Shown here: positions 1-64,000 of the stretch, one piece after another
How positions within the stretch are numbered: position 1 is the first letter of the stretch
Layout of the letters: each line of letters opens with the position of its first letter
DNA from: Puniceicoccaceae bacterium
Lineage (GTDB): Bacteria > Verrucomicrobiota > Verrucomicrobiia > Opitutales > JAFGAQ01
NCBI GenBank assembly: GCA_028285755.1
Contig: JANQOQ010000006.1
Coordinates: 1-64,000 of the forward strand
Direction: 5' to 3'
Length of the DNA stretch: 64,000 nt
Position numbers and translations under genes: made by a program
The notes under the pieces: generated by a model
Seen by the model: only the letters and a program-made list of their open reading frames with translations
Database searches by the model: none
What the model was told of the DNA's origin: nothing

Positions 1-1
1 A

Positions 2-100
2 ATTCCCGGCGAGATAGAACAAAGCACCCGAAAAGAACGACTCGAAGGGGGAATTCCCATCCCCGATGAAGTATGGAGGGATCTATGCGGTTTAATATAA
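2..100 (+). CDS. C-terminal tail of an Ldh2-family malate/L-lactate-type dehydrogenase (partial)
   Basis: Reading from base 2 gives 32 codons to a TAA at 98-100; the gene starts before the window. The tail reads PGEIE, then about ten charged residues, then GGIPIPDEVW. This matches how Ldh2/MDH2-type NAD(P)-dependent 2-hydroxyacid dehydrogenases end (a PGE motif followed by EGIPLP..VW). Members oxidise malate, lactate, sulfolactate or ureidoglycolate, so the substrate cannot be told from the tail. Only a short piece is visible, so the family call rests on this motif alone. Confidence 0.5.
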   Translation: MPGEIEQSTRKERLEGGIPIPDEVWRDLCGLI

Positions 101-346
101 CCTACTTAACGAATGGATATTCAGATTTTTGTAATTTTATTTGGTCAACTAGCCAGTCCATGCATCTTTCAATGGCATTGAAGAGGCCGACAGTTCGTTT
201 CCACAATAAGGTTGTTTCTTGAACTCAGTGTTAAAGCGATAGCTTTTCCCAGTTTAAGCTTTGAGTGAAACAGGCTTATCAGTCTGCCAGTTAGGGCCTC
301 GCTTTAGTATCGACTAAAAATTATAGGGATGTAGGGTTGATTTTGT

Positions 347-359
347 GTATACAGTATAT
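347..359. promoter_or_regulatory. Candidate GntR operator upstream of the oxidoreductase/sulfatase pair
   Basis: GTATACAGTATAT differs at one position from the inferred 13-bp palindrome GTATAC-N-GTATAC. It ends 31 bases before the preferred ATG at 391. The same motif recurs before the other transcription units of the first 28 kb. The rest of 101-346 shows no gene or clear hairpin. Confidence 0.6.
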
Positions 360-390
360 CAATATATCTTCAATTGAATGTTCCCCAATT

Positions 391-1740
391 ATGAATCGAA
401 GAACTTTTCTTAAAAATAGCTCTGCTTCAATACCCATAATAGCGATGCCGTATATAAGTCGATTAGGCGCAAAAGAATCTACGGCCAATCGTATAAATGT
501 GGCCTACATTGCTGTAGGTGGCTACGGCAAGTATGCTGCACAGGGAAATCTGAATCACAATACGGTTGCTTATTGTGATGTGGATGAAGCCTACGCTGCC
601 GAGACTTACAAATTGAGGCCTGAAGTTCCCCGTTTCCGTGATTTTCGGAAAATGTTTGATAAGCTGGGTTCCGGTATTGATGCCGTCAGTATTGCTACGC
701 CTGATCATACCCACTACCCGATTGCGATGGAAGCGATGCGCCGGGGTTATCATGTCTACCTACAGAAGCCGATGGCACACACGATTTCCCAGGTGCGTAC
801 ACTTACAAAGGCGGCTGAAAAATATGAAGTCGTCACGCAGCTGGGAGTTCAGGGGCATAGCCTTGAGGGGCTGCGCCTGCTCAAAGAGTGGCTGGATGCA
901 GGGGTAATTGGTAATGTGCTCGATGTGCATCTCTGGACCGATCGTCCAAAGTCACGAGATTATCATAGTTACGAGCAGGATGCCCCTGCACAGAAAGTGC
1001 CCGATACGCTGGACTGGGATTTATTTTTAGGGCCTGCCCGAAACCGTCCGTATAATCGCACATACCACCCCGTTTCCTGGAGAGGCTGGTGGGACTTTGG
1101 AAATGGACCTATAGGAGACATCGGAGTTCATTTATTTGATAATCTCGAATATTGCTTAAATTTGGGGCCTCCCGAATATGTCAGTGCACAAAGCCCCCGG
1201 GTTTCCAAAGTGGGCACACCGCGATGGATCAAGGTCGATTACTTCTACCCGGCTCGGGACGGTCGTATGCCGATTGCTGTACATTGGTATAGTGGCGAGC
1301 GTAATGGCGAGCAGCATACGCCCGCAAAGCTTCCCTACTGGCCCGATGGTCTCGAATATCGCAAGGATTCGGGTATGTATATTGTAGGTGAGCATGGTGC
1401 AATTTACATTGGGGATCAACGAGTTAGTTCTGTTCCTCGGGTCTATCCGAATAGTCTCTGGCAGGATTTCCGCAAGAGGCTCCCTCAGCAAACGCTAGAG
1501 AGGCCTGTGGGTAGTCATTATGATCAATTTTTTAACGCGATCCGCGATCATCGGGAGGCCAATTGTAATTTCGCTTATGCCGGGCCTCTGAGTGAGGGCG
1601 TTCTGGTTGGTAACCTTGCGGTGAAAACGCGCAAGACGATCCATTGGGACAGCAAAAACATGCGGGCAATAGGCGTTAAAGAAGCAGACGAATTTATCTA
1701 CTCACAGGAACCAAGGAAAGGATGGGAATATGTACTCTAG
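391..1740 (+). CDS. Gfo/Idh/MocA-family oxidoreductase, Tat-exported
   Basis: Predicted 449-residue NAD(P)-dependent sugar oxidoreductase. The chosen ATG gives a twin-arginine signal (NRRTFLKN) at the very N-terminus. A TTG at 337 would add 18 residues but would put the operator inside the gene. After the signal a Rossmann fold begins with a glycine-rich turn (AVGGYGKY). The catalytic-loop motif usually written EKP reads QKP here (YLQKPMAHT), with the lysine kept. The C-terminal half fits the Gfo/Idh/MocA alpha/beta domain. The downstream sulfatase starts 11 bases before this stop, so the two are translationally coupled. A role in periplasmic oxidation or epimerisation of a sugar from the polysaccharide is an inference; the substrate is unknown. 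Confidence 0.85.
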   Translation: MNRRTFLKNSSASIPIIAMPYISRLGAKESTANRINVAYIAVGGYGKYAAQGNLNHNTVAYCDVDEAYAAETYKLRPEVPRFRDFRKMFDKLGSGIDAVSIATPDHTHYPIAMEAMRRGYHVYLQKPMAHTISQVRTLTKAAEKYEVVTQLGVQGHSLEGLRLLKEWLDAGVIGNVLDVHLWTDRPKSRDYHSYEQDAPAQKVPDTLDWDLFLGPARNRPYNRTYHPVSWRGWWDFGNGPIGDIGVHLFDNLEYCLNLGPPEYVSAQSPRVSKVGTPRWIKVDYFYPARDGRMPIAVHWYSGERNGEQHTPAKLPYWPDGLEYRKDSGMYIVGEHGAIYIGDQRVSSVPRVYPNSLWQDFRKRLPQQTLERPVGSHYDQFFNAIRDHREANCNFAYAGPLSEGVLVGNLAVKTRKTIHWDSKNMRAIGVKEADEFIYSQEPRKGWEYVL

Positions 1741-3136
1741 AACAATAATCGTTAATCTTGTCGCAATAGTGTTATCTTCAAGCCTTTGGGCAGCCTCTGA
1801 AACGAAGCTCCCCAATATTGTCTGGATCATGGCCGAAGATATTGGAACAGATCTAGCTTCCTACGGCACCCCGGGAGTTCAAACGCCAAACCTGGATCAA
1901 ATGGCCGCAAATGGCCTGCGTTTGAACCGCCTTTATTGCACCTCGCCGATTTGTTCGACGAATCGCACGGCTATGATGACGGGTATGTATCAGACCAGCA
2001 TTAATGGCCATCACCACCGCAGTCATCGGGTAACTCCCTATGCACTCCCAGACGGGATAATGCCGATAACGACTTATCTGGCTGAACAGGGTTATTACCT
2101 TGCTCTTGGTTGTGGCTATCAGAACAAGACAGATCTAAACTTTGATCAAAGCTCGATTGAGTGGGATGGTGATGATTGGTCGGGCAGGGCAGAGGGTCAG
2201 CCCTTTTATGCGCATATCCAACTCAGGGTTACCCACCGCGGAGACTGGTGGGAGGAGGTACGTGCAAACTCCCCCGATCCCGTAAGTGTTGACGAGATCG
2301 AGTTGCCCCCCTACTTACCCGATCACCCCGAAATCCGTAAGGACTGGGCAATGTATCTGGACCAGATCGAAAAAGCGGACGAGGAGGTTGGTGAAATTAT
2401 TCAGCGATTGAAAGATGAAGGTATTCTTGAAAATACCTTACTTATCTTCATTGGCGATAATGGCCGCTGCGTTCATCGAGGGAAGGGCTTCCTATACGAG
2501 GACGGTATTCGGGTGCCGGGTATCATTCACTGGCCGGGCAGGGTTGAGCCCGGAATGGTATCGGACGAATTGGTAAGCACGATCGATATCTCTGCACAAG
2601 TGCTGGCTGCAGCGGGGGTGGAGATTCCGGAATATATGCAGGGTCGTGCGTTCTTAGAGGAAGGCCCCAGTGAAAGAGACTTTGTCTATGCCGCAAGAGA
2701 TCGTTGGGATGAAGTTTACGATAAGTCGCGCGCAATCATAGGCCATCGTTTCAAGTATATCCGAAATGACATGCCGGAGGTGCCTGTTTTTACCTACCAG
2801 GAGTACCTTGAGATGGTGCGCCCAATACGACCTATTCTCTGGGACTTATATCAGGCAGGCGAGATGGACGAGACTCAGGCTTACTACATGGCACCGGAAA
2901 AACCACGGGAAGAGATCTTTGATCTTGTAAAAGACCCTTGGGAGACTCGTAATCTTGCTGAGAACCCGCGATACGCCTGGGTCTTGGATTCCATGCGCAG
3001 ATTCCTTACTCAATGGGAGGAACAGACTAACGATATGGGTCGTCTTGAAGAGTCTTTTGATAGTCTGGATGAAAGAACCCAGAACCGCATTCGCCTCAGA
3101 AATGAAAAGCTGGCGAGTGGAGATGCAGTTCAGTAA
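1730..3136 (+). CDS. Secreted sulfatase (S1 type) with an atypical active-site motif
   Basis: A 468-residue formylglycine-sulfatase-family protein with an N-terminal signal peptide ending around WAAS. Family landmarks are LPNIVWIMAED for the metal aspartate, a TPNLDQMA stretch, and IGDNGR for the distal metal site. The active-site region reads C75-S-T-N-R79 followed by TAMMTGMYQT. The family consensus is C/S-x-P/A-x-R, so threonine replaces the proline or alanine needed for efficient formylglycine formation. A HHHR stretch follows. The start overlaps the preceding oxidoreductase by 11 bases and is preceded by AAGGAAAGG. It should remove sulfate esters from the polysaccharide unless the altered motif prevents maturation. 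Confidence 0.88.
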   Translation: MYSRTIIVNLVAIVLSSSLWAASETKLPNIVWIMAEDIGTDLASYGTPGVQTPNLDQMAANGLRLNRLYCTSPICSTNRTAMMTGMYQTSINGHHHRSHRVTPYALPDGIMPITTYLAEQGYYLALGCGYQNKTDLNFDQSSIEWDGDDWSGRAEGQPFYAHIQLRVTHRGDWWEEVRANSPDPVSVDEIELPPYLPDHPEIRKDWAMYLDQIEKADEEVGEIIQRLKDEGILENTLLIFIGDNGRCVHRGKGFLYEDGIRVPGIIHWPGRVEPGMVSDELVSTIDISAQVLAAAGVEIPEYMQGRAFLEEGPSERDFVYAARDRWDEVYDKSRAIIGHRFKYIRNDMPEVPVFTYQEYLEMVRPIRPILWDLYQAGEMDETQAYYMAPEKPREEIFDLVKDPWETRNLAENPRYAWVLDSMRRFLTQWEEQTNDMGRLEESFDSLDERTQNRIRLRNEKLASGDAVQ

Positions 3137-3169
3137 CGCTTTGTATCAAAAACCTTAAGTTTTAATAGA

Positions 3170-3200
3170 AAAAAAGCCCCGTATCACACGGGGCTTTTTT
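3170..3200. terminator. Bidirectional intrinsic terminator
   Basis: Perfect 7-bp GC-rich stem (GCCCCGT / ACGGGGC) with a 5-base loop, flanked by six A on the left and six T on the right. It lies between the sulfatase and the convergent fusion gene and can serve both. Confidence 0.85.
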
Positions 3201-3230
3201 GTTTAATGGAATGAAGAGATGAAATTTGGG

Positions 3231-5996
3231 CTATCTGACGATGCTAAAGGTTTCAAGTATGCGGCCTGGTTTGCCGTCACCATCTCCGACTGCATAGATG
3301 GTTACCTTAAGTTCATCCGGTTTTACCTCGAAGTAGCCGTAGTGGTGATCTTCATCATTACGCAGCGCGATAAACTCCTGCTGCGGAACCACAAAGCGCG
3401 AAAACTGATTACCGGTCTCGGATTTCTTGCCGGATGGGCTGATCTTACAATAGATGACCCCTTCACCTGCGCGATATCGGTTCTTGTGGTCTGACATGAC
3501 TTCTGGGTTTGAGGGGTGTCCCAGTATTGGGTAGGTGCGCTCATAGTTTTGATCATGTGCGCTGAGATTGAGATCGACCTTATGCTTTTCAAGAATGGGT
3601 ATGATGCGTTCGGAAATGCTGATTTTCGAAGGATGGCTTCTGCCAAACCCATAAATGGGCTCATGGTGGTATACTATAAGCCACTCCTGGCCGCGTTCGC
3701 GGGCTTCACGTAAATCATTATCGAGCCACTCCAGTTCGTCGTCGGTAGGTTCGATGTTAACCAGGAAGAATCCGGTGAAATGTACATTGCCAATATCAAA
3801 GGAATACATCTTGCCAAGAGCATCGCCCTCAGGGTGTGCAAATCGGGGCGCCCAGTCAGAGAGTTCCTCGTCGAGGTAGATTTCGTGATTACCATATTGG
3901 GTCATAAAAGGAATCTCAGAGATTAATGGCTCATAGAGATTAAACCAAGCATCCACGGCTTCTCCGGTATTTGCAAAGCGGCCATCCCGGTTGGCATAGG
4001 CGTAATCTCCTCCGCCGATAACGAAAAGGGGCTCTAACGCTTTGACTTCCTTCATGATTTGCAGAGTGCCGGTGGAGTTTCCGTCAATGCGCCCGTGAAG
4101 GCCGGTATCCGAAACGAATGCAAAGTCGAACGAAGCTTCTTTTTCTCCCGGTGCGGTGCGAAAGCTACGGATATCCGAGAATGCCGGTTTCATTCCATAG
4201 TCATTGGAAACGCGATACTCATAGCTTGTGTCAGCCTTTAGGGTGTCGATTGAGACTCTATGAATATAATCACTTCCGGGTGAAGGATAGCTGATACCTT
4301 CTTTCTCGGAGAATACCTCTGTTCCCATTTCGCGATACTCAACGATGCTTGGATTATTACCGAAGTGGGTGTTCCAGGTGATGGCTATGCTACTGGCGGG
4401 ATCGTCTGTCCATGAAATGTGGATTTGCTCAGCGAGGCCGACAGGTTCCGGGTTTAGATAGAGCAGCCAGTCATCGCCTCCCTCCGGTGGAGTGAGATTC
4501 TGCCCATCCTCAGTAGTTCCGGCATAAAAGCGTTGGTGAGGTTTTTGGGCATTGATCCATTCCACCCCGAAGACACCGCCTTCTATGGAGACATTAACGG
4601 TTTCAGTGCGCTCAAGATAGACCAGATAGTATTGCCCGGGGCTCGCAAGGCAAAAGCCGATATCCACGAGATCCTGCCGGGGTTTCATCTCATACCAGGG
4701 AAACATTTCCAGGGCATCCCATGCCATTTTCACAATATCGTGGCGGCGTTGCACCCGCTCAGTGAGATCCATCGACCCACTGAAACCGGAGGAAGAGTTC
4801 CCGTTATTGTCCGCAAAGCCAAGGCTCGCTCCCGACATGGTGATGACATAGGTGTTTTTGCGAATATCATCATCACTGTAATCATGCCCGATCGCTCGTA
4901 TATGCACAGAGTTATTTGACCACAAGGTTTCTTGTGCGAATAGTGGCTTGGAGGGATGCAGGTTTTCAAGGAGCCCTTCGCTGAGCCTAGTGCGGTCAAT
5001 CGTTTTAGGGCCCTGGAGGGTGCCAAAGGTACTCCACTCGGAATCTTTGTGTGGGTCGTCCCCCGTGCGGTTATGGACGGTAATCGGGTGGTTGTAGATG
5101 TCGTATTTGCGAATCATCGCGCCTAGCTCTGCTACTTCTTCCTCCACAAAGTAAATATACCGACGCATATCGGGCTCCGGACCGGCAACATTATAAAGCA
5201 TATTCCCATAGTGACCAATGCGCGCCATTGTGTAGCGAACGTAGAATTCCTGGTCTTTCGGATCATCAGGATAGCCCCCGTGCTTGCCAAAAAAACCGGC
5301 AAACGGGTAAACAATAATCCCTCTTTGCTCCAGATCATCGAGAATGCGTTCCATCTTTCGGAATTCTTCAGCGTTTAATGGCCAAAGGTCCGGAGTATCC
5401 CAACCACGCCCGCGACCCACTTCATCCCGATTCAGAAAATGGCTTGCTATGGATAGTGTATTGTAGCCCTGATTCTGGAACCATCTGAGGAACAAGTTAC
5501 GCTCCACGTCTGGCCAGTTCTCCGCAAAAAAGCGATCTCCCACATGCAACGCACGCATGAAAAAAGGATTTACACCCCTGGCGAACCATATCGAATTCAC
5601 GGGGTTTACTTTGATAGGATCATAAGGGGCGTACCGCCAGAGGCACCGGAATGTTCCTTCAAAGCTACCCGAACCATCGCTGAAGCGAGCCACATACTTC
5701 CAATATCCCGGAAAACCCGGTCGAAAGCGAATCCGCCAGGTATTGCCTCCGTCGTAGAAACCCCAGGCATCTATTTGCTTGCCGGTAGGATCCGTGTAGG
5801 TCACTTCGAGAATAACATCCCGATAAGGATCATCATACGTAGTGTTATTGATAAAGGACTTTTCAAATTTGCTGTATCTAATAATACGTTCGGGTTCTTC
5901 CTGTGCTTGCGAAATCAGGGGTGTTAAAACCGTGCATACTAGAACGATGACTAGGGTTAGGCTATAATGGGATGTGCTTGGATTGTGTATGATCAT
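3231..5996 (-). CDS. Secreted fusion: DUF5060/glycosidase-like TIM barrel plus purple-acid-phosphatase module
   Basis: A 921-residue protein with a signal peptide (residues about 12-32). Residues about 35-125 resemble a DUF5060 beta-sandwich, and about 130-470 an apiosidase/DUF4038-like barrel. Residues about 545-620 look like the fibronectin-like domain of purple acid phosphatases, and about 625-915 like the metallophosphoesterase core. Core landmarks are D630 (SDTG), D664 and Y667 (GDYAY), N703-H704 (GNHE), H777-H778 (YHHEP) and H814 in AHDQNYER. Q816 stands where the family has the second His of GHxHxYER, so one metal ligand looks replaced. It is last in the tctCBA operon, 11 bases after tctA. 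Cleavage of a glycosidic and a phosphate bond on one substrate is possible but only inferred. Confidence 0.75.
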   Translation of the reverse strand: MIIHNPSTSHYSLTLVIVLVCTVLTPLISQAQEEPERIIRYSKFEKSFINNTTYDDPYRDVILEVTYTDPTGKQIDAWGFYDGGNTWRIRFRPGFPGYWKYVARFSDGSGSFEGTFRCLWRYAPYDPIKVNPVNSIWFARGVNPFFMRALHVGDRFFAENWPDVERNLFLRWFQNQGYNTLSIASHFLNRDEVGRGRGWDTPDLWPLNAEEFRKMERILDDLEQRGIIVYPFAGFFGKHGGYPDDPKDQEFYVRYTMARIGHYGNMLYNVAGPEPDMRRYIYFVEEEVAELGAMIRKYDIYNHPITVHNRTGDDPHKDSEWSTFGTLQGPKTIDRTRLSEGLLENLHPSKPLFAQETLWSNNSVHIRAIGHDYSDDDIRKNTYVITMSGASLGFADNNGNSSSGFSGSMDLTERVQRRHDIVKMAWDALEMFPWYEMKPRQDLVDIGFCLASPGQYYLVYLERTETVNVSIEGGVFGVEWINAQKPHQRFYAGTTEDGQNLTPPEGGDDWLLYLNPEPVGLAEQIHISWTDDPASSIAITWNTHFGNNPSIVEYREMGTEVFSEKEGISYPSPGSDYIHRVSIDTLKADTSYEYRVSNDYGMKPAFSDIRSFRTAPGEKEASFDFAFVSDTGLHGRIDGNSTGTLQIMKEVKALEPLFVIGGGDYAYANRDGRFANTGEAVDAWFNLYEPLISEIPFMTQYGNHEIYLDEELSDWAPRFAHPEGDALGKMYSFDIGNVHFTGFFLVNIEPTDDELEWLDNDLREARERGQEWLIVYHHEPIYGFGRSHPSKISISERIIPILEKHKVDLNLSAHDQNYERTYPILGHPSNPEVMSDHKNRYRAGEGVIYCKISPSGKKSETGNQFSRFVVPQQEFIALRNDEDHHYGYFEVKPDELKVTIYAVGDGDGKPGRILETFSIVR

Positions 5997-6007
5997 AAGT
6001 ATTAAAT

Positions 6008-7495
6008 TCAGGCTTTTTTCTTGCGGAACTGCAGGAATAGGGAGCCGATTATCAAAAGGATTAAAGTGAGTGAAATGGGGCGCATAAAAATACCGGCGAG
6101 GTTATCGGAATGGTCAATGAGCGTGCGGCGCAGATTGACCTCTGCCATGGGTCCCAAAATAATGCCGATAACCAGAGGCGCGATCGGATAGGCCATTTGT
6201 CGCAGGAAATAAGCAACGATTCCAAATCCGATCATCAGATAGACATTAAAGATTGAAAAATCGAAGGAGTAAGAGCCAATCACGGCAAACAGAGCAACCA
6301 CAGGCATCAGCAGCGTAACCGGGATACGCAGCACATAGATAGAGACTCGGCTCATTAAAAATCCGCAGATCAGCATGGTAAAGGAGGCCATCAGCAAAAT
6401 GGCCGACATTTGGGGGATGAATCCCGGATTCTCTACGGGCAGACGCGGCCCAGGCACAATTCCATTGAGCATGATCGCGCCCAGCAGCATCATGGCTGGT
6501 GGGGAGCCGGGTACCCCCAGGGTAAGTAGTGGAATAAGTGCGCCGCCGATGCAGGCATTATTCGCGGTTTCGGCAGCGACTACACCTTCCAGTGAGCCTT
6601 TACCATACTCCTCTTTTTCCTTGCTCGCCTTTTTGGAAACATCGTAAGAAAGCCATGCGGCAATATCCTCACCGACCCCCGGTATCGAACCCACACCGAC
6701 TCCAATCAGCCCGGATCGTATGCCTACGGTAACCTTTCGGTAAATGTATTTGAAGTTGGGCCACACACGTGAGATTGCTGAGGGCTTTGAAGACGCATCC
6801 TTCTTAGAGGATTGAACAATCGTCTGGATGATTTGGGGAATTGCAAATCCCCCCAGAATCACCGGTATGGGGGTTATACCACCGATGAGCTCCGGAACGC
6901 CAAACGTAAAACGCTGATGTCCGTGCATGGGATCCATGCCTATGGTTGCGGCAAGCATCCCCAAGAGTCCCATGATCCAGCCTTTCACCGGACTGTCCGC
7001 CGAGGTGAGCGACCCACAAATCAACACCCCGAAGAGCGCCAGCAATAGATACTCTGAGGACTGAAACATGAGTGCGGTTTTACTCAATATCGGGATAAAC
7101 ATGAGCATCGCGAGCACACCAAATACTGTGCCTATAAACGACATGATCGTGGCCGTGGCGATGGTTTCACCGGCCCGCCCTTTGAGGTTGAGCGGGTAAC
7201 CCTCGACGGCAGTGGCGGCGCCCGCCCCGGTGCCGGGTATATTGAGCAGGATAGCGGGGTGGGAACCTCCATAAATAGCGCCCACGTAAATCCCCATCAA
7301 TGCGAGCATGCTGGCTTCTGTAGGTAGATTGAGGCTATAAGTCACCGTTGTGAGCAGGGCAATCCCCAGGGTGGCTGAAAGCCCCGGAAGCGCCCCGAAA
7401 ATAATACCCACGACTACTGTAAATAGTAGCAGGAAACAGTTAAAGGGCGTGATAAGACTACCCAGGCTAGTGAAGAATGTCGTAAAGTGTTCCAT
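6008..7495 (-). CDS. tctA: Tripartite tricarboxylate transporter, large membrane subunit TctA
   Basis: A 495-residue polytopic membrane protein with roughly twelve hydrophobic segments. It has the family's glycine-rich repeats: a G-LPGLSATLG stretch near residue 36 and GVGSIPGVGEDIAAW around residue 270, plus LGVPGSPPAMMLLGA near residue 325. This is the usual length for TctA. It forms the permease of a TTT system that imports carboxylated solutes by secondary transport with a periplasmic binding protein. The gene starts 4 bases after tctB stops and is followed by the fusion phosphatase gene. In this setting the cargo is more likely a sugar acid or acidic oligosaccharide than citrate; that is inference. 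Confidence 0.93.
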   Translation of the reverse strand: MEHFTTFFTSLGSLITPFNCFLLLFTVVVGIIFGALPGLSATLGIALLTTVTYSLNLPTEASMLALMGIYVGAIYGGSHPAILLNIPGTGAGAATAVEGYPLNLKGRAGETIATATIMSFIGTVFGVLAMLMFIPILSKTALMFQSSEYLLLALFGVLICGSLTSADSPVKGWIMGLLGMLAATIGMDPMHGHQRFTFGVPELIGGITPIPVILGGFAIPQIIQTIVQSSKKDASSKPSAISRVWPNFKYIYRKVTVGIRSGLIGVGVGSIPGVGEDIAAWLSYDVSKKASKEKEEYGKGSLEGVVAAETANNACIGGALIPLLTLGVPGSPPAMMLLGAIMLNGIVPGPRLPVENPGFIPQMSAILLMASFTMLICGFLMSRVSIYVLRIPVTLLMPVVALFAVIGSYSFDFSIFNVYLMIGFGIVAYFLRQMAYPIAPLVIGIILGPMAEVNLRRTLIDHSDNLAGIFMRPISLTLILLIIGSLFLQFRKKKA

Positions 7496-7499
7496 TGGG

Positions 7500-8111
7500 C
7501 TAGGGGAGGGGCACTTTCAAATATTCACTGAAAAGGAACCCCATGAGAAAGGGGAACAGAACGGAGATTGCACTCAGCAGGGCGTGGCGTTTCCAGCCCT
7601 TGAGTCCGCCAGCCGGACGGTGGAAGTATTGAGTAAACGCAAAGAGGAATATCACACTACTGCTGAAGTAGTTGGCTCCTTCAGGCGTGGCTAGGTAACG
7701 AAAGACATAAACATGGTGCAGCGACAAGCGCTGGACGGTATTGGATACATCGTCAAACCAGTGCAGACTCAGAAAAGCGATGTAGCTGAGCAATAATCCG
7801 ATGATGATCACCAGTTTTCGACCTGCCGGGTGGGTTAGGGACGAACGTATCTGAGATAAACAATATGTGAAAAAGTCTTTGGCCCCTTCGAGCTTCACGG
7901 CACGCACAATCAGATAAACGGCACATACAGCCAGCAAAGAGCCAATAATGAGCGGAAAGCTTGCCGGCGAAACATACCAGGTGTTTTCTACACCAGCAAA
8001 AGTTCCACCGATGGGCATTTGAAGTGCCTCGATGATAATTGCCGCGCTTAATATCAACAGGATAACCCCGGTGATAATGTCTGCCTTGCGTAATGGTTTT
8101 TCGGAGAGCAT
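7500..8111 (-). CDS. tctB: Tripartite tricarboxylate transporter, small membrane subunit TctB
   Basis: A 203-residue membrane protein with about four hydrophobic segments, including one near residue 15, one near 55 and two near the C-terminus. The family is poorly conserved; topology, size and position between tctC and tctA support the call. I chose the ATG at 8111, directly after the tctC stop, because an upstream start would overlap tctC by about 75 bases and add a non-membrane leader. TctB is the accessory subunit needed for transport with TctA. It has a loop longer than usual between the second and third hydrophobic stretches. Confidence 0.85.
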   Translation of the reverse strand: MLSEKPLRKADIITGVILLILSAAIIIEALQMPIGGTFAGVENTWYVSPASFPLIIGSLLAVCAVYLIVRAVKLEGAKDFFTYCLSQIRSSLTHPAGRKLVIIIGLLLSYIAFLSLHWFDDVSNTVQRLSLHHVYVFRYLATPEGANYFSSSVIFLFAFTQYFHRPAGGLKGWKRHALLSAISVLFPFLMGFLFSEYLKVPLP

Positions 8112-8113
8112 CT

Positions 8114-9157
8114 TTATTCTATGGGTTCGATTCCGAGCGCTGCAGGAGAGCGAACAGTAATACCCAGATCGTGGAGCATCCACGTCCAAATACGCTCACT
8201 TTTCGAGGCAATCGCATTTGCCTGCTGTCCGTGGTAGCCGTATAGAGTCAGCAGACGTGTTTGCGCGAACTGTTCGACTTCCTGAGTTTTCATTGCGGCT
8301 TCGTAAGCCGCAGCCACTTTTTCTAAAATAGGCGCTGGTGTATCAGCCGGGAGTGCAAAGCCCAGCCATTGTTTAATGGGGATTTCGCGGATGAGCGGGA
8401 ACTGCTCTGCAGCAGTGGGGATGGTAAGCTCCTCAGAAAATTGAAATGCCTGCTCCTCAAGCATGGCAAGAGGCCTTAGGTTACCACTCCGGATCAGTTC
8501 GGACTGTTCTGAGATGGAGGTCAGCACGGCATCGACTTCGCCCGTCAACGCTGCTGTCTGGCTTTTCTGGCTACCCTGAAAAGGAATATACTGAAACTGC
8601 ACTCCGGAGGCCTTTTGCAGAATCAATAATTTCGTATGCCAAAGCCCACCTGTAGAGGATGCTGCAACCGCTATGGTGTTTGGAGTTTTTTGTGCTGCCT
8701 CAATGAAGTCATCCAACGTCATCCAGGGCGAATCCTCAGGCACAGAGATAACTCCGGGAGCCCCGGCGACCATAAAGTAAGTCCAATCACGTGTGGTTGT
8801 ATGATGCACACCCATAACAGCTGCAGGCATGATTGATTCTGAGAAACCACCCCAGTTATACCCGTTACGTTTTTGCTGCCAAATATAGTTGAGTGCTGCT
8901 CCTCCGCGTGCACCTGTGCGATTAACTACGTTTATTTTCACACCCAGTTCCGGTTCCATCGTGGCGGCGATCAGGCGGTTCACTGCATCCGTGCCTCCTC
9001 CGGCTGCTGAAAAGCATGCGATTTGGATGGGCTGGGTAGGCCAGCTACGATCGGAGTTCTCTGAATTTTCTAAAGGAGGTGTACAAGCGGTAAACAACAA
9101 CGTCGCACAAACGCCCATAAAAATAAAGGTGTATAAATGACTAAGGGGCAAACTCAT
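8114..9157 (-). CDS. tctC: Tripartite tricarboxylate transporter solute-binding lipoprotein TctC
   Basis: A 347-residue Bug/TctC-family binding protein. The start at 9157 (MSLPLSHLY) gives a lipoprotein signal with lipobox LFTAC; an upstream ATG at 9202 would cross the operator. Family features are a W-P..PI start, the glycine-rich AAGGGTDAVNR loop, GARGGAALNY, and the PFQGSQKSQTAALTGEVDAV segment that shapes the ligand pocket. TctC captures a carboxylated ligand through two water-mediated contacts and delivers it to TctAB. First gene of a four-gene operon with gaps of 2 to 12 bases. The anchor suggests retention at the cytoplasmic membrane. Confidence 0.92.
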   Translation of the reverse strand: MSLPLSHLYTFIFMGVCATLLFTACTPPLENSENSDRSWPTQPIQIACFSAAGGGTDAVNRLIAATMEPELGVKINVVNRTGARGGAALNYIWQQKRNGYNWGGFSESIMPAAVMGVHHTTTRDWTYFMVAGAPGVISVPEDSPWMTLDDFIEAAQKTPNTIAVAASSTGGLWHTKLLILQKASGVQFQYIPFQGSQKSQTAALTGEVDAVLTSISEQSELIRSGNLRPLAMLEEQAFQFSEELTIPTAAEQFPLIREIPIKQWLGFALPADTPAPILEKVAAAYEAAMKTQEVEQFAQTRLLTLYGYHGQQANAIASKSERIWTWMLHDLGITVRSPAALGIEPIE

Positions 9158-9161
9158 TAAT

Positions 9162-9174
9162 GGATACTGTATAC
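9162..9174. promoter_or_regulatory. Candidate GntR operator just upstream of tctC
   Basis: GGATACTGTATAC differs at one position from GTATAC-N-GTATAC. It lies 5-17 bases before the tctC ATG, so a bound repressor would cover the leader and the ribosome-binding region. The TonB receptor on the other side has its own copy at 9325. Confidence 0.6.
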
Positions 9175-9324
9175 CGTTAGCATTCTTAAGATGCTTGTTC
9201 AAGGATTTCTTACAAATTAATTTAAAAATAGGGCATTCTTTTAAAATTTATATTCTCCAACAGGCACTTATTACAAAGGGTCATTATATTAATGCGAAGA
9301 AATATACTTGACTATCGTGTTATT

Positions 9325-9337
9325 GTATACAGGATAC
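9325..9337. promoter_or_regulatory. Candidate GntR operator upstream of the TonB receptor
   Basis: GTATACAGGATAC differs at one position from the inferred consensus. A TTGACT at 9308-9313 could be a -35 box, which would place the operator over the -10 region and fit repression. The receptor ATG is 47 bases downstream. Confidence 0.6.
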
Positions 9338-9383
9338 CAAAACGAAATTACTTGGTATCAACCCAAAACCGTAATTACCCTGT

Positions 9384-12212
9384 ATGAAAAATAATATAAG
9401 CAAGCTATTGCACAGCTGGTTGCTGTGTTCGTTTCTGGTTACACTGGTATATGCCCAGGATGATAATCTAGAGGATGAAAATGTATTTCTGTTGTCCCCT
9501 TTTGAGGTAAATACCTCGGGTGACGAGGGATACTTAGCCGCCAACACTCTGGCTGGGACACGCTTGAATGCGAGGTTAAAAGACGTTCCCGCGTCTGTCT
9601 CGGTATTCAATATAGAGTTTTTGGAAGATGCGGATCTTCTCGATACAATTGAAGCGATCGAATACTCGGTTACCTTCACGCAGGATGTATCTTCAAATAA
9701 TGGAAATGCATTTCAAACTAATGACGTAAATGTAAGAGCGCGAGGTTTCTCGAATAGTAGTTTTGCATCGAGGGATTTTTTCCGTTTCTTTATTCGTTCA
9801 AATTCATACAATTCAGAGCGATTTACTTTTTCAAGAGGTCCTAACTCTGTATTATTTGGCAACGGTAATCCGGGAGGTATCATTAACTCGGTTACTAAGC
9901 GCGCATTTTTTAGAGATGCAGGCTCAGTAGATTTAAGGGTTGATGAATTTGGATCTTTTAGAGTAGCAGCTGATTACAACCGCGTTATAATTGAGGATAA
10001 ATTCGCTGTTCGCGTAAACCTGCTGAAGGACGACGTTAAAACGAGTCGTGATAATGAATATGAGAATCAACGTAGGTATCATATCGCCACCACATTTAAT
10101 CCCTTTAAGAGTACAGAAATCCGTATTGATTATGAAAATGGGGATGCGGATCGGCTTATTCAACGTCGTTGGACCGTTCGTGATGGATTCGCTGATTGGA
10201 TGGACGCTGGAATGCCCTCTCTCAATCACAATGATTTTTTGACGGATGGTGTCTTAAACACCAACGCAGCTCGTACGTTTGCGTTTGCTAATGGGGGGAA
10301 TTTTGAAACCCGCCCGACTCCGGTGATTATAGATGACGGCCAAAATAGAACTGTTTTCAATAAGCAATACTCAACAATGTCTGTTGGTTCTAATGACTTA
10401 TGGAAAGAGTTCGATGTGTTTGGTAAAGACACTGGTCTTGCGGGTCCAGTGAATACCTCGGATTATGAATTCGATGTCTTTACTGCATATTTGGAGCAGC
10501 AAATCGGTGAGGATTTCTTTATTGAATTGGCTTACAATGAGCAAACGGATGAGCGTAGGCGCAATAACATGATTAACCATGCTCAGATCCGTGCACACGT
10601 GGATTTTAACGAAACGCTTCCTGACGGATCATCAAATCCCAATTTCGGGCGTTATTTCATTGAGGGCCCACCTGAACTGGTTCCTGTAGAACGCGAAGGA
10701 GAGATTCTCCGGGTGACTGCTTCTTATGAACTGGATACGGGCAGCAAATGGTTTGGGCGCCACCAGATCGCAGGCCTCTATCAGGATGAAGAAATAAACT
10801 CTCGTGCCAAAAGATATCGTCTTGCTAATACAACACCGTTGATAGCAAGCCGCAACCGCGTGAATCAGAATCGTATATTCGGCCGTACCTACATTGAGGC
10901 AGGTGATCAGCCGGGAGCAAATGGTTTCCAGTTTAACCCGGCGGTAAGCCCTGTTGAACCATTTGACTTAAGAGATCCTGTAACGGGTGCTGTCGTCGGT
11001 AGAGTTACTCCCGAGTGGATTTTGGAACGTGATCGGCCAAGGTTTGAAAAGACAGAAAGCATGATGGTAGCAGGTCAAAGTTACTTTCTCGATGATCGTT
11101 TTGCGATTACCTGGGGATATCGTGAAGATGAGCTCACTCAGGCAAGCTTTGTAGAACAACGAGCAAGCAACACTTTTGCTCAGCAAAATCCGGGGACTCT
11201 CCGGGATACTATTCTTGATACCGGTCTTGGCGAAGCATCTACTTTCAAGGGAGATACAACAACGCTCGGTACCGTAGTTTCACCATTAAGTTGGTTATCC
11301 TTTTCGGCGAATTACTCAAAGAATTTCCAACCTCAGGCATCTTTTGATCTGTTTAATCAGAATATTGGAAATGTCGAAGGAATCGGCCGTGATTATTCAG
11401 CACGTTTTGAGCTCATGGAAGGTAAGATTTATGCAAATATTACCTACTTTAAGACCGAGGCCGTGAATGATGCTTCTAATGCGTTCTTCGTCTTTACCCG
11501 GATCAATGAGATTTGGGAAACACTGCAGGTTAACGATATCGTTAACGATCCTCCTTTCGTAGTAGAAGGTGCAAGTGACGTAGATAATTTTGAGGCCAAG
11601 GGCTGGGAATTTGAAATTGTTGCTAATCCTACACCGAATATCACATTAAGGTGGAACTTTGCAGATGCGGATAATGTATCCAGTGCCGTAGAACCCGGTT
11701 TAAGGGATTATCTTGAGGATAATCTATCCTTGTGGAATCAGCACCGTAATCTGGAAATCCCGGATGGGGGCGGAACTACCGTTGGCGATAGAATTGACCA
11801 ACTGGTAGATCGCAATACAGGTAACCAGTTGGCCGCAGGCCAACAGTCAGAAGGTCACGTGCCGATCCGCTCCAACTTCTTTGCGAAATACACTTTTCTG
11901 GACGGACGCTTCAAAGGCTTTGATGTAGGTGTAGGCGGTCGTTATCGCGATGGTCAATACACCGGTTATTTTAGTGATAATGGAGTCACCCGTGCAGCAC
12001 GTGGAGACAGTTTTTTCCTCTTTGATTTAGCATTCGGGTTTAAGCGCGCCATATTCGACGACAAGATCGATATGAGAGTGCGTATGAACGTAAAGAATCT
12101 CTTTGATGAGCAGGATATTATTATAACTGAAGCAGATAACCTCGGATTGCCTGATGACTATGTCCTTCAAGCACCGCGGGAGATTAGTGTATCTGCGAGC
12201 TTTGATTTCTAA
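9384..12212 (+). CDS. TonB-dependent outer-membrane receptor of the polysaccharide locus
   Basis: A 942-residue receptor with a signal peptide ending VYAQ. The segment LSPFEV (TonB-box region) is followed by the Opitutae-type motif GYLAANTLAGTRLN. The plug covers about residues 50-170, with FSRGPNSVLFGNGNPGGIIN in its conserved part, then a 22-strand barrel ending in ASFDF with a terminal aromatic residue. No STN domain and no SusD-like partner follow. It probably takes up oligosaccharides released by the secreted enzymes of the region. It is controlled by its own operator copy and closed by a strong terminator. Confidence 0.93.
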   Translation: MKNNISKLLHSWLLCSFLVTLVYAQDDNLEDENVFLLSPFEVNTSGDEGYLAANTLAGTRLNARLKDVPASVSVFNIEFLEDADLLDTIEAIEYSVTFTQDVSSNNGNAFQTNDVNVRARGFSNSSFASRDFFRFFIRSNSYNSERFTFSRGPNSVLFGNGNPGGIINSVTKRAFFRDAGSVDLRVDEFGSFRVAADYNRVIIEDKFAVRVNLLKDDVKTSRDNEYENQRRYHIATTFNPFKSTEIRIDYENGDADRLIQRRWTVRDGFADWMDAGMPSLNHNDFLTDGVLNTNAARTFAFANGGNFETRPTPVIIDDGQNRTVFNKQYSTMSVGSNDLWKEFDVFGKDTGLAGPVNTSDYEFDVFTAYLEQQIGEDFFIELAYNEQTDERRRNNMINHAQIRAHVDFNETLPDGSSNPNFGRYFIEGPPELVPVEREGEILRVTASYELDTGSKWFGRHQIAGLYQDEEINSRAKRYRLANTTPLIASRNRVNQNRIFGRTYIEAGDQPGANGFQFNPAVSPVEPFDLRDPVTGAVVGRVTPEWILERDRPRFEKTESMMVAGQSYFLDDRFAITWGYREDELTQASFVEQRASNTFAQQNPGTLRDTILDTGLGEASTFKGDTTTLGTVVSPLSWLSFSANYSKNFQPQASFDLFNQNIGNVEGIGRDYSARFELMEGKIYANITYFKTEAVNDASNAFFVFTRINEIWETLQVNDIVNDPPFVVEGASDVDNFEAKGWEFEIVANPTPNITLRWNFADADNVSSAVEPGLRDYLEDNLSLWNQHRNLEIPDGGGTTVGDRIDQLVDRNTGNQLAAGQQSEGHVPIRSNFFAKYTFLDGRFKGFDVGVGGRYRDGQYTGYFSDNGVTRAARGDSFFLFDLAFGFKRAIFDDKIDMRVRMNVKNLFDEQDIIITEADNLGLPDDYVLQAPREISVSASFDF

Positions 12213-12233
12213 TCCTTCAACTTATATTCTACG

Positions 12234-12267
12234 AAAAAAGCACTCTCTGAGTAGGGAGTGCTTTTTT
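12234..12267. terminator. Intrinsic terminator between receptor and GntR gene
   Basis: AAAAAAGCACTC and GAGTGCTTTTTT form a hairpin with a 10-base loop region and flanking A and T runs. It lies between the convergent receptor and regulator genes and can serve both. Confidence 0.8.
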
Positions 12268-12288
12268 ATTTCAAAGATTAATGACCGG

Positions 12289-12951
12289 CTATTCCGATAT
12301 GTTATCAGTGAGTTCTTTCTTGGAGCGCTGGATTCCTTTCTCCAGGCGCTTAATGGCTGCCGCGAAATCCTTGTTTTTAATCGCCTCCATAATCTCTCGG
12401 TGTCCCTTTACGGATTTCTGATTCCAATCTGGAATATTGCGGGCAAATGCCCTGACGATTTTGATACGCCTCCAAACCGAGTTTAGCGCCTCTATGATCT
12501 CATCATTTTCAAAGCAACGCCATAGATAGGAGTGAAATTCTTCATCTACATCGAGCATTCCGATGATATCCTCCTGGTCTAGAGCTTCTTGTTTATCAAT
12601 CAACCCTTCGGCTTCAGCGATCATTTCATCAGTAAAATGAGGGAGCGATTTTTTAATCGCGTAGGGCTCAATCAAGAGTCTGTGCTCAAAGAGATTTTCA
12701 ATTTCCTTGGTGTCTATATTTCTGACGACCATCCCTTTTCGTGGAAGCTGCCTGATCAGGTTCTTTTTATGCAAAATGGCAAATGCATCCCGAACCGGAA
12801 GGCGGGACACTCCAAATTGCTCGGCAATTTCGTTTTGCACCAAACGGCTGTTCGGTGAAATTTCGCCCTTGAGAATCATATTTTCGATTCGTTCTGCTAT
12901 AAACTGGGCAATATTTGGGATCTGATTCAGCTCATCAATGACTGTACTCAT
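12289..12951 (-). CDS. GntR-family (FadR/FCD subfamily) transcriptional regulator
   Basis: A 220-residue regulator. Residues about 12-78 form the GntR winged helix, with LVQNEIAEQFGVSRLPVRDA as recognition-helix region and the wing RQLPRKGMVV. Residues about 85-210 are an all-helical FCD effector domain. D136, H140 and H184 match metal/effector ligands of the family, but the last histidine normally seen near the C-terminus is not evident. FCD regulators usually repress sugar-acid or uronate genes and release DNA on binding an acidic metabolite. The gene is divergent from the propeller protein, and the shared gap holds an operator copy, suggesting autoregulation. It is the only GntR gene in the window and the best candidate to bind the repeated GTATAC palindrome. 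Confidence 0.93.
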   Translation of the reverse strand: MSTVIDELNQIPNIAQFIAERIENMILKGEISPNSRLVQNEIAEQFGVSRLPVRDAFAILHKKNLIRQLPRKGMVVRNIDTKEIENLFEHRLLIEPYAIKKSLPHFTDEMIAEAEGLIDKQEALDQEDIIGMLDVDEEFHSYLWRCFENDEIIEALNSVWRRIKIVRAFARNIPDWNQKSVKGHREIMEAIKNKDFAAAIKRLEKGIQRSKKELTDNISE

Positions 12952-13019
12952 AACATATTCTAATGCATAATGTATGTTTTTGGACTCAGTTACAAGTCTT
13001 TGATTTTATTTGCTATATT

Positions 13020-13032
13020 GTATACTGTATTA
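13020..13032. promoter_or_regulatory. Candidate GntR operator between regulator and propeller-protein genes
   Basis: GTATACTGTATTA has an intact left half and a right half with two differences. A TTGATT at 13000 and TATACT at 13021 form a possible promoter with a short 15-base spacer, the operator covering the -10 box. The ATG at 13070 is 37 bases downstream; the GntR start is 68 bases away. Confidence 0.55.
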
Positions 13033-13069
13033 CATTGACGGTCATGGAATTCGTCATACCATTGGTTTC

Positions 13070-15625
13070 ATGTTAAGGCGTTTTATTTTCTTATTCTCTT
13101 TATTCCCTGTTTTATCCCTTTATCAGGCAAAAGCTGAGGACCATTATGTAATCTCAGCAGTTGAAGATTTTACGGCTCCCAAGAGTCAACAGTGGTACGT
13201 TCCTTTCTACGAAGAGACCCGAGCTGAAGACAAAAACCTGCATGGGCTTGCAGTGCGTTCAAATTTGTATCCTGCGAGGCCATCTGCCGCAGAATACACT
13301 TTCAAAGGGGAGTCTGGCAGCTACCAGATTCAGTTGGAAGCAGTCGCCGAGGAGGATGGACAAAGCTTCTACGAAGTTTGGCTTAACAGTGAATATTTAG
13401 GTACCCGGCGCACCCAACCTGTGCTTGAAAAGCGCGTGCCCCAAAAATTGGATTACGGGATCAGGGAGATAGAGCCGGAAGATGTAATAAGAGTGGTCTT
13501 TTACTCGCATACAAATATGCAGATTCCGGAACATGATGGCTATGCATGGTCCCGTGGGCGTTGGCGTAACTTGCATCTGACGGCACATCCCGCTATTCCT
13601 GAAAATCTTGCAGAAGCGGAGGCAATTCAGGTGTGGGAAACTCTTGAGGTCGATTTAGCCGGCTATGCGAACGTGAGTAGAGTGGAGCTCACCGATCCTT
13701 GGATGGATAGCTATGAGCTGCCTGTCGACAATATAGGCTCTGATACCCCTGTAGTTCGTTTTTTGCCAAATAAATCAGGTCGCTATGGGCTGAAGATTTA
13801 TAACCAGGATGGGCAGCTATTGGATCTGTTATCCTATGAGGCTCACTTCTTTAAGTTTTCAGGACCGTTATCCAAGCGCTCTGCTTACCCATGGAGATTT
13901 ACCGATGCCTTTGATCGTTCCAAAAACCTTTTTGGCTACGTTATCCCCTCAGATTTCTTTAATCAGGATAATCTGGAGAAAGAGTTCCGGGAACTAACAC
14001 ACTTAAAGGAACTGGGTGGACAAGTGCTGCTTATGCAGGACTTTGAGTTTGAAACAAGTTCCTGGGTTTCAGAAGGCGAGATTGTATGGAGCGAAATTCG
14101 TAAAGACATGGATGCGTTTTTAGCTAAAACAGCATTCCTTTTAAGGCGGGATTTGGATCTGGTGATTTTGGGGCAGCCGACCGCCAATTTGAAAGAAACT
14201 TTGGGAGAAAAGTCATACGACGAAGTGCGGGAATACCTTAAGCTCCGTTTTAGTAATATTTCATACCTTAGCATACCTGAATTATTCGAAGATCCTTTTG
14301 GCGGGGATTTGCCATTCTATCCCCCAATCTCTCAGCGGTTTATCGCGGATAACCCATTCCAGGATGCGATTATTTTGCACTCATATCAGGAAACTCTACC
14401 GGGAGATGTTAGTGAGACGATAGCGAGCCATTTCCTGCAAGGCAAAGTTGTTTTAGTAGATTATCAAAACCCGCATAAGAATGATCTGATCGCTAAAATA
14501 GCCACCACGAATCAATGGGTGGGCACATTTCAGAAAGATAACATTCTCCCGGCAGAATATGCAGAGAAAGCAGTAAGCGAATGGGCGAGTACCGGAGTTG
14601 ACGAGCCTGGTTACATTGGGCAAGGGAGTTACCCGGATCTGACTATCGACTCCGCAGGTATTATGCACATCACTTATGCACGGGAAGGTAAGGGTTATTA
14701 CCGCACGAAAGATAGTCGTGGGTTAAGCGAAGAAGCTTTTACCGGCATCACTTATACCGGTGGTTTGCAGGATGGACCGCAACGTAGCGACCCGGAAATA
14801 GCTATAGGAGCTGAGGGTGAGGTATTTGTATTAATCGCGAATACCCTGTCCAGAAAATCGGGAGGCAAGTGGCAAGTGCTATCAACGGAAGTAGGCAGGG
14901 ATACCTCAATGGTTACAGACAGCCGGGGGAATTTGTTCATCAATAAGCGTGGCGGTTTCCACGGTGGCCATGTCGGTCTGTGGGTGCTCCCGGCAGGGCA
15001 GGATGTATTGCAGCCCGTAACGAAGGATCCGGATACGGGCACGGAGCAGGGTAATGACTGGTTAGGGGGAGATCATCCATACGGTCAGTTATTTGTAGGG
15101 CAGGACGATGCCCTTTATTTAACCTATCGCCAGGGCAAACCCGATTACATTGCATGGCGGAACACTCAAGATATTGGCCAAACCTGGACGGGAGGCGGCG
15201 TTTACGGCGGAGTCACCTGGCAGTCCGAAGCTTCAAATGGAGTAGTAGCTTCCGGGAGTGTTCCGGTGGTGATTGGCCCGGTTGGACATGTGTTTGCTAT
15301 ACTGCATGGGGCTGATGAGTTCAAATTTCTGGGAAGAGCACTGAGTTGTGGAAGCCGTGACTTGCCTGATATATTGTCCACACAAACGGGAGCAGTCGTC
15401 TTTGCCGCTTTTGGAGGTAAATACTCCCTGTTTGCAAATGGAGGCTTCAGTGAGGAAAATTATCTGATTAGCCCTGATAATGAGCCTGTGGGCTTTGTCG
15501 CACTTGCGGAAAACCCTGTGGACAGCGGTATTTGGGCAATTTATGAAACCGGTGCTAATCTGAATAAGGAGCAGCTTTCCGGAACCAGCAAAATCTGGCT
15601 CACTCAGTTACCGATGAGCGAGTAG
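13070..15625 (+). CDS. Large secreted protein with a sialidase/BNR-like propeller half; function unknown
   Basis: An 851-residue protein with a signal peptide (MLRRFIFLF to about AKAED). The start at 13070 avoids a 20-residue leader overlapping the operator. Residues about 25-180 look like a carbohydrate-binding beta-sandwich. Residues about 265-490 contain an alpha/beta stretch, possibly a barrel-like or glutamine-amidotransferase-like segment (residue 455 onward: HSYQETLPG). From about 530 on, repeated strands of the form PDLTIDSAGIMHITY and DPEIAIGAEGEVFVLI resemble BNR/PL24-PL25-type propellers. I do not recognise a named family. Its place beside the regulator, with an operator copy, suggests a core enzyme of the locus, possibly a lyase or glycosidase. 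Confidence 0.7.
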   Translation: MLRRFIFLFSLFPVLSLYQAKAEDHYVISAVEDFTAPKSQQWYVPFYEETRAEDKNLHGLAVRSNLYPARPSAAEYTFKGESGSYQIQLEAVAEEDGQSFYEVWLNSEYLGTRRTQPVLEKRVPQKLDYGIREIEPEDVIRVVFYSHTNMQIPEHDGYAWSRGRWRNLHLTAHPAIPENLAEAEAIQVWETLEVDLAGYANVSRVELTDPWMDSYELPVDNIGSDTPVVRFLPNKSGRYGLKIYNQDGQLLDLLSYEAHFFKFSGPLSKRSAYPWRFTDAFDRSKNLFGYVIPSDFFNQDNLEKEFRELTHLKELGGQVLLMQDFEFETSSWVSEGEIVWSEIRKDMDAFLAKTAFLLRRDLDLVILGQPTANLKETLGEKSYDEVREYLKLRFSNISYLSIPELFEDPFGGDLPFYPPISQRFIADNPFQDAIILHSYQETLPGDVSETIASHFLQGKVVLVDYQNPHKNDLIAKIATTNQWVGTFQKDNILPAEYAEKAVSEWASTGVDEPGYIGQGSYPDLTIDSAGIMHITYAREGKGYYRTKDSRGLSEEAFTGITYTGGLQDGPQRSDPEIAIGAEGEVFVLIANTLSRKSGGKWQVLSTEVGRDTSMVTDSRGNLFINKRGGFHGGHVGLWVLPAGQDVLQPVTKDPDTGTEQGNDWLGGDHPYGQLFVGQDDALYLTYRQGKPDYIAWRNTQDIGQTWTGGGVYGGVTWQSEASNGVVASGSVPVVIGPVGHVFAILHGADEFKFLGRALSCGSRDLPDILSTQTGAVVFAAFGGKYSLFANGGFSEENYLISPDNEPVGFVALAENPVDSGIWAIYETGANLNKEQLSGTSKIWLTQLPMSE

Positions 15626-15627
15626 TG

Positions 15628-15652
15628 GTTTGCTTGCAAATGCAAAGCAAAC
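15628..15652. terminator. Hairpin between convergent genes
   Basis: GTTTGCTT and AAGCAAAC form a perfect 8-bp inverted repeat around a 9-base loop, 3 bases after the propeller-protein stop and 12 bases before the isomerase stop. It lacks a long T run, so terminator strength is uncertain. Confidence 0.5.
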
Positions 15653-15664
15653 GCTAATTGAAAA

Positions 15665-16630
15665 CTATAGAAGGGTATCGAAGAGATATTCGATACTCTT
15701 GTTTGGATTTCGTTCCTGGGTAAGCTCTTTGATTTTCTCACTGTCCAGTTTATCCGCCAGGCTTTCGAGTTTGCGGGTAAGCTTAGTCACCAGATTAAAA
15801 TGTTCTACACGATCTACTTCCTTGGATACCACATCGTAGGAAAACCAGTCATCCGTATAACCGCATTGCTTAACGTAGTAGAGGAATTCGATGCTGTCCC
15901 AGAGGTTAACGGAGCCGGGGAGCATATCCCAGTCCCAGTAGCGGTCATTATCATTGAGGTGGACATAGAACATCTTACCGGCGCGATGGAGTAGGGCGAC
16001 CGACTGTGCAGGTCGCTCATTGGCCTGAATGGCATGCCCGATATCAAGGGTCGCTCCCAGATTATCGGCCCCAACACTATTGCAAAGCACCAAAACCTCA
16101 GCCGCGGAGCCGATCAGGCAACGCTGGCGGGGATCGTTCCATTTATACTCGATGCATATTTGAGTATCCCGGTTATGCGCGCAAATTTCTGCCAAAGCCT
16201 CTTCAGAGTGTTGGTAGGCATCGAAATAATTCATTTCAAAAACGTAGTCACTGCCTTCATTCAAAGGGCAGGTAGATATTCGCTTACAGCCTAAGCCATT
16301 CGCCATATCTATGGCCTTGCGAAAGTCATCTATTACCTCCTGGCGCTCAGCAGCAATTGCGGAAGAGAAAGAGCCTCGCCACCACTTGCCGGTGCGCCGG
16401 GTGCGCACATTGACTGCCGCAATACCCAAGCCGGCATCCTGCATACGTGCACCGAGTTCTTCCAACGGGATTTCTGTGAAATCAGCGGGGTAACACAGCT
16501 CAAGCCCGTCGAGGCGCTCTACCTGCTTGGCCATATTGATTTTCTCGATAATCGAGTTATCCGGATGATACTCAATGTATCGATTTTTTACATTACCCAG
16601 AAAGGCGCTGATCGCAGCTAATTTATTCAT
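15665..16630 (-). CDS. Xylose-isomerase-like TIM-barrel sugar isomerase/epimerase
   Basis: A 321-residue cytoplasmic protein of the AP-endonuclease-2/sugar phosphate isomerase superfamily. Supporting motifs are ICIEYKWNDPRQR (strand with a metal Glu), GATLDIGHAIQANE (Asp and His ligands) and FYVHLNDNDRYWDWD (His-Asn-Asp loop). The overall pattern resembles L-rhamnose isomerase-like and epimerase members, but the substrate cannot be assigned. It is the third gene of the cupin operon and overlaps the preceding isomerase by 4 bases. A role in interconverting an unusual monosaccharide from the polysaccharide is inferred from context. Confidence 0.8.
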   Translation of the reverse strand: MNKLAAISAFLGNVKNRYIEYHPDNSIIEKINMAKQVERLDGLELCYPADFTEIPLEELGARMQDAGLGIAAVNVRTRRTGKWWRGSFSSAIAAERQEVIDDFRKAIDMANGLGCKRISTCPLNEGSDYVFEMNYFDAYQHSEEALAEICAHNRDTQICIEYKWNDPRQRCLIGSAAEVLVLCNSVGADNLGATLDIGHAIQANERPAQSVALLHRAGKMFYVHLNDNDRYWDWDMLPGSVNLWDSIEFLYYVKQCGYTDDWFSYDVVSKEVDRVEHFNLVTKLTRKLESLADKLDSEKIKELTQERNPNKSIEYLFDTLL

Positions 16631-17448
16631 ATTAAAGTCTTAAGGTAGTCCAAATCTCTTTGGTTGTTATTGATTTCGTTTGAAATCGTTTCTTGTTTAT
16701 CGGGCAGTGCGTCTATCCAGCTTTCTATGTAGATATTACAGTCAGGTGCCTGTTCTTTGATTGATTGGATAACCGAGGAAAGGTTGATAATTCCCTCCTC
16801 CAATGAGCACCCTTTAATGTAGAAACCGGTCCCGTTGCGTTGAGAAGTTACGTTTTTAATGTGGACGCTCCGCGTATAAGGCAGGAGTGCGTTAAGTGTT
16901 TCATAAACTCCGTATAGTTGGGAAATCGAATTGGCCACATCGTAACAAATGGCGACCTGCCGCTGATCGTAGTTTTTCACTAAATCACTAAGCTCATAGG
17001 GCGTGAATGTGAAATGGTTTTCTACACACAGCGTAATGCCGCTTTCAGTTATGTAAGATAATACGCTGTCAATAAGCTTGCCCAGTCCAGATATGCTTAT
17101 CGGAGTGTTCTCACTCTCCGGGACAATCCGTAAGATATTCGAATTCAGGTGCTTGGATATCTCGAGGTTTTTGAGAATCCTTTCTTTGCTCGATCCACGC
17201 ATCCCGACTTCCAGTTCAATGGCGTTGGCTTCGGCGTAGTTGAGAATCGAATCAAGGCCATCCCCGGATAGATCTTCCAGCTTCAGGTTATCGCATAGTT
17301 GAACCGTTTCTGCCCCCATATTTTTGGCCATTTGCAGGAATTCGAGAGCCGATATCGGTGCGTTTGGCGACCACGTTTCGGTCCCGACCGACCACCTGAA
17401 TGCATAACTTCCAAATCCTACTTTCATATCAGTGTTTGTGAGAACCAT
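16627..17448 (-). CDS. Second TIM-barrel sugar isomerase/epimerase of the cupin operon
   Basis: A 273-residue cytoplasmic AP-endonuclease-2-like barrel. Supporting segments are VCVENHFTFTPYEL (Glu ligand), AICYDVANSISQ (Asp ligand) and RSVHIKNVT (His), ending with a CNIYIESWID strand. It starts with ATG overlapping the cupin stop (TAATG), a classic coupling; a second in-frame Met at 17427 gives a better domain start. It resembles hydroxypyruvate-isomerase or inositol/tagatose epimerase-type proteins, but no specific reaction can be read from sequence. Confidence 0.8.
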   Translation of the reverse strand: MVLTNTDMKVGFGSYAFRWSVGTETWSPNAPISALEFLQMAKNMGAETVQLCDNLKLEDLSGDGLDSILNYAEANAIELEVGMRGSSKERILKNLEISKHLNSNILRIVPESENTPISISGLGKLIDSVLSYITESGITLCVENHFTFTPYELSDLVKNYDQRQVAICYDVANSISQLYGVYETLNALLPYTRSVHIKNVTSQRNGTGFYIKGCSLEEGIINLSSVIQSIKEQAPDCNIYIESWIDALPDKQETISNEINNNQRDLDYLKTLI

Positions 17449-17840
17449 TATTTATTGGGTGTTTTGGGAAAGCTCACGTCTTCGTAAAACTGATACTGGT
17501 TAAAATCAACCGGAGGCGTAAAAAAGCATACGATTTTCATCACTTCTTCTGAGGTGTTGCGCACCATATGGACGGCACCTGCCGGAAATTTCACTGCATG
17601 CCCTGCCTGAATAGACTCAATTTCTCCATCCACGTAAACTTCTCCCTGACCGCTGATGATGTAGATCAGCTCTTCTTCATTAGGGTGGGCATGGGCTGGC
17701 TTCACCGTTTCCCCAGGCTCAATGCGAATTACGTTCATCGAAAATTGTTCAGACTTACCATCTTCCGGGTGAAAAAGCCATTTCAGCTTTCTCCCGGGCA
17801 TATCCAGGGTTTCGATGTCTTTTTCATGAACAATAACCAT
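17448..17840 (-). CDS. Small cupin protein (KdgF-like candidate)
   Basis: A 130-residue single-domain cupin. Motif 1 reads PAHAHPNEEELIYIISGQG (HxH plus Glu) and motif 2 FPAGAVHMVRNTS (His), so a full metal site is present. Size and context fit KdgF-type cupins that linearise 4,5-unsaturated uronates released by lyases, or sugar-binding cupins of unknown role. First gene of a three-gene operon with two TIM-barrel isomerases; the promoter gap at 17841-18040 is shared with the divergent secreted protein and holds an operator copy. The KdgF link is inference. Confidence 0.85.
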   Translation of the reverse strand: MVIVHEKDIETLDMPGRKLKWLFHPEDGKSEQFSMNVIRIEPGETVKPAHAHPNEEELIYIISGQGEVYVDGEIESIQAGHAVKFPAGAVHMVRNTSEEVMKIVCFFTPPVDFNQYQFYEDVSFPKTPNK

Positions 17841-18004
17841 GGTTCTAATTAATAAAGTCTTTTTGTGCGTTGAAAGAGAAGATGAGATTATAGTTCAAGA
17901 ACGGGAAAGTGTTTCGGTTTTGGGGGCCAATGATGGTTTTCATAGAAAACTGAATTTGGGTGGGATAGTGTTCGACAAGTCGAATAAACTTTCAATAACA
18001 ACAG

Positions 18005-18017
18005 TAATACTGTATAC
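18005..18017. promoter_or_regulatory. Candidate GntR operator between cupin operon and secreted beta-sandwich gene
   Basis: TAATACTGTATAC: right half perfect, left half with two differences from GTATAC-N-GTATAC. It ends 23 bases before the ATG at 18041. The embedded CTGTATACAG is itself a perfect 10-bp palindrome. Confidence 0.6.
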
Positions 18018-18040
18018 AGTCATACGGTCAAGAAAATAGA

Positions 18041-18805
18041 ATGTTCAATCTCAGAAAAGTTTACAATCCATCGCTTCCTTTTATACATGCTGATAAGTCA
18101 GCAAAGGTTCTACTCACTACAATATGCTTTGGCCTTACTGGCTTTACTCAGGAATTATTGCTTGAAGATTGCCTTACTACCAAGCAGTCGAATGCCGGTA
18201 TTAAGGCGAAGAAGATGGATGGAGGCCGTTTTACGGAAAAAGGCTGGATCTCTGAAGATCCTCGCGGTTATTTGCGAATAGAGCTTACGGAAGCTTTACC
18301 TTTTGAGGGTATGCTGGAAATTGAATTGGATGCTTTCCATTGGGCTGAAGCAAGTGCCTCCTCAGGAAAGGACCGCAAGATTCACTTTATCAATTTGTTT
18401 TCCAACAGGCTGGGAGACCATCACTTTGAAGACGGAGGAACTGCTGAGGATGCCATCATCACACTCCGTATGGGTTCGGATGAAGAAGGCCTCCCACGAT
18501 ATGGAGATACTTTTAAGGTGCTGTGGGCATCCAAAGGTGCCAAGCGTGCAGGGGGGAGTGATTATCACGAAAGGCAAGCGCGCTTAAACGAACCGTATGA
18601 ATGGTCTACGAATCCGGTTTTTAAGGTTTTCTGGAGCCGTAAGAACCAAACCATTCGTGTCTTAGTAGATGATAAGGAGTTTATCGAATTACCCTGGAAA
18701 AACCAGGTTGAACCCTTTCGCTACATTTTTTTGGCAAGGGCCGGAGACTTTTACTCACTGCAGGGAGTTTACTTTAAAAATCTGAAAATCTTTAGCTTGG
18801 AATAG
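18041..18805 (+). CDS. Secreted or anchored beta-sandwich protein of unknown function
   Basis: A 254-residue protein whose N-terminus has a hydrophobic stretch (about residues 22-40), consistent with a late signal peptide or anchor. The rest is strand-rich and ends RYIFLARAGDFYSLQGVYFK followed by a short tail, resembling LamG/concanavalin-type sandwiches and DUF1961-like proteins associated with polysaccharide loci. No catalytic residues can be assigned. Its last 14 bases overlap the convergent Tat-exported isomerase gene. It lies directly behind an operator copy, so it is probably a regulon member that binds or modifies the polysaccharide. Confidence 0.72.
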   Translation: MFNLRKVYNPSLPFIHADKSAKVLLTTICFGLTGFTQELLLEDCLTTKQSNAGIKAKKMDGGRFTEKGWISEDPRGYLRIELTEALPFEGMLEIELDAFHWAEASASSGKDRKIHFINLFSNRLGDHHFEDGGTAEDAIITLRMGSDEEGLPRYGDTFKVLWASKGAKRAGGSDYHERQARLNEPYEWSTNPVFKVFWSRKNQTIRVLVDDKEFIELPWKNQVEPFRYIFLARAGDFYSLQGVYFKNLKIFSLE

Positions 18806-19745
18806 GTTTATAAGCGCTCAGCCAGCGGTTCAGGACTTTCAGGTCACGTTGGTGAGCCTTGATCACTTCTGGCATTTCGTGCTTTTCAAAGGCGCGGTAA
18901 CCCATCCATTCCATGTGCAGGCAAATCGGCATTTGCGGGAGATCTTCCATGATATAGTCAAAGATGCCTTGGTTCACAAACCCTTCATCCAGCGGTACGT
19001 CTTTGAACTGGTCTCCACGCTCTCCGAACCAACGTCCGTCCTTAACATAGACAGAGCGGATGTGACTTTTGAGCAAACCAACCACCGTTCTCCAGGCCGT
19101 GCCACTGGTTTTGATCAAATGCCGGGTATCCAGCGCGACTCCGATGTGATTGGGGTTAATACCTTCCAGGAGCGTTGCTAAATCCCACCCGAGGTTGCCG
19201 AAGTTCCTGCCGCCGGAATGCGTTTGGTAAATGCCCTGGATGCCGATACTCTCATTGGCAGCCGCGAGAGACTCAGCCTGTTTGCGAAAATGATCCAGTT
19301 GAGGGAGCAGTGGCTTTTCATGATCCACACGATAATAACCCATCCGGTAATACTTCACCCCGGAATCGACCAAAGTCTGAAGGAGTTTTGGATTTTGAGC
19401 GTTCTCGGTATTATTAATTCGGGTTGCAGCGATGAGTATGCACTTGTCCTTCTTCTGAAGAGCTTCCTGCATTTTCGGCACCTCAGAGGCTGCATTTTCC
19501 GGCTCAATATGACCTTCCGGGCGGATTGTAGCCTCAAGACCATCGGCTCCGGTTTGTGCGATGGCATCTGCGAGTTGGGTGAAATCGAGGTTTTCAAAAG
19601 GCTTACCAAAGACAGCAATGGGCCAGCTATTGGCTCCTTTAACCGAAGCCAGAGAATAATGGGTTGGTGATGCGGCAAGCAGCGCTCCTGCACCCAGGCT
19701 TTTGATAAAATCACGACGACTAGCAAGCTTTCCTCGGGGATTCAT
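18792..19745 (-). CDS. Tat-exported TIM-barrel sugar isomerase/epimerase-like protein
   Basis: A 317-residue protein with a clear twin-arginine signal (SRRDFIKSLGAGALLAAS) followed by an AP-endonuclease-2-like barrel. Motifs include the GLEATI strand, IQGIYQTHSGGRNF, IGVALDTRHLI (Asp) and RSVYVKDGRW, with CLHMEWMGY near the end in place of the usual Glu strand. It is the last gene of a sulfatase/DUF2264 operon; its ATG overlaps the previous stop by one base. Its own 3' end overlaps the convergent secreted-protein gene by 14 bases. A periplasmic sugar isomerase of this fold is common in Verrucomicrobiota and Planctomycetota, but substrates are mostly unknown. Confidence 0.82.
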   Translation of the reverse strand: MNPRGKLASRRDFIKSLGAGALLAASPTHYSLASVKGANSWPIAVFGKPFENLDFTQLADAIAQTGADGLEATIRPEGHIEPENAASEVPKMQEALQKKDKCILIAATRINNTENAQNPKLLQTLVDSGVKYYRMGYYRVDHEKPLLPQLDHFRKQAESLAAANESIGIQGIYQTHSGGRNFGNLGWDLATLLEGINPNHIGVALDTRHLIKTSGTAWRTVVGLLKSHIRSVYVKDGRWFGERGDQFKDVPLDEGFVNQGIFDYIMEDLPQMPICLHMEWMGYRAFEKHEMPEVIKAHQRDLKVLNRWLSAYKPIPS

Positions 19746-21793
19746 TAATCAGGTATTTTGATACGATGCGGTTTTTTACCGATTGTGATATCCATATACA
19801 TTTTGGATTTTACGATTTCGATATCCGGCATTTCGAGCTCTCTCGAAGCAGTTCCATCCACATAGATTGCGCAGGGGGTATTTGGCGGAACTGGTTGATC
19901 TGAAACCCAAAACGGGTAGGCCCCACGACCTCCAAACAGGTGCGAGTGCTTCCAGCCGGGTCTTACATCCAGGTGGTGATACTGTAGCTGCCCTTGTGGA
20001 GCCTGTATAACCTTCATGGCAGAACTGAATGAATCACTTTGAATGCTCAAAGTATTATCTGAGATTTCGGGCCTGGGCTTCTGCCCATGCGGCACAGAAA
20101 TGCCATAACCACCCAGGTGCATGTAAGCGGGTGTCGCACTCGTATGCCAAAAAATATGCAACTCGCCATGATCTGTAATGAACGTGTGGGTAATCATATT
20201 CCCTCCGTCTACCAAGCGATCGCCGCTGGTAAGTGTCATCGGCTCCTCGCTGATGAGGTGATGCTCGCTGACCTTAATATCAACGGGCGACGCCCGGTAT
20301 TGCCAGGTATTACCATCGTAGGAATAGCCGTTGCGGCCCGCTCCGAGGTCTTCACCGCCTTCGCCGGTCGCACTCCAGCCGAGCGATGAGGAGTATGCCA
20401 ACTGACCGTATTTGATGCCCCGCTGCCAATGGGGCATCGGACGAAAGGGCTGAGCAACCGGGTAAAAACGGGCATCGCCATCGTTTTCGCGTACACGCAT
20501 CAGGATACCCGCATGATGAAAGGCTGCACTGCCACCTTGCAAGTCTGCCGGCATGGGTTCTTCTGCTGCAGTCCAAAAAGGGTGATCTTTAGGCAACATG
20601 AGTGCCGTTAAGCCATGAATCGCCCAGTAAGGAGCCCCTCTGCCAATGTAATTTTCGGCAATGGCTGCATTCGGGCCATGAAAGCCGGGTTCCAGATAAC
20701 CGGTCTCCGCCAATGCTCCGTTTTCCCAGAAGTATTTCAGACACCCGGAGGAGATTCGCCGTGCGAGGCCTGGTGAAATCGTAGTATGGCCGTTAACCAT
20801 TGCCCAGCCCAGGCCGGAAAGCACCCCGAAGCGGTAAGTCACCGAACGTCCCCAGGGGATCGGTGCACCATTGCGCCCAAACCCCAGCGGAAGGTGTTTG
20901 AGATACGCATCCGTTGTTTCAGCCATGCGTTTGCCAAATAGGGCGCGCCAGTCCTCATCCAGATACACCAACATATTCCCATGGAGAAAATATCCCCAGT
21001 GATTGTAATAATCATAGCCACGGTTACTCCCATCTATAAACCAGCCTTCTCCGGTGTAACGGTAGAGGTTGCGCTGAAGCGCCCAGGTAAGCTTTTCACG
21101 ATTCGAAGGTCGCCCGTATTTTTCCAGAATCGGAACGGGCACGGAATGGAAAAACCAGTGATTGTTATCGTAAGCCCGGGTCTGGCTGAGATCTTCAAAG
21201 ACGGTCAGGATATTTGCTTTTTCAGCTTCTGTAAAAGGATACCAAAAAAACTCGGGGTTCATTTGGGCGGCAAAGGCAAAATTGGTGGCCGTGATGTCAA
21301 ACCCCTCCAGTCGTCCCCAGTATTTGTCCGATTCGGGGTCGGCTCCCGCACGCATCTGATCGAGGTAGGGCTGCGTAACCGAGCCTTCATAACCCGGCAC
21401 ACGATCCTTGCCCGTAGCCTTTGTGTAGAAAACCACCAGCATGAGTGAGCGATCAAATGCCTCCAGTAAAGAGGTCCGCACATGACGACGCACGACCTGC
21501 TCATAGTGACCGGTTTCCGGCGGGTTTTCAAGATTCGGTAGTCCGGTCTCGGGATCGAAGTTGTTAAGCACACCGGCAATAAACCTTTCAGTGATCTCGA
21601 GCCAGTGTTCGCGTGTATAGCCTGTATAGGGGCTGAGTTCGGAATCAAGCTCAGCATTTAATTTCAACCTTTTGGGTAGCTCACTCGTAGAAGCCAATGG
21701 CAAGCTCATGCCAATGATGAGTAGTCCGCTAATAAGTAACCGCTGAAAATAGTTACTAAATATGATTGGCCTGTAATCTTTTAGGAAACTCAT
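19745..21793 (-). CDS. Secreted DUF2264-like protein, probable alpha/alpha-toroid carbohydrate enzyme
   Basis: A 682-residue protein with an N-terminal hydrophobic signal (about residues 14-38). The body matches DUF2264-type proteins: helices with FDRSLMLVVFYTKATGK, then NNHWFFHSVPVPIL, DGSNRGYDYYNHWGY and an AxPYWAIHG stretch. The C-terminal third (about 430-680) is strand-rich, as in heparinase- and lyase-like enzymes with an alpha/alpha-barrel plus beta-sandwich. Related proteins act on uronate-containing glycans, but no catalytic residue can be assigned with confidence. The gene lies 16 bases after the sulfatase and overlaps the isomerase by one base. Confidence 0.78.
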   Translation of the reverse strand: MSFLKDYRPIIFSNYFQRLLISGLLIIGMSLPLASTSELPKRLKLNAELDSELSPYTGYTREHWLEITERFIAGVLNNFDPETGLPNLENPPETGHYEQVVRRHVRTSLLEAFDRSLMLVVFYTKATGKDRVPGYEGSVTQPYLDQMRAGADPESDKYWGRLEGFDITATNFAFAAQMNPEFFWYPFTEAEKANILTVFEDLSQTRAYDNNHWFFHSVPVPILEKYGRPSNREKLTWALQRNLYRYTGEGWFIDGSNRGYDYYNHWGYFLHGNMLVYLDEDWRALFGKRMAETTDAYLKHLPLGFGRNGAPIPWGRSVTYRFGVLSGLGWAMVNGHTTISPGLARRISSGCLKYFWENGALAETGYLEPGFHGPNAAIAENYIGRGAPYWAIHGLTALMLPKDHPFWTAAEEPMPADLQGGSAAFHHAGILMRVRENDGDARFYPVAQPFRPMPHWQRGIKYGQLAYSSSLGWSATGEGGEDLGAGRNGYSYDGNTWQYRASPVDIKVSEHHLISEEPMTLTSGDRLVDGGNMITHTFITDHGELHIFWHTSATPAYMHLGGYGISVPHGQKPRPEISDNTLSIQSDSFSSAMKVIQAPQGQLQYHHLDVRPGWKHSHLFGGRGAYPFWVSDQPVPPNTPCAIYVDGTASRELEMPDIEIVKSKMYMDITIGKKPHRIKIPD

Positions 21794-21809
21794 ACGAACA
21801 AAATAACAA

Positions 21810-23249
21810 TCACATTTCGGGCTCTACGTAATTGACAAGATCGCTACGTTGAGGGTGTACCTCGCCTTCCCACTCCGAGAGCAGCTCCTTAAGGAATTGC
21901 GCAGACTCCGGGTCACTTTCCAATAGGTTATTCGATTCACCGGGATCGATAGACAGGTTAAAAAGATACTCCTCGATGCCATTGCGCTTTATGAGATGCA
22001 GATACTTGAGTTCGCCGTGGCGTACGGCCCTGTATTTCGTGGGGCTGCGTTGCTTCCTCCAGAACAGCGTACGGTCCGTCGCTTTGTAATCCGGAGTCAT
22101 CTGGGAGAGAATGTCGATGCCGTCAAAGGGCTGCTCTGGTGCGTAGTTCACTATTTTCGCAAATGATTTTGTGAAATCCATCCCCATAGTGACCTGATTG
22201 AAAGTAAAATTCTCCGGCATTTTACCTGGCCAACGAACAATGCAGGGTACACGAATCCCGCCTTCAAACAGCTGTCCTTTGATGCCCCGTAATCCTCGCG
22301 TATCGCCCCTGCCGGTAGGGCCATTATCTGAAGTGAAAACGATGAGTGTGTTTTCTGAGAGGCCGGCCTCATCGAGAGCGAGCAGGATTTGTTCGATTCC
22401 ACTATCAAGAGACTCGACCATCGTGCGATAGATTTCGCGGGTTCCGGTATTCCAGTTCTCCGAGGTCTTCGGTGTGGGTTCATAGTCGTCGGGTCCCTGA
22501 TAGGGGGTATGGGGAGCTGTATAAGGCAAATAAAGGAAGAACGGCTTATCCTTTTCCCTTTTGTTTTCAATCCAGTCTACTGCCACTTCGGAGAACAGGG
22601 TCGTCAGGTATTCTCCATCGTGATGTATGCGCTCGTCATTTAGAAACAGGTCGTGCCTGCCTTCTGCCGGTGTGCCCAGGAAAATGCCTGCGGGCTCCGT
22701 ATGATGAAAATAATCGACGGCGGCTCCAATCGGGCCGAAAAAGTAATCAAACCCGTGTGCCAATGGGCCAAACTCCGGGCTATCGCCCAAATGCCATTTG
22801 CCGATAAGTGCGGTGGTATAGCCTGCTTCTTTAAACATATCGGGAATAACCGAGAATTCAGTAGGGAAGCCGAGTCTTCCTTTGTCCGACAAGTACTTGG
22901 CCTGCGGGTAACGCCCTACATTACCAATACCGATCGCACACTCTAACCCTCCGACCCGGTGCTGGTATCTTCCGGTAAGGATTGCAGTGCGTGTAGGGCT
23001 ACACTCTGAGCCATTCGTATAGAAACGGGTGAGGCGTGTGCCCTCTGTAGCCAGTTGATCCAATGCCGGAGTGCGAATATCGTCAGATCCATAACTGCCT
23101 AAATCTCCATAACCCAAATCGTCCGCTATGATGAAAACGATATTGGGAAGCGACTGGTCTTTGGCATCGGCAGCGATCACACAACCGACGCCGATAAGCA
23201 TAGATGCTAAAGATATGAAACCATTACGAATATGGGATCGAAAGTTCAT
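21810..23249 (-). CDS. Secreted arylsulfatase-family sulfatase with canonical motif
   Basis: A 479-residue sulfatase with a signal peptide (about residues 8-27). The active-site signature C83-S-P-T-R87 is followed by TAILTGRYQ and is fully canonical, so C83 should become formylglycine. D43 and D44 (IADDLGYGD) are metal ligands, LIGKWHLGD carries the catalytic Lys/His pair, and FTSDNGPTGRG supplies the distal Asp-Asn. It heads an operon with the DUF2264 protein and a TIM-barrel isomerase; the promoter gap is shared with the divergent nitrilase-fold gene and has two overlapping operator copies. Unlike the sulfatase at 1730, nothing in the active site is unusual. Confidence 0.95.
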   Translation of the reverse strand: MNFRSHIRNGFISLASMLIGVGCVIAADAKDQSLPNIVFIIADDLGYGDLGSYGSDDIRTPALDQLATEGTRLTRFYTNGSECSPTRTAILTGRYQHRVGGLECAIGIGNVGRYPQAKYLSDKGRLGFPTEFSVIPDMFKEAGYTTALIGKWHLGDSPEFGPLAHGFDYFFGPIGAAVDYFHHTEPAGIFLGTPAEGRHDLFLNDERIHHDGEYLTTLFSEVAVDWIENKREKDKPFFLYLPYTAPHTPYQGPDDYEPTPKTSENWNTGTREIYRTMVESLDSGIEQILLALDEAGLSENTLIVFTSDNGPTGRGDTRGLRGIKGQLFEGGIRVPCIVRWPGKMPENFTFNQVTMGMDFTKSFAKIVNYAPEQPFDGIDILSQMTPDYKATDRTLFWRKQRSPTKYRAVRHGELKYLHLIKRNGIEEYLFNLSIDPGESNNLLESDPESAQFLKELLSEWEGEVHPQRSDLVNYVEPEM

Positions 23250-23313
23250 AATAACAAAATGAAGCAGATAAGATTTAAGACACCTAAAAGTAAGTATTTA
23301 CTGGAATTCTAGT

Positions 23314-23333
23314 AGATACGGTATATCGTATAC
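23314..23333. promoter_or_regulatory. Two overlapping candidate GntR operators
   Basis: AGATACGGTATAT (23314-23326) and GTATATCGTATAC (23321-23333, one difference from consensus) share the half-site GTATAT. They lie 52 bases before the nitrilase-fold ATG and 64 bases before the sulfatase ATG on the other strand. Confidence 0.6.
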
Positions 23334-23385
23334 ATTTCAAGCATTCTCGTCTGTATTCTTCAAAACGCTCACCTAGAATTTTTAT

Positions 23386-24786
23386 ATGCCCATTAAAAAC
23401 CTGAAATCCTATACTCTGGTTCTCAAACTCATAACCCTTTTCATAACAGCAGGCGGCTTACTATCTTACGCCATTTCTGCTAGTAGTTCGACACCCGTTC
23501 TAAATGAACCCTTTTTATTGAATAACAAGAACGGATGGCAGCAGGAGAGTCCGCGCGATGCCATCGCGCCACAATTCAGTATTGAGGCGGGTGATGAAAG
23601 ACTGCTCGTATTGGAGGCTGCCGGACGCGAAGGGGTAAATGGTAAATGGGCCAAAACCATGGGTGTGGAGGCAGATCAGTATTACCAATTTCAAGCACTT
23701 AGAAAGACGGAGGGTATTGCGGTACCTCGGCGTAGCGTATTGGTCAGACTGGTTTGGCTGGATGAGGAGGGAAGACGTGCAGTCACCCAGGAGTATGTAA
23801 ATCCGGATTACTTCGGCCCGGGTGTAACCCGCGCGGATCCCGACTACCCGACTGACGGTTATGTTGACGCCGATGGCTGGACTACCGTAAGCGGTGTTTT
23901 TAAAGCCCCGGAGGAAGCGTCTCAAGTTGTCGTAGAGCTTCATCTGCGCTGGTGCGAACCTGAGGGAAGTGTTGCCTGGAAGCAGGTTTCTCTGATACCC
24001 ACTACGGCTCCCGAACCCCGGAAAGTAAGGCTGGCAACCATCCACGCGGACATTCGGGGTGGAGAAAATGCGATGGACAATCTGGAGATACTCGCACCCC
24101 TTATAGGCGAAGCAGGGCGAAAAGGGGCCGACATTGTGTGTCTGCCTGAGCTGATTACTATTAAAAGCAACGGCCTCAGCTTTTATGAAGCCGCAGAGCC
24201 TATACCCGGTCCCTCGACCGACTTCTTTGGTGAATACGCAAAGAAGCATAATATGTATATCGTGGCGGGCCTCGTGGAAAAAGCGGATCACCTGATCTAC
24301 AATACTGCTGCGCTGATAGGTCCGGAGGGTGCAGTGCAGGGCATCTATCGCAAAGTCACTCTGCCGCGATCAGAAATTGAAGGGGGTATCCAGCCTGGCT
24401 ACGATTATCCCGTGTTTGATACCCGGTTCGGCAGAATCGGCATGATCGTGTGCCACGACATCTCTTTCCCCGAAGTGGCGCGTATGGTGAGTCGCCAGGG
24501 GGCAGAGGTGTTATTTATTCCCATCTGGGGCGGCAACCCCACGATGACACGTTCACGTGCGATTGAGAACCATGTTTATCTGGTCACCAGCACTTACACA
24601 CAGCTGCACCATGACTGGATGCGTTCCGGGATCATCAACCGTGAAGGGCACTTCATCGCCGAAGCGGACGAGTGGAACACCGTAGTCATGGCAGAAGTCG
24701 ATTTAAACGAGCGGACTTACTGGCGTTATCTGGGAGATTTCCGCTCACGTATTCCCAGAGAAGCCCCCGTGCTCATTGCAGAGTAG
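23386..24786 (+). CDS. Secreted carbon-nitrogen hydrolase (nitrilase fold) with N-terminal binding domain
   Basis: A 466-residue protein with an N-terminal hydrophobic signal (residues about 10-32). Residues about 38-205 look like a galactose-binding-type beta-sandwich, and 212-466 is a nitrilase-superfamily domain. The catalytic triad is visible as E255 (CLPELI), K323 (YRKVTLP) and C356 ([10 protein letters not shown]). Family members hydrolyse amide or nitrile bonds. In an exported protein next to sulfatases a deacylase or amidase acting on an N-substituted sugar or on a peptide cross-link is conceivable but unproven. It is transcribed alone from an operator-bearing promoter and converges on the GH150-like gene, with a small hairpin between. 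Confidence 0.85.
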
Positions 24787-24787
24787 G

Positions 24788-24805
24788 GAGGAAAAGAAAT
24801 TCCTC
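24788..24805. terminator. Short hairpin between convergent genes
   Basis: GAGGAA and TTCCTC pair around a 6-base loop in the 22-base gap between the nitrilase-fold gene and the convergent GH150-like gene. There is no T run, so termination here is uncertain. Confidence 0.35.
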
Positions 24806-24808
24806 TGT

Positions 24809-27571
24809 TTAGCGATGCTCGATATCCACGACCCGCAAGATGGCAGCAGGCACGGTTAGTTTAATCTGATTATCGGTCACTTCGAGAAGCTCTCCGCTTA
24901 AAATATCGCGACACCAGACAGCGTCCAAATGCTGGAACATGATCTGCGCCTCACGTTCTGCCGGCTCCAGGTAGCCGGAATCGATCAAAAGTATTCTTAC
25001 ATGATTCGGCCCTAGCCTGACCACACTCCAGGCAACATCTCCCTGCACCCGAATCGGCAATTTCTCTGCGGATGTTTCCAATAGCGCTTCAACGCGTACC
25101 TTTGAGTCCGCTGCGGAAATGGCCTGGCCATCTTCATCATAAAAGAATTCACCATCGGTAATCAGCATATATTTCCAGCGGTCATCGGTCGAAATATCCG
25201 TTCCGGCGGGAATGGTCGCGATCAGCCCGTAAGGATTAGTCGGCAGGAAATTATAACGGCGAGATTGGCTGCCCATCGCGTAATGGCTGAAATCCGTTTC
25301 CGGTACGGGTGAACCCGCCCAGTAGGTGTCGAGACGACTGAATACCGCATCCGATTCGCCGGGCCCATAATTGCTGACGTGGTGGCCGTTGCGCCCATGT
25401 TCAAGGATATATTCGGAAGGTTCACGCATGCCCAGACACACCTCGGATAGTGACAAAATATCCTGCGGCCCTGGGATGGCAATGACTCCCTTATCCACCA
25501 TTTGATAAAAGGGTGCGACATCCCGCTCATCCCCCTGGTAAATATTTACCAGAAAGAGGTCTGCCCCGAGCGAAGCCTGGAGGGCCATTTTACGGACGTG
25601 GTGCGTCTGAAATTGCTGTGCTCCCCATTCCCAGAAGCGCCCAAAGTTGGCATTGTCCGTTACTGCGCGTGAGGACAAGGTATCGAATTTGCCCAATAAC
25701 CAAAGTCCCTGCCTCCCCGAAAGGCTGATGGCCTGCGTGCGGCAATTAGTCTCCTCCATGCTCGGAACAAAGACGTCTCCATATTCTCCGTTTAACAGCC
25801 GTTCGCGCCAAAACCCTTCATAAATGCTGGCGTTCCAAAAGACGTTTTTGTTGCGCAGCACAATCTTGGTGGTGCCTTGCTCACGGCAGAGCTTAGCCAA
25901 AGGGATCAGATGGGTTTCCATGGCATATTGCATGTCAGTATCGAGGCGCTCCAGCTCCGCATATACTAAGGCTTTCAGCATGGTAGGTGCGGTTTTCAGG
26001 ACTTTTTCAAGAGTTGGCAATTGGATGATAAAAGCATCGTGCCCATGCCCGGCCCACAAGCCAAACGGTTCTTTGCGGCTTTCGCGTTCCTGCGCAAACG
26101 CAATGATTTCTTCCGCGCTGAAGGAGTAGCTGCGCCGATGATCCACCTTGGTAGGCCATCCACCCGGAAGTAGGCTGCGGTCGTAATCCTCACTACGGGT
26201 GTAGTAGGCCGCAAAAGTCACGTTCTGATAGTCGAAATCATTCAGGAAAGTTTCCTCAAGTAACTGCTGCCCGGTGTCGGGTGCACGTTCCGTCAGGTTT
26301 TTGGTCAGCACAGTCGTTTGACGTGGATCAGGCTGATAATCGGGTCGCTCAAAACTCTCAATCTGTTGATTCAGGATTTCGATGTTATTCTCAATCCGGG
26401 CGAGTCCGATCTCCGGTTGCAAATTTGCGAATGCTTGTTCCCATCCTTCTTTATCAGTCCGCAGGGCATATATGCCATCTCCCCCGGTGATACTACTGCC
26501 GAAAAAGAGTGTCTTAGTCCGGGGGTCAAAAACATGAGAGGCGAACGAGTAGGGGGCTGCCAGAATTTTATCGATCGAACCATCGAGGTGGTAAAGGATC
26601 AGTTGATTGCCAATGAGGCCTGCGATTCTTTTTTCCTGAGCGGTGCCTACCCGGATTTCTCCAAGTATATTCATGCAATAGGCCCGAGTCCTCACACCCT
26701 TGCTGGAGCTGGTCATCGTCCACTCACCCTGTGCATTGTAAACTCTGAAAACACCTCTTTGATGGGTGCTTTCCGCTAAGGCGATTTCTTCCTGCCCATC
26801 CGCGTTTAAGTCACTCACTAACATGCTATATACAGGGACCCGTATTCCCGCATCCGCACGCTGGTAACTGTTGGAGGGAGTGCTGGCGTTTGTCAGGGTT
26901 ACGGGTTCGGGCCACACATCGCGGAGTGTCTCAGCGTCTATAACGTGAAGATTAAAAAGGGTGCTGGGACTCCTTGCGGTAACCACAGCAGCGTAGGGCT
27001 TTCCATTACCGAAGATGTCTCCTGTGCGAACGTGGCGTACCACGTGGTCAAATTCGCGCGTTGCCAGTAGCTCGCCGTTTGCAGAGAGTGCGTAGAGTTT
27101 ACGCTCATTGCCCCCGGTCAAAATCGTGATGGTACCGTCTGCCTGGACTGCCGAGGCGACCTGCAATAAGGGAGCTTCCTGAGAAAACTTCCAGCGAACT
27201 TGTCCCTCGTGGTCATACGCGTAAAGCGTGCCATCCGCAGAAGCGAGCACTGCCTCGTCATTGTCGTCCCCATCAAAGTCTGCTACATCAAAATCAAAGG
27301 GGAAAGCCCTGTTTTCAGTATTCTCCCAAAGCTTTTTACCGGATTGAGTAAAGCACATTACCGTGCCATCCGATGCTGCCGTAAAAAGAACAGCTTGGCT
27401 TTCTACACTCAATTTCCCGCATTCCAAGTGATAAACGGTATGCCCCCCGGTATTAAAGGACCAGCTGCTTCTTTCAGATAGCTGAGCAAAGCTCTGCGGG
27501 AAAAACGCAAAGGAAAGCAGGCATATCCATACGATTGCTGAAATGCGTAATTGAGCGAATTTGAGTGTCAT
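24809..27571 (-). CDS. Secreted two-module protein: PQQ/VCBS-like propeller plus large C-terminal domain (lambda-carrageenase/GH150 candidate)
   Basis: A 920-residue protein with a signal peptide ending QSFAQ. Residues about 35-370 carry repeated propeller strands (ASDGTVMCFTQSGKKLW, ASADGTLYAYDHEGQVRW) and calcium-type loops (DFDGDDNDE, DLNADGQEE). A less ordered linker of about 50 residues follows. Residues about 430-920 form a second, unfamiliar domain with LWAGHGHDAF and a C-terminal beta-sandwich. Size and layout match the description of Pseudoalteromonas lambda-carrageenase CglA (about 940 residues, propeller then linker then catalytic module). That resemblance comes from memory of the family and was not aligned. 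Otherwise it is a propeller protein of unknown function. It has a weak operator copy 28 bases upstream. Confidence 0.6.
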   Translation of the reverse strand: MTLKFAQLRISAIVWICLLSFAFFPQSFAQLSERSSWSFNTGGHTVYHLECGKLSVESQAVLFTAASDGTVMCFTQSGKKLWENTENRAFPFDFDVADFDGDDNDEAVLASADGTLYAYDHEGQVRWKFSQEAPLLQVASAVQADGTITILTGGNERKLYALSANGELLATREFDHVVRHVRTGDIFGNGKPYAAVVTARSPSTLFNLHVIDAETLRDVWPEPVTLTNASTPSNSYQRADAGIRVPVYSMLVSDLNADGQEEIALAESTHQRGVFRVYNAQGEWTMTSSSKGVRTRAYCMNILGEIRVGTAQEKRIAGLIGNQLILYHLDGSIDKILAAPYSFASHVFDPRTKTLFFGSSITGGDGIYALRTDKEGWEQAFANLQPEIGLARIENNIEILNQQIESFERPDYQPDPRQTTVLTKNLTERAPDTGQQLLEETFLNDFDYQNVTFAAYYTRSEDYDRSLLPGGWPTKVDHRRSYSFSAEEIIAFAQERESRKEPFGLWAGHGHDAFIIQLPTLEKVLKTAPTMLKALVYAELERLDTDMQYAMETHLIPLAKLCREQGTTKIVLRNKNVFWNASIYEGFWRERLLNGEYGDVFVPSMEETNCRTQAISLSGRQGLWLLGKFDTLSSRAVTDNANFGRFWEWGAQQFQTHHVRKMALQASLGADLFLVNIYQGDERDVAPFYQMVDKGVIAIPGPQDILSLSEVCLGMREPSEYILEHGRNGHHVSNYGPGESDAVFSRLDTYWAGSPVPETDFSHYAMGSQSRRYNFLPTNPYGLIATIPAGTDISTDDRWKYMLITDGEFFYDEDGQAISAADSKVRVEALLETSAEKLPIRVQGDVAWSVVRLGPNHVRILLIDSGYLEPAEREAQIMFQHLDAVWCRDILSGELLEVTDNQIKLTVPAAILRVVDIEHR

Positions 27572-27599
27572 GATTGGAAGGGATTTGACTTTTAATTAT

Positions 27600-27613
27600 G
27601 TATACCATAATAC
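27600..27613. promoter_or_regulatory. Weak operator-like site before the GH150-like gene
   Basis: GTATACCATAATAC has an intact half-site, but the second half is degenerate and the spacer is 2 bases. A second weak copy, AAATACCTGTATAA, lies at 27707-27720 just before the lyase ATG. Position rather than sequence quality supports both. Confidence 0.35.
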
Positions 27614-27724
27614 AGTAAACTTATAATTCAACCTTTTGCTTAGCGCGAAATCAAGTTTTGCCAAGCAGGCGCTTGCCCTAGTTACACACCCCAATTTCAA
27701 TATTACAAATACCTGTATAAAGTC

Positions 27725-28600
27725 ATGACACCCAATTCAGTAAAGATTCTCTGCCTCTTCATTATTGGTTTCGGTTCTATAACGGTTAGCCACGGTAAAA
27801 TCCCCATTTTTATTCAGAATTTTGAAGCAGAAGAAGTAGGCAGCCGTGGGGTGACCGGGTTTACCAATTCAGGTTCAGAAGCGTCTTATGCTGCTAAGGT
27901 TGTCTCTCGAGAAGAGGGTGAGCCGGTCAGAAATGGAAAGCACTCCTACCGATTTGAGACCCGATTTATGGGAGACGCCCGACCCGTTGATAAATGCGTG
28001 CGCATACGCTCAGAGTTATCAGAATCCTATTTAGTGCCCTGGCGTGAGGAAATCTGGTATTCTTACAGTATCTATATTCCGGAGGGCTATCAGCACTCGG
28101 TGACTGATACCCGCTACGTTGAATGCCTGGGGGCAGAACAGACATTCTGGAGTCCGATAGTTGGCCAGTTTCACCGTAAACCTGATGAATGTGATGGTAG
28201 CGGCAACCCCTGGTTGGTATGCCGCATGAATAAAAATACGTTTGCATGGTCGGCTCGTGCAACTGCTGAAAAGTGCACACCCACTGGAGATCGCATTGAT
28301 ATTGGCGCAAAGGATATCGAGTTTCCGACGGACACCTGGATCGATGTGAAAATGCAATTGCGCTTTGACTGGGAAGAGGACGGAGTAGGCCTATGCAGAG
28401 TGTGGATGGATGTGGGCAAGGGCATGCAACAACTTGTAGATTACCAGGGACCTATCGCCTATAATGATGAAAAGGGAGGCTACTTTAAAATCGGTATATA
28501 CGCAGTGCAGCCTGATCCCTTCGCTCACAAAATAGTATACCTCGATGAATTTCGCAGGGGGCCTACGGAAGCTTCTGTAAGACTACCGGAAAAGCAATAA
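27725..28600 (+). CDS. Secreted polysaccharide lyase-like protein (heparin-lyase-I/PL20 fold)
   Basis: A 291-residue protein with a signal peptide (about residues 7-24). The pattern fits the Polysacc_lyase jelly-roll family (PF14099; PL13, PL20 and relatives): G-KHSYRFE, RIRSELSES, EIWYSYSIYIPEG, WIDVKMQLRFD, and a closing YLDEFRRG strand. Two cysteine pairs seem possible (C-rich ECLGAEQ, DECDGSG). Such enzymes cleave uronate-containing chains by beta-elimination, consistent with the KdgF-like cupin and the sugar-acid-type regulator of the locus. It converges on the enolase-superfamily gene with 21 bases between stops. Confidence 0.78.
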   Translation: MTPNSVKILCLFIIGFGSITVSHGKIPIFIQNFEAEEVGSRGVTGFTNSGSEASYAAKVVSREEGEPVRNGKHSYRFETRFMGDARPVDKCVRIRSELSESYLVPWREEIWYSYSIYIPEGYQHSVTDTRYVECLGAEQTFWSPIVGQFHRKPDECDGSGNPWLVCRMNKNTFAWSARATAEKCTPTGDRIDIGAKDIEFPTDTWIDVKMQLRFDWEEDGVGLCRVWMDVGKGMQQLVDYQGPIAYNDEKGGYFKIGIYAVQPDPFAHKIVYLDEFRRGPTEASVRLPEKQ

Positions 28601-28621
28601 TACGGGTCACAGCTCTCTATT

Positions 28622-29911
28622 TTAAGCGGATACCTTGACGGCGCTTGCTAAGTAATCCTTATTAAATTCAACTCCGAAGCCTGGTGCTTTAGGGACATTA
28701 ATTACCCCTTTGACGGACTGTATCGGTTGACCTGTGTCGATCACCTGATAAGGGATTCCATCTTTATCCCCCTTGTATTCCTGAAAATCACCCGCATTTT
28801 CGACTATCGATGCAAAATGCAGGACATGCAGGATTCCCAATCCAAAACCCGACATATGAGGAGTTACACGTAATCCCAGGGCATCTGCCATACGCGCAAC
28901 TCGGATTGAGCGTATCATGCCGCCAAAATGAAGAAGATCTGGCTGAGCAACCTGAACGGCTCCATTTTCCATCAGCCAACGAAAACGCCTCATGCTGGAT
29001 TCCTGCTCTCCGCCTGCAATTGGTATCTCGAGAGCATCTGCAACCATTTTTGTCTCTTCATAATGGTCGAATTGGACAGGCTCTTCGAAAAAGTCATAGT
29101 TATATTCAGAAAGGAGTTTTCCCATCGAAATGGCAGTCGCCACATCAAAGGAACTGTTCGAATCTACCTTCAGGGTAGTTTCATCTCCCAACTCGGCACG
29201 AGCCAAGGGTATCAACTCCCGGTCGCGGCGGTTGCTCGCTTCATCAAAACGCATGCGCCCGCCCAATTTGAATTTAACCGCCTTCGCCCCGGACTTTGCA
29301 ATCAAAGCCTTAAGCTGATCAATCACTTCAGCGGCAGAGCTTCTGCGGTCGCCATTTGCGTAGTAAATCATACACTTATCCCTTATACGATCTCCCAGCA
29401 ACTCTCCGACAGGCTTGCTGACCGTGTGTCCGAGCAAATCCAACAATGCAAATTCCATCCATGCCACGCATACCCAAAACGCCATGCCCTGCCACTTGTA
29501 GTTGAGGCTGTTAGAAAAGACACCGTCAATAAGCGTATCCAGATCCCTGGCATCTTTGCCAATGAAGAATGGAGTAATCATCCTTAGAAAAAGGGGATAC
29601 ACGTGGCGAATCATCGTTCTGTTTGTTAAGCAGATTCCGGTATGCCCCTCAGAGGATCGGACAACCACGAAATGCTGATCATCCCGTTTTAGAAGTTCCA
29701 CAGACTCGATGATAACTGGTTCTTTAAAGAGAGATTTGCGGAGCACCGGCTTCTTCAATGCTTCGAGGATGCGAGCATTCAATTCTTCATCGACTCGATG
29801 GCCTTTCGTTGCTCCCAACGCTGAGGCAGATTGTTGTGCAGTTACCAGGCCGGCTGCACCCAGGCCTGCGGACATCAAGAATTTTCTCCTGCTTTTAAAT
29901 TCGGGTTTCAT
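28622..29911 (-). CDS. Tat-exported enolase-superfamily enzyme (mandelate racemase/sugar-acid dehydratase type)
   Basis: A 429-residue protein with a twin-arginine signal (SRRKFLMSAGLGAAG). The enolase-superfamily barrel has K213-F-K215 (general base motif), metal ligands D250 (KVDSN), E276 (FFEEP) and E302 (GGEQES), and H352 (TPHMSG). The K-x-K plus distal His set is typical of the mandelate racemase branch, which includes galactonate, fuconate and rhamnonate dehydratases. Export is unusual for that activity. It sits 55 bases downstream of an alpha-L-fucosidase on the same strand, so a fucose- or galactose-derived acid is a reasonable guess. No operator copy is seen upstream. Confidence 0.85.
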   Translation of the reverse strand: MKPEFKSRRKFLMSAGLGAAGLVTAQQSASALGATKGHRVDEELNARILEALKKPVLRKSLFKEPVIIESVELLKRDDQHFVVVRSSEGHTGICLTNRTMIRHVYPLFLRMITPFFIGKDARDLDTLIDGVFSNSLNYKWQGMAFWVCVAWMEFALLDLLGHTVSKPVGELLGDRIRDKCMIYYANGDRRSSAAEVIDQLKALIAKSGAKAVKFKLGGRMRFDEASNRRDRELIPLARAELGDETTLKVDSNSSFDVATAISMGKLLSEYNYDFFEEPVQFDHYEETKMVADALEIPIAGGEQESSMRRFRWLMENGAVQVAQPDLLHFGGMIRSIRVARMADALGLRVTPHMSGFGLGILHVLHFASIVENAGDFQEYKGDKDGIPYQVIDTGQPIQSVKGVINVPKAPGFGVEFNKDYLASAVKVSA

Positions 29912-29966
29912 GGATAAATATTGGTTGTTTAAAGTTTATTGGTATTTGTGAGAATAAAATTTCCGG

Positions 29967-31607
29967 TCATTTAATAAGTGTGATGATTTCGACCTTGGGC
30001 TCGTCAGGGTAGGGGCTAAACGCAATTCGGCACTGCTGCCCAGGCTCCAAAGTGAACCCCTGGACTGAAGAGATGTCACCGTTGTTATTGACCCGGTAAC
30101 GAATCTCATCGTTCAGCTTTAAATGGATAATCCGTTGCTCTCCATAAGGGAGCTCTTCGATCAAGTCTGAGCGTATCCGGATGCCGTCGATTTTGAATGA
30201 GGATCCATCGCTTTCGACGATTTCACCGACGAAAAGAATATGGTTGAGGTGATCCACTTCGGGGAACTCATAGCTAGGGGTATGATGTGCCCCAAACTCG
30301 ACCGCTTCCTCGAAAGTAAGCTTAATGACCCGGGTTAATTCCAGGGGTGACTTTTCGGGAAGTCCAAGCCGCAAAATCCCATCCGCCTTAACGGGTTTCA
30401 CTACCACGGGCTCATCGCCGTCCAGAAAGTGGGCACTTTCGATTTTCCCTGAGAGACCTTCCAGTGAGATGTCTCCGCCTATCCAGTTCCATAGATGCAA
30501 ATAGAGGAGCTTATCTCCTGCTTTCCTTGTAAATGAGCCCCAGTTATACTCAAATTTAAACGGAGAGCCTTGAGTCTCGTAGATGCTCTCGCCGTTAATT
30601 TTAATCCATTCTCCGATTTCGTGGAGTCGTACCGTCTCTTCGGGTGTTATCCTTCCGTCCGCGTTCGGGCCGACATTGAGCAGGAAATTTGAGCTTCGGC
30701 ATGCGCTTGAGCTCACCATCTTGATCAACTCTGAGGAGGGTTTCCAGAAATCATCATTGCGATCATAGCCCCAGTTCAGCCGCATGGTCATGATATTTTC
30801 CACATATCCCTGCTTCCCGGGCTGAGCAATCTCCCGGTCACCGAAAGTTTGATAATCTCCCAGGCCGTTTCCGATCCGCCCATTGATGATGCAATCGGGC
30901 TGTAATTTCCTTACAATGGCTACGCACATTTCGTTAAATTCGCGATGTTCGTCGAGAGGTGTGTCAAACCACATTAAATCAATTTTCCCGTAGTTGCTGA
31001 GAAGTTCGGTAACCTGGGTTCTCACGAGTTCCACATAGCTTTCCGGCACAGGGTCAGGGCTTCTTCGCAAACGGGCGTGATGCCACCAGTCCTTTTCGTG
31101 AGAATAGTAAAAGCCGACTTTAAGGCCAGCATCCCTGCAGGCGCTTACATAATCCTTGATAAAATCCCGGTGCGCCCCGGATGCCTGCACGGAGTTCCAT
31201 TCGGAAGCATCGGTATCAAAAAGGGCAAATCCGTCATGATGCTTTGTAGTGAGCACCACATACTTCATGCCTGCGCTTTTTGCCGCTTCCGCCCATGCTT
31301 TCGCATCGAAATGGCTTGGGTTGAATGATTGTGCAAAAACTTCGTAATCCTCTTTGGGTATCCCGGCTGCCAGGTATATCCACTCCGAATTTCGGTTCCC
31401 CATTTCCTTGCCATAGTCAATACCTCGGAACTCACCTTCGAGGGTCGAATACACCCCCCAATGGATAAACATCCCCAGTCTTCCATCGTTCCACCACTTC
31501 ATCCGCTGATGAAATGCCTCCTTTGTTTCATCATTTGTAAGGCCGACGAGCGGATTTCCTAAGATGCAAATGATTATAAATGTATATATAGTCTCCTTGA
31601 TTTTCAT
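29967..31607 (-). CDS. Secreted GH29 alpha-L-fucosidase
   Basis: A 546-residue enzyme with a signal peptide (about residues 1-23). GH29 landmarks: RLGMFIHWGVYS near residue 43, TTKHHDGFALFD at 120-131, and the catalytic nucleophile D215 in IDLMWFD. LNVGPNADGRI closes the barrel, followed by a C-terminal beta-sandwich from about 370. The retaining family removes alpha-L-fucose (and sometimes galactose) from glycans. It precedes the exported enolase-superfamily enzyme, and the 200-base upstream gap contains the terminator hairpin of the receptor gene but no GTATAC palindrome, so its regulation seems separate from the first 28 kb. Confidence 0.93.
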   Translation of the reverse strand: MKIKETIYTFIIICILGNPLVGLTNDETKEAFHQRMKWWNDGRLGMFIHWGVYSTLEGEFRGIDYGKEMGNRNSEWIYLAAGIPKEDYEVFAQSFNPSHFDAKAWAEAAKSAGMKYVVLTTKHHDGFALFDTDASEWNSVQASGAHRDFIKDYVSACRDAGLKVGFYYSHEKDWWHHARLRRSPDPVPESYVELVRTQVTELLSNYGKIDLMWFDTPLDEHREFNEMCVAIVRKLQPDCIINGRIGNGLGDYQTFGDREIAQPGKQGYVENIMTMRLNWGYDRNDDFWKPSSELIKMVSSSACRSSNFLLNVGPNADGRITPEETVRLHEIGEWIKINGESIYETQGSPFKFEYNWGSFTRKAGDKLLYLHLWNWIGGDISLEGLSGKIESAHFLDGDEPVVVKPVKADGILRLGLPEKSPLELTRVIKLTFEEAVEFGAHHTPSYEFPEVDHLNHILFVGEIVESDGSSFKIDGIRIRSDLIEELPYGEQRIIHLKLNDEIRYRVNNNGDISSVQGFTLEPGQQCRIAFSPYPDEPKVEIITLIK

Positions 31608-31708
31608 TTTCTGCTAAGTGCAAAGTCAGTGAGAGGGTAACCAGTGATCGGCTCAGGATGAATCCTTTGCTTCATTTAATAGAATGCCAACTACCGGTGA
31701 AATATAAG

Positions 31709-31750
31709 GAAGCCCCTATCGAGAGACTCTGCCAACTCGACAGGGGCTTC
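31709..31750. terminator. Long hairpin downstream of the STN-TonB receptor gene
   Basis: GAAGCCCCT and AGGGGCTTC pair, and the stem continues for six more positions with one mismatch, around a 12-base loop. It lies 57 bases beyond the receptor stop on the minus strand. The better T run is on the plus strand. Confidence 0.7.
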
Positions 31751-31807
31751 TTTCATTTTTCTATTTTAGAGCTCTACACTCCAAAATCTTAGTGCGTTTT
31801 CCAATTC

Positions 31808-34800
31808 TTAGAGGTCAAACTTGACGCCGAAGATGAAAAGTCGCCCAACATTCTCGAATTGCTGGATCCTTCGCACTGATCCTGAATTCCTGAAGGTGCG
31901 AGCCGAATACTCATCCAAGAGGTTCTTTACATCGAAATACAATGAGATGTTTGAATTTCGATAGGGGATCCGGTATTGGAATGAGAGGTCAATTGTTTCT
32001 TCGGAGTATAACCCGGTATCCTGTTCAGGATCATCAATGATTTGACCCTCACTTACTGAGGCCCCGATGTTCCGATAGAGTTCGCCATTGTAGTTCCATG
32101 CAATTCTGGCTGAGAACGTATCTACCTCATAATAGAGCTGGAGATTAGCGACCGAATCGAATTGCCCCAGCAGGAAATCACGCTCGAGTCCTTCCGTAAG
32201 CACGGATTCTCCATCCACATAGGTGTAATTGGCAATGATACCCATATTGTCCAGGGGGCTTGGAAGGAAATTAAATTTCTGCTGATAGGAGAGTTCGATG
32301 CCAGTGACATTCGATTCATCGCCATTGCGAGGGCGCTGATAGAAGAAGTTCTCAACAACGGATACCCCTGCAGGTATAAACGGTCTTGCAAACTCCGGCA
32401 AGTCGGTCAGGGCAACATCCTCCTGTCTCACAGATTCGGTGTATTCAAAATTCTCAATGATTTTGTGGAAAATACCCGCTGCGAAATAGCCTCCATTGTC
32501 GAAATAGTATTCGAATCCAATATCGAAGTTATCAGCCGTGAAGGGCTCCAGCGTCGGGTCTCCCCCGGTGATACTCAGCGAGGTGTTAACTAAGCCTGTT
32601 TCCTCGTCAATATTCTCTTCAAAGTCTATATCCGAGTTAGGTGCCAAATCAATAAAGTCCGGTCGTCCCAAAGACTGGGTGAACGCGGCTCTCCAAACGA
32701 GATTCTCGTTTGGTTGATACCTGAGGATGACTGAAGGGAAGAAGTTGTCGTAGTCGCTACTTGCAGTCGCCAGTTCCAAGTCACCATTCACCTCGGCAAA
32801 TCCAGTATTATCGAGACTGGTATGCTCGTACCGGAGACCGGCAATGAGAGAAAAGTCGCTCTGCTTGTAGGTAGCCATGAAGTAACCTGCCTGGATGATT
32901 TCCTCCATGAAGTAACTGTCCGATGTATCGTCACCGCGAAACTCAAACTCATCGGTGTTATCCAGGAAAAACTGATCGAGGACTGCCTGATCGGCCCATT
33001 CCACCGTTCGCAGATCGTAAGGCTGGGATGGGGTAGTGCGGTCTGCACCGAAAAACTCATCCGCAAAGAGATCGTCAAGGCCTTGGCCTCTGACTCTTCT
33101 CCAGTTACCCGCGAGCGGAGAAATACTTTCCCGGATATCGCGGTCATTCCACCTTCCTTTGTATCCAGCCTTGAGCTCAATGACATATTTGTCCATCTCA
33201 AGGGTCCTCAAAACATTTCCCTGAGCTGAAAACACTTCATCTTCGGACTTATCGTCGTATATCCGGTAGGTGCCTAGGTTCCCCATCTCAAAGTTGCTGG
33301 CATTGTGGCCCCAACCGGTTGGATTCGAGTAGGAGAAAACACTGTCAGTCGGGCTATCAAAGTCCCAGGTTAAGTCAGCGATGCCATCCCCCCGGGCAAA
33401 GCCCTGATCCCGGATATGGCTCTCTGTGATTCGCGCTTCCCAAATTCCTCGGGTGCGATACAGCTCCCAGCTGGAGTAGATTTGAGAGATTCTCCAATCG
33501 ACAAATAAGTCTTCGAACTGGTGTTCGCCTTCCAGGAAGAAATTGTAAGTGGTCGTGTCTTTCTGGCCCGGCCTTACCCGCATGCGGAAGCGCCCACCGT
33601 CCGATTGCCCCTTGATGGCAACATCATCCTGAATGACTAATCCCTCTTCCAGGAAATCATTCGAGCTGCTGAACCTTAGTTCGAACCTTCGGCGAAGCTC
33701 CTTGTCATTGAATTCGTTGTAGAAAGCACCCGCACGCAGATAATGATCCTCCGAAATCTTCCAATCAAAGGCAATATTTGAGCCAATACGTGTGCGTTCC
33801 AGGTCACGCCACATAACCTGGTTGCTACTTGGGAACCAAACGTCTCTGCCCAAGTCTACATCATTTCCTTGTGCATCGACTACCTCATCTTCACGGGTCC
33901 AATTGTGGACAACTTCTTCAACAGCTCGGTTATTGACTTCGTAGGAGGCGCCTAAAATAACACCAAAATTCTTTGAATCTCCTAACCAGGTACCATAGGT
34001 AAATTCACCGGAATAGAGATAGTCCTCAGGAAGCTCATTCCACCCGATATTCACCTGGGACTCAAATATGCGTTCGTCCAGGTCAGTCGCCCGTTTTGTC
34101 TTGATTTCGACTATCCCCCCAATGGAGTCAGCATCCTGGTCTGCACGTGCCGCTTTGGTCACTTCGATACTGCTTACCATAGTCGCAGGAATGGCGGTTA
34201 GTGACTGTCCACGTTGCCCCTGTCCCGGGTCAACGGACGAGTCCGGGCTTGGGATACGATCCCCGTTGATCGTTACAGCGTTCAAGCGTGAGGCCAGACC
34301 ACGAATGGTTATGTTCTCAGCCTCACCCCGGTCTTTGATAATCGATATGCCCGGTAGACGGGAAAGCGCCTCACCGATACTTTGATCGGGCAGATTATCC
34401 ATGGTCTCCTCCGACACGACGTTAGAAATCGTCAGGGATTCCTTTTGGGCTCGGATGGCTGCTTCAGCGCCGGCCTCAATGGGGCGTATCACAAACTCAT
34501 CCAAAACAATGACGTCTTCGTCAAACTCTGGATTGTTTTGCGCACCTACTGTTGCGGTAGCAGCAAGCAGGGTGGTCATACCTCTCAATAACATAGAGAG
34601 TAAACCATTCTGGGGTTTATCGTTTTTTTTCATTTGGTTATCGTTTTTAGGGTTTTCACTGTGCGCAGTTATGTCCTCCTCATCAGGAATCGGTAGCTCG
34701 GGCGCTTCCACTTTTTTAACAACCAATGCTCCAACAACTGTGTTTTTATGTATCATCAGTTCCGTATCCTCGGTCATTCGCTCAATCGCGTCATGGATGC

Positions 34801-35053
34801 TCATTTTGCCGATAACCTGATTCAGGCGAACCCCATCAACATCTTTAACCAAATAAAGAAGAGGCATTTGTAATACGCTTTCCAAGTGTCTGAGCGATTC
34901 TTCTGCAGGGCCTGCAGGAATATTGAATTCAATGATCGTTTCTACACTTAAGTCTTGATTTGGAATATCTGCATTCTCCGACTTTAACTCAGCGAGCAAA
35001 GGCGGAAAGTGAGACGCCATCATCAAGAGTAGGTATGCGTATTTGTTTAACAT
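31808..35053 (-). CDS. STN-domain TonB-dependent receptor of cell-surface signalling module 1
   Basis: Chosen start at 35053 gives 1081 residues, preceded by GGATGAGG, with a hydrophobic N-terminus (NKYAYLLLMM). An upstream ATG at 35167 adds 38 polar residues. Residues about 38-115 are a secretin/TonB N-terminal (STN) domain (EFNIPAGPAEESL, MPLLYLV), as in receptors that signal to FecR. Residues 149-171 form a second signal-like segment (LLRGMTTLLAATATVGAQ) headed by an internal MKKNDK at about 141. The TonB-box region DVIVLDEFVIRP, the plug (SIIKDRGEAENITIRGLASR) and the barrel ending FGVKFDL follow. The receptor belongs with the upstream FecR and ECF genes. Its ligand is unknown. Confidence 0.92.
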   Translation of the reverse strand: MLNKYAYLLLMMASHFPPLLAELKSENADIPNQDLSVETIIEFNIPAGPAEESLRHLESVLQMPLLYLVKDVDGVRLNQVIGKMSIHDAIERMTEDTELMIHKNTVVGALVVKKVEAPELPIPDEEDITAHSENPKNDNQMKKNDKPQNGLLSMLLRGMTTLLAATATVGAQNNPEFDEDVIVLDEFVIRPIEAGAEAAIRAQKESLTISNVVSEETMDNLPDQSIGEALSRLPGISIIKDRGEAENITIRGLASRLNAVTINGDRIPSPDSSVDPGQGQRGQSLTAIPATMVSSIEVTKAARADQDADSIGGIVEIKTKRATDLDERIFESQVNIGWNELPEDYLYSGEFTYGTWLGDSKNFGVILGASYEVNNRAVEEVVHNWTREDEVVDAQGNDVDLGRDVWFPSSNQVMWRDLERTRIGSNIAFDWKISEDHYLRAGAFYNEFNDKELRRRFELRFSSSNDFLEEGLVIQDDVAIKGQSDGGRFRMRVRPGQKDTTTYNFFLEGEHQFEDLFVDWRISQIYSSWELYRTRGIWEARITESHIRDQGFARGDGIADLTWDFDSPTDSVFSYSNPTGWGHNASNFEMGNLGTYRIYDDKSEDEVFSAQGNVLRTLEMDKYVIELKAGYKGRWNDRDIRESISPLAGNWRRVRGQGLDDLFADEFFGADRTTPSQPYDLRTVEWADQAVLDQFFLDNTDEFEFRGDDTSDSYFMEEIIQAGYFMATYKQSDFSLIAGLRYEHTSLDNTGFAEVNGDLELATASSDYDNFFPSVILRYQPNENLVWRAAFTQSLGRPDFIDLAPNSDIDFEENIDEETGLVNTSLSITGGDPTLEPFTADNFDIGFEYYFDNGGYFAAGIFHKIIENFEYTESVRQEDVALTDLPEFARPFIPAGVSVVENFFYQRPRNGDESNVTGIELSYQQKFNFLPSPLDNMGIIANYTYVDGESVLTEGLERDFLLGQFDSVANLQLYYEVDTFSARIAWNYNGELYRNIGASVSEGQIIDDPEQDTGLYSEETIDLSFQYRIPYRNSNISLYFDVKNLLDEYSARTFRNSGSVRRIQQFENVGRLFIFGVKFDL

Positions 35054-35226
35054 TACCTCATCCAAAGTATCAGAGTTATCATCATAGCGGCTATTTAAAT
35101 GTAAACTTGAAAATTGCCGTATGTTGACATTCTGATGTAAGGGGTGAATGCTTGTAGGGGCTGACATTACTGTGCAGCAGTAAGTCGAATAAGGGACGAG
35201 CCCACCCCCACGGGTTTTTAGAAAAA

Positions 35227-36276
35227 TTATGGGTCAATACCTATCTCAATCTTCGATCCTTCGATTTTCCAGGGAATATCATACTCCATTTTGAGTAGTT
35301 CGAGAAAACCGATAGGGTCTTCACTGGGAAATTTTCCTCCGATTTCAAGAGATACGAGTTCGGTATCGAGTATCAGCATCTCGTAACCGGTCTTCGTCTT
35401 AAAGTTCTCTGCGATCTCCCCCAAAGTCGTGCCGCCGAATGTGATCAATGATTCTCTCCATATCAGGCGTTTCTCAATTTCCAGCTCATCGGCTATACGT
35501 ACTGAGAGAGAGCTGAAATCTCCACTGTTTGTGAACTCAATATTGGCATGATCGCCCATTCCCATCGTATATATTCCGGATATCTGATCTTCCGGATTTT
35601 CTTGTGGTTCAGTATCACTGGCCGTCGTTACATTTGAATTTAGAGCGACTACGCCCTCAGTCACAATTACATCCACCGTGTTATCAGACAAAGAAACATT
35701 AAAGGCGGTGCCTATCGCTTCGATTCGGACCCCTGAAGCGTAAACTGTAAACACGCGTTTACTGTCTTTTGCTACGCTAAAGTGCACTTCACCTTCTATA
35801 AGATTAATAGTCCGGGCATTCTTTATAAACTGATATTCAATATGGCTATCTCTATTGAGCTGTACCACCGACCCATCACTTAGCCGGAATGTATTTACGG
35901 CATCCTCAGTCTCGAAAGCACCCTCAGCTACAGGGTTGCCAGGGTTAAGCATTCCCGAACCCGGCCAAAGCATTAAAAATCCCACGGTGAGTAAAGCCGC
36001 GACCGCCAATTCTCTGATAAAGGGTCTGAACAAAAGAAATTTCTTTCGCGGAACCTCCAAATATTCTTCAGGCAATTCACCGCTTTTCGCTTTAAGGTAA
36101 CTTAATAGCTCTTCTGCTTTATGAAATGCTTTGGACTTTTCCTCATCCCCTAGGATTTCGTCCAGAAACTGTTCGGATTCCTCTTCATTCAACCCTTTTT
36201 CTACCTTAACTGCCCACTCCTCAGGGCTGAGCGAGCCATCACGCTTTTTCGAGGGTTTATGATGATCGGAATTCAT
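35227..36276 (-). CDS. FecR-family anti-sigma factor, module 1
   Basis: A 349-residue membrane regulator. Residues 1-85 are the cytoplasmic sigma-binding part, about 88-108 a single transmembrane helix (ELAVAALLTVGFLMLW), and about 125-210 the periplasmic FecR domain (FRLSDGSVVQLNRDSHIEY, EGEVHFSVAKD, IGTAFNVSL). A DUF4974-like C-terminal domain (about 280-345) resembles the STN fold that contacts the receptor. Its start overlaps the sigma-factor stop by 4 bases (ATGA coupling). Such proteins hold the sigma factor until the receptor reports its ligand. Confidence 0.92.
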   Translation of the reverse strand: MNSDHHKPSKKRDGSLSPEEWAVKVEKGLNEEESEQFLDEILGDEEKSKAFHKAEELLSYLKAKSGELPEEYLEVPRKKFLLFRPFIRELAVAALLTVGFLMLWPGSGMLNPGNPVAEGAFETEDAVNTFRLSDGSVVQLNRDSHIEYQFIKNARTINLIEGEVHFSVAKDSKRVFTVYASGVRIEAIGTAFNVSLSDNTVDVIVTEGVVALNSNVTTASDTEPQENPEDQISGIYTMGMGDHANIEFTNSGDFSSLSVRIADELEIEKRLIWRESLITFGGTTLGEIAENFKTKTGYEMLILDTELVSLEIGGKFPSEDPIGFLELLKMEYDIPWKIEGSKIEIGIDP

Positions 36277-36833
36277 TTTACTATCTTCAGATGTGGGCCA
36301 TGAAAGCTCTGTGCAAAATATTTCTTGCAGCGTTTAACCGCCTTAATCAATTGATTTTCGACGGTCTTCCTGCTAATACCGAGTGTATCGGCAATCTCAT
36401 TGTAAGAGTATCCATGATATATTCGTAACATGAGCACCTCCCTGCAGCGGTCAGGCAATGTGTCCACCGCTGTTTTCAACAAGGCTGAATCATCATTTCG
36501 CATTACGCTCTCTGAAGGAAGGATGTCTTCGTCTATATAGACGTTTAACGAGGAGACATCCCCCACGGAAACCGTTTTCGAAGCCGTTTTTCTGCGGACG
36601 CGATCATAACAGATATTTCTTGCGATTGTAAAAAGCAAAGGCCTGACCGAACGAATATCCTTGCGCTTCTTAATCTCAATAATGCGGGAAAAGGTTTCCT
36701 GAACGATGTCATCAACATCTGCTTCAGAATTTTCTAAACGTTTTAAAAAAGCACGTAGTAATACCTCATGGATTCGCACACTATTATCGAACCATTGATT
36801 GATCTCAGTTTGTGGGGGTATTAGATTATCCAC
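36273..36833 (-). CDS. ECF-type RNA polymerase sigma factor, module 1
   Basis: A 186-residue sigma-70 family protein of the FecI-like group. Region 2 is at about residues 20-90 (VDDIVQETFSRI, RPLLFTIARNICYDRVRRK) and region 4 at about 125-180 (LPDRCREVLMLRIYHGYSYNEIA then SRKTVENQLIKAVKR). Followed at once by its FecR partner and then the STN receptor, so it should direct transcription of the receptor gene when released. Confidence 0.93.
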   Translation of the reverse strand: MDNLIPPQTEINQWFDNSVRIHEVLLRAFLKRLENSEADVDDIVQETFSRIIEIKKRKDIRSVRPLLFTIARNICYDRVRRKTASKTVSVGDVSSLNVYIDEDILPSESVMRNDDSALLKTAVDTLPDRCREVLMLRIYHGYSYNEIADTLGISRKTVENQLIKAVKRCKKYFAQSFHGPHLKIVK

Positions 36834-37341
36834 GGTTAATCAAGTAGGATAGTGTTTGTTCAAAGCGGCCCATAAAGTGTGCTTAACCGACCGAACCATT
36901 TTTGCGGCTTCCCTGCTCTCCAATAAAATACCGATGAGAATCGCTTGTAAAGCCAATTTCCGGGCAGTGTGAATCACGGGTTTTCGATAGTTTGCAAGAG
37001 TCATGGCAGAGTAAGAGATAACAATGCAAGTTTTGCTGCGACAGGATATGTTATCCGCTATATATGGTACAAAACTAATCCCAACCATAGGCACTTTGCG
37101 ATACAATGAACGCTTAATTAAAACTGTTGAATGACCTTCAGCACAGGGTCTTCAATACATTAGCTTACTAAAGGAAGTTGCCGAAAATTATGTGTAGGAG
37201 TCTTAATGTCCAATTACGGTCAACAAACTATTCAACAATTTTAGAATACAATGATTTGTGCATTAAAACACAGCTAATATAGCTGGAATAATAGGAATAG
37301 TTAACAGCTACTCTATTCTGTATTTTTAACCCCCACAGATC
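36834..37341. other. 508-base intergenic region between ECF sigma and LacI-type genes
   Basis: Divergent promoter region for the two genes. It holds an 88-codon frame on the minus strand that I do not accept as a gene, a GTCAACAA element at 37219-37226 shared with the aldolase promoter, and an AGCTA-ATA-TAGCT inverted repeat at 37272-37284 close to the LacI-type start. No RNA gene is recognisable. Confidence 0.5.
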
Positions 37342-38406
37342 ATGAAGAAAAGAACGACGATACGCGATATTGCCGAAAAAGCGGGCTGTCATTTTTCCAC
37401 GGTTTCTCTTGCGCTCCGCAATAACCCCAAGATATCGAAAGAAAACCGTGAACGTATCCACAAAATTGCCGAATCTATGGGGTATCGACCTGATCCCTAT
37501 CTGTCGGGCCTTACTGCATATCGCAGCCAGAAAACATATACGAATAATATTACATGCCTGGCTTGGTTGATCACCAGCGAGGATCGTAATTGGGGTGAAA
37601 ACTCCACAAATTTCCCCTTTTATTTTAAAGGAGCACTCAGCCGTGCGGAAGAACGTGGTTACCGCATCGAGAAATTTTGGCTCAATGAAAAAGGCATGAA
37701 TCCACAACGTATGAGCAATATTCTCTATAATCGGGGTATTGTTGGTTTGCTTCTGCCTCACAGTGAACGGCCCAAACCTGTGGACTTTAACTGGAAACAC
37801 TTTGCCCCGCTGTGCCTGGGCAATTCGACAACCCGACCCAAACTTCACCGTGTGGCTCCCAATGAGTACCAAAATGTGTCCTTAATCATGCAGGAAACTT
37901 TTCTACGTGGCTATCGCCGGCCTGCATTGGTGGAATCTACGAATGGTGTAGTGCGTTTCGAGAACCACTGGCTGGGTGCATTTCTGACCGAGCAGGCATG
38001 CAATCCTCATATTGATAAAATAACCCCCTACATCTACAGCAAATGGTCACTGGATGACTTTGCCCGATGGATCGAAAAAAGTAAACCGGATGTAATCATA
38101 TCACGAAGTACGAAGGTCAAGGAAGCGCTGGAAGAGCTGGGCTACTCGATCCCGGAAGATATCGGCTTGGCATATCACTGTATAGTCCCGGGTGAATATG
38201 ATGTGACCGGCACGACTAAGAACGCCTTTGAGATGGGGAAAATGGCGGTAGATTTTGTGATTGATATGCTTCACAGACACGAGCGAGGGGTGCCGAAAAT
38301 TGCTCAGCGCCATTTGGTGGATGGGTGTTGGGTAGAGGGCGGTACGCTCAGGAAGCGCCCCAGAGGCAACGGGGCAAGTCTGGGCAACGAATCACGCGAA
38401 TTATAA
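37342..38406 (+). CDS. LacI-family transcriptional regulator
   Basis: A 354-residue regulator. The N-terminal helix-turn-helix reads TTIRDIAEKAGCHFSTVSLALRN with the hinge MGYRPDPYLSGL; the remainder (about 65-345) is a periplasmic-binding-protein-like effector domain. The effector is probably a sugar or sugar phosphate. It lies 234 bases upstream of the aldolase/DHA-kinase operon in the same direction and is the obvious local regulator. The last residues (RKRPRGNGASLGN) form a basic, disordered tail. Confidence 0.93.
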   Translation: MKKRTTIRDIAEKAGCHFSTVSLALRNNPKISKENRERIHKIAESMGYRPDPYLSGLTAYRSQKTYTNNITCLAWLITSEDRNWGENSTNFPFYFKGALSRAEERGYRIEKFWLNEKGMNPQRMSNILYNRGIVGLLLPHSERPKPVDFNWKHFAPLCLGNSTTRPKLHRVAPNEYQNVSLIMQETFLRGYRRPALVESTNGVVRFENHWLGAFLTEQACNPHIDKITPYIYSKWSLDDFARWIEKSKPDVIISRSTKVKEALEELGYSIPEDIGLAYHCIVPGEYDVTGTTKNAFEMGKMAVDFVIDMLHRHERGVPKIAQRHLVDGCWVEGGTLRKRPRGNGASLGNESREL

Positions 38407-38540
38407 TGCCATCCAGTCTGTAACGCTTTGATTTTCGTTTGCAGTTTGGAGCGTGCTCAAGTGCTTCATATTTGCACAGAATTATGCGATGTAGGCTTCT
38501 TTGGTTTTATAAGTTACTTATAGATAAATACTTAAGAAAA

Positions 38541-38550
38541 TTGTCAACAA
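38541..38550. promoter_or_regulatory. Candidate operator upstream of the aldolase/DHA-kinase operon
   Basis: TTGTCAACAA lies within a 6+6 inverted repeat (AATTGT-CA-ACAATT, 38539-38552), about 90 bases before the aldolase ATG. Its left eight bases match the reverse complement of GTTGACAA at 44539-44546 before the TrmB-type gene, and its right eight match GTCAACAA at 37219-37226 before the LacI-type gene. A -35-box resemblance (TTGACA) could explain part of this. Confidence 0.4.
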
Positions 38551-38640
38551 TTTGACTTATGATACTGTTGTTTAGATGGGCGGGTCAGAGCATTTCATCA
38601 TCTAAAAACGCTATAATAGTAGTTGCTAAATCTTTGATCC

Positions 38641-39522
38641 ATGCCTCTGGTAGACTTTAAACACGTGTTGACATATGCCCGCGAACGCAAGTTAGGGGTG
38701 GCAGCATTTAACCCGGTAGACTATAATTCCACTCAAGCGATTATTGATATCGCTGACGAGCTTGATGCACCGGTCATATGCCAAACTTCTGCGAAAACAG
38801 TACGTTACTACGGTGCAGCATCCATATATTCCTGGATGCAACAACTTTGCAAAAAAACGAGTGTTCCCGTTTCGCTGCATCTCGATCATGGCAAAGACCT
38901 GGATATGATCGAAAGCTGCATTAAATCGGGATGGACTAATGTTATGATCGATGCCTCGGACTTGCCTTTCGAGCAGAATCTTGCGCGCTCGAAGCAGGTC
39001 TATGAAATGGCAGCAGCCCATAATGTAAGTATTGAAGCAGAGATCGGAGAAATCCATGGTGTCGAGGAAGACATTGTGGTTGAAAGCGGTGGGTCCGTAG
39101 TTGATCCTGATAAGGCTGAAATATTCTGCAAAGAGATGGATCTGGGTGTGTTTGCACCTGCCATTGGTACCGCCCATGGCATTTACCACGGAGAGCCCAA
39201 GATAGCCTGGGATGTACTGGAGCAATTATCTGAAAGAATCAACACGCCCTTTGCCCTGCATGGCGGGACCGGACTGGAAGACGATGTAATCCAGCGCTGT
39301 ATTAGTCTGGGATGTTCCAAGGTCAATATTTCTACACAACTTAAACATGCATTTATCAGTGGGTTCTACGAGCATCATCGGGAAAACCCTGACGATTATG
39401 AACCCTTAAGCCACCTGAAGGCGCAAGACCAAGCCATGCGGGAGGTGGTTCGCTATAAGATGGAGCAATTTGGTGCTGCTGGGCATGGGCAGGCAATTTT
39501 GAAAGCAATGAATACCCAATAA
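38641..39522 (+). CDS. Class II (metal-dependent) fructose/tagatose-bisphosphate-type aldolase
   Basis: A 293-residue aldolase. Landmarks: GVAAFNPVDYNS at the N-terminus, the Zn/catalytic motif LHLDHGKD (Asp donor and His ligand near 82-83), EAEIGEIHG (Glu), IGTAHGIYHGEPK (His) and FALHGGTGL (His). KVNISTQLK matches the phosphate-binding part. Family members cleave ketose bisphosphates or ketose-1-phosphates to DHAP and an aldehyde. It heads an operon with a HAD phosphatase, two dihydroxyacetone-kinase subunits and a carrier, with gaps of 1 to 26 bases. The neighbouring DHA kinase suggests a substrate that yields triose or DHA, but this is inference. Confidence 0.93.
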   Translation: MPLVDFKHVLTYARERKLGVAAFNPVDYNSTQAIIDIADELDAPVICQTSAKTVRYYGAASIYSWMQQLCKKTSVPVSLHLDHGKDLDMIESCIKSGWTNVMIDASDLPFEQNLARSKQVYEMAAAHNVSIEAEIGEIHGVEEDIVVESGGSVVDPDKAEIFCKEMDLGVFAPAIGTAHGIYHGEPKIAWDVLEQLSERINTPFALHGGTGLEDDVIQRCISLGCSKVNISTQLKHAFISGFYEHHRENPDDYEPLSHLKAQDQAMREVVRYKMEQFGAAGHGQAILKAMNTQ

Positions 39523-39523
39523 T

Positions 39524-40234
39524 ATGGATGCACTGATATTTGATTGCGACGGTGTCCTTGTTGATACTGAAAGAGACGGCCATCGGGTGGCATTTAATCA
39601 GGCCTTTGATCAAGCGGGCATCGCTGCCCAATGGAGTATTGGGGAGTATGCCGTATGGCTCGAAGTAGGGGGTGGTAAAGAACGCATGCGTGCTTACTTT
39701 AATGAGAACGGGTGGCCCGAAGGTAGGCATGACAGAGATACGCTGATCAAGGATTTACACACACAAAAAACGTCCATCTTTTTGAAATTGATTGAAGGCG
39801 GGCAATTACCCTTGCGTCCTGGGATTACAAGGTTGATTGACGAAGCAATCGCAGCGGAAATACCCATTGCCGTGTGCTCCACTTCCAATGAGCGTGCTGT
39901 TAATGGTATTGTGCAACAACTGCTAGGGAAGGAACGTGCTGGAAAAATTCGCATATTTGCAGGCGACATGGCCCAGAAAAAGAAGCCGGATCCGGAAATC
40001 TACAACCTGGCAAAAAAGGAGCTCTCGCTCGACCCGGCAAGATGCGTAGTCGTCGAAGACAGTCGCATTGGCCTGCTTGCGGCCAAAGCTGCGGGCATGC
40101 ATTGCATCATCACGCGGAGTGCCTACACGCAAAGCGAAACGTTTGAAGAGGCAGATCTTGTCCTGGATCATTTGGATGCGTTTCACGGCAAGTCCGTCGA
40201 ATTGAAAGATCTTCGCAATTATATAAAAAAATAA
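39524..40234 (+). CDS. HAD-superfamily phosphatase/phosphomutase (CbbY-like)
   Basis: A 236-residue HAD hydrolase of the helical-cap type. The N-terminal FDCDGVLVDTE holds nucleophile D7 and D9; CSTSNERAV supplies the second motif Ser/Thr, KKKPDPEIY the Lys and VVEDSRIGL the acidic motif. Closest in style to beta-phosphoglucomutase, CbbY or phosphoglycolate phosphatases. It starts 1 base after the aldolase stop and probably removes or moves a phosphate on an operon intermediate. Confidence 0.9.
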   Translation: MDALIFDCDGVLVDTERDGHRVAFNQAFDQAGIAAQWSIGEYAVWLEVGGGKERMRAYFNENGWPEGRHDRDTLIKDLHTQKTSIFLKLIEGGQLPLRPGITRLIDEAIAAEIPIAVCSTSNERAVNGIVQQLLGKERAGKIRIFAGDMAQKKKPDPEIYNLAKKELSLDPARCVVVEDSRIGLLAAKAAGMHCIITRSAYTQSETFEEADLVLDHLDAFHGKSVELKDLRNYIKK

Positions 40235-40253
40235 CCCTCAAAACGGCAGAACC

Positions 40254-40889
40254 ATGGATAAACTCACCTTAAAAGATGTAGAAACGATTGTGGATATAAT
40301 GGCCGCTGTGGCGATTGAAAACGAAAAGGAATTTTCGCGCCTGGATGGTATTTGTGGTGATGGTGATTTTGGCACTTCCCTGGCAGAAGGATTCGGCGCC
40401 ATTAGTGAAAAGTGGGACACTTATGACCGCAGTAGCTTCAAATCGTTCCTGATGCAGTGCGGTATGACCATTACCAGCAACACCGGCGGTTGCTCCGGCC
40501 CACTTTGGGGAACCTCCTTTTTAAAGGCGGGACTCACTGCCAACGAGCAAGACTCTCTTAGCTTGCACGATCTCGTCACGATTTCCCGGGTAGCTTCAGA
40601 GGCGATGATGGCGCGGGGGGGTGCAAAATTGGGAGACAAGACACTCCTCGATGCGCTCGATGCGGCCACCCAAGCCATCCAAAAGGCGGCTAACGAAAGC
40701 AAACCTATTCCGGTGGCCTTTCAATCCGCTGCAGAGGCATCGGCTGCAAAAACTGAAGAGGCCAAAAGCTGGACTGCGCTGAGGGGCAGGCAGAGCTTTA
40801 CCGGAGAGCGCAGCCAGGACACTTACGACCCGGGCATGGTTGCTATTACTAAAATGTTGGAAGCCGTTGCCGCACACTTTTCAAAATAA
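40254..40889 (+). CDS. dhaL: Dihydroxyacetone kinase ADP/ATP-binding subunit DhaL
   Basis: A 211-residue all-helical DhaL domain. The nucleotide/metal motif reads CGDGDFGTSLAEGF, followed by TSNTGGCSGPLWG and GAKLGDKTLLDAL, and the terminal RGRQSFTGERSQDTYDPG loop that contacts nucleotide. It is separate from DhaK and no phosphotransferase DhaM subunit is encoded nearby. The kinase may therefore use ATP directly, or act on a related ketose such as erythrulose. It lies between the HAD phosphatase and dhaK. Confidence 0.93.
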   Translation: MDKLTLKDVETIVDIMAAVAIENEKEFSRLDGICGDGDFGTSLAEGFGAISEKWDTYDRSSFKSFLMQCGMTITSNTGGCSGPLWGTSFLKAGLTANEQDSLSLHDLVTISRVASEAMMARGGAKLGDKTLLDALDAATQAIQKAANESKPIPVAFQSAAEASAAKTEEAKSWTALRGRQSFTGERSQDTYDPGMVAITKMLEAVAAHFSK

Positions 40890-40915
40890 TCAATAATCTC
40901 AACTGTTACACCCTT

Positions 40916-41911
40916 ATGAAAAAATTCGTTAATGACCCCGCAAATTTTGTGCAAGAGATGATGGAAGGCCTTGTGCTGGCAAACCCTGATACTCTGAGCT
41001 GGAAAAAAGAATTCAATATAATCTATCGCTCGGATGCGCCGAGTAACGACAAAGTATCTATTATCCAAGGCTCCGGCAGCGGCCACGAACCTGCGCACAT
41101 TATGGCCGTGGGTAAGGGCATGCTCGATGCGGCTGTGCCGGGTAATGTTTTTGCAGCACCTCCCATGGAGTATGTGGTGGAGTGCTTTAAACTCATGAAT
41201 TCCGAGAAAGGCATCCTGCATATTGTCAATAATTACCAGGGAGATCGCATGGGGTGGGACATGGCGCGCGAAATGGTAGAAGCAGAGGGCATCAAAACCG
41301 AACTGGTTATCGTCAATGATGATGTAGCAGTAGAGGACAGTCTTTATACTGTGGGCCGTAGAGGCGTAGCCGGCAACTTCTTTGTGATCAAGGGGGTAGG
41401 AGCTGCATCGGAGGCCGGTGCTGAACTGGGTGAGTTGGTGCGCATAGGTAACAAAATAAATGACAACGTTCGTACAATGGGTATGGCGCTGACCGGATGC
41501 ACGCCGCCTGCAAAAGGTGAGCCGATTTTCACACTTGCCGATGATGAGATAGAGGTGGGCGTAGGCATTCACGGAGAGCCTGGACGGCGCCGGGATAAAA
41601 TGAATACTGCAGATGCCATTCTCGAAGAACTCTTTGAGGCGGTAGCGGGTGACATTCCTTTTGAAAAGGGAGACAGGGTAGGACTCATGATCAACGGCCT
41701 GGGAGGAACTCCTATTAGTGAACTTTACTTGCTATACCGCAAAGCGGCACTGCTCTGCAAAGACCATGGCTTTAATGTGGTGAAGAATTATGTAGGCGAG
41801 TATTGTACGGCACTCGAGATGGCCGGATTTTCCATCACACTGTTAAGGCTGGATGACGAGATAGAGAAACTCATGAATGCTCCCGCTGAGATACCCATTC
41901 GTGTATTTTAA
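40916..41911 (+). CDS. dhaK: Dihydroxyacetone kinase substrate-binding subunit DhaK
   Basis: A 331-residue DhaK subunit. H57 (GSGSGHEPAH) and D110 (NNYQGDRMGW) are active-site residues; H219 in VGIHGEPGRRR forms the covalent hemiaminal with the ketose in the E. coli enzyme. MINGLGGTP near the end is also typical. Together with DhaL it should phosphorylate dihydroxyacetone or a similar short ketose, feeding DHAP into glycolysis. It lies 26 bases after dhaL and before the carrier gene. Confidence 0.95.
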   Translation: MKKFVNDPANFVQEMMEGLVLANPDTLSWKKEFNIIYRSDAPSNDKVSIIQGSGSGHEPAHIMAVGKGMLDAAVPGNVFAAPPMEYVVECFKLMNSEKGILHIVNNYQGDRMGWDMAREMVEAEGIKTELVIVNDDVAVEDSLYTVGRRGVAGNFFVIKGVGAASEAGAELGELVRIGNKINDNVRTMGMALTGCTPPAKGEPIFTLADDEIEVGVGIHGEPGRRRDKMNTADAILEELFEAVAGDIPFEKGDRVGLMINGLGGTPISELYLLYRKAALLCKDHGFNVVKNYVGEYCTALEMAGFSITLLRLDDEIEKLMNAPAEIPIRVF

Positions 41912-41937
41912 TACTCTTGACGAAAGCCCGGCCTTGC

Positions 41938-43467
41938 ATGAGCACCCAAGTATCAACGCGTAGTCGTAGTCAAAATATAGGCCTTATTTTGGGTCCGGTA
42001 TTAGCGCTTCTGGTGTTAATATTCTTTAACCCGGATCCATCCAGGCCGGAGATTGGCAGGATGGCTGTGGTTGTAGTGCTCATGGCAACCTGGTGGGTGA
42101 CGGAGGCGCTACCCCTGGGAGCAACTTCGCTACTGCCCATGGTAATGTTTCCCTTATTGGGGATCGCGCCCGGCAGAGAAATAGCCGGTTCCTACATGAA
42201 CTCGATTATATTCCTCTTTATCGGTGGATTTTTAATCGCGCTGGCCATTGAACGTTGGAATTTACACCGCCGCATCGCCCTGAACATAATATACTTTGTT
42301 GGTAAAAAGACGGATTTCTTGATACTCGGTTTCATGATCGCGGGCGCCTTCCTGTCTATGTGGATCTCCAACATGGCGACTGCAGTCATGATGTTGCCTA
42401 TCGGTCTGGCAATCATCAAGCAAATGGAAGAAGAATTTGGCAAAGAACGCGTACATGACATGACCATCGCGTTGCTGCTGGCAATTGCGTTCAGTTGCTC
42501 GATTGGCGGGGTCGCCACGCCTGTGGGTACGCCCACCAATTTGGCATTTCTTCGGATTATGGAAGAAACCTTCCCGAACGCACCTGTGATTTCGTTCGGG
42601 CAATGGTTTATGATGGGGCTGCCTCTTACTCTTGTATTGGTAGGGGTGAGCTGGTTTATACTTACCAAGGTTGTGTGTCGATTGGATCAATCCCTGGTAC
42701 TCGACCGTGCGTTGATTCGGCAGGAAATCAAAGATCTCGGTAAACCTAGCTATGAGGAAAAGCTGATCTTGGTGGTATGGGTGGCTACAGCGGCACTTTG
42801 GATATTTCGGGGTGACTTGACCCTATTTGGTTTCACGCTTCCCGGTTGGAAAAATCTGTGGAGCGGCTTTTCGCTGGTCGATGACAGTACGATCGCCGTC
42901 TTTATGGCACTGCTGCTCTTCATTATACCCTCTCAAAAAAACAGTAAAGGTAAAGCGATACTCGAGGTAGGCTCTTTCCGGGATTTACCCTGGCAGGCTA
43001 TTCTTCTGTTTGGAGGAGGGTTCGCGCTGGCCAACGGATTTTCCGCCAGTGGACTCATCGAATATCTGGCCATGCAGTTTGGCAAAATCGGAGTCATGCC
43101 GCTTTTACTTACGATCATACTCGCCTGTATTGTAGTAACCCTGGTCACCGAGCTTGTTTCGAATATCGCAACCGTGCAAATGTTTGTACCCGTATTGGCT
43201 GCCTGGGCAGTAGCCCAGGAAATTAATCCGCTCTTATTGATGCTGCCGGCAGCTATCGTTTCATCCATGGCATTTATGATGCCGGTAGCTACACCCCCCA
43301 ATGCGGTGATATTCGGCAGTGAACGGCTTCATGTCTTTGATATGGTGAAGTGTGGTTTTCCCGTGAAAATTGCAGCCGTCATCATCACAATTACGATCAT
43401 GATACTACTCATGCCCTTATTCTTGGAAATAGATACGAACGCTTTCCCTGGTTGGGCAGTTCAATAG
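41938..43467 (+). CDS. DASS/SLC13-family sodium-coupled anion carrier
   Basis: A 509-residue membrane transporter with about 11-12 hydrophobic segments. I chose the ATG at 41938 over a TTG at 41917. Two family re-entrant motifs are visible: GGVATPVGTPTNLAF around residue 193 and MPVATPPNAVIFGS around residue 440, variants of the SNT/NPT cation and carboxylate sites. TWWVTEALPLGATSLLP marks the first repeat. SLC13 carriers import dicarboxylates, sulfate or related anions; being last in an aldolase/DHA-kinase operon suggests an organic acid or anionic sugar derivative. Confidence 0.93.
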   Translation: MSTQVSTRSRSQNIGLILGPVLALLVLIFFNPDPSRPEIGRMAVVVVLMATWWVTEALPLGATSLLPMVMFPLLGIAPGREIAGSYMNSIIFLFIGGFLIALAIERWNLHRRIALNIIYFVGKKTDFLILGFMIAGAFLSMWISNMATAVMMLPIGLAIIKQMEEEFGKERVHDMTIALLLAIAFSCSIGGVATPVGTPTNLAFLRIMEETFPNAPVISFGQWFMMGLPLTLVLVGVSWFILTKVVCRLDQSLVLDRALIRQEIKDLGKPSYEEKLILVVWVATAALWIFRGDLTLFGFTLPGWKNLWSGFSLVDDSTIAVFMALLLFIIPSQKNSKGKAILEVGSFRDLPWQAILLFGGGFALANGFSASGLIEYLAMQFGKIGVMPLLLTIILACIVVTLVTELVSNIATVQMFVPVLAAWAVAQEINPLLLMLPAAIVSSMAFMMPVATPPNAVIFGSERLHVFDMVKCGFPVKIAAVIITITIMILLMPLFLEIDTNAFPGWAVQ

Positions 43468-43475
43468 AAGTATAT

Positions 43476-43674
43476 ATGAGATTCAAAATCCTCATATTGA
43501 TATCACTGCTATTCACGAATTTTCATTTTAATCTATCCAGAGACAGCAGGGAACCCCTGCCCGAAAACTCCCCATCTTGATAAGATGTTAAAGAAGGGGG
43601 TGACATTCTCGCGATTTTACTCGGCAAGAGGGAGTCATGAAAGAACTCAAGCTTGTAGAACCTTGAAAGAGTAA
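43476..43674 (+). pseudogene. Decayed sulfatase 5' remnant
   Basis: A 34-residue frame from ATG 43476 looks like a signal peptide (RFKILILISLLFT) and stops at 43580. From 43567, in another frame, come TPHLDKM and then KGVTFSRFYSARGSH, ending at TAA 43672-43674. TP-LD-L..GVTF.RFYS is the stretch just upstream of the active-site cysteine in arylsulfatases. The section that should carry PN-DD between signal and TPHLD is missing, and no CxPxR follows. I read this as a frameshifted, deleted sulfatase gene. Confidence 0.6.
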
Positions 43675-43713
43675 CAATCAAATCTAGAAGGCTTTAATCA
43701 TTGTTACTCTTTC
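43665..43713. repeat. Perfect 14-bp inverted repeat across the TrmB gene end
   Basis: GAAAGAGTAACAAT (43665-43678) and its exact reverse complement (43700-43713) flank a 21-base loop. The right arm contains the TrmB stop codon, and the left arm contains the stop of the sulfatase remnant, so both frames end K-E-stop. It may act as a terminator for the convergent units, but there is no T run. Confidence 0.6.
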
Positions 43714-44480
43714 GCTAATTCCCAGAGATGCTTGAAATACTGGAGGAAGTCCTCGGTCAAAGACTTGCTTTTTATTTCAATCGTTAGGAGTGGGGAGCCA
43801 TAGATTACGAGTACAACAGTATCATGCCAGATATGGATACCAACCGGGCTATTGCGCTCTTCGGGTAAAAAGCGATACCGTCGCTGAAGAGCCTTAGGCT
43901 GATCTTTAAAATACTGGTCATATACCACTCTCTTGGCTTCGCGTTCGGACTCGGAAAAAATGAGCTCTATTAAGATTTTTCTCTCAATACGCCTGGATTC
44001 AAATTCCTCAAGACGTCCAACACTGGCCATTGTCTCGGTGAATAGTTTCGGGGAAGAGCCAACAACACGATAAAAACATCCTTCCGGGATTCTCGCGAGA
44101 CCTTCAACCTGCATGGCAGCAAAACCCTCGGGGCCTTCGTATATCCTTACTTCCTGGCCATGATGCGAGAGGGCCCGTAGGTTCAAGAGTTCAGGAATCA
44201 CTTCGCTGGCAATCTTCTCCTTTCGATCGATTTCTTCGCGAATGACCTCTGGATAGGCGGAAATCCAGTGTTTGATTCCTCGTTTCGTGGTAACATGCAC
44301 GAGTCCGCGTTTCTCAAGGCGTTCAAGAGTAGTATAGATGATCTGACGATGTAAGCCCGTTTTTTTGATAACGGGCCCCGCAGTCGTCTCCCCCGTTTCG
44401 ATAAGTGACATGTAAACTTCTGCTTCATCCTCATTAAGGCCAATTTGCACAAGCTTACTGCGTATATCCGACTTTTCCAT
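43704..44480 (-). CDS. TrmB-family transcriptional regulator
   Basis: A 258-residue regulator. Residues about 5-75 form a winged helix of the TrmB/Sugar-specific type (GLNEDEAEVYMSLIETG, then KKTGLHRQIIYTTLERLEKRG). Residues about 95-255 form the effector domain seen in bacterial TrmB-like proteins (VRIYEGPEGFAAM, FLPEERNSPVGIHIW). It converges on the DHA-kinase operon and has its own promoter with an AGTTG-A-CAACT palindrome at 44538-44548, resembling the element before the aldolase gene. Control of the operon or of the receptor at 45014 are both possible. Confidence 0.85.
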   Translation of the reverse strand: MEKSDIRSKLVQIGLNEDEAEVYMSLIETGETTAGPVIKKTGLHRQIIYTTLERLEKRGLVHVTTKRGIKHWISAYPEVIREEIDRKEKIASEVIPELLNLRALSHHGQEVRIYEGPEGFAAMQVEGLARIPEGCFYRVVGSSPKLFTETMASVGRLEEFESRRIERKILIELIFSESEREAKRVVYDQYFKDQPKALQRRYRFLPEERNSPVGIHIWHDTVVLVIYGSPLLTIEIKSKSLTEDFLQYFKHLWELAKE

Positions 44481-45013
44481 CGGTATGCATTAGCAGGTTA
44501 ATGAAAAAATTAAAAGAATATTTTTGTCATCAAAAATAGTTGACAACTAACTGCTCCTGTTTTCCGTTCGTTATGTCACATTTCTGTGACGACACGCTAT
44601 CATGCTTGCCAGTGGTAGGGCGACCACGTAAGTAACATCTGCGAATCCAACTATGAAATTCCTTAATCTACTATCTCAATATTATGCGGAGTATCCGCAA
44701 CCTTTAGGGAGTAAATTACTTCTTACTAGGGGGATAATTCTTCCCCTTTATTCGGCTCTCATTTCGGACAGTGATATCAATGTCAGAATTCCTCGAATGG
44801 TATGAAGAACCTTAAATCAACATGCCACTTCGCTTAAATGCGAACGGAACAGCCAAGCGCTGAGCTGATTCTAAGAAGAACCACATTTCCTTAAACTCTG
44901 CTAACTAGGCTCCAAGCGAATCCTAAGTAGAGCAAAAACTTTCCTAACTAACTCACAAAATGGGTGAGGAGTCTTCCTAACTAGTGCTCCGAGCCAGTAA
45001 CAACCAACTAGCA
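44481..45013. other. 533-base intergenic region with repeated short motifs
   Basis: Promoter region between the TrmB gene and the TonB receptor. It holds AGTTGACAACT (44538-44548), an inverted repeat GTCACA-TTTC-TGTGAC (44575-44590), and three related CTAACT..GCTCC elements (44547-44557, 44901-44913, 44977-44990). A 50-codon frame at 44653-44805 has no ribosome-binding site or known similarity; I do not call it. No RNA gene is recognisable. Confidence 0.5.
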
Positions 45014-48000
45014 ATGATTCACAAAATCAAAAAATCATGTATTCAAAAAGGGCTGATACTTCACGGTTTGCTCCTTTTTACGTCCGCGCATTTTGCCTTT
45101 CTAAATGCCGCGACGATTAACGGACGCATTTATGATGCGCTCAATAATATCTACCTTCAAGGTATTGAGATCACCATCAATGAAACCGGGCAATCTACCT
45201 ACACGACCAGTGGGGGTAATTTTCGTTTTACGAATTTGGAATCCGGTTCCTACACACTGGTTACCTCCAGCTCCGGTTATGAATCGGTATCTCAATCGGT
45301 TCAAGTCAATGTCGGTGAATCGGTGAGCACCACCATATTTATCAATACTGAACGCGATGATGTCGTAGAGCTCGATGCGTTTGTCGTATCGGGCACAACC
45401 AGTGCTACTGTGAAAGCACTCAATTTGGAACGTTCTGCAGCAGATTTACGGGATGTGATCTCATCAGATGCGTTCGGTCAGTTTGTGGATCGCAATCCTG
45501 CGGAAGCGTTGCAGCGGGTCGCTGGCGTTACCGTTGAGGATGACCAGGGTGAAGGCACATTCGTAATCATCCGGGGGGCGAGTCCCGAGCTTTCAAACAT
45601 TCAGTTGGATGGAGTTGAGCTCGCAACCCCACAGCCTGATGGTCGCCGCGTAAACCTTAATATCATTACAGTGGATCAGTTGGAGCGTATCGAGGTATCC
45701 AAGACTTGGCTACCCAGCCAGAAGGGTAATACCATTGGGGGAACCGTAAATCTGGTTACCCGGAGCGCACTGGATCGAGGGGAACGTTATCTTTCCCTGG
45801 AGGGAGCCTATACCCAATACGATATCTCGGATGATGCCAGTTACCGGAGTAATGTAACGTTTGGCGACACCTTTGACAGTGAAGACTGGGAGGGCTTTGG
45901 TGATCTCGCTATTGGGTTTCAGGTATCCGTAAACTACTCAGAGGATAATCGGGGAGCTGAAACGCTCGGTTTCAATTGGAATACCGACGCCGCATATCCG
46001 TTTGGCGGAGACCCTCTTTTTGGTTATACATTGGTCCAGAATCAGTGGAGAGACTTTTCGATTACCCGTGAGCGTGAGGGTGTATCCTCCAAACTGGAAT
46101 TTGGTTTCAATGAAAACCATATGGTCAGTTTCAGTGTTTCCTACAACAAGTTTAACGATGATGAGGTGAATCGCTTCTTCAGTCGAAGCGCTAACGTAGG
46201 AAATGACTTTAACTGGGATGGAGATGAGTTCCTGACTACGGCTAATGCTACTGAACTTGGATACAGTCTTTCGGATCCGGAGATTATTGCTCGATTGGCA
46301 GCGCCTCCTACAAGCACAACCCGTCGGCTTACTTTTGATGAAAGCATCAATCTCGGTCAGCTGAGCTATGATCCTGAAACCAATCAGTTTACGTTTGGTT
46401 CATGGACCAGCGATTTTGACCGTAATTTCCGTAGTGAAATTACTGAGGATGAGTTGCTTACTTATCAAGCTAGCGGAGAACATGTTTTCTTTGAAACCTG
46501 GGAAGTCGAGTGGAATGCCTACAGCACTACTGCTGAGCGTAATTCGGAGGCTTTGTTTTTTAGTTTCGATGGTCAGGGTGGGATCATCAATTCAGTAACC
46601 GGAGACGGTTTACCTCGTATCGACCCTACTGAGTTCACTGAGGTTTCGCTCAATCCTGAGCTCTATGTCATCAGTGAGCCGAGTGGTTCCGGCAGGGTAG
46701 AACTGTTTGATGAGACTTTCACTTTTTCCGAGGACGAGCGAACCGGTTTCAAACTGGATATAAAGAAAGAATTTGAGTGGTTGGATGCTTTTTGGACTAC
46801 TCAATTTGGGGGCACGATTGACACCCGCGAAAAGGTTAATTCCGCACGTGATCAATCCACTCAGGTCGCGGCGAACGCTTTCGATGACAATCTCTACAGA
46901 GACAATCGTATTCGCTTGTCCGATGAGACCTTCTTTGGAGGCAACTCAGACAGCTTCGTAGATAACTTCGGGGACTTCTTTAATTTCGGACCCACATTGA
47001 GCATCGATGGACTGCGTAGCTTTGCTGCTAATCCCGGCAACTTTGGAGTGACTGTTTCACCCGATGTAAATGCGAATACCGCATCCAGTCAGTTCTTCGA
47101 TAGTATTGTGGATAGCTACAGCCTAACAGAGGATATCACGGCTTTCTATTTCCAGCAAACACTCGAGATTGGCAAGTGGAGCTTCATTTTTGGGGCTCGT
47201 TGGGAAGAGACCGACCTTAGCTTTACGAGCCGTAATATCCTGACCCGCGATCCTGCGGGCAAGTTCAGGTTTGTGCGCCCTTCTTTCTGGAGATTTCTTG
47301 AGTTGGATGAGTTCTCCGTGGAAACGACCAATGAGCGTAAGTACGACCACTTCCTACCTGCATTCCACCTGCGCCGCGATATAGGCACTAACACAGTATT
47401 ACGGGCATCTGCTACCAAGACAATTGCACGCCCTCAGTTTACTCAGCTTAACGGGGCTGAAGTGCCCACGCTGATTGGTAGTAGCGGTTATGGCACCTCT
47501 GCGAGATTGCCCAATTTTGATACGATCGACCCGATGGAATCCATCAATTACGATATCTCGATCGAACACTATTTCGAGCCTGTCGGAGTCGTATCCTTTG
47601 CCCTATTCCACAAGGACTTGACCGGGCCCATTTATTTGGAATCGCGCCGCAACGTGGGTCCCGATGATGAAACCCGGGCATTTGCGTTTCGCTATGACAG
47701 CCGTAATGCCAATCGGGAAGGCGTAGATGACCCGACACTTTTGAATTCCTCTCCGTGGAATTTCAGTCAGTGGACCAATGCCGGAGATGCTGAGCTTCAG
47801 GGCTTCGAGATCGCGTTCTCACGCCGCCTGGATGATCTGCTGCCGGATGTGCTTACGGGCTTCAGTATTGATGCCAACTACGCAGTATTCGACTCCGAAG
47901 TTGAGCTACTCGCACAGGAGCGCACCAATCCAACCTTCGGGGATGAGGAGCTTGAGCCGGATGCCATTGTGCCTCTATTCCGTCAACCGGATCGTACGGC

Positions 48001-48334
48001 CAATTTCTCCCTCATCTGGGAAGGCTGGGATATCTTTGCCCGCATCAGTTATAACCTGCGAGGCGAATACCTAAACGCAGTATCCACCGATGATGATATT
48101 ATCGATATTATTCGGTTTGGGGGTGCGTTATCAGACGATGATGTATACCTCGCAGATCAAGAGCGCTGGGACTTCACCCTGCGTTACAATCCGTGGGAGA
48201 ATGTCCAGTTATTCCTGGAAATCATCAACTTCACGAATGAGCCACAGGAAGTATTCCTGGGGGACGAGGATCGTCTCTCTTCGATCCGTTACACCAACCC
48301 TGTCTACACATTCGGGGTTAAGGCAAACTTCTAA
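45014..48334 (+). CDS. TonB-dependent receptor with N-terminal carboxypeptidase-regulatory-like domain
   Basis: A 1106-residue receptor; ATG 45014 gives a good signal peptide (IQKGLILHGLLLFTSAHF to LNAA), whereas a GTG at 44984 adds ten residues. Residues about 30-112 are a CarboxypepD_reg beta-sandwich (INGRIYDALNN, GNFRFTNLESGSYTLV). The TonB-box region DVVELDAFVVSG is followed by a plug with NPAEALQRVAGVTVEDDQGEG and IRGASPELSNIQLDG, then a barrel ending FGVKANF. The architecture matches large Caulobacter-type receptors for sugars or other polymers. It is followed after 33 bases by a lamin-tail surface protein, likely its partner. Confidence 0.93.
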   Translation: MIHKIKKSCIQKGLILHGLLLFTSAHFAFLNAATINGRIYDALNNIYLQGIEITINETGQSTYTTSGGNFRFTNLESGSYTLVTSSSGYESVSQSVQVNVGESVSTTIFINTERDDVVELDAFVVSGTTSATVKALNLERSAADLRDVISSDAFGQFVDRNPAEALQRVAGVTVEDDQGEGTFVIIRGASPELSNIQLDGVELATPQPDGRRVNLNIITVDQLERIEVSKTWLPSQKGNTIGGTVNLVTRSALDRGERYLSLEGAYTQYDISDDASYRSNVTFGDTFDSEDWEGFGDLAIGFQVSVNYSEDNRGAETLGFNWNTDAAYPFGGDPLFGYTLVQNQWRDFSITREREGVSSKLEFGFNENHMVSFSVSYNKFNDDEVNRFFSRSANVGNDFNWDGDEFLTTANATELGYSLSDPEIIARLAAPPTSTTRRLTFDESINLGQLSYDPETNQFTFGSWTSDFDRNFRSEITEDELLTYQASGEHVFFETWEVEWNAYSTTAERNSEALFFSFDGQGGIINSVTGDGLPRIDPTEFTEVSLNPELYVISEPSGSGRVELFDETFTFSEDERTGFKLDIKKEFEWLDAFWTTQFGGTIDTREKVNSARDQSTQVAANAFDDNLYRDNRIRLSDETFFGGNSDSFVDNFGDFFNFGPTLSIDGLRSFAANPGNFGVTVSPDVNANTASSQFFDSIVDSYSLTEDITAFYFQQTLEIGKWSFIFGARWEETDLSFTSRNILTRDPAGKFRFVRPSFWRFLELDEFSVETTNERKYDHFLPAFHLRRDIGTNTVLRASATKTIARPQFTQLNGAEVPTLIGSSGYGTSARLPNFDTIDPMESINYDISIEHYFEPVGVVSFALFHKDLTGPIYLESRRNVGPDDETRAFAFRYDSRNANREGVDDPTLLNSSPWNFSQWTNAGDAELQGFEIAFSRRLDDLLPDVLTGFSIDANYAVFDSEVELLAQERTNPTFGDEELEPDAIVPLFRQPDRTANFSLIWEGWDIFARISYNLRGEYLNAVSTDDDIIDIIRFGGALSDDDVYLADQERWDFTLRYNPWENVQLFLEIINFTNEPQEVFLGDEDRLSSIRYTNPVYTFGVKANF

Positions 48335-48367
48335 AAACTACATTGAAACATTCAGTTTTTAAATCCA

Positions 48368-50866
48368 ATGAAAGCTAAAAAATTTATCAATCGTTCTAGC
48401 CTAATACTGGCATGTCTATTCGGGTTTTTAACCTCGAATATCCAGGCAGAAGTCGTTACTATTCTGCAGGAAAGTTTTGAGACCGATGGTCTGGGCACAC
48501 GCTACACGGTAATCGGTGGCGGGGATAACGGGGAGACGGACTTCTTCGCACGCCGTGAGCAATTCTCAGCCGGCACGGATGCAAGTGGAGGTACCATTGA
48601 TGGTAACTTCTTCTTTGGTGCCAGTGATATCGATAACATTAACCGTGATCTGCCGAGTCCGGATTTCCCGGGATTGGGACGCCGCGATGGGGTTATTATC
48701 TTTAATGATATTCCGGTAAATGGGTTTGGTAACCTAAATCTTCAGATGGCCGTAGCCCAAGGGCAGGGCACCTTCGAGCCGGATAACCATTTCCGCATCC
48801 AAGTGCGTTTTGATGATCCGGGGGATGCCATCGCCAGTAACACGGAGTGGATTACCATTGGGGGGTTCCGATCAACTTCTACGAATACTCCCGGCCGCTA
48901 CTTTGAAGGGCCTCTGCGATTGACGTCTGAAGATGATCCCCGGCTTGTCAGTGAGTTCACTGAGTGGGAATGGCCGTTGTGGGGCTTTGGAACGACGATG
49001 GACATGCGCCTGATCATCAATTCAAACTGGCGGGATGAGGATTATTATATCGATAATATTCGAATCACGGGTGATAATGAAGTGTTCCGCGTTGAAGCGA
49101 GTCTTCCGAGCTTTGACTTAGTAGAGCCTTCAGGACCGGAGCCTATAGCTGTGACGTTCAGCTCAAATGCGCCTGCACCAGCTGGCGGCTTGGTTCTAGA
49201 GGTCGTTAATGACGACTGGTCAGCATTCACGCTGGAGCTGCCTGAGACAATCACGATTCCTGAAGGGCAGTCGAATTTTACCTTCAATACCAGCCATATT
49301 CCTGACGGTCGTTTTACAGGCCTGAAAATAGTGGAAGCACGTTTCCGTGCGAATAATGTCTCGCGCGAATCTTTGCGCTTCAAGGTGGAGAATTCCACGC
49401 CGAAACCGAGAGTGATTATCATGGAAGTGCAAAATGTGATACCCGGCACCATTGAGGCTGACCCGGAAGGAGATGCGAATGGTGACGGTGTGTCCGACTT
49501 CCCAGGTGACCAATTCGTAGAACTCGTCAACTTCGAGGACTTTGATGTGGATATCTCGGGATGGACTGTCCATGACGACCTGGGGCCACGTCACCAATAT
49601 CCGGAGGGCACCGTGATTCCTGCGGGTCGAGCGTTGGTAACCTTTGGTGGCGGCACCCCTTCAGGTGTTTTTGGCGGAGCAGACGTATTGACCGCTTCAT
49701 CAGGAACTACCGGATTTGCCTTCAACAGTACGCGTGCTGAAATAGCCGGTGTATTTGCACCATTCGGCGGTGAGATGGAGATCATCGACCTACCGTTTGA
49801 AGCTCAGATTTTGGAGCGCACGCTGCAGCTACCACAGAGCAGCCCTGCGTTTGGTGAAACCGCATCCATCCATAGAACCGGAGATTCTATTGATGCTCCG
49901 TTCGAATTGCATCCGTTTATTCCGGGCTCGAATGACAGTCTGTTCTCACCGGGTGCACGCCCGGATGGCAGCCCTTACTTCACACCTACGAATGTTGTGA
50001 CTGTAGATGTGCTTGCGGATAGCGCAAGTGAGACCGATGGGGCAGTCGGGGCAGTGGTAACGCTCGAAACACCGGCACCCGCAGGTGGTTTAACGTTGAA
50101 CTTGTCTTCAAATGCAACGGACGATGAAATCACCTTCAGTGCTCCTCAAATCACGGTGCCGGCGGGTCAGACCACTGTGCAGTTTGAGATACTACCGTTT
50201 AATGATGGAGTGCTGGATGGGCCTTCGGAAGTCAGTATTTTCGTAACCGGCCTGGACGGCAGTGACGTTCTCGGGGGTCTTGATAAGATCACCATCGAGG
50301 ACGTTGCCGTGAACAACTTCCGGGTTGAGGTTGCCGAGTTCCTCATCTCGCTGGACGGAACCGGCGAAGATCCAAATCTGAACGGCAATCTTGAAGAAGA
50401 AATTGCTGACCAGTTTATCGAAATCGTGAATCGCTCAGGATTCCCGGTAGATTTACGAGGCTGGTCGATAGTCGTTCGTGTGGATGACGCTTTTGCCGTC
50501 AGGCAGCTCGGTCATACCTTTGGCGGCACTACACTGGAAGATAACGCCTCAGCCTTAGTCTTCGGCGAGATATTCAACAGTGCAGCTGCAGATCCTATCT
50601 TCGGTGGATCATTCGTCGAAGATGCAACGAATGATGACAGTAACGGAGGTTTGCACGCGGATTCTGGAGATGCGGCATTCGTCGACATTGTCAACCAGTT
50701 TGGCTTCGTTGTGTTCGAGGTGGAAATCCCTGCGGACCTAACCAGCCAGGGTATGTCTGTGGTGATCGAAAACGGCACACCAATCCTTCACCTGGAAGCA
50801 TCCGGCGGAGAGAGTATCATGTCTCCGGGCCTTCAGACGAACGGCTCAGCTTATCCGGGTAACTAG
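48368..50866 (+). CDS. Secreted multidomain protein with two lamin-tail domains and Calx-beta-like repeats
   Basis: An 832-residue protein with signal peptide (about residues 8-27). Residues about 30-235 form a lectin-like N-terminal domain. Two repeats of about 95 residues, starting PAPAGGLVLEV (near 260) and PAPAGGLTLNL (near 570), resemble Calx-beta modules. After each comes a lamin-tail-like domain (QFVELVNFEDFDVDISGWTV, QFIEIVNRSGFPVDLRGWSI) with a calcium-type loop (DPEGDANGDGVSD; DPNLNGN). Lamin-tail domains often occur with secreted nucleases, and two such enzymes follow. It may act as a surface binder for the TonB receptor. Closed by a strong terminator. Confidence 0.8.
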   Translation: MKAKKFINRSSLILACLFGFLTSNIQAEVVTILQESFETDGLGTRYTVIGGGDNGETDFFARREQFSAGTDASGGTIDGNFFFGASDIDNINRDLPSPDFPGLGRRDGVIIFNDIPVNGFGNLNLQMAVAQGQGTFEPDNHFRIQVRFDDPGDAIASNTEWITIGGFRSTSTNTPGRYFEGPLRLTSEDDPRLVSEFTEWEWPLWGFGTTMDMRLIINSNWRDEDYYIDNIRITGDNEVFRVEASLPSFDLVEPSGPEPIAVTFSSNAPAPAGGLVLEVVNDDWSAFTLELPETITIPEGQSNFTFNTSHIPDGRFTGLKIVEARFRANNVSRESLRFKVENSTPKPRVIIMEVQNVIPGTIEADPEGDANGDGVSDFPGDQFVELVNFEDFDVDISGWTVHDDLGPRHQYPEGTVIPAGRALVTFGGGTPSGVFGGADVLTASSGTTGFAFNSTRAEIAGVFAPFGGEMEIIDLPFEAQILERTLQLPQSSPAFGETASIHRTGDSIDAPFELHPFIPGSNDSLFSPGARPDGSPYFTPTNVVTVDVLADSASETDGAVGAVVTLETPAPAGGLTLNLSSNATDDEITFSAPQITVPAGQTTVQFEILPFNDGVLDGPSEVSIFVTGLDGSDVLGGLDKITIEDVAVNNFRVEVAEFLISLDGTGEDPNLNGNLEEEIADQFIEIVNRSGFPVDLRGWSIVVRVDDAFAVRQLGHTFGGTTLEDNASALVFGEIFNSAAADPIFGGSFVEDATNDDSNGGLHADSGDAAFVDIVNQFGFVVFEVEIPADLTSQGMSVVIENGTPILHLEASGGESIMSPGLQTNGSAYPGN

Positions 50867-50918
50867 GATTTGGAGTTATCTTGAAAATCATCTTTCCAAG
50901 ATAATCAATATTGCATAC

Positions 50919-50953
50919 AGCTCCCGGCGTTTTGCCGGGAGCTTCAATTTTCG
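50919..50953 (+). terminator. Intrinsic terminator after the lamin-tail gene
   Basis: Perfect 9-bp stem GCTCCCGGC / GCCGGGAGC with a 5-base GTTTT loop, followed by TTCAATTTTC. Confidence 0.85.
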
Positions 50954-51053
50954 AAATAACGCTCAATTCGAAGCAATGTTATTCAAGATTTGGCTAAGAT
51001 TCAGATATCTGCTTGTCCAAATCATAAACCACACAATTTTATTAAGATAGATC

Positions 51054-53552
51054 ATGTCGAACAGACTCAATTTACTTTTTTTCAGAGGAATCATTCTGCT
51101 GCTATTTTCGATTGTTTTGACAACCGCCGTAGCCAAGAATGAATCCCCACTCACTCGATTTGCTTTTGGTTCATGTGCCAAGGAAGACCGGCCCCAACCC
51201 ATATGGGATCAAATTTTGCAAAATGAACCCGAGCTTTTCATCTGGTTGGGTGATAATATATACGGAGACACCCTGGATCCCGAAGTCCTTCGTGAGAAAT
51301 ATGGGAAACTCAGATCTCAGCCAGGATATTCTGAGCTGCTCGACAGAGATACGCCAGTTCTTGCCACCTGGGATGACCATGATTTTGGGGAAAATGATGC
51401 AGGAGCTGAATATCCAATGAAGGAGGAATCGAAACGGATTTTCCTCGAGTTTTTCGGAGTTGAGGAAACCTCAGAGCGATGGAATCGGGACGGTGTGTAT
51501 CACAGTGAGATTTTTGGACCGGTTGGGCAACGTACGCAGATCATTTTGCTAGACACTCGTTTCAATCGAAGCCCTCTGGAACGATTTCAAGCTTCACAAG
51601 GGGAACGTGCAGCTTACAAACCAAATACTGATGAAGGGGCTACTTTCCTTGGGGAGAATCAATGGAAATGGCTTGAAGAGCAGTTGCGAAAGCCTGCAGA
51701 AGTCCGATTTATTGCTTCCAGTATCCAATTCGTGGCTTCGGAACACATATACGAAAAATGGAGTAACATTCCTCAGGAAATTCGCCGAATGCTCAATTTG
51801 ATATCCGAAACTAAGGCTCAGGGAGTTATATTTCTGAGTGGAGATCGACATCACGCAGAACTTTCCAAACTAGAGGTGGATGATGGTTATCCTATTTATG
51901 ATCTAACATCGAGTGGCATTAATCAAAGCCGGCCACGCAGCCCTGATGATAGCCGACCGATCGAGAAAAATCGCTCCAGACTTGGGCGAGTTTTCCGTGG
52001 ACACCATTTTGGGCAAGTAGAAATCCATTGGGAGCAACCTGACCCTCTGATTCGATTATCTATCATTAATCAAGAGGGTGAACAACCCATCTCACATTCT
52101 CTATTGCTCAGTGAAATCAGTGCCAATGCTGAATTGAATGTGCAGGGAACATGGGTCGGCAAAAATGAATCCAAGGCAATAGTCCACCCTCAAATCGCGA
52201 TTGATGGGCGCACGGATGATTGGAAATCCGCTGAACCCGCTATCAGCACTGATGAATCCATATTATTAAGGTTTTCTTCCGGAGACGAACGAACGGTTCG
52301 TCGTCATTACGAATCGATTGAAGTTTTGTTCGATTTAGACGGTGAAGACTCAGGCCAGAGTTTCGGTGGCGAACGAGGTTATGACCTTGAAGTTGTCCTT
52401 AGTCCAAATCGTGACGAGAAAACACTTTCGAGATGGGGGCCTAAGGTTGTTCTTCATACTCCGGCAGAGAAACCAATTGATGCTGCTGAAGTGGGCTTAG
52501 CCGTTGCTCCGACTCACAGTTCAAGGTGGTTTGAGTTAGCCATTGATAGGACTACTCCATTGGTTAAACAACAGCTGGCCGCGAATGAGGACAACAACGT
52601 GCGAATTCGGGTAAGTGCTCGAGATCGTTACACATCAAGTGAACGATTGATCCTATCCGATACAATCAAGCTGGTTCCGGCTAGTGAGGATATCTCAAGA
52701 GAATTCAATTTGCCCTCAAAGCCAAGCAACGCGATCCGGGTTGCTGCCATAAATGTACTTTGGGGTACACAACTACGATCTCCCGAAGCATTTTCCCGGA
52801 TGTTTAAGGCGATCAATGCAGATGTTTGGCTTCTTCAGGAATGGGATCGAAATTTGTACACAGAATATGAGATTGAATCATGGTTTAGTAAATGGGTTGA
52901 TGAAGCGTCTTCCTGGGAATCGATGGTGAGTGGTGCTCAAGGATCGTGGAGTGGAACTGCTATTGTATCGAGATACCCCGTTAGGACTCGTGTGCCGGAG
53001 TTCACCCCTCTGGCAGCTGGGGGTTGGAGTTTTCCGGTCCGTTTTGCGGGTGCAGGTATTGAAACTCCTTATGGAAACGTGTTGGCAGCTTCCGTACATT
53101 TAAAGGCAGGAGGCTCCTTTCGAAGTAACGAAGACACACGCAGAAAAGGTGAAGTAGATGCTATCAACCGTATCCTTGTCGGAGCCAAGGCTGCCATTCA
53201 ACCGGATGCGGTCATTTTTGGGGGTGATTTTAATATGAACGGAACCACCGAAATCATGAAGACTGCTTTCAGAATGCTGGATGTGGACAATAGCGACCTA
53301 ACCCTTGCAGACGCTGCTGTGCTAGGAAGAGAAGATGAGTTCTACACTCATGGCCGTTCAGGGCTGAGAAATCGCCTCGATTACATCGCATATTCTGATG
53401 CCAGCAGTGAGGTCATTAATGCTTTCGTTTTAGATACCGCTCTATTTGAAGAGGCCCAATTGAGGCCTTTCGGTCTACAGAAAGAAGACTCTAACGCAAC
53501 GGATCACCTGCCAGTTGTTGTCGATTTGATCCTAACCAATCAAAAAAAGTGA
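51054..53552 (+). CDS. Secreted fusion: PhoD-like phosphatase, CBM9-like linker and EEP phosphodiesterase/nuclease
   Basis: An 832-residue protein with signal peptide (about residues 10-27). Residues about 33-330 are PhoD-like: FAFGSCA, WLGDNIYGD (metal Asp-Asn), ATWDDHDFGEND, and FLSGDRHHAEL. Residues about 370-540 form a beta-sandwich like sugar-binding CBM9/DOMON modules (IAIDGRTDDW). Residues about 560-830 are an endonuclease/exonuclease/phosphatase domain: AAINVLWG, LLQEWDR (Glu), FGGDFNMNG (Asp-Asn) and ATDHLPVVVD (Asp-His). Two different phosphoester-cleaving modules in one protein suggest stepwise attack on DNA, phospholipid or phosphorylated polymer. Not operonic with the lamin-tail gene because a terminator separates them. 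Confidence 0.85.
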   Translation: MSNRLNLLFFRGIILLLFSIVLTTAVAKNESPLTRFAFGSCAKEDRPQPIWDQILQNEPELFIWLGDNIYGDTLDPEVLREKYGKLRSQPGYSELLDRDTPVLATWDDHDFGENDAGAEYPMKEESKRIFLEFFGVEETSERWNRDGVYHSEIFGPVGQRTQIILLDTRFNRSPLERFQASQGERAAYKPNTDEGATFLGENQWKWLEEQLRKPAEVRFIASSIQFVASEHIYEKWSNIPQEIRRMLNLISETKAQGVIFLSGDRHHAELSKLEVDDGYPIYDLTSSGINQSRPRSPDDSRPIEKNRSRLGRVFRGHHFGQVEIHWEQPDPLIRLSIINQEGEQPISHSLLLSEISANAELNVQGTWVGKNESKAIVHPQIAIDGRTDDWKSAEPAISTDESILLRFSSGDERTVRRHYESIEVLFDLDGEDSGQSFGGERGYDLEVVLSPNRDEKTLSRWGPKVVLHTPAEKPIDAAEVGLAVAPTHSSRWFELAIDRTTPLVKQQLAANEDNNVRIRVSARDRYTSSERLILSDTIKLVPASEDISREFNLPSKPSNAIRVAAINVLWGTQLRSPEAFSRMFKAINADVWLLQEWDRNLYTEYEIESWFSKWVDEASSWESMVSGAQGSWSGTAIVSRYPVRTRVPEFTPLAAGGWSFPVRFAGAGIETPYGNVLAASVHLKAGGSFRSNEDTRRKGEVDAINRILVGAKAAIQPDAVIFGGDFNMNGTTEIMKTAFRMLDVDNSDLTLADAAVLGREDEFYTHGRSGLRNRLDYIAYSDASSEVINAFVLDTALFEEAQLRPFGLQKEDSNATDHLPVVVDLILTNQKK

Positions 53553-53613
53553 ACAGACTATTTGTTAGTATGAACAGGTAGCTTGCAGTGGTTACCTCGA
53601 TAGTAGTTAATCA

Positions 53614-53670
53614 GTTAAGATTCGGGCGGTGGCTCTTGCTGGTCCCGTCCGGATCTTAACCTATTTTTTT
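53614..53670 (+). terminator. Strong intrinsic terminator
   Basis: A 16-bp stem starting GTTAAGATTCGG and closing CCGGATCTTAAC, with two G-T wobbles, a 15-base loop, and a run of seven T at 53664-53670. It separates the PhoD fusion from the next gene. Confidence 0.9.
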
Positions 53671-53694
53671 ATGTAAATGAACATTTCCAACATC

Positions 53695-54531
53695 ATGAAA
53701 AACCTATACGCAGCGCTATTTGTATTATTACTCACCGTATCGGTCTATGCCCAGCCGCGAATTAAGGTGCTCGCGTGGAATATTGAAAGTGGAGACAGTG
53801 AGATAAATCTCATTCAGAGCCAGCTTAGTGCTTTCGAGGGGTTCGATCTCATGGCTCTTACGGAGGTGAATCCATTTTGGGCATCGTTTCTGGCTGAGGC
53901 TGCAGGAGTAGGTGAGGGTGCTCGGGGCGAGAGTCAGGCAGATTTTGACTATATATTGGGAACGACAGGCAACGATATTCGCATGATGATTATCTGGGAT
54001 GCCAAACGGTTTGAAACGTTGGGTGACCCCATTGAAATTCACCAGCTAAATAGCCCAACGAATACACATCGATCACCGTTGTATGTAAGGTTCCGCATGC
54101 TTCGTGGGCAGCAGGAGTTTATGTTTATGGTCAATCACCTGGCCCGCGGGGATGCATCCCTGAGAGTAAGGCAGGCACAAGGCTTGCAAAACTGGGTGCA
54201 AAGCCAAGAAGTGCCTGTAATTGCGGCGGGCGATTTTAATTTTGATTATGAAATCGACGATGGCATGGGTAATCCTGCGATGACCGCTTTTCTGGAGGGT
54301 GATCACTGGCAGTGGATTCGTCCCCAATCTCTATATGCAACGCAGTCCAGCTCCGCTTTCCATTCGATTCTGGATTTTGTATTTACGGCACATTTCCCCG
54401 AGACCTGGGAACTGCGATCAAATATACTCCGTATTGTTGAACCATTTGAGGATACCGCCCTAATATCCGATCATCGCCCCGTGGAGGCTGTTATTTATCT
54501 CTCTGAGCCAACTGAATTTCCGGTTTTTTAA
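53695..54531 (+). CDS. Secreted endonuclease/exonuclease/phosphatase-family protein
   Basis: A 278-residue single-domain protein with signal peptide (KNLYAALFVLLLTVSVYAQ); an ATG at 53677 would add six residues. EEP landmarks are VLAWNIESGD (Asn), LMALTEVN (Glu), FMVNHLARG (His), AAGDFNFDYE (Asp-Asn) and ISDHRPVEAV (Asp-His). It is a compact relative of the C-terminal module of the upstream fusion and probably cleaves phosphodiesters outside the cytoplasm. Confidence 0.88.
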   Translation: MKNLYAALFVLLLTVSVYAQPRIKVLAWNIESGDSEINLIQSQLSAFEGFDLMALTEVNPFWASFLAEAAGVGEGARGESQADFDYILGTTGNDIRMMIIWDAKRFETLGDPIEIHQLNSPTNTHRSPLYVRFRMLRGQQEFMFMVNHLARGDASLRVRQAQGLQNWVQSQEVPVIAAGDFNFDYEIDDGMGNPAMTAFLEGDHWQWIRPQSLYATQSSSAFHSILDFVFTAHFPETWELRSNILRIVEPFEDTALISDHRPVEAVIYLSEPTEFPVF

Positions 54532-54607
54532 TATTATTCCTATGCACTTAGTTATTTGTATATTCTATGCGTAGTGGTTTCCGGCATTAGCTTCGTCGGT
54601 AACTTTG

Positions 54608-55984
54608 GTGCAGTGCAGAATTATACACAATAGTAGTCCTTTGTTGGGCATAATAATAGTCGCTTTGTTGAGTTCATTGCTGAATGCAGAGGAACCTTGG
54701 CATGGAACCGCTGAGTATATGGACCCGACTCGCTTTGAGGGTTACGTTCAGAAGCTTGAAGCTGAGGATCGTTTGAATCCCCCTCCTGAGGGAGCGGTCT
54801 TATTTATAGGCAGCTCAAGTATTCGCAGGTGGGCAACTCTCGAAGAAGACATGCAGCCGCTTACCGTCATTAACCGTGGCTTTGGAGGAAGCAATTACAA
54901 TGACGCCCTGCACTACGCCGATCGCCTGGTAATCCCTCACAAGCCACGCGCATTGGTCATTTACTCCGGTGGCAATGATATCCGCAGAAATATTGATCCT
55001 CAGAGAGTTGCAGATGCATTCAAGGCATTTGTTGATAAGGTCCATCAGGAATTACCGGAATGCCGCATTTATGTGCTGTCGATAAAAGTGAGCGCAGCCC
55101 GATGGCATTTGAGGCATATCGAGGAGACTGCCAACCGATTAATCTATGGCCATATTGTTCAGGATGAGAGGTTGCACTACATCGATGTTGCGAGCACAAT
55201 GCTCAACGAAGAGGGACAGCCCAATCTGGACATATTTGTGGAAGATATGATCCACATGAATTCGGCTGGCTATCGGTTTTGGATCCAAAAGATTAAGCCT
55301 GTGCTCATGATCCATGAAATGAAGTATGAGACAGTCGCTAATAAGATTCTCGAAGAATCCGTACCTTATGTGGATCCTACTCGTCATGAGAAGGCGATAC
55401 TCGCCTTTGAGGCCAGTGATCGTGATTCTTTTCCACCCGAAGAGGCTGTCTTAGCCATTGGCAGTTCAAGTATCCGGCGATGGTCTACAATTCAGGAAGA
55501 CCTTTCTGACTACACTATAATCCACCGGGGATTTGGCGGTGCCAATACAAATGAGGTCCTCTATTATGCGGACCGTATCGTGATTCCCTACAAGCCCCGG
55601 GCTATCATTGTCTATGCGGGTTCAAATGATATTAATCGGGATATTGAGCCCGAGAGGGTTGCAGATACTTTTCGGGAATTCACACACAAAGTGCATGACA
55701 CCCTCCCGGATTGTCGTATCTATTTTATATCGATTAAGCCAAGCCCCGGACGCTGGTATATGTGGGACGAAATGTTAGAGGCAGGTCGCTTGATACAATC
55801 CCAGATTCAAAGAGACGAACGCCTTTTTTACATCGATGTTGCCACCCCCATGTTAGACAGGAACGGACTTCCACTGCTTGATATATTTGTGGAGGACATG
55901 ATCCATATGAACGATAAAGGCTATCGTATCTGGAAAGATGCGATCAATAAATCTTTGGCACAACGCGAACTGATATATGAATAG
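54608..55984 (+). CDS. Secreted tandem SGNH/GDSL hydrolase
   Basis: About 458 residues. The start is uncertain: TTG at 54605 or GTG at 54608; both give a signal segment (LLGIIIVALLSSLLNAE). Two full SGNH domains follow, about residues 30-225 and 245-450. Each has the Ser block (GSSSIRRW), the Gly block (NRGFGGSN / HRGFGGAN), the Asn block (SGGND / AGSND) and the Asp-His block (DMIHMN). The halves are closely similar, so the gene arose by internal duplication. Family members are esterases or deacetylases, often on O-acetylated glycans or lipids. Confidence 0.9.
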   Translation: MQCRIIHNSSPLLGIIIVALLSSLLNAEEPWHGTAEYMDPTRFEGYVQKLEAEDRLNPPPEGAVLFIGSSSIRRWATLEEDMQPLTVINRGFGGSNYNDALHYADRLVIPHKPRALVIYSGGNDIRRNIDPQRVADAFKAFVDKVHQELPECRIYVLSIKVSAARWHLRHIEETANRLIYGHIVQDERLHYIDVASTMLNEEGQPNLDIFVEDMIHMNSAGYRFWIQKIKPVLMIHEMKYETVANKILEESVPYVDPTRHEKAILAFEASDRDSFPPEEAVLAIGSSSIRRWSTIQEDLSDYTIIHRGFGGANTNEVLYYADRIVIPYKPRAIIVYAGSNDINRDIEPERVADTFREFTHKVHDTLPDCRIYFISIKPSPGRWYMWDEMLEAGRLIQSQIQRDERLFYIDVATPMLDRNGLPLLDIFVEDMIHMNDKGYRIWKDAINKSLAQRELIYE

Positions 55985-56036
55985 AATACACAGAGAATCC
56001 CTGCACCCTACAATCTTGACTTAATAACATAATTGG

Positions 56037-56579
56037 ATGATAGTGAATATGTTAATGCCTGCCCCTAAAACGAATAATTACGAATGGTTTGAGCGTGAAA
56101 TAAAGCCCCACGAGCCTGAGTTGCGTGGATTCATAAATAAGCACGTCTCTGAATTAACGGACGTAGATGACGTCTTGCAGGAGACTTACCGCAGGTTATT
56201 TCGCGTAAAGGAGCAAAAACCCATTCACTATCCGCGCGGCCTATTGTTTACGATCGCCAAAAATATTACTCGGGATCTCTTTCGCCGAAAATTGACAGCC
56301 AAGACATTTCCGGTCGAGGACATAGAAATCTATGATCTTGAGGATGATGATCACCTGCATGAGCGAATTAGTCGTATTGATGAATTGGATATACTAAAGG
56401 AAGCGATCGATACGCTGCCGAAAAGGTGTCAGGCAGTGTTTGTGCTGCGTAAGTTTGAGCAACTCACCTATAAGGAGATAGCAGAACGTATGAATATCTC
56501 GGTAAATACCGTGGAGGTCCAGTTACGCAAGGGCTTGAAACGTTGCCATCAGTATTTTGTGGAAAAAGGAATTGTTTAA
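56037..56579 (+). CDS. ECF-type RNA polymerase sigma factor, module 2
   Basis: A 180-residue FecI-like sigma factor. Region 2 at about residues 25-90 (VDDVLQETYRRLF, RGLLFTIAKNITRDLFRRK), region 4 at about 120-175 (LPKRCQAVFVLRKFEQLTYKEIA, then SVNTVEVQLRKGLKRC). Starts at 56037, 56049 or 56055 are possible. Followed after 13 bases by its FecR gene. The arrangement copies module 1, but the two sigma factors differ enough to recognise separate promoters. Confidence 0.93.
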   Translation: MIVNMLMPAPKTNNYEWFEREIKPHEPELRGFINKHVSELTDVDDVLQETYRRLFRVKEQKPIHYPRGLLFTIAKNITRDLFRRKLTAKTFPVEDIEIYDLEDDDHLHERISRIDELDILKEAIDTLPKRCQAVFVLRKFEQLTYKEIAERMNISVNTVEVQLRKGLKRCHQYFVEKGIV

Positions 56580-56592
56580 AGGAGAGACCAGG

Positions 56593-57645
56593 ATGAAAAA
56601 CCGGAAACAATCAGAAAATATCGATTCAAGTGGGAACCTCACTGAAATTGCACTGGATTGGGTCATCAAGCATGACCGTGGATTGACGGATGATGAGCAA
56701 GTCGCTTTTTACGAACTTTATGAAGAGAATCTTGCTTTCAGGGAATCTTACAAACAAGTGCGGAAGTCATGGCGTATCGCGGATACAATACCTGAAGATT
56801 ATGCCCAATCTATATTAGACGATATAGAAACATCACCCGCGTGGTACACTCAAAAATGGCTATTGGGTGGTATCGCAGCAGCTATGCTTTTAGTATTAAG
56901 TTTGTTTTGGTTTGCTGAAAAAGAGCGTTTATCTCAGGAACTTCCTGTTATTGCATTCAAAGTTCCTCATACAGAGCGATTGCCTGACGGTAGCCTCGTT
57001 CGTTTAAATTACAATACTGAGCTGGTCGTTGAATACACGAACGATTATCGTAAAATTAACCTCTTAAACGGTGAAGCCCACTTTGAAGTAATTAGCAACA
57101 AACTAAGGCCATTCATTGTGGAGGCAAACGATCTCGAGGTCGTCGCCGTGGGAACAGCATTTAATGTCAAACTCATTAATGATAATGTTGATGTTTTAGT
57201 AACCGAGGGGGTTGTAAGGCTGGATCACCCATCGAAACCTTTAAAGATAGAAAGGCAGCAAACTGCCGGGGAATCCATTGAGTTGCCTGTTGAGTCTCCC
57301 GATTTATTGACAGCCGGACAAAGAGCTCATGTGGAAACAGTTCAAAGCCAGCCGGATGTTATTGTAAATGTAACTGGCATTGTGAAGGATGAAATTGATT
57401 CTGCACTCTCTTGGCAATCATCATTATTGACCTTGGGAGGAGATACTCTGGAAGAGATTTCAAACAGTTTTGAGCAAAAAACCGGTGTAAAATTGATCAT
57501 ACAGGATGCACACCTCAATAATTTGCGTTTTGGTGGTAAAATCCCAAGCAACAATGTGCTTCAATTTTTGAAAGCTCTGGAAAGTAATTTCGGGTTGCAT
57601 TGGGAGCAATTACCCAATGGAGATTATTTAATCGGGGCTCCCTGA
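56593..57645 (+). CDS. FecR-family anti-sigma factor, module 2
   Basis: A 350-residue protein starting at ATG 56593, preceded by AAAGGAGAG; an upstream ATG inside the sigma gene is rejected. Residues 1-85 are cytoplasmic, about 88-107 a membrane helix (GGIAAAMLLVLSLFWF), about 120-205 the FecR domain (LPDGSLVRLNYNTELVVEY, NGEAHFEV, VGTAFNVKL), and about 275-348 a DUF4974-like domain. It should transmit the state of the downstream STN receptor to the sigma factor. Confidence 0.92.
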   Translation: MKNRKQSENIDSSGNLTEIALDWVIKHDRGLTDDEQVAFYELYEENLAFRESYKQVRKSWRIADTIPEDYAQSILDDIETSPAWYTQKWLLGGIAAAMLLVLSLFWFAEKERLSQELPVIAFKVPHTERLPDGSLVRLNYNTELVVEYTNDYRKINLLNGEAHFEVISNKLRPFIVEANDLEVVAVGTAFNVKLINDNVDVLVTEGVVRLDHPSKPLKIERQQTAGESIELPVESPDLLTAGQRAHVETVQSQPDVIVNVTGIVKDEIDSALSWQSSLLTLGGDTLEEISNSFEQKTGVKLIIQDAHLNNLRFGGKIPSNNVLQFLKALESNFGLHWEQLPNGDYLIGAP

Positions 57646-57681
57646 TTTTGATCTGGGGTTGCCTGGAAGTTGCAGGTAACA

Positions 57682-57712
57682 ACGTTAAAAGTAATTAAAA
57701 AATAATTAACGT
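57682..57712. repeat. AT-rich inverted repeat in the receptor leader
   Basis: ACGTTAA (57682-57688) and TTAACGT (57706-57712) are perfect inverted copies around a 17-base AT-rich spacer, in the gap between the FecR gene and the STN receptor. It may mark a promoter or regulator site; no GGAAC-type ECF box at proper spacing was found. Confidence 0.35.
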
Positions 57713-57876
57713 ATAAGCGTAATGGTAAGGTCAATGTGTTGCGTCGTAGTGCATAAGAACCCATTGACATGTGTTGTTACCCCGATAAGTATCGTAGGCT
57801 GGATATCAGCTTGCTGGATGGATTTAGCGCGAATTATGCGTTGGATGCTACCTGCTATGAAGATGACTCCGAAAAG

Positions 57877-60800
57877 ATGATACCCCGTACGATAGTCATG
57901 CTTGCGCTGCTGTCCAAGGTTGCCATGGCACCTTGTATCGCGAATGCACAAACAGCTGACCCTCGTAATGGTTCATCGGAACTGCAGTATTACGATATCT
58001 CTGAGCAACTCGCTGAGAATGCACTGTCCTTGCTCTCCGAGCAAATAGATATGCCTCTCATCTACAGTATGGAGGAGATTGAAGGAATGCAGGTAAATGC
58101 GGTGAAGGGCATGTATACTGAAAAACAGGCACTTCTCGCAATGGTTGACAACACTGAACTACAACTCATTCAGGATATGGAATCCGGCATTTGGGTAATC
58201 AAGCGCCGCGAAACGTTTCAGGAATCAGATGTGGAGGTGGGTTCTATAGATAATGATCAATCACTAGCTATAGAAAATATGACAACTACACAAGTAAGGC
58301 AAAACACTGTTTTTACCCGGCTGATGAATGGGCTAACCGCCTTGATCTTAGCCGGAGCCAGCACGACTGCTGTTGCTCAGGATGATGATGAAGAGGATGA
58401 AATATTCTTCATGTCACCCTTTGTAATAGATGCTTCTGAAGATACTGGATATACTGCTCAAAGTACACTCGCGGGAACCCGGATTCGCACCGAAGTGCGT
58501 GAGCTGGGTTCATCGATAACGATACTCACAGACAAGTTTCTCGAAGATACAGGTGCTACGGATGCACTGACATTACTTACCTACACAGCAAACACAGAAG
58601 TGGGTGGGGTGCTCGGTAATTTCTCTGCAGGAAGCGATGGAAGCGGGCGATTTACTACGAATAATACTCGTAGAAATCCGCAGAACGGGCAACGCGTACG
58701 TGGACTTTCGCGTGCTGAACTGACGCGCGATTATTTTTCAACGGTCATTCCGTTCGATCAGTATAATACTACACGGGTAACCCTCAACCGCGGACCGAAT
58801 TCAGTGTTATTCGGCATTGGTTCTCCAGGGGGTGTGATCGATCACTCCTTAAAACAGGCTATTCAGAATGAGGCTATTACGGAGGTAAAGTTTCGTTTTG
58901 ATCACCGGGGCAGCACACGCGGTAGTTTTGACGTAAACCGGTCCATCATTGAAGATCGCCTCGCAATCAGGGTTGCAGGTTTGTATGATAAGTTAAAATA
59001 TCAGCAGGAGCCTGCCGAGGAGGAGGATCAACGCCTGTTCGTTGCATTTGAAGGGGTGCTGTTTGAAAATGAAAACAGTGATTTCCTCGGGCAAACGACT
59101 GTGCGTGGACACATCGAGTTTGGTGAGATTGATCGCAATCCTCCGGATGTAATTCCCCCTATTGATGCGTTTCGCTTTTGGTTCGATGGTTACACGGATG
59201 TAGATTCCCTTCTTGCGGTGCCAGGAGTTGAACTAAGTGATTTGGGGCGGAACATGCTCAGCCCTCAACAAAGTCCAGATGGCCGCTTTATTCCACAGGT
59301 CACCTATGATAGTATAAACCGCCAGGGTCACCTCAATACTAAGACTCGTACCGCATCCTTTATCAATATTCCGCTCTATTACGAAAGTGGAAACGCTACC
59401 ACACCCGGATGGTCAGATCCTGCTTTGGCTGGATTGTCCGGTGGTATGTCACGTATTCGCTGGCCTGGAAGTTCAGGTAGACCCCGTCAGGATCACCTGT
59501 TCTCGGGCAATGCGATCCGTGATCTGGTAGGATTCACAGGCTACTCGTTGCAAAACCGTGATATATTCGATTACCGCAATAACCTGTTCCAGGGCACAAT
59601 GAACAATGTGAATGATAAGTTCAATGTTCAGCAATTCGTGATCGATCAAACTTTCCTGGATGGGCGTGCGGGTATCGAGCTTAGTTACAACCGCCAGGAT
59701 AGTGATAAGTCCAGTTTGTTGCCTTTATCATCCGGTCTGGATAAGGAGCTATATATCGATATAACTGAAACCGTATCCAATGATGTGCCTAATCCGAATC
59801 TGGGACGTCCGGTAGTGCGAATCAACCGTATTGATACTCAGTATAGCAGTGTTGAGCAAGAGACTGTACGTGCGACTGCTTTTGTGGATGTAGACATCCG
59901 GGAATTTAGTGAAACCCTGGGCACCTGGCTGGGGCGCCACACGCTCACTGCACTTTTTGAGCAGCGGGATACCGATGACAGTGATTATACGTCCAACCTG
60001 GCATGGGACAGTGATACAATTGATGTGGTATCCAATGAGTCTTTTGGGGCGACTGCAAATTCCGGACGTCGTGCCGTTACGCACCTGGTCTATTTGGGAC
60101 CCTCAGTTCTGGGAGCCGGCAATTTTAATGATGTTCGTATTACAGACAGTGTGAATGTGCCCTTGCCCCAGGTGGGTGACCGGCATACAGCCTGGTATTG
60201 GGACCATACCGCCCGTGAGCGAAAAGTAGGTGAATTTTTCGTTGAAGATTACATTACGGATGCGGACTTGGAGCGTCGTGAACTGACTTCGGAGGCATTT
60301 GCACTGAAGAGTTCCTTCCTGGATGACCATATAGTTACTATTTTGGCATGGCGTAAAGACCAGGAAAAGGCATATGAGCGCCTCACTCAAACGGGCACTT
60401 TCAGCGGAGATCTCCCGTTGCGAAATCCGGATGGTTCCATTAATGCGGATATTATTCGGCTTAATGATGAGGCTAGTGCAGACGTTACCGATGAAACCCT
60501 TACCACGAGTATAGTCGGTTTCTTTCCTGAAAAGTACCTCTTTGAGCTGCCTTTGGGAATGGATTTAAGCTTCCACTATTACGAAGCAGAAAGTTTCCAA
60601 CCCGCTGGCTTTAGCCAAAATATCATTGGAGAACCGGTTGCTGCACCGGTTGGTGAAACTACGGAGTATGGTTTCAGTCTTGATTTCCTGGATCGTCGTT
60701 TATCTCTGAGGGTAAATCTCTATGAGACCAGCAACGCCAATAATCGTACTACCGTTCAAGGTACGATCAATAATGCGACCAACCGTATCGGTGACTGGCT

Positions 60801-61671
60801 GGCAAATTTCCGTGGAGCACGAGATCAGGGCATTGCATTTTCTGATTTGGGTGTGCCCACCGGTACTGCAACTTCTTATGACGAGATATTTGAAACGATT
60901 ATTAACCTGATACCGGAGCCCACCCGCAGTTTGAGAAACTATGGTTTCGGTGGACCGAATGGAGGCGTAACCAGTGATCAAATTGAGAACCTTACTTCCA
61001 CATTTGATTTCGTTTCCGATGGTATGGAAATCGAACTTGTAGGCTCTCCTTTGCCGAACTGGAGTATCTCATTGAATGTGGCTAAGCAGGAAACGGTACG
61101 CTCTAACACTGCGCCGGCACTGAGTGATGTCGTGTTTGCTATTGAGCAAAATATTATCGACAGTGGTTTGGCAAATGTGGCGGATGCACCGAATCTGGGT
61201 GTCGATATTACATTCCTTGAGCGTTACCAGAATGTAGTCTCATTCCCGGTACGTGCAGAGCTTGCCAATGACGGACGTAAATCACTTGAGCAACGTGAAT
61301 GGCGCGTAAATCTGGTCACCAACTATGATTTCCTGGATGGCCCGGTGAAAGGGTTTTCTGTTGGGGGAGCGATCCGTTGGCAGGATGAAGCCGCAATTGG
61401 CTATCCATTGCTTTTGGATGAAGGAGGAAATCAAATCCCGGATCTGGATAATGCATACTTCGGAGATGATGAGCTCAATGGGGACATTTGGTTCTCATAC
61501 CGCCGCAAACTGTTTGAAGAAAAAGTCGACTGGCGCATACAGCTAAATATCCGCAATGCGATTCGTTCCGATTCAGATATTCCGGTATTTGCCAACCCGA
61601 ATGGCGAAATCGCAGTGTTCCGTATTCCGCCGGAGCAATCTCTATTCATCACGAATACCTTCCGTTTCTAG
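57877..61671 (+). CDS. STN-domain TonB-dependent receptor of cell-surface signalling module 2
   Basis: Chosen start at 57877 gives 1264 residues with a signal peptide (MIPRTIVMLALLSKV to NAQ); an ATG at 57769 adds 36 polar residues. Residues about 35-115 are an STN domain (YYDISEQLAENALSLLSEQ, MPLIYSMEEI). Residues 145-167 form a second signal-like segment (RLMNGLTALILAGASTTAVA), headed by an internal Met at 58279. Then come the TonB-box region FMSPFVID, GYTAQSTLAGTRIRT, the plug (LNRGPNSVLFGIGSPGGVID) and the barrel ending TNTFRF. It pairs with the upstream sigma/FecR genes and precedes a beta-galactosidase, hinting at a galactoside ligand. Confidence 0.92.
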   Translation: MIPRTIVMLALLSKVAMAPCIANAQTADPRNGSSELQYYDISEQLAENALSLLSEQIDMPLIYSMEEIEGMQVNAVKGMYTEKQALLAMVDNTELQLIQDMESGIWVIKRRETFQESDVEVGSIDNDQSLAIENMTTTQVRQNTVFTRLMNGLTALILAGASTTAVAQDDDEEDEIFFMSPFVIDASEDTGYTAQSTLAGTRIRTEVRELGSSITILTDKFLEDTGATDALTLLTYTANTEVGGVLGNFSAGSDGSGRFTTNNTRRNPQNGQRVRGLSRAELTRDYFSTVIPFDQYNTTRVTLNRGPNSVLFGIGSPGGVIDHSLKQAIQNEAITEVKFRFDHRGSTRGSFDVNRSIIEDRLAIRVAGLYDKLKYQQEPAEEEDQRLFVAFEGVLFENENSDFLGQTTVRGHIEFGEIDRNPPDVIPPIDAFRFWFDGYTDVDSLLAVPGVELSDLGRNMLSPQQSPDGRFIPQVTYDSINRQGHLNTKTRTASFINIPLYYESGNATTPGWSDPALAGLSGGMSRIRWPGSSGRPRQDHLFSGNAIRDLVGFTGYSLQNRDIFDYRNNLFQGTMNNVNDKFNVQQFVIDQTFLDGRAGIELSYNRQDSDKSSLLPLSSGLDKELYIDITETVSNDVPNPNLGRPVVRINRIDTQYSSVEQETVRATAFVDVDIREFSETLGTWLGRHTLTALFEQRDTDDSDYTSNLAWDSDTIDVVSNESFGATANSGRRAVTHLVYLGPSVLGAGNFNDVRITDSVNVPLPQVGDRHTAWYWDHTARERKVGEFFVEDYITDADLERRELTSEAFALKSSFLDDHIVTILAWRKDQEKAYERLTQTGTFSGDLPLRNPDGSINADIIRLNDEASADVTDETLTTSIVGFFPEKYLFELPLGMDLSFHYYEAESFQPAGFSQNIIGEPVAAPVGETTEYGFSLDFLDRRLSLRVNLYETSNANNRTTVQGTINNATNRIGDWLANFRGARDQGIAFSDLGVPTGTATSYDEIFETIINLIPEPTRSLRNYGFGGPNGGVTSDQIENLTSTFDFVSDGMEIELVGSPLPNWSISLNVAKQETVRSNTAPALSDVVFAIEQNIIDSGLANVADAPNLGVDITFLERYQNVVSFPVRAELANDGRKSLEQREWRVNLVTNYDFLDGPVKGFSVGGAIRWQDEAAIGYPLLLDEGGNQIPDLDNAYFGDDELNGDIWFSYRRKLFEEKVDWRIQLNIRNAIRSDSDIPVFANPNGEIAVFRIPPEQSLFITNTFRF

Positions 61672-61753
61672 AAGGTAATCATTTGTAGTCCGCATCAGTT
61701 CCTCATGGTGCGGTAACTCCAACACTATGACCCTGAGGGTATCTATTACCTTC
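61671..61753. other. Nested inverted repeats between receptor and beta-galactosidase genes
   Basis: GAAGGTAAT (61671-61679) pairs with ATTACCTTC (61745-61753), enclosing a smaller CCGCA/TGCGG hairpin. There is no T run, so this may be a structured leader, a processing site or a weak terminator. Confidence 0.3.
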
Positions 61754-61812
61754 GGGGTTATCATTATCTACTGATCGGGCATAAATAAGGCCCACTATAG
61801 CTACCATATTGA

Positions 61813-64000
<2,188 letters not shown>

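Follow-up and report, generated by a model that had tools for sequence, protein, structure and literature searches.

Gene content of the locus

The window, a stretch of 64,000 nucleotides from contig JANQOQ010000006.1 of a Puniceicoccaceae bacterium, carries on its minus strand an open reading frame of 921 aa (3231-5996), which begins with ATG, ends with a stop codon at 3231-3233 and has no internal stop. From the N to the C terminus the product consists of a signal peptide, DUF5060, an apiosidase-like barrel and a complete purple-acid-phosphatase-like (PAP-like) module (Table 1). The four Pfam matches (DUF5060, Apiosidase, Pur_ac_phosph_N and Metallophos) each exceed the curated cut-off. Inspection of the N-terminal sequence revealed a hydrophobic run at residues 13-24. 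The glycosidase half stops at about residue 514 and the PAP module starts at about 516-523, so that there is hardly any linker between them. The GC content by codon position is alike in the two halves (0.55/0.40/0.54 and 0.57/0.39/0.53).

Table 1. Features of the fusion gene and its surroundings, in positions of the window.
Feature	Position	Strand	Evidence or remark
Fusion gene, 921 aa	3231..5996	-	single ORF
Putative signal peptide, residues 1-32, cleavage site approximate	5901..5996	-	hydrophobic stretch LTLVIVLVCTVL, sequence inspection
DUF5060, residues 40-105	5682..5879	-	Pfam PF16586, 58.9 bits, E 6e-16; own-genome scan
Apiosidase-like TIM barrel, Pfam match residues 161-394	4815..5516	-	PF13204, 37.7 bits, E 2e-9
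E274, barrel, invariant	5175-5177	-	41-sequence alignment
E356, barrel, invariant	4929-4931	-	41-sequence alignment
Strand-rich C-terminal domain of glycosidase half, ~residues 440-514	4455..4679	-	AF2 model, high confidence
Pur_ac_phosph_N (FN3-like), residues 523-614	4155..4430	-	Pfam PF16656, 60.4 bits, E 3e-16
Metallophosphoesterase domain, Pfam match residues 625-815	3552..4124	-	PF00149 (Metallophos), E 2e-13
Q816, replacing second His of GHxH (kidney-bean PAP H325)	3549..3551	-	ligand columns
TctA, tripartite tricarboxylate transporter, directly upstream of fusion, 11 bp	6008..7495	-	PF01970, 440.6 bits
TctB subunit	7500..8189	-	Pfam PF07331
TctC receptor	8114..9202	-	Pfam PF03401
Sulfatase, convergent to fusion	1730..3136	+	Pfam PF00884
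Gfo/Idh/MocA oxidoreductase, glycoside 3-dehydrogenase relative, convergent to fusion	337..1740	+	
BNR-like propeller domain	14510..15622	+	homologues fused to same glycosidase in other phyla

The initial annotation had described a glycosidase-like barrel and an FN3-metallophosphoesterase in one secreted chain closing a transporter operon. The Pfam order and the intact frame agree with it, its coordinates are exact, with the gene on the minus strand, and the signal-like stretch is in keeping with secretion. The operon runs TctC-TctB-TctA-fusion on one strand, the fusion gene following TctA at a distance of 11 bp. The frameshift or stop between the parts that would have undone this description was looked for and none was found, while the domain search and structure prediction gave two complete folds in one chain. 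Its remark that no standard family has such a layout also held: no description of the DUF5060/apiosidase-PAP architecture was found in the open-access literature, which is weak evidence of absence, and within that literature the architecture is new, its component folds being known. The NCBIfam search returned no model matching the fusion protein or its glycoside hydrolase (GH) relatives.

The convergent sulfatase scores 698 bits against a homologue in the sister genus (L021/L036), which keeps this close homologue beside its own fusion. Since the host genome (G000, 4.25 Mb) has about 140 sulfatase matches, a sulfatase next door is weak evidence by itself. Above the cut-offs this genome also encodes eight DUF5060 proteins and five PAP_N proteins, four of them besides the fusion. 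Neither a phosphorylated substrate nor Pho-type genes are visible in the context, the neighbours being sulfatases and carboxylate transporters. The context suggests glycans bearing sulfate or carboxylate groups, because sulfatases, tricarboxylate/2-hydroxycarboxylate transporters and Gfo/Idh-type genes lie near the fusions. The sulfatase of the window reads CSTNR where the formylglycine signature C-x-P-x-R is expected, and its homologue in the sister genus (G004) is identical there.

The glycosidase half and its wider family

The AF2 model of the glycosidase half is confident. Its best fold match is the GH140 apiosidase 8t9w (Z 33.8, 371 residues), and a second GH140 structure follows with Z 31.4, both giving the barrel the GH140 fold. 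The DUF5060 protein 4n0r matches with Z 31.2 over 452 residues and was the single significant hit (E 6.5e-21) of a sequence-profile search against the PDB. The N-terminal DUF5060 followed by a GH-A-like barrel with two Glu residues shows the features of DUF5060 glycosidases. The GH and PAP halves were aligned separately, a joint alignment in which PAP fragments had fallen on the GH half having been dropped; in 41 aligned sequences E274 and E356 are invariant, and both align with Glu in 4n0r.

BVU_0362 (PDB 4n0r), a DUF5060 putative glycoside hydrolase, has the same layout of DUF5060, barrel and C-terminal strands, but its identity to the present protein is 18%, it has no PAP module and its own function is putative. 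With the GH140 apiosidases (8t9w; BT_1012, 5msy/3kzs) the barrel fold and the Pfam Apiosidase match are common, whereas the identity is 15-16% and the GH140 proteins have no DUF5060 part in the aligned range. PF12904, the C-terminal domain of GH140, had no match in the fusion protein at E up to 1. The catalytic pair of BT_1012 was described as Asp187/Glu284, with Glu carried by 17% of PF13204 members (PMC4032388), in apparent contrast to the Glu pair in the family of the fusion protein.

This GH family comprises about 50 loci in several phyla, including Planctomycetota, Verrucomicrobiota, Sumerlaeota, Hydrogenedentota, Armatimonadota, Acidobacteriota, Bacteroidota and others. Its members are also found fused to a BNR-like propeller (at either end), to beta-lactamase-like domains, to a sulfatase together with a beta-lactamase-like domain, and to PA14. 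In a planctomycete (L053:4977-9467, plus strand) a chain of 1496 aa unites a sulfatase, a beta-lactamase-like domain and a DUF5060 glycosidase of the same GH subfamily (52% identity). There the GH is C-terminal and the ester-hydrolase domains, a sulfatase and a beta-lactamase-like domain in place of the PAP of the window fusion, are N-terminal. The joining to such hydrolases is what one would expect of a GH whose substrate carries ester decorations.

A propeller of the kind fused to this family is also encoded in the window. The gene at 13010-15625 (plus strand, 871 aa) has no Pfam match, and its C-terminal 370 residues form a BNR-like propeller, homologues of which are fused to the glycosidase family in Sumerlaeota, Bacteroidota and others. 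An ulvan-lyase-type (BNR_4) identity was considered for this partner but not borne out: only one member exceeds the BNR_4 cut-off, and a profile search against the PDB led to generic Asp-box propellers.

The PAP-like half and its metal site

The PAP half was poor in the full-length AF2 model, and its reading rests on the module folded alone (32 sequences; pLDDT 90.9, pTM 0.93). This model matches kidney-bean PAP with Z 42.9 and rmsd 2.3 over 372 residues, and together with PF16656 and PF00149 the whole-module match gives the N-terminal FN3-like and metallophosphoesterase arrangement of PAPs. The whole module, including the FN3-like domain, is common to plant-type PAPs (kidney bean 1kbp/4dhl; wheat phytase 6gja), but the identity is 22%, Gln replaces the second GHxH histidine, and here the module is joined to a glycosidase or has one as its neighbouring gene.

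Six of the seven PAP metal ligands are kept and conserved in the clade (D630, D664, Y667, N703, H778 and H814). The remaining one, which would be the second GHxH histidine (H325, an Fe(III) ligand, in kidney-bean PAP), is absent and Q816 stands in its place; the assignment of the ligands to the Fe and Zn sites follows kidney-bean PAP. The last position of GHxH is Gln in all six linked members with that column, as against His in 24/24 outgroup PAPs. The equivalent of H202 of kidney-bean PAP is kept (H704), and H788 aligns near H295/H296. Conserved residues specific to the clade are R636/D638/N640, N669/D671/R673 and H788. In a member of the clade from Bryobacteraceae (L161) the last metal motif reads CQDQ. 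With Gln in place of the last GHxH histidine across the whole clade, and QDQ at the motif in this unlinked acidobacterial member, phosphatase activity cannot be assumed.

From the fold and the residues, phosphate would be the default target of the PAP half. It is possible, if on the whole unlikely, that this half instead hydrolyses a different ester of the same glycan, be it a phosphodiester, a sulfate or some other acid ester, the His-to-Gln exchange altering the Fe(III) site. The clade-specific Q816, the further residues peculiar to the clade, and the sulfatase and beta-lactamase-like partners in other phyla are consistent with such an enzyme, whereas neither the other six ligands nor the purple-site Tyr is altered and the nearest fold is that of plant PAPs, which hydrolyse phosphomonoesters. 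A distinctly smaller probability is given to a non-catalytic binding or structural module serving the glycosidase. One ligand is lost clade-wide and two in a relative, and inactive PAP-fold proteins exist, GAP50, one of the fold matches and presumably non-catalytic, being among them; on the other hand, six of seven ligands and the catalytic-type histidines are strictly kept, and the module retains its full length where it is a separate gene.

Linkage of the two halves and proposed function

The search for the same fusion in other genomes, which the initial annotation had suggested, returned full-length fusions in two more genomes, in three copies with 50-61% identity. Opitutales MAG.200 (G004, sister genus) has two, with about 60-61% identity to the window protein, both directly behind TctA and one overlapping the TctA end. 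The one of Lacunisphaera MAG004 (about 52% identity) lies in a GntR-Gfo/Idh-GH3-fusion row, with a 2-hydroxycarboxylate transporter and a class II aldolase alongside. In Opitutaceae IP29b_bin.74 and PL25a_bin.151 (gap 16 bp in each) and in Opitutales CSSed165cm_401 (gap 4 bp) the halves are adjacent genes on the same strand, the gene boundary coinciding with the fusion joint; in the first two a sulfatase gene lies directly upstream of the pair. An 80-residue remnant of a PAP half with two TGA stops was also seen in G004 (contig C290, 45458-45697, minus strand) and looks like a third copy in decay.

Some 1100 genome searches in Verrucomicrobiota covered overlapping samples (384 genomes at class, 387 at phylum and 372 at order level), and in them every member of this PAP clade was fused to or beside the GH; a scan of 85,000 species was seeded in the GH half only. 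Ordinary PAPs are well separated from the clade, whose E is about 1e-216 where the match that follows has 1e-25. The pairwise identities of the GH and PAP halves correlate with r 0.94 across six organisms or copies, and in a Mantel test 4 of 720 relabellings reached the observed correlation. One change of state is enough to account for the seven PAP-linked sequences of the GH tree, though support is modest (71/75). The Bryobacteraceae member, at L161 8825-10073 (plus strand), has a broken frame and lies away from the GH, which is on another contig; the co-occurrence there is by selection, as the search was confined to GH-bearing genomes.

The compartment was judged from N-terminal hydrophobicity alone. 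By this inspection all four fused forms have hydrophobic, signal-peptide-like N-termini, and in the split forms neither half has one. Fused or split, the two halves thus appear to stay in a common compartment, whichever that may be. The sulfatase of PL25a is also without a signal peptide by inspection.

Functional coupling of the two halves is well supported, since they are fused in three genomes and adjacent in three, diverge in a correlated manner and share the same apparent compartment; they very probably work on the same molecule. That phosphate scavenging and sugar release serve separate ends and merely share an exported chain is quite improbable. PAPs are common phosphate scavengers, and the host has its four other PAP_N proteins, but extracellular scavenging would be senseless in the three genomes whose adjacent halves are without signal peptides, which argues for a shared substrate, and the neighbours are sugar-catabolic, not of Pho type. 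A join of two genes by assembly error or a missed stop, for which nothing was found beyond the separate-gene form of relatives, can be dismissed: the frame is open, the codon-position GC is even, and the same architecture in independent assemblies is therefore not a chance join. The DUF5060/apiosidase-PAP fusion is real.

With about an even chance of being right, we propose a bifunctional enzyme of glycan or glycoside catabolism, in which the PAP half removes a decoration, the glycosidase half cuts the sugar bond and TctABC imports the product. The fusion protein would be exported, probably to the periplasm or the surface. Its PAP-like metallohydrolase half would take off a decoration of ester type, a phosphate monoester or diester being the most likely. 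The GH-A-type half (E274/E356) would then cut the glycosidic bond next to this decoration or shielded by it. The product, putatively an acidic sugar, would enter through the TctABC system of the same operon and pass to Gfo/Idh-type enzymes. We infer that both halves are active and act in sequence on one substrate, as well as the phosphate leaving group and the nature of the product. With one altered ligand and a setting of sulfatases and carboxylate transporters, esters besides phosphate may also be the target. The initial annotation had suggested phosphate removal and sugar cleavage on one phosphoglycan; its coupling is supported by fusion, adjacency and correlated divergence, while its phosphate part is weakened by the clade-wide loss of a PAP ligand and by a setting of sulfated and carboxylated sugars.

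It is tempting to speculate further, though this is less likely than the general proposal, that the fusion is a two-step enzyme for an undescribed phosphorylated or phosphodiester-linked acidic glycan. Its His-to-Gln PAP fold would unmask the sugar for the fused glycosidase, and it would represent a branch of a GH family that pairs its barrel with different ester hydrolases (sulfatase, beta-lactamase-like or PAP), each suited to another decoration.

The fusion or adjacency of a glycosidase and a PAP-like enzyme occurs in one order of Verrucomicrobia (Opitutales). Little is known about marine phosphorylated glycans, whose discovery would be aided by enzymes that hint at them. As the two halves exist both fused and split, nature provides a clean test of their functional coupling, and the ligand change across the clade poses a defined question on PAP chemistry. 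The GH family, without a named NCBIfam model, recurs with varied ester-hydrolase partners, and its substrate would unlock several systems.

Elsewhere in the window, three xylose-isomerase-like TIM-barrel proteins and an adjoining DUF2264 protein are encoded at 15665-19745 (minus strand), downstream of the propeller gene. The gene at 24809-27571 (minus strand) matches all three lambda-carrageenase (CGLA) Pfam domains, with an alpha-L-fucosidase and another sulfatase nearby.
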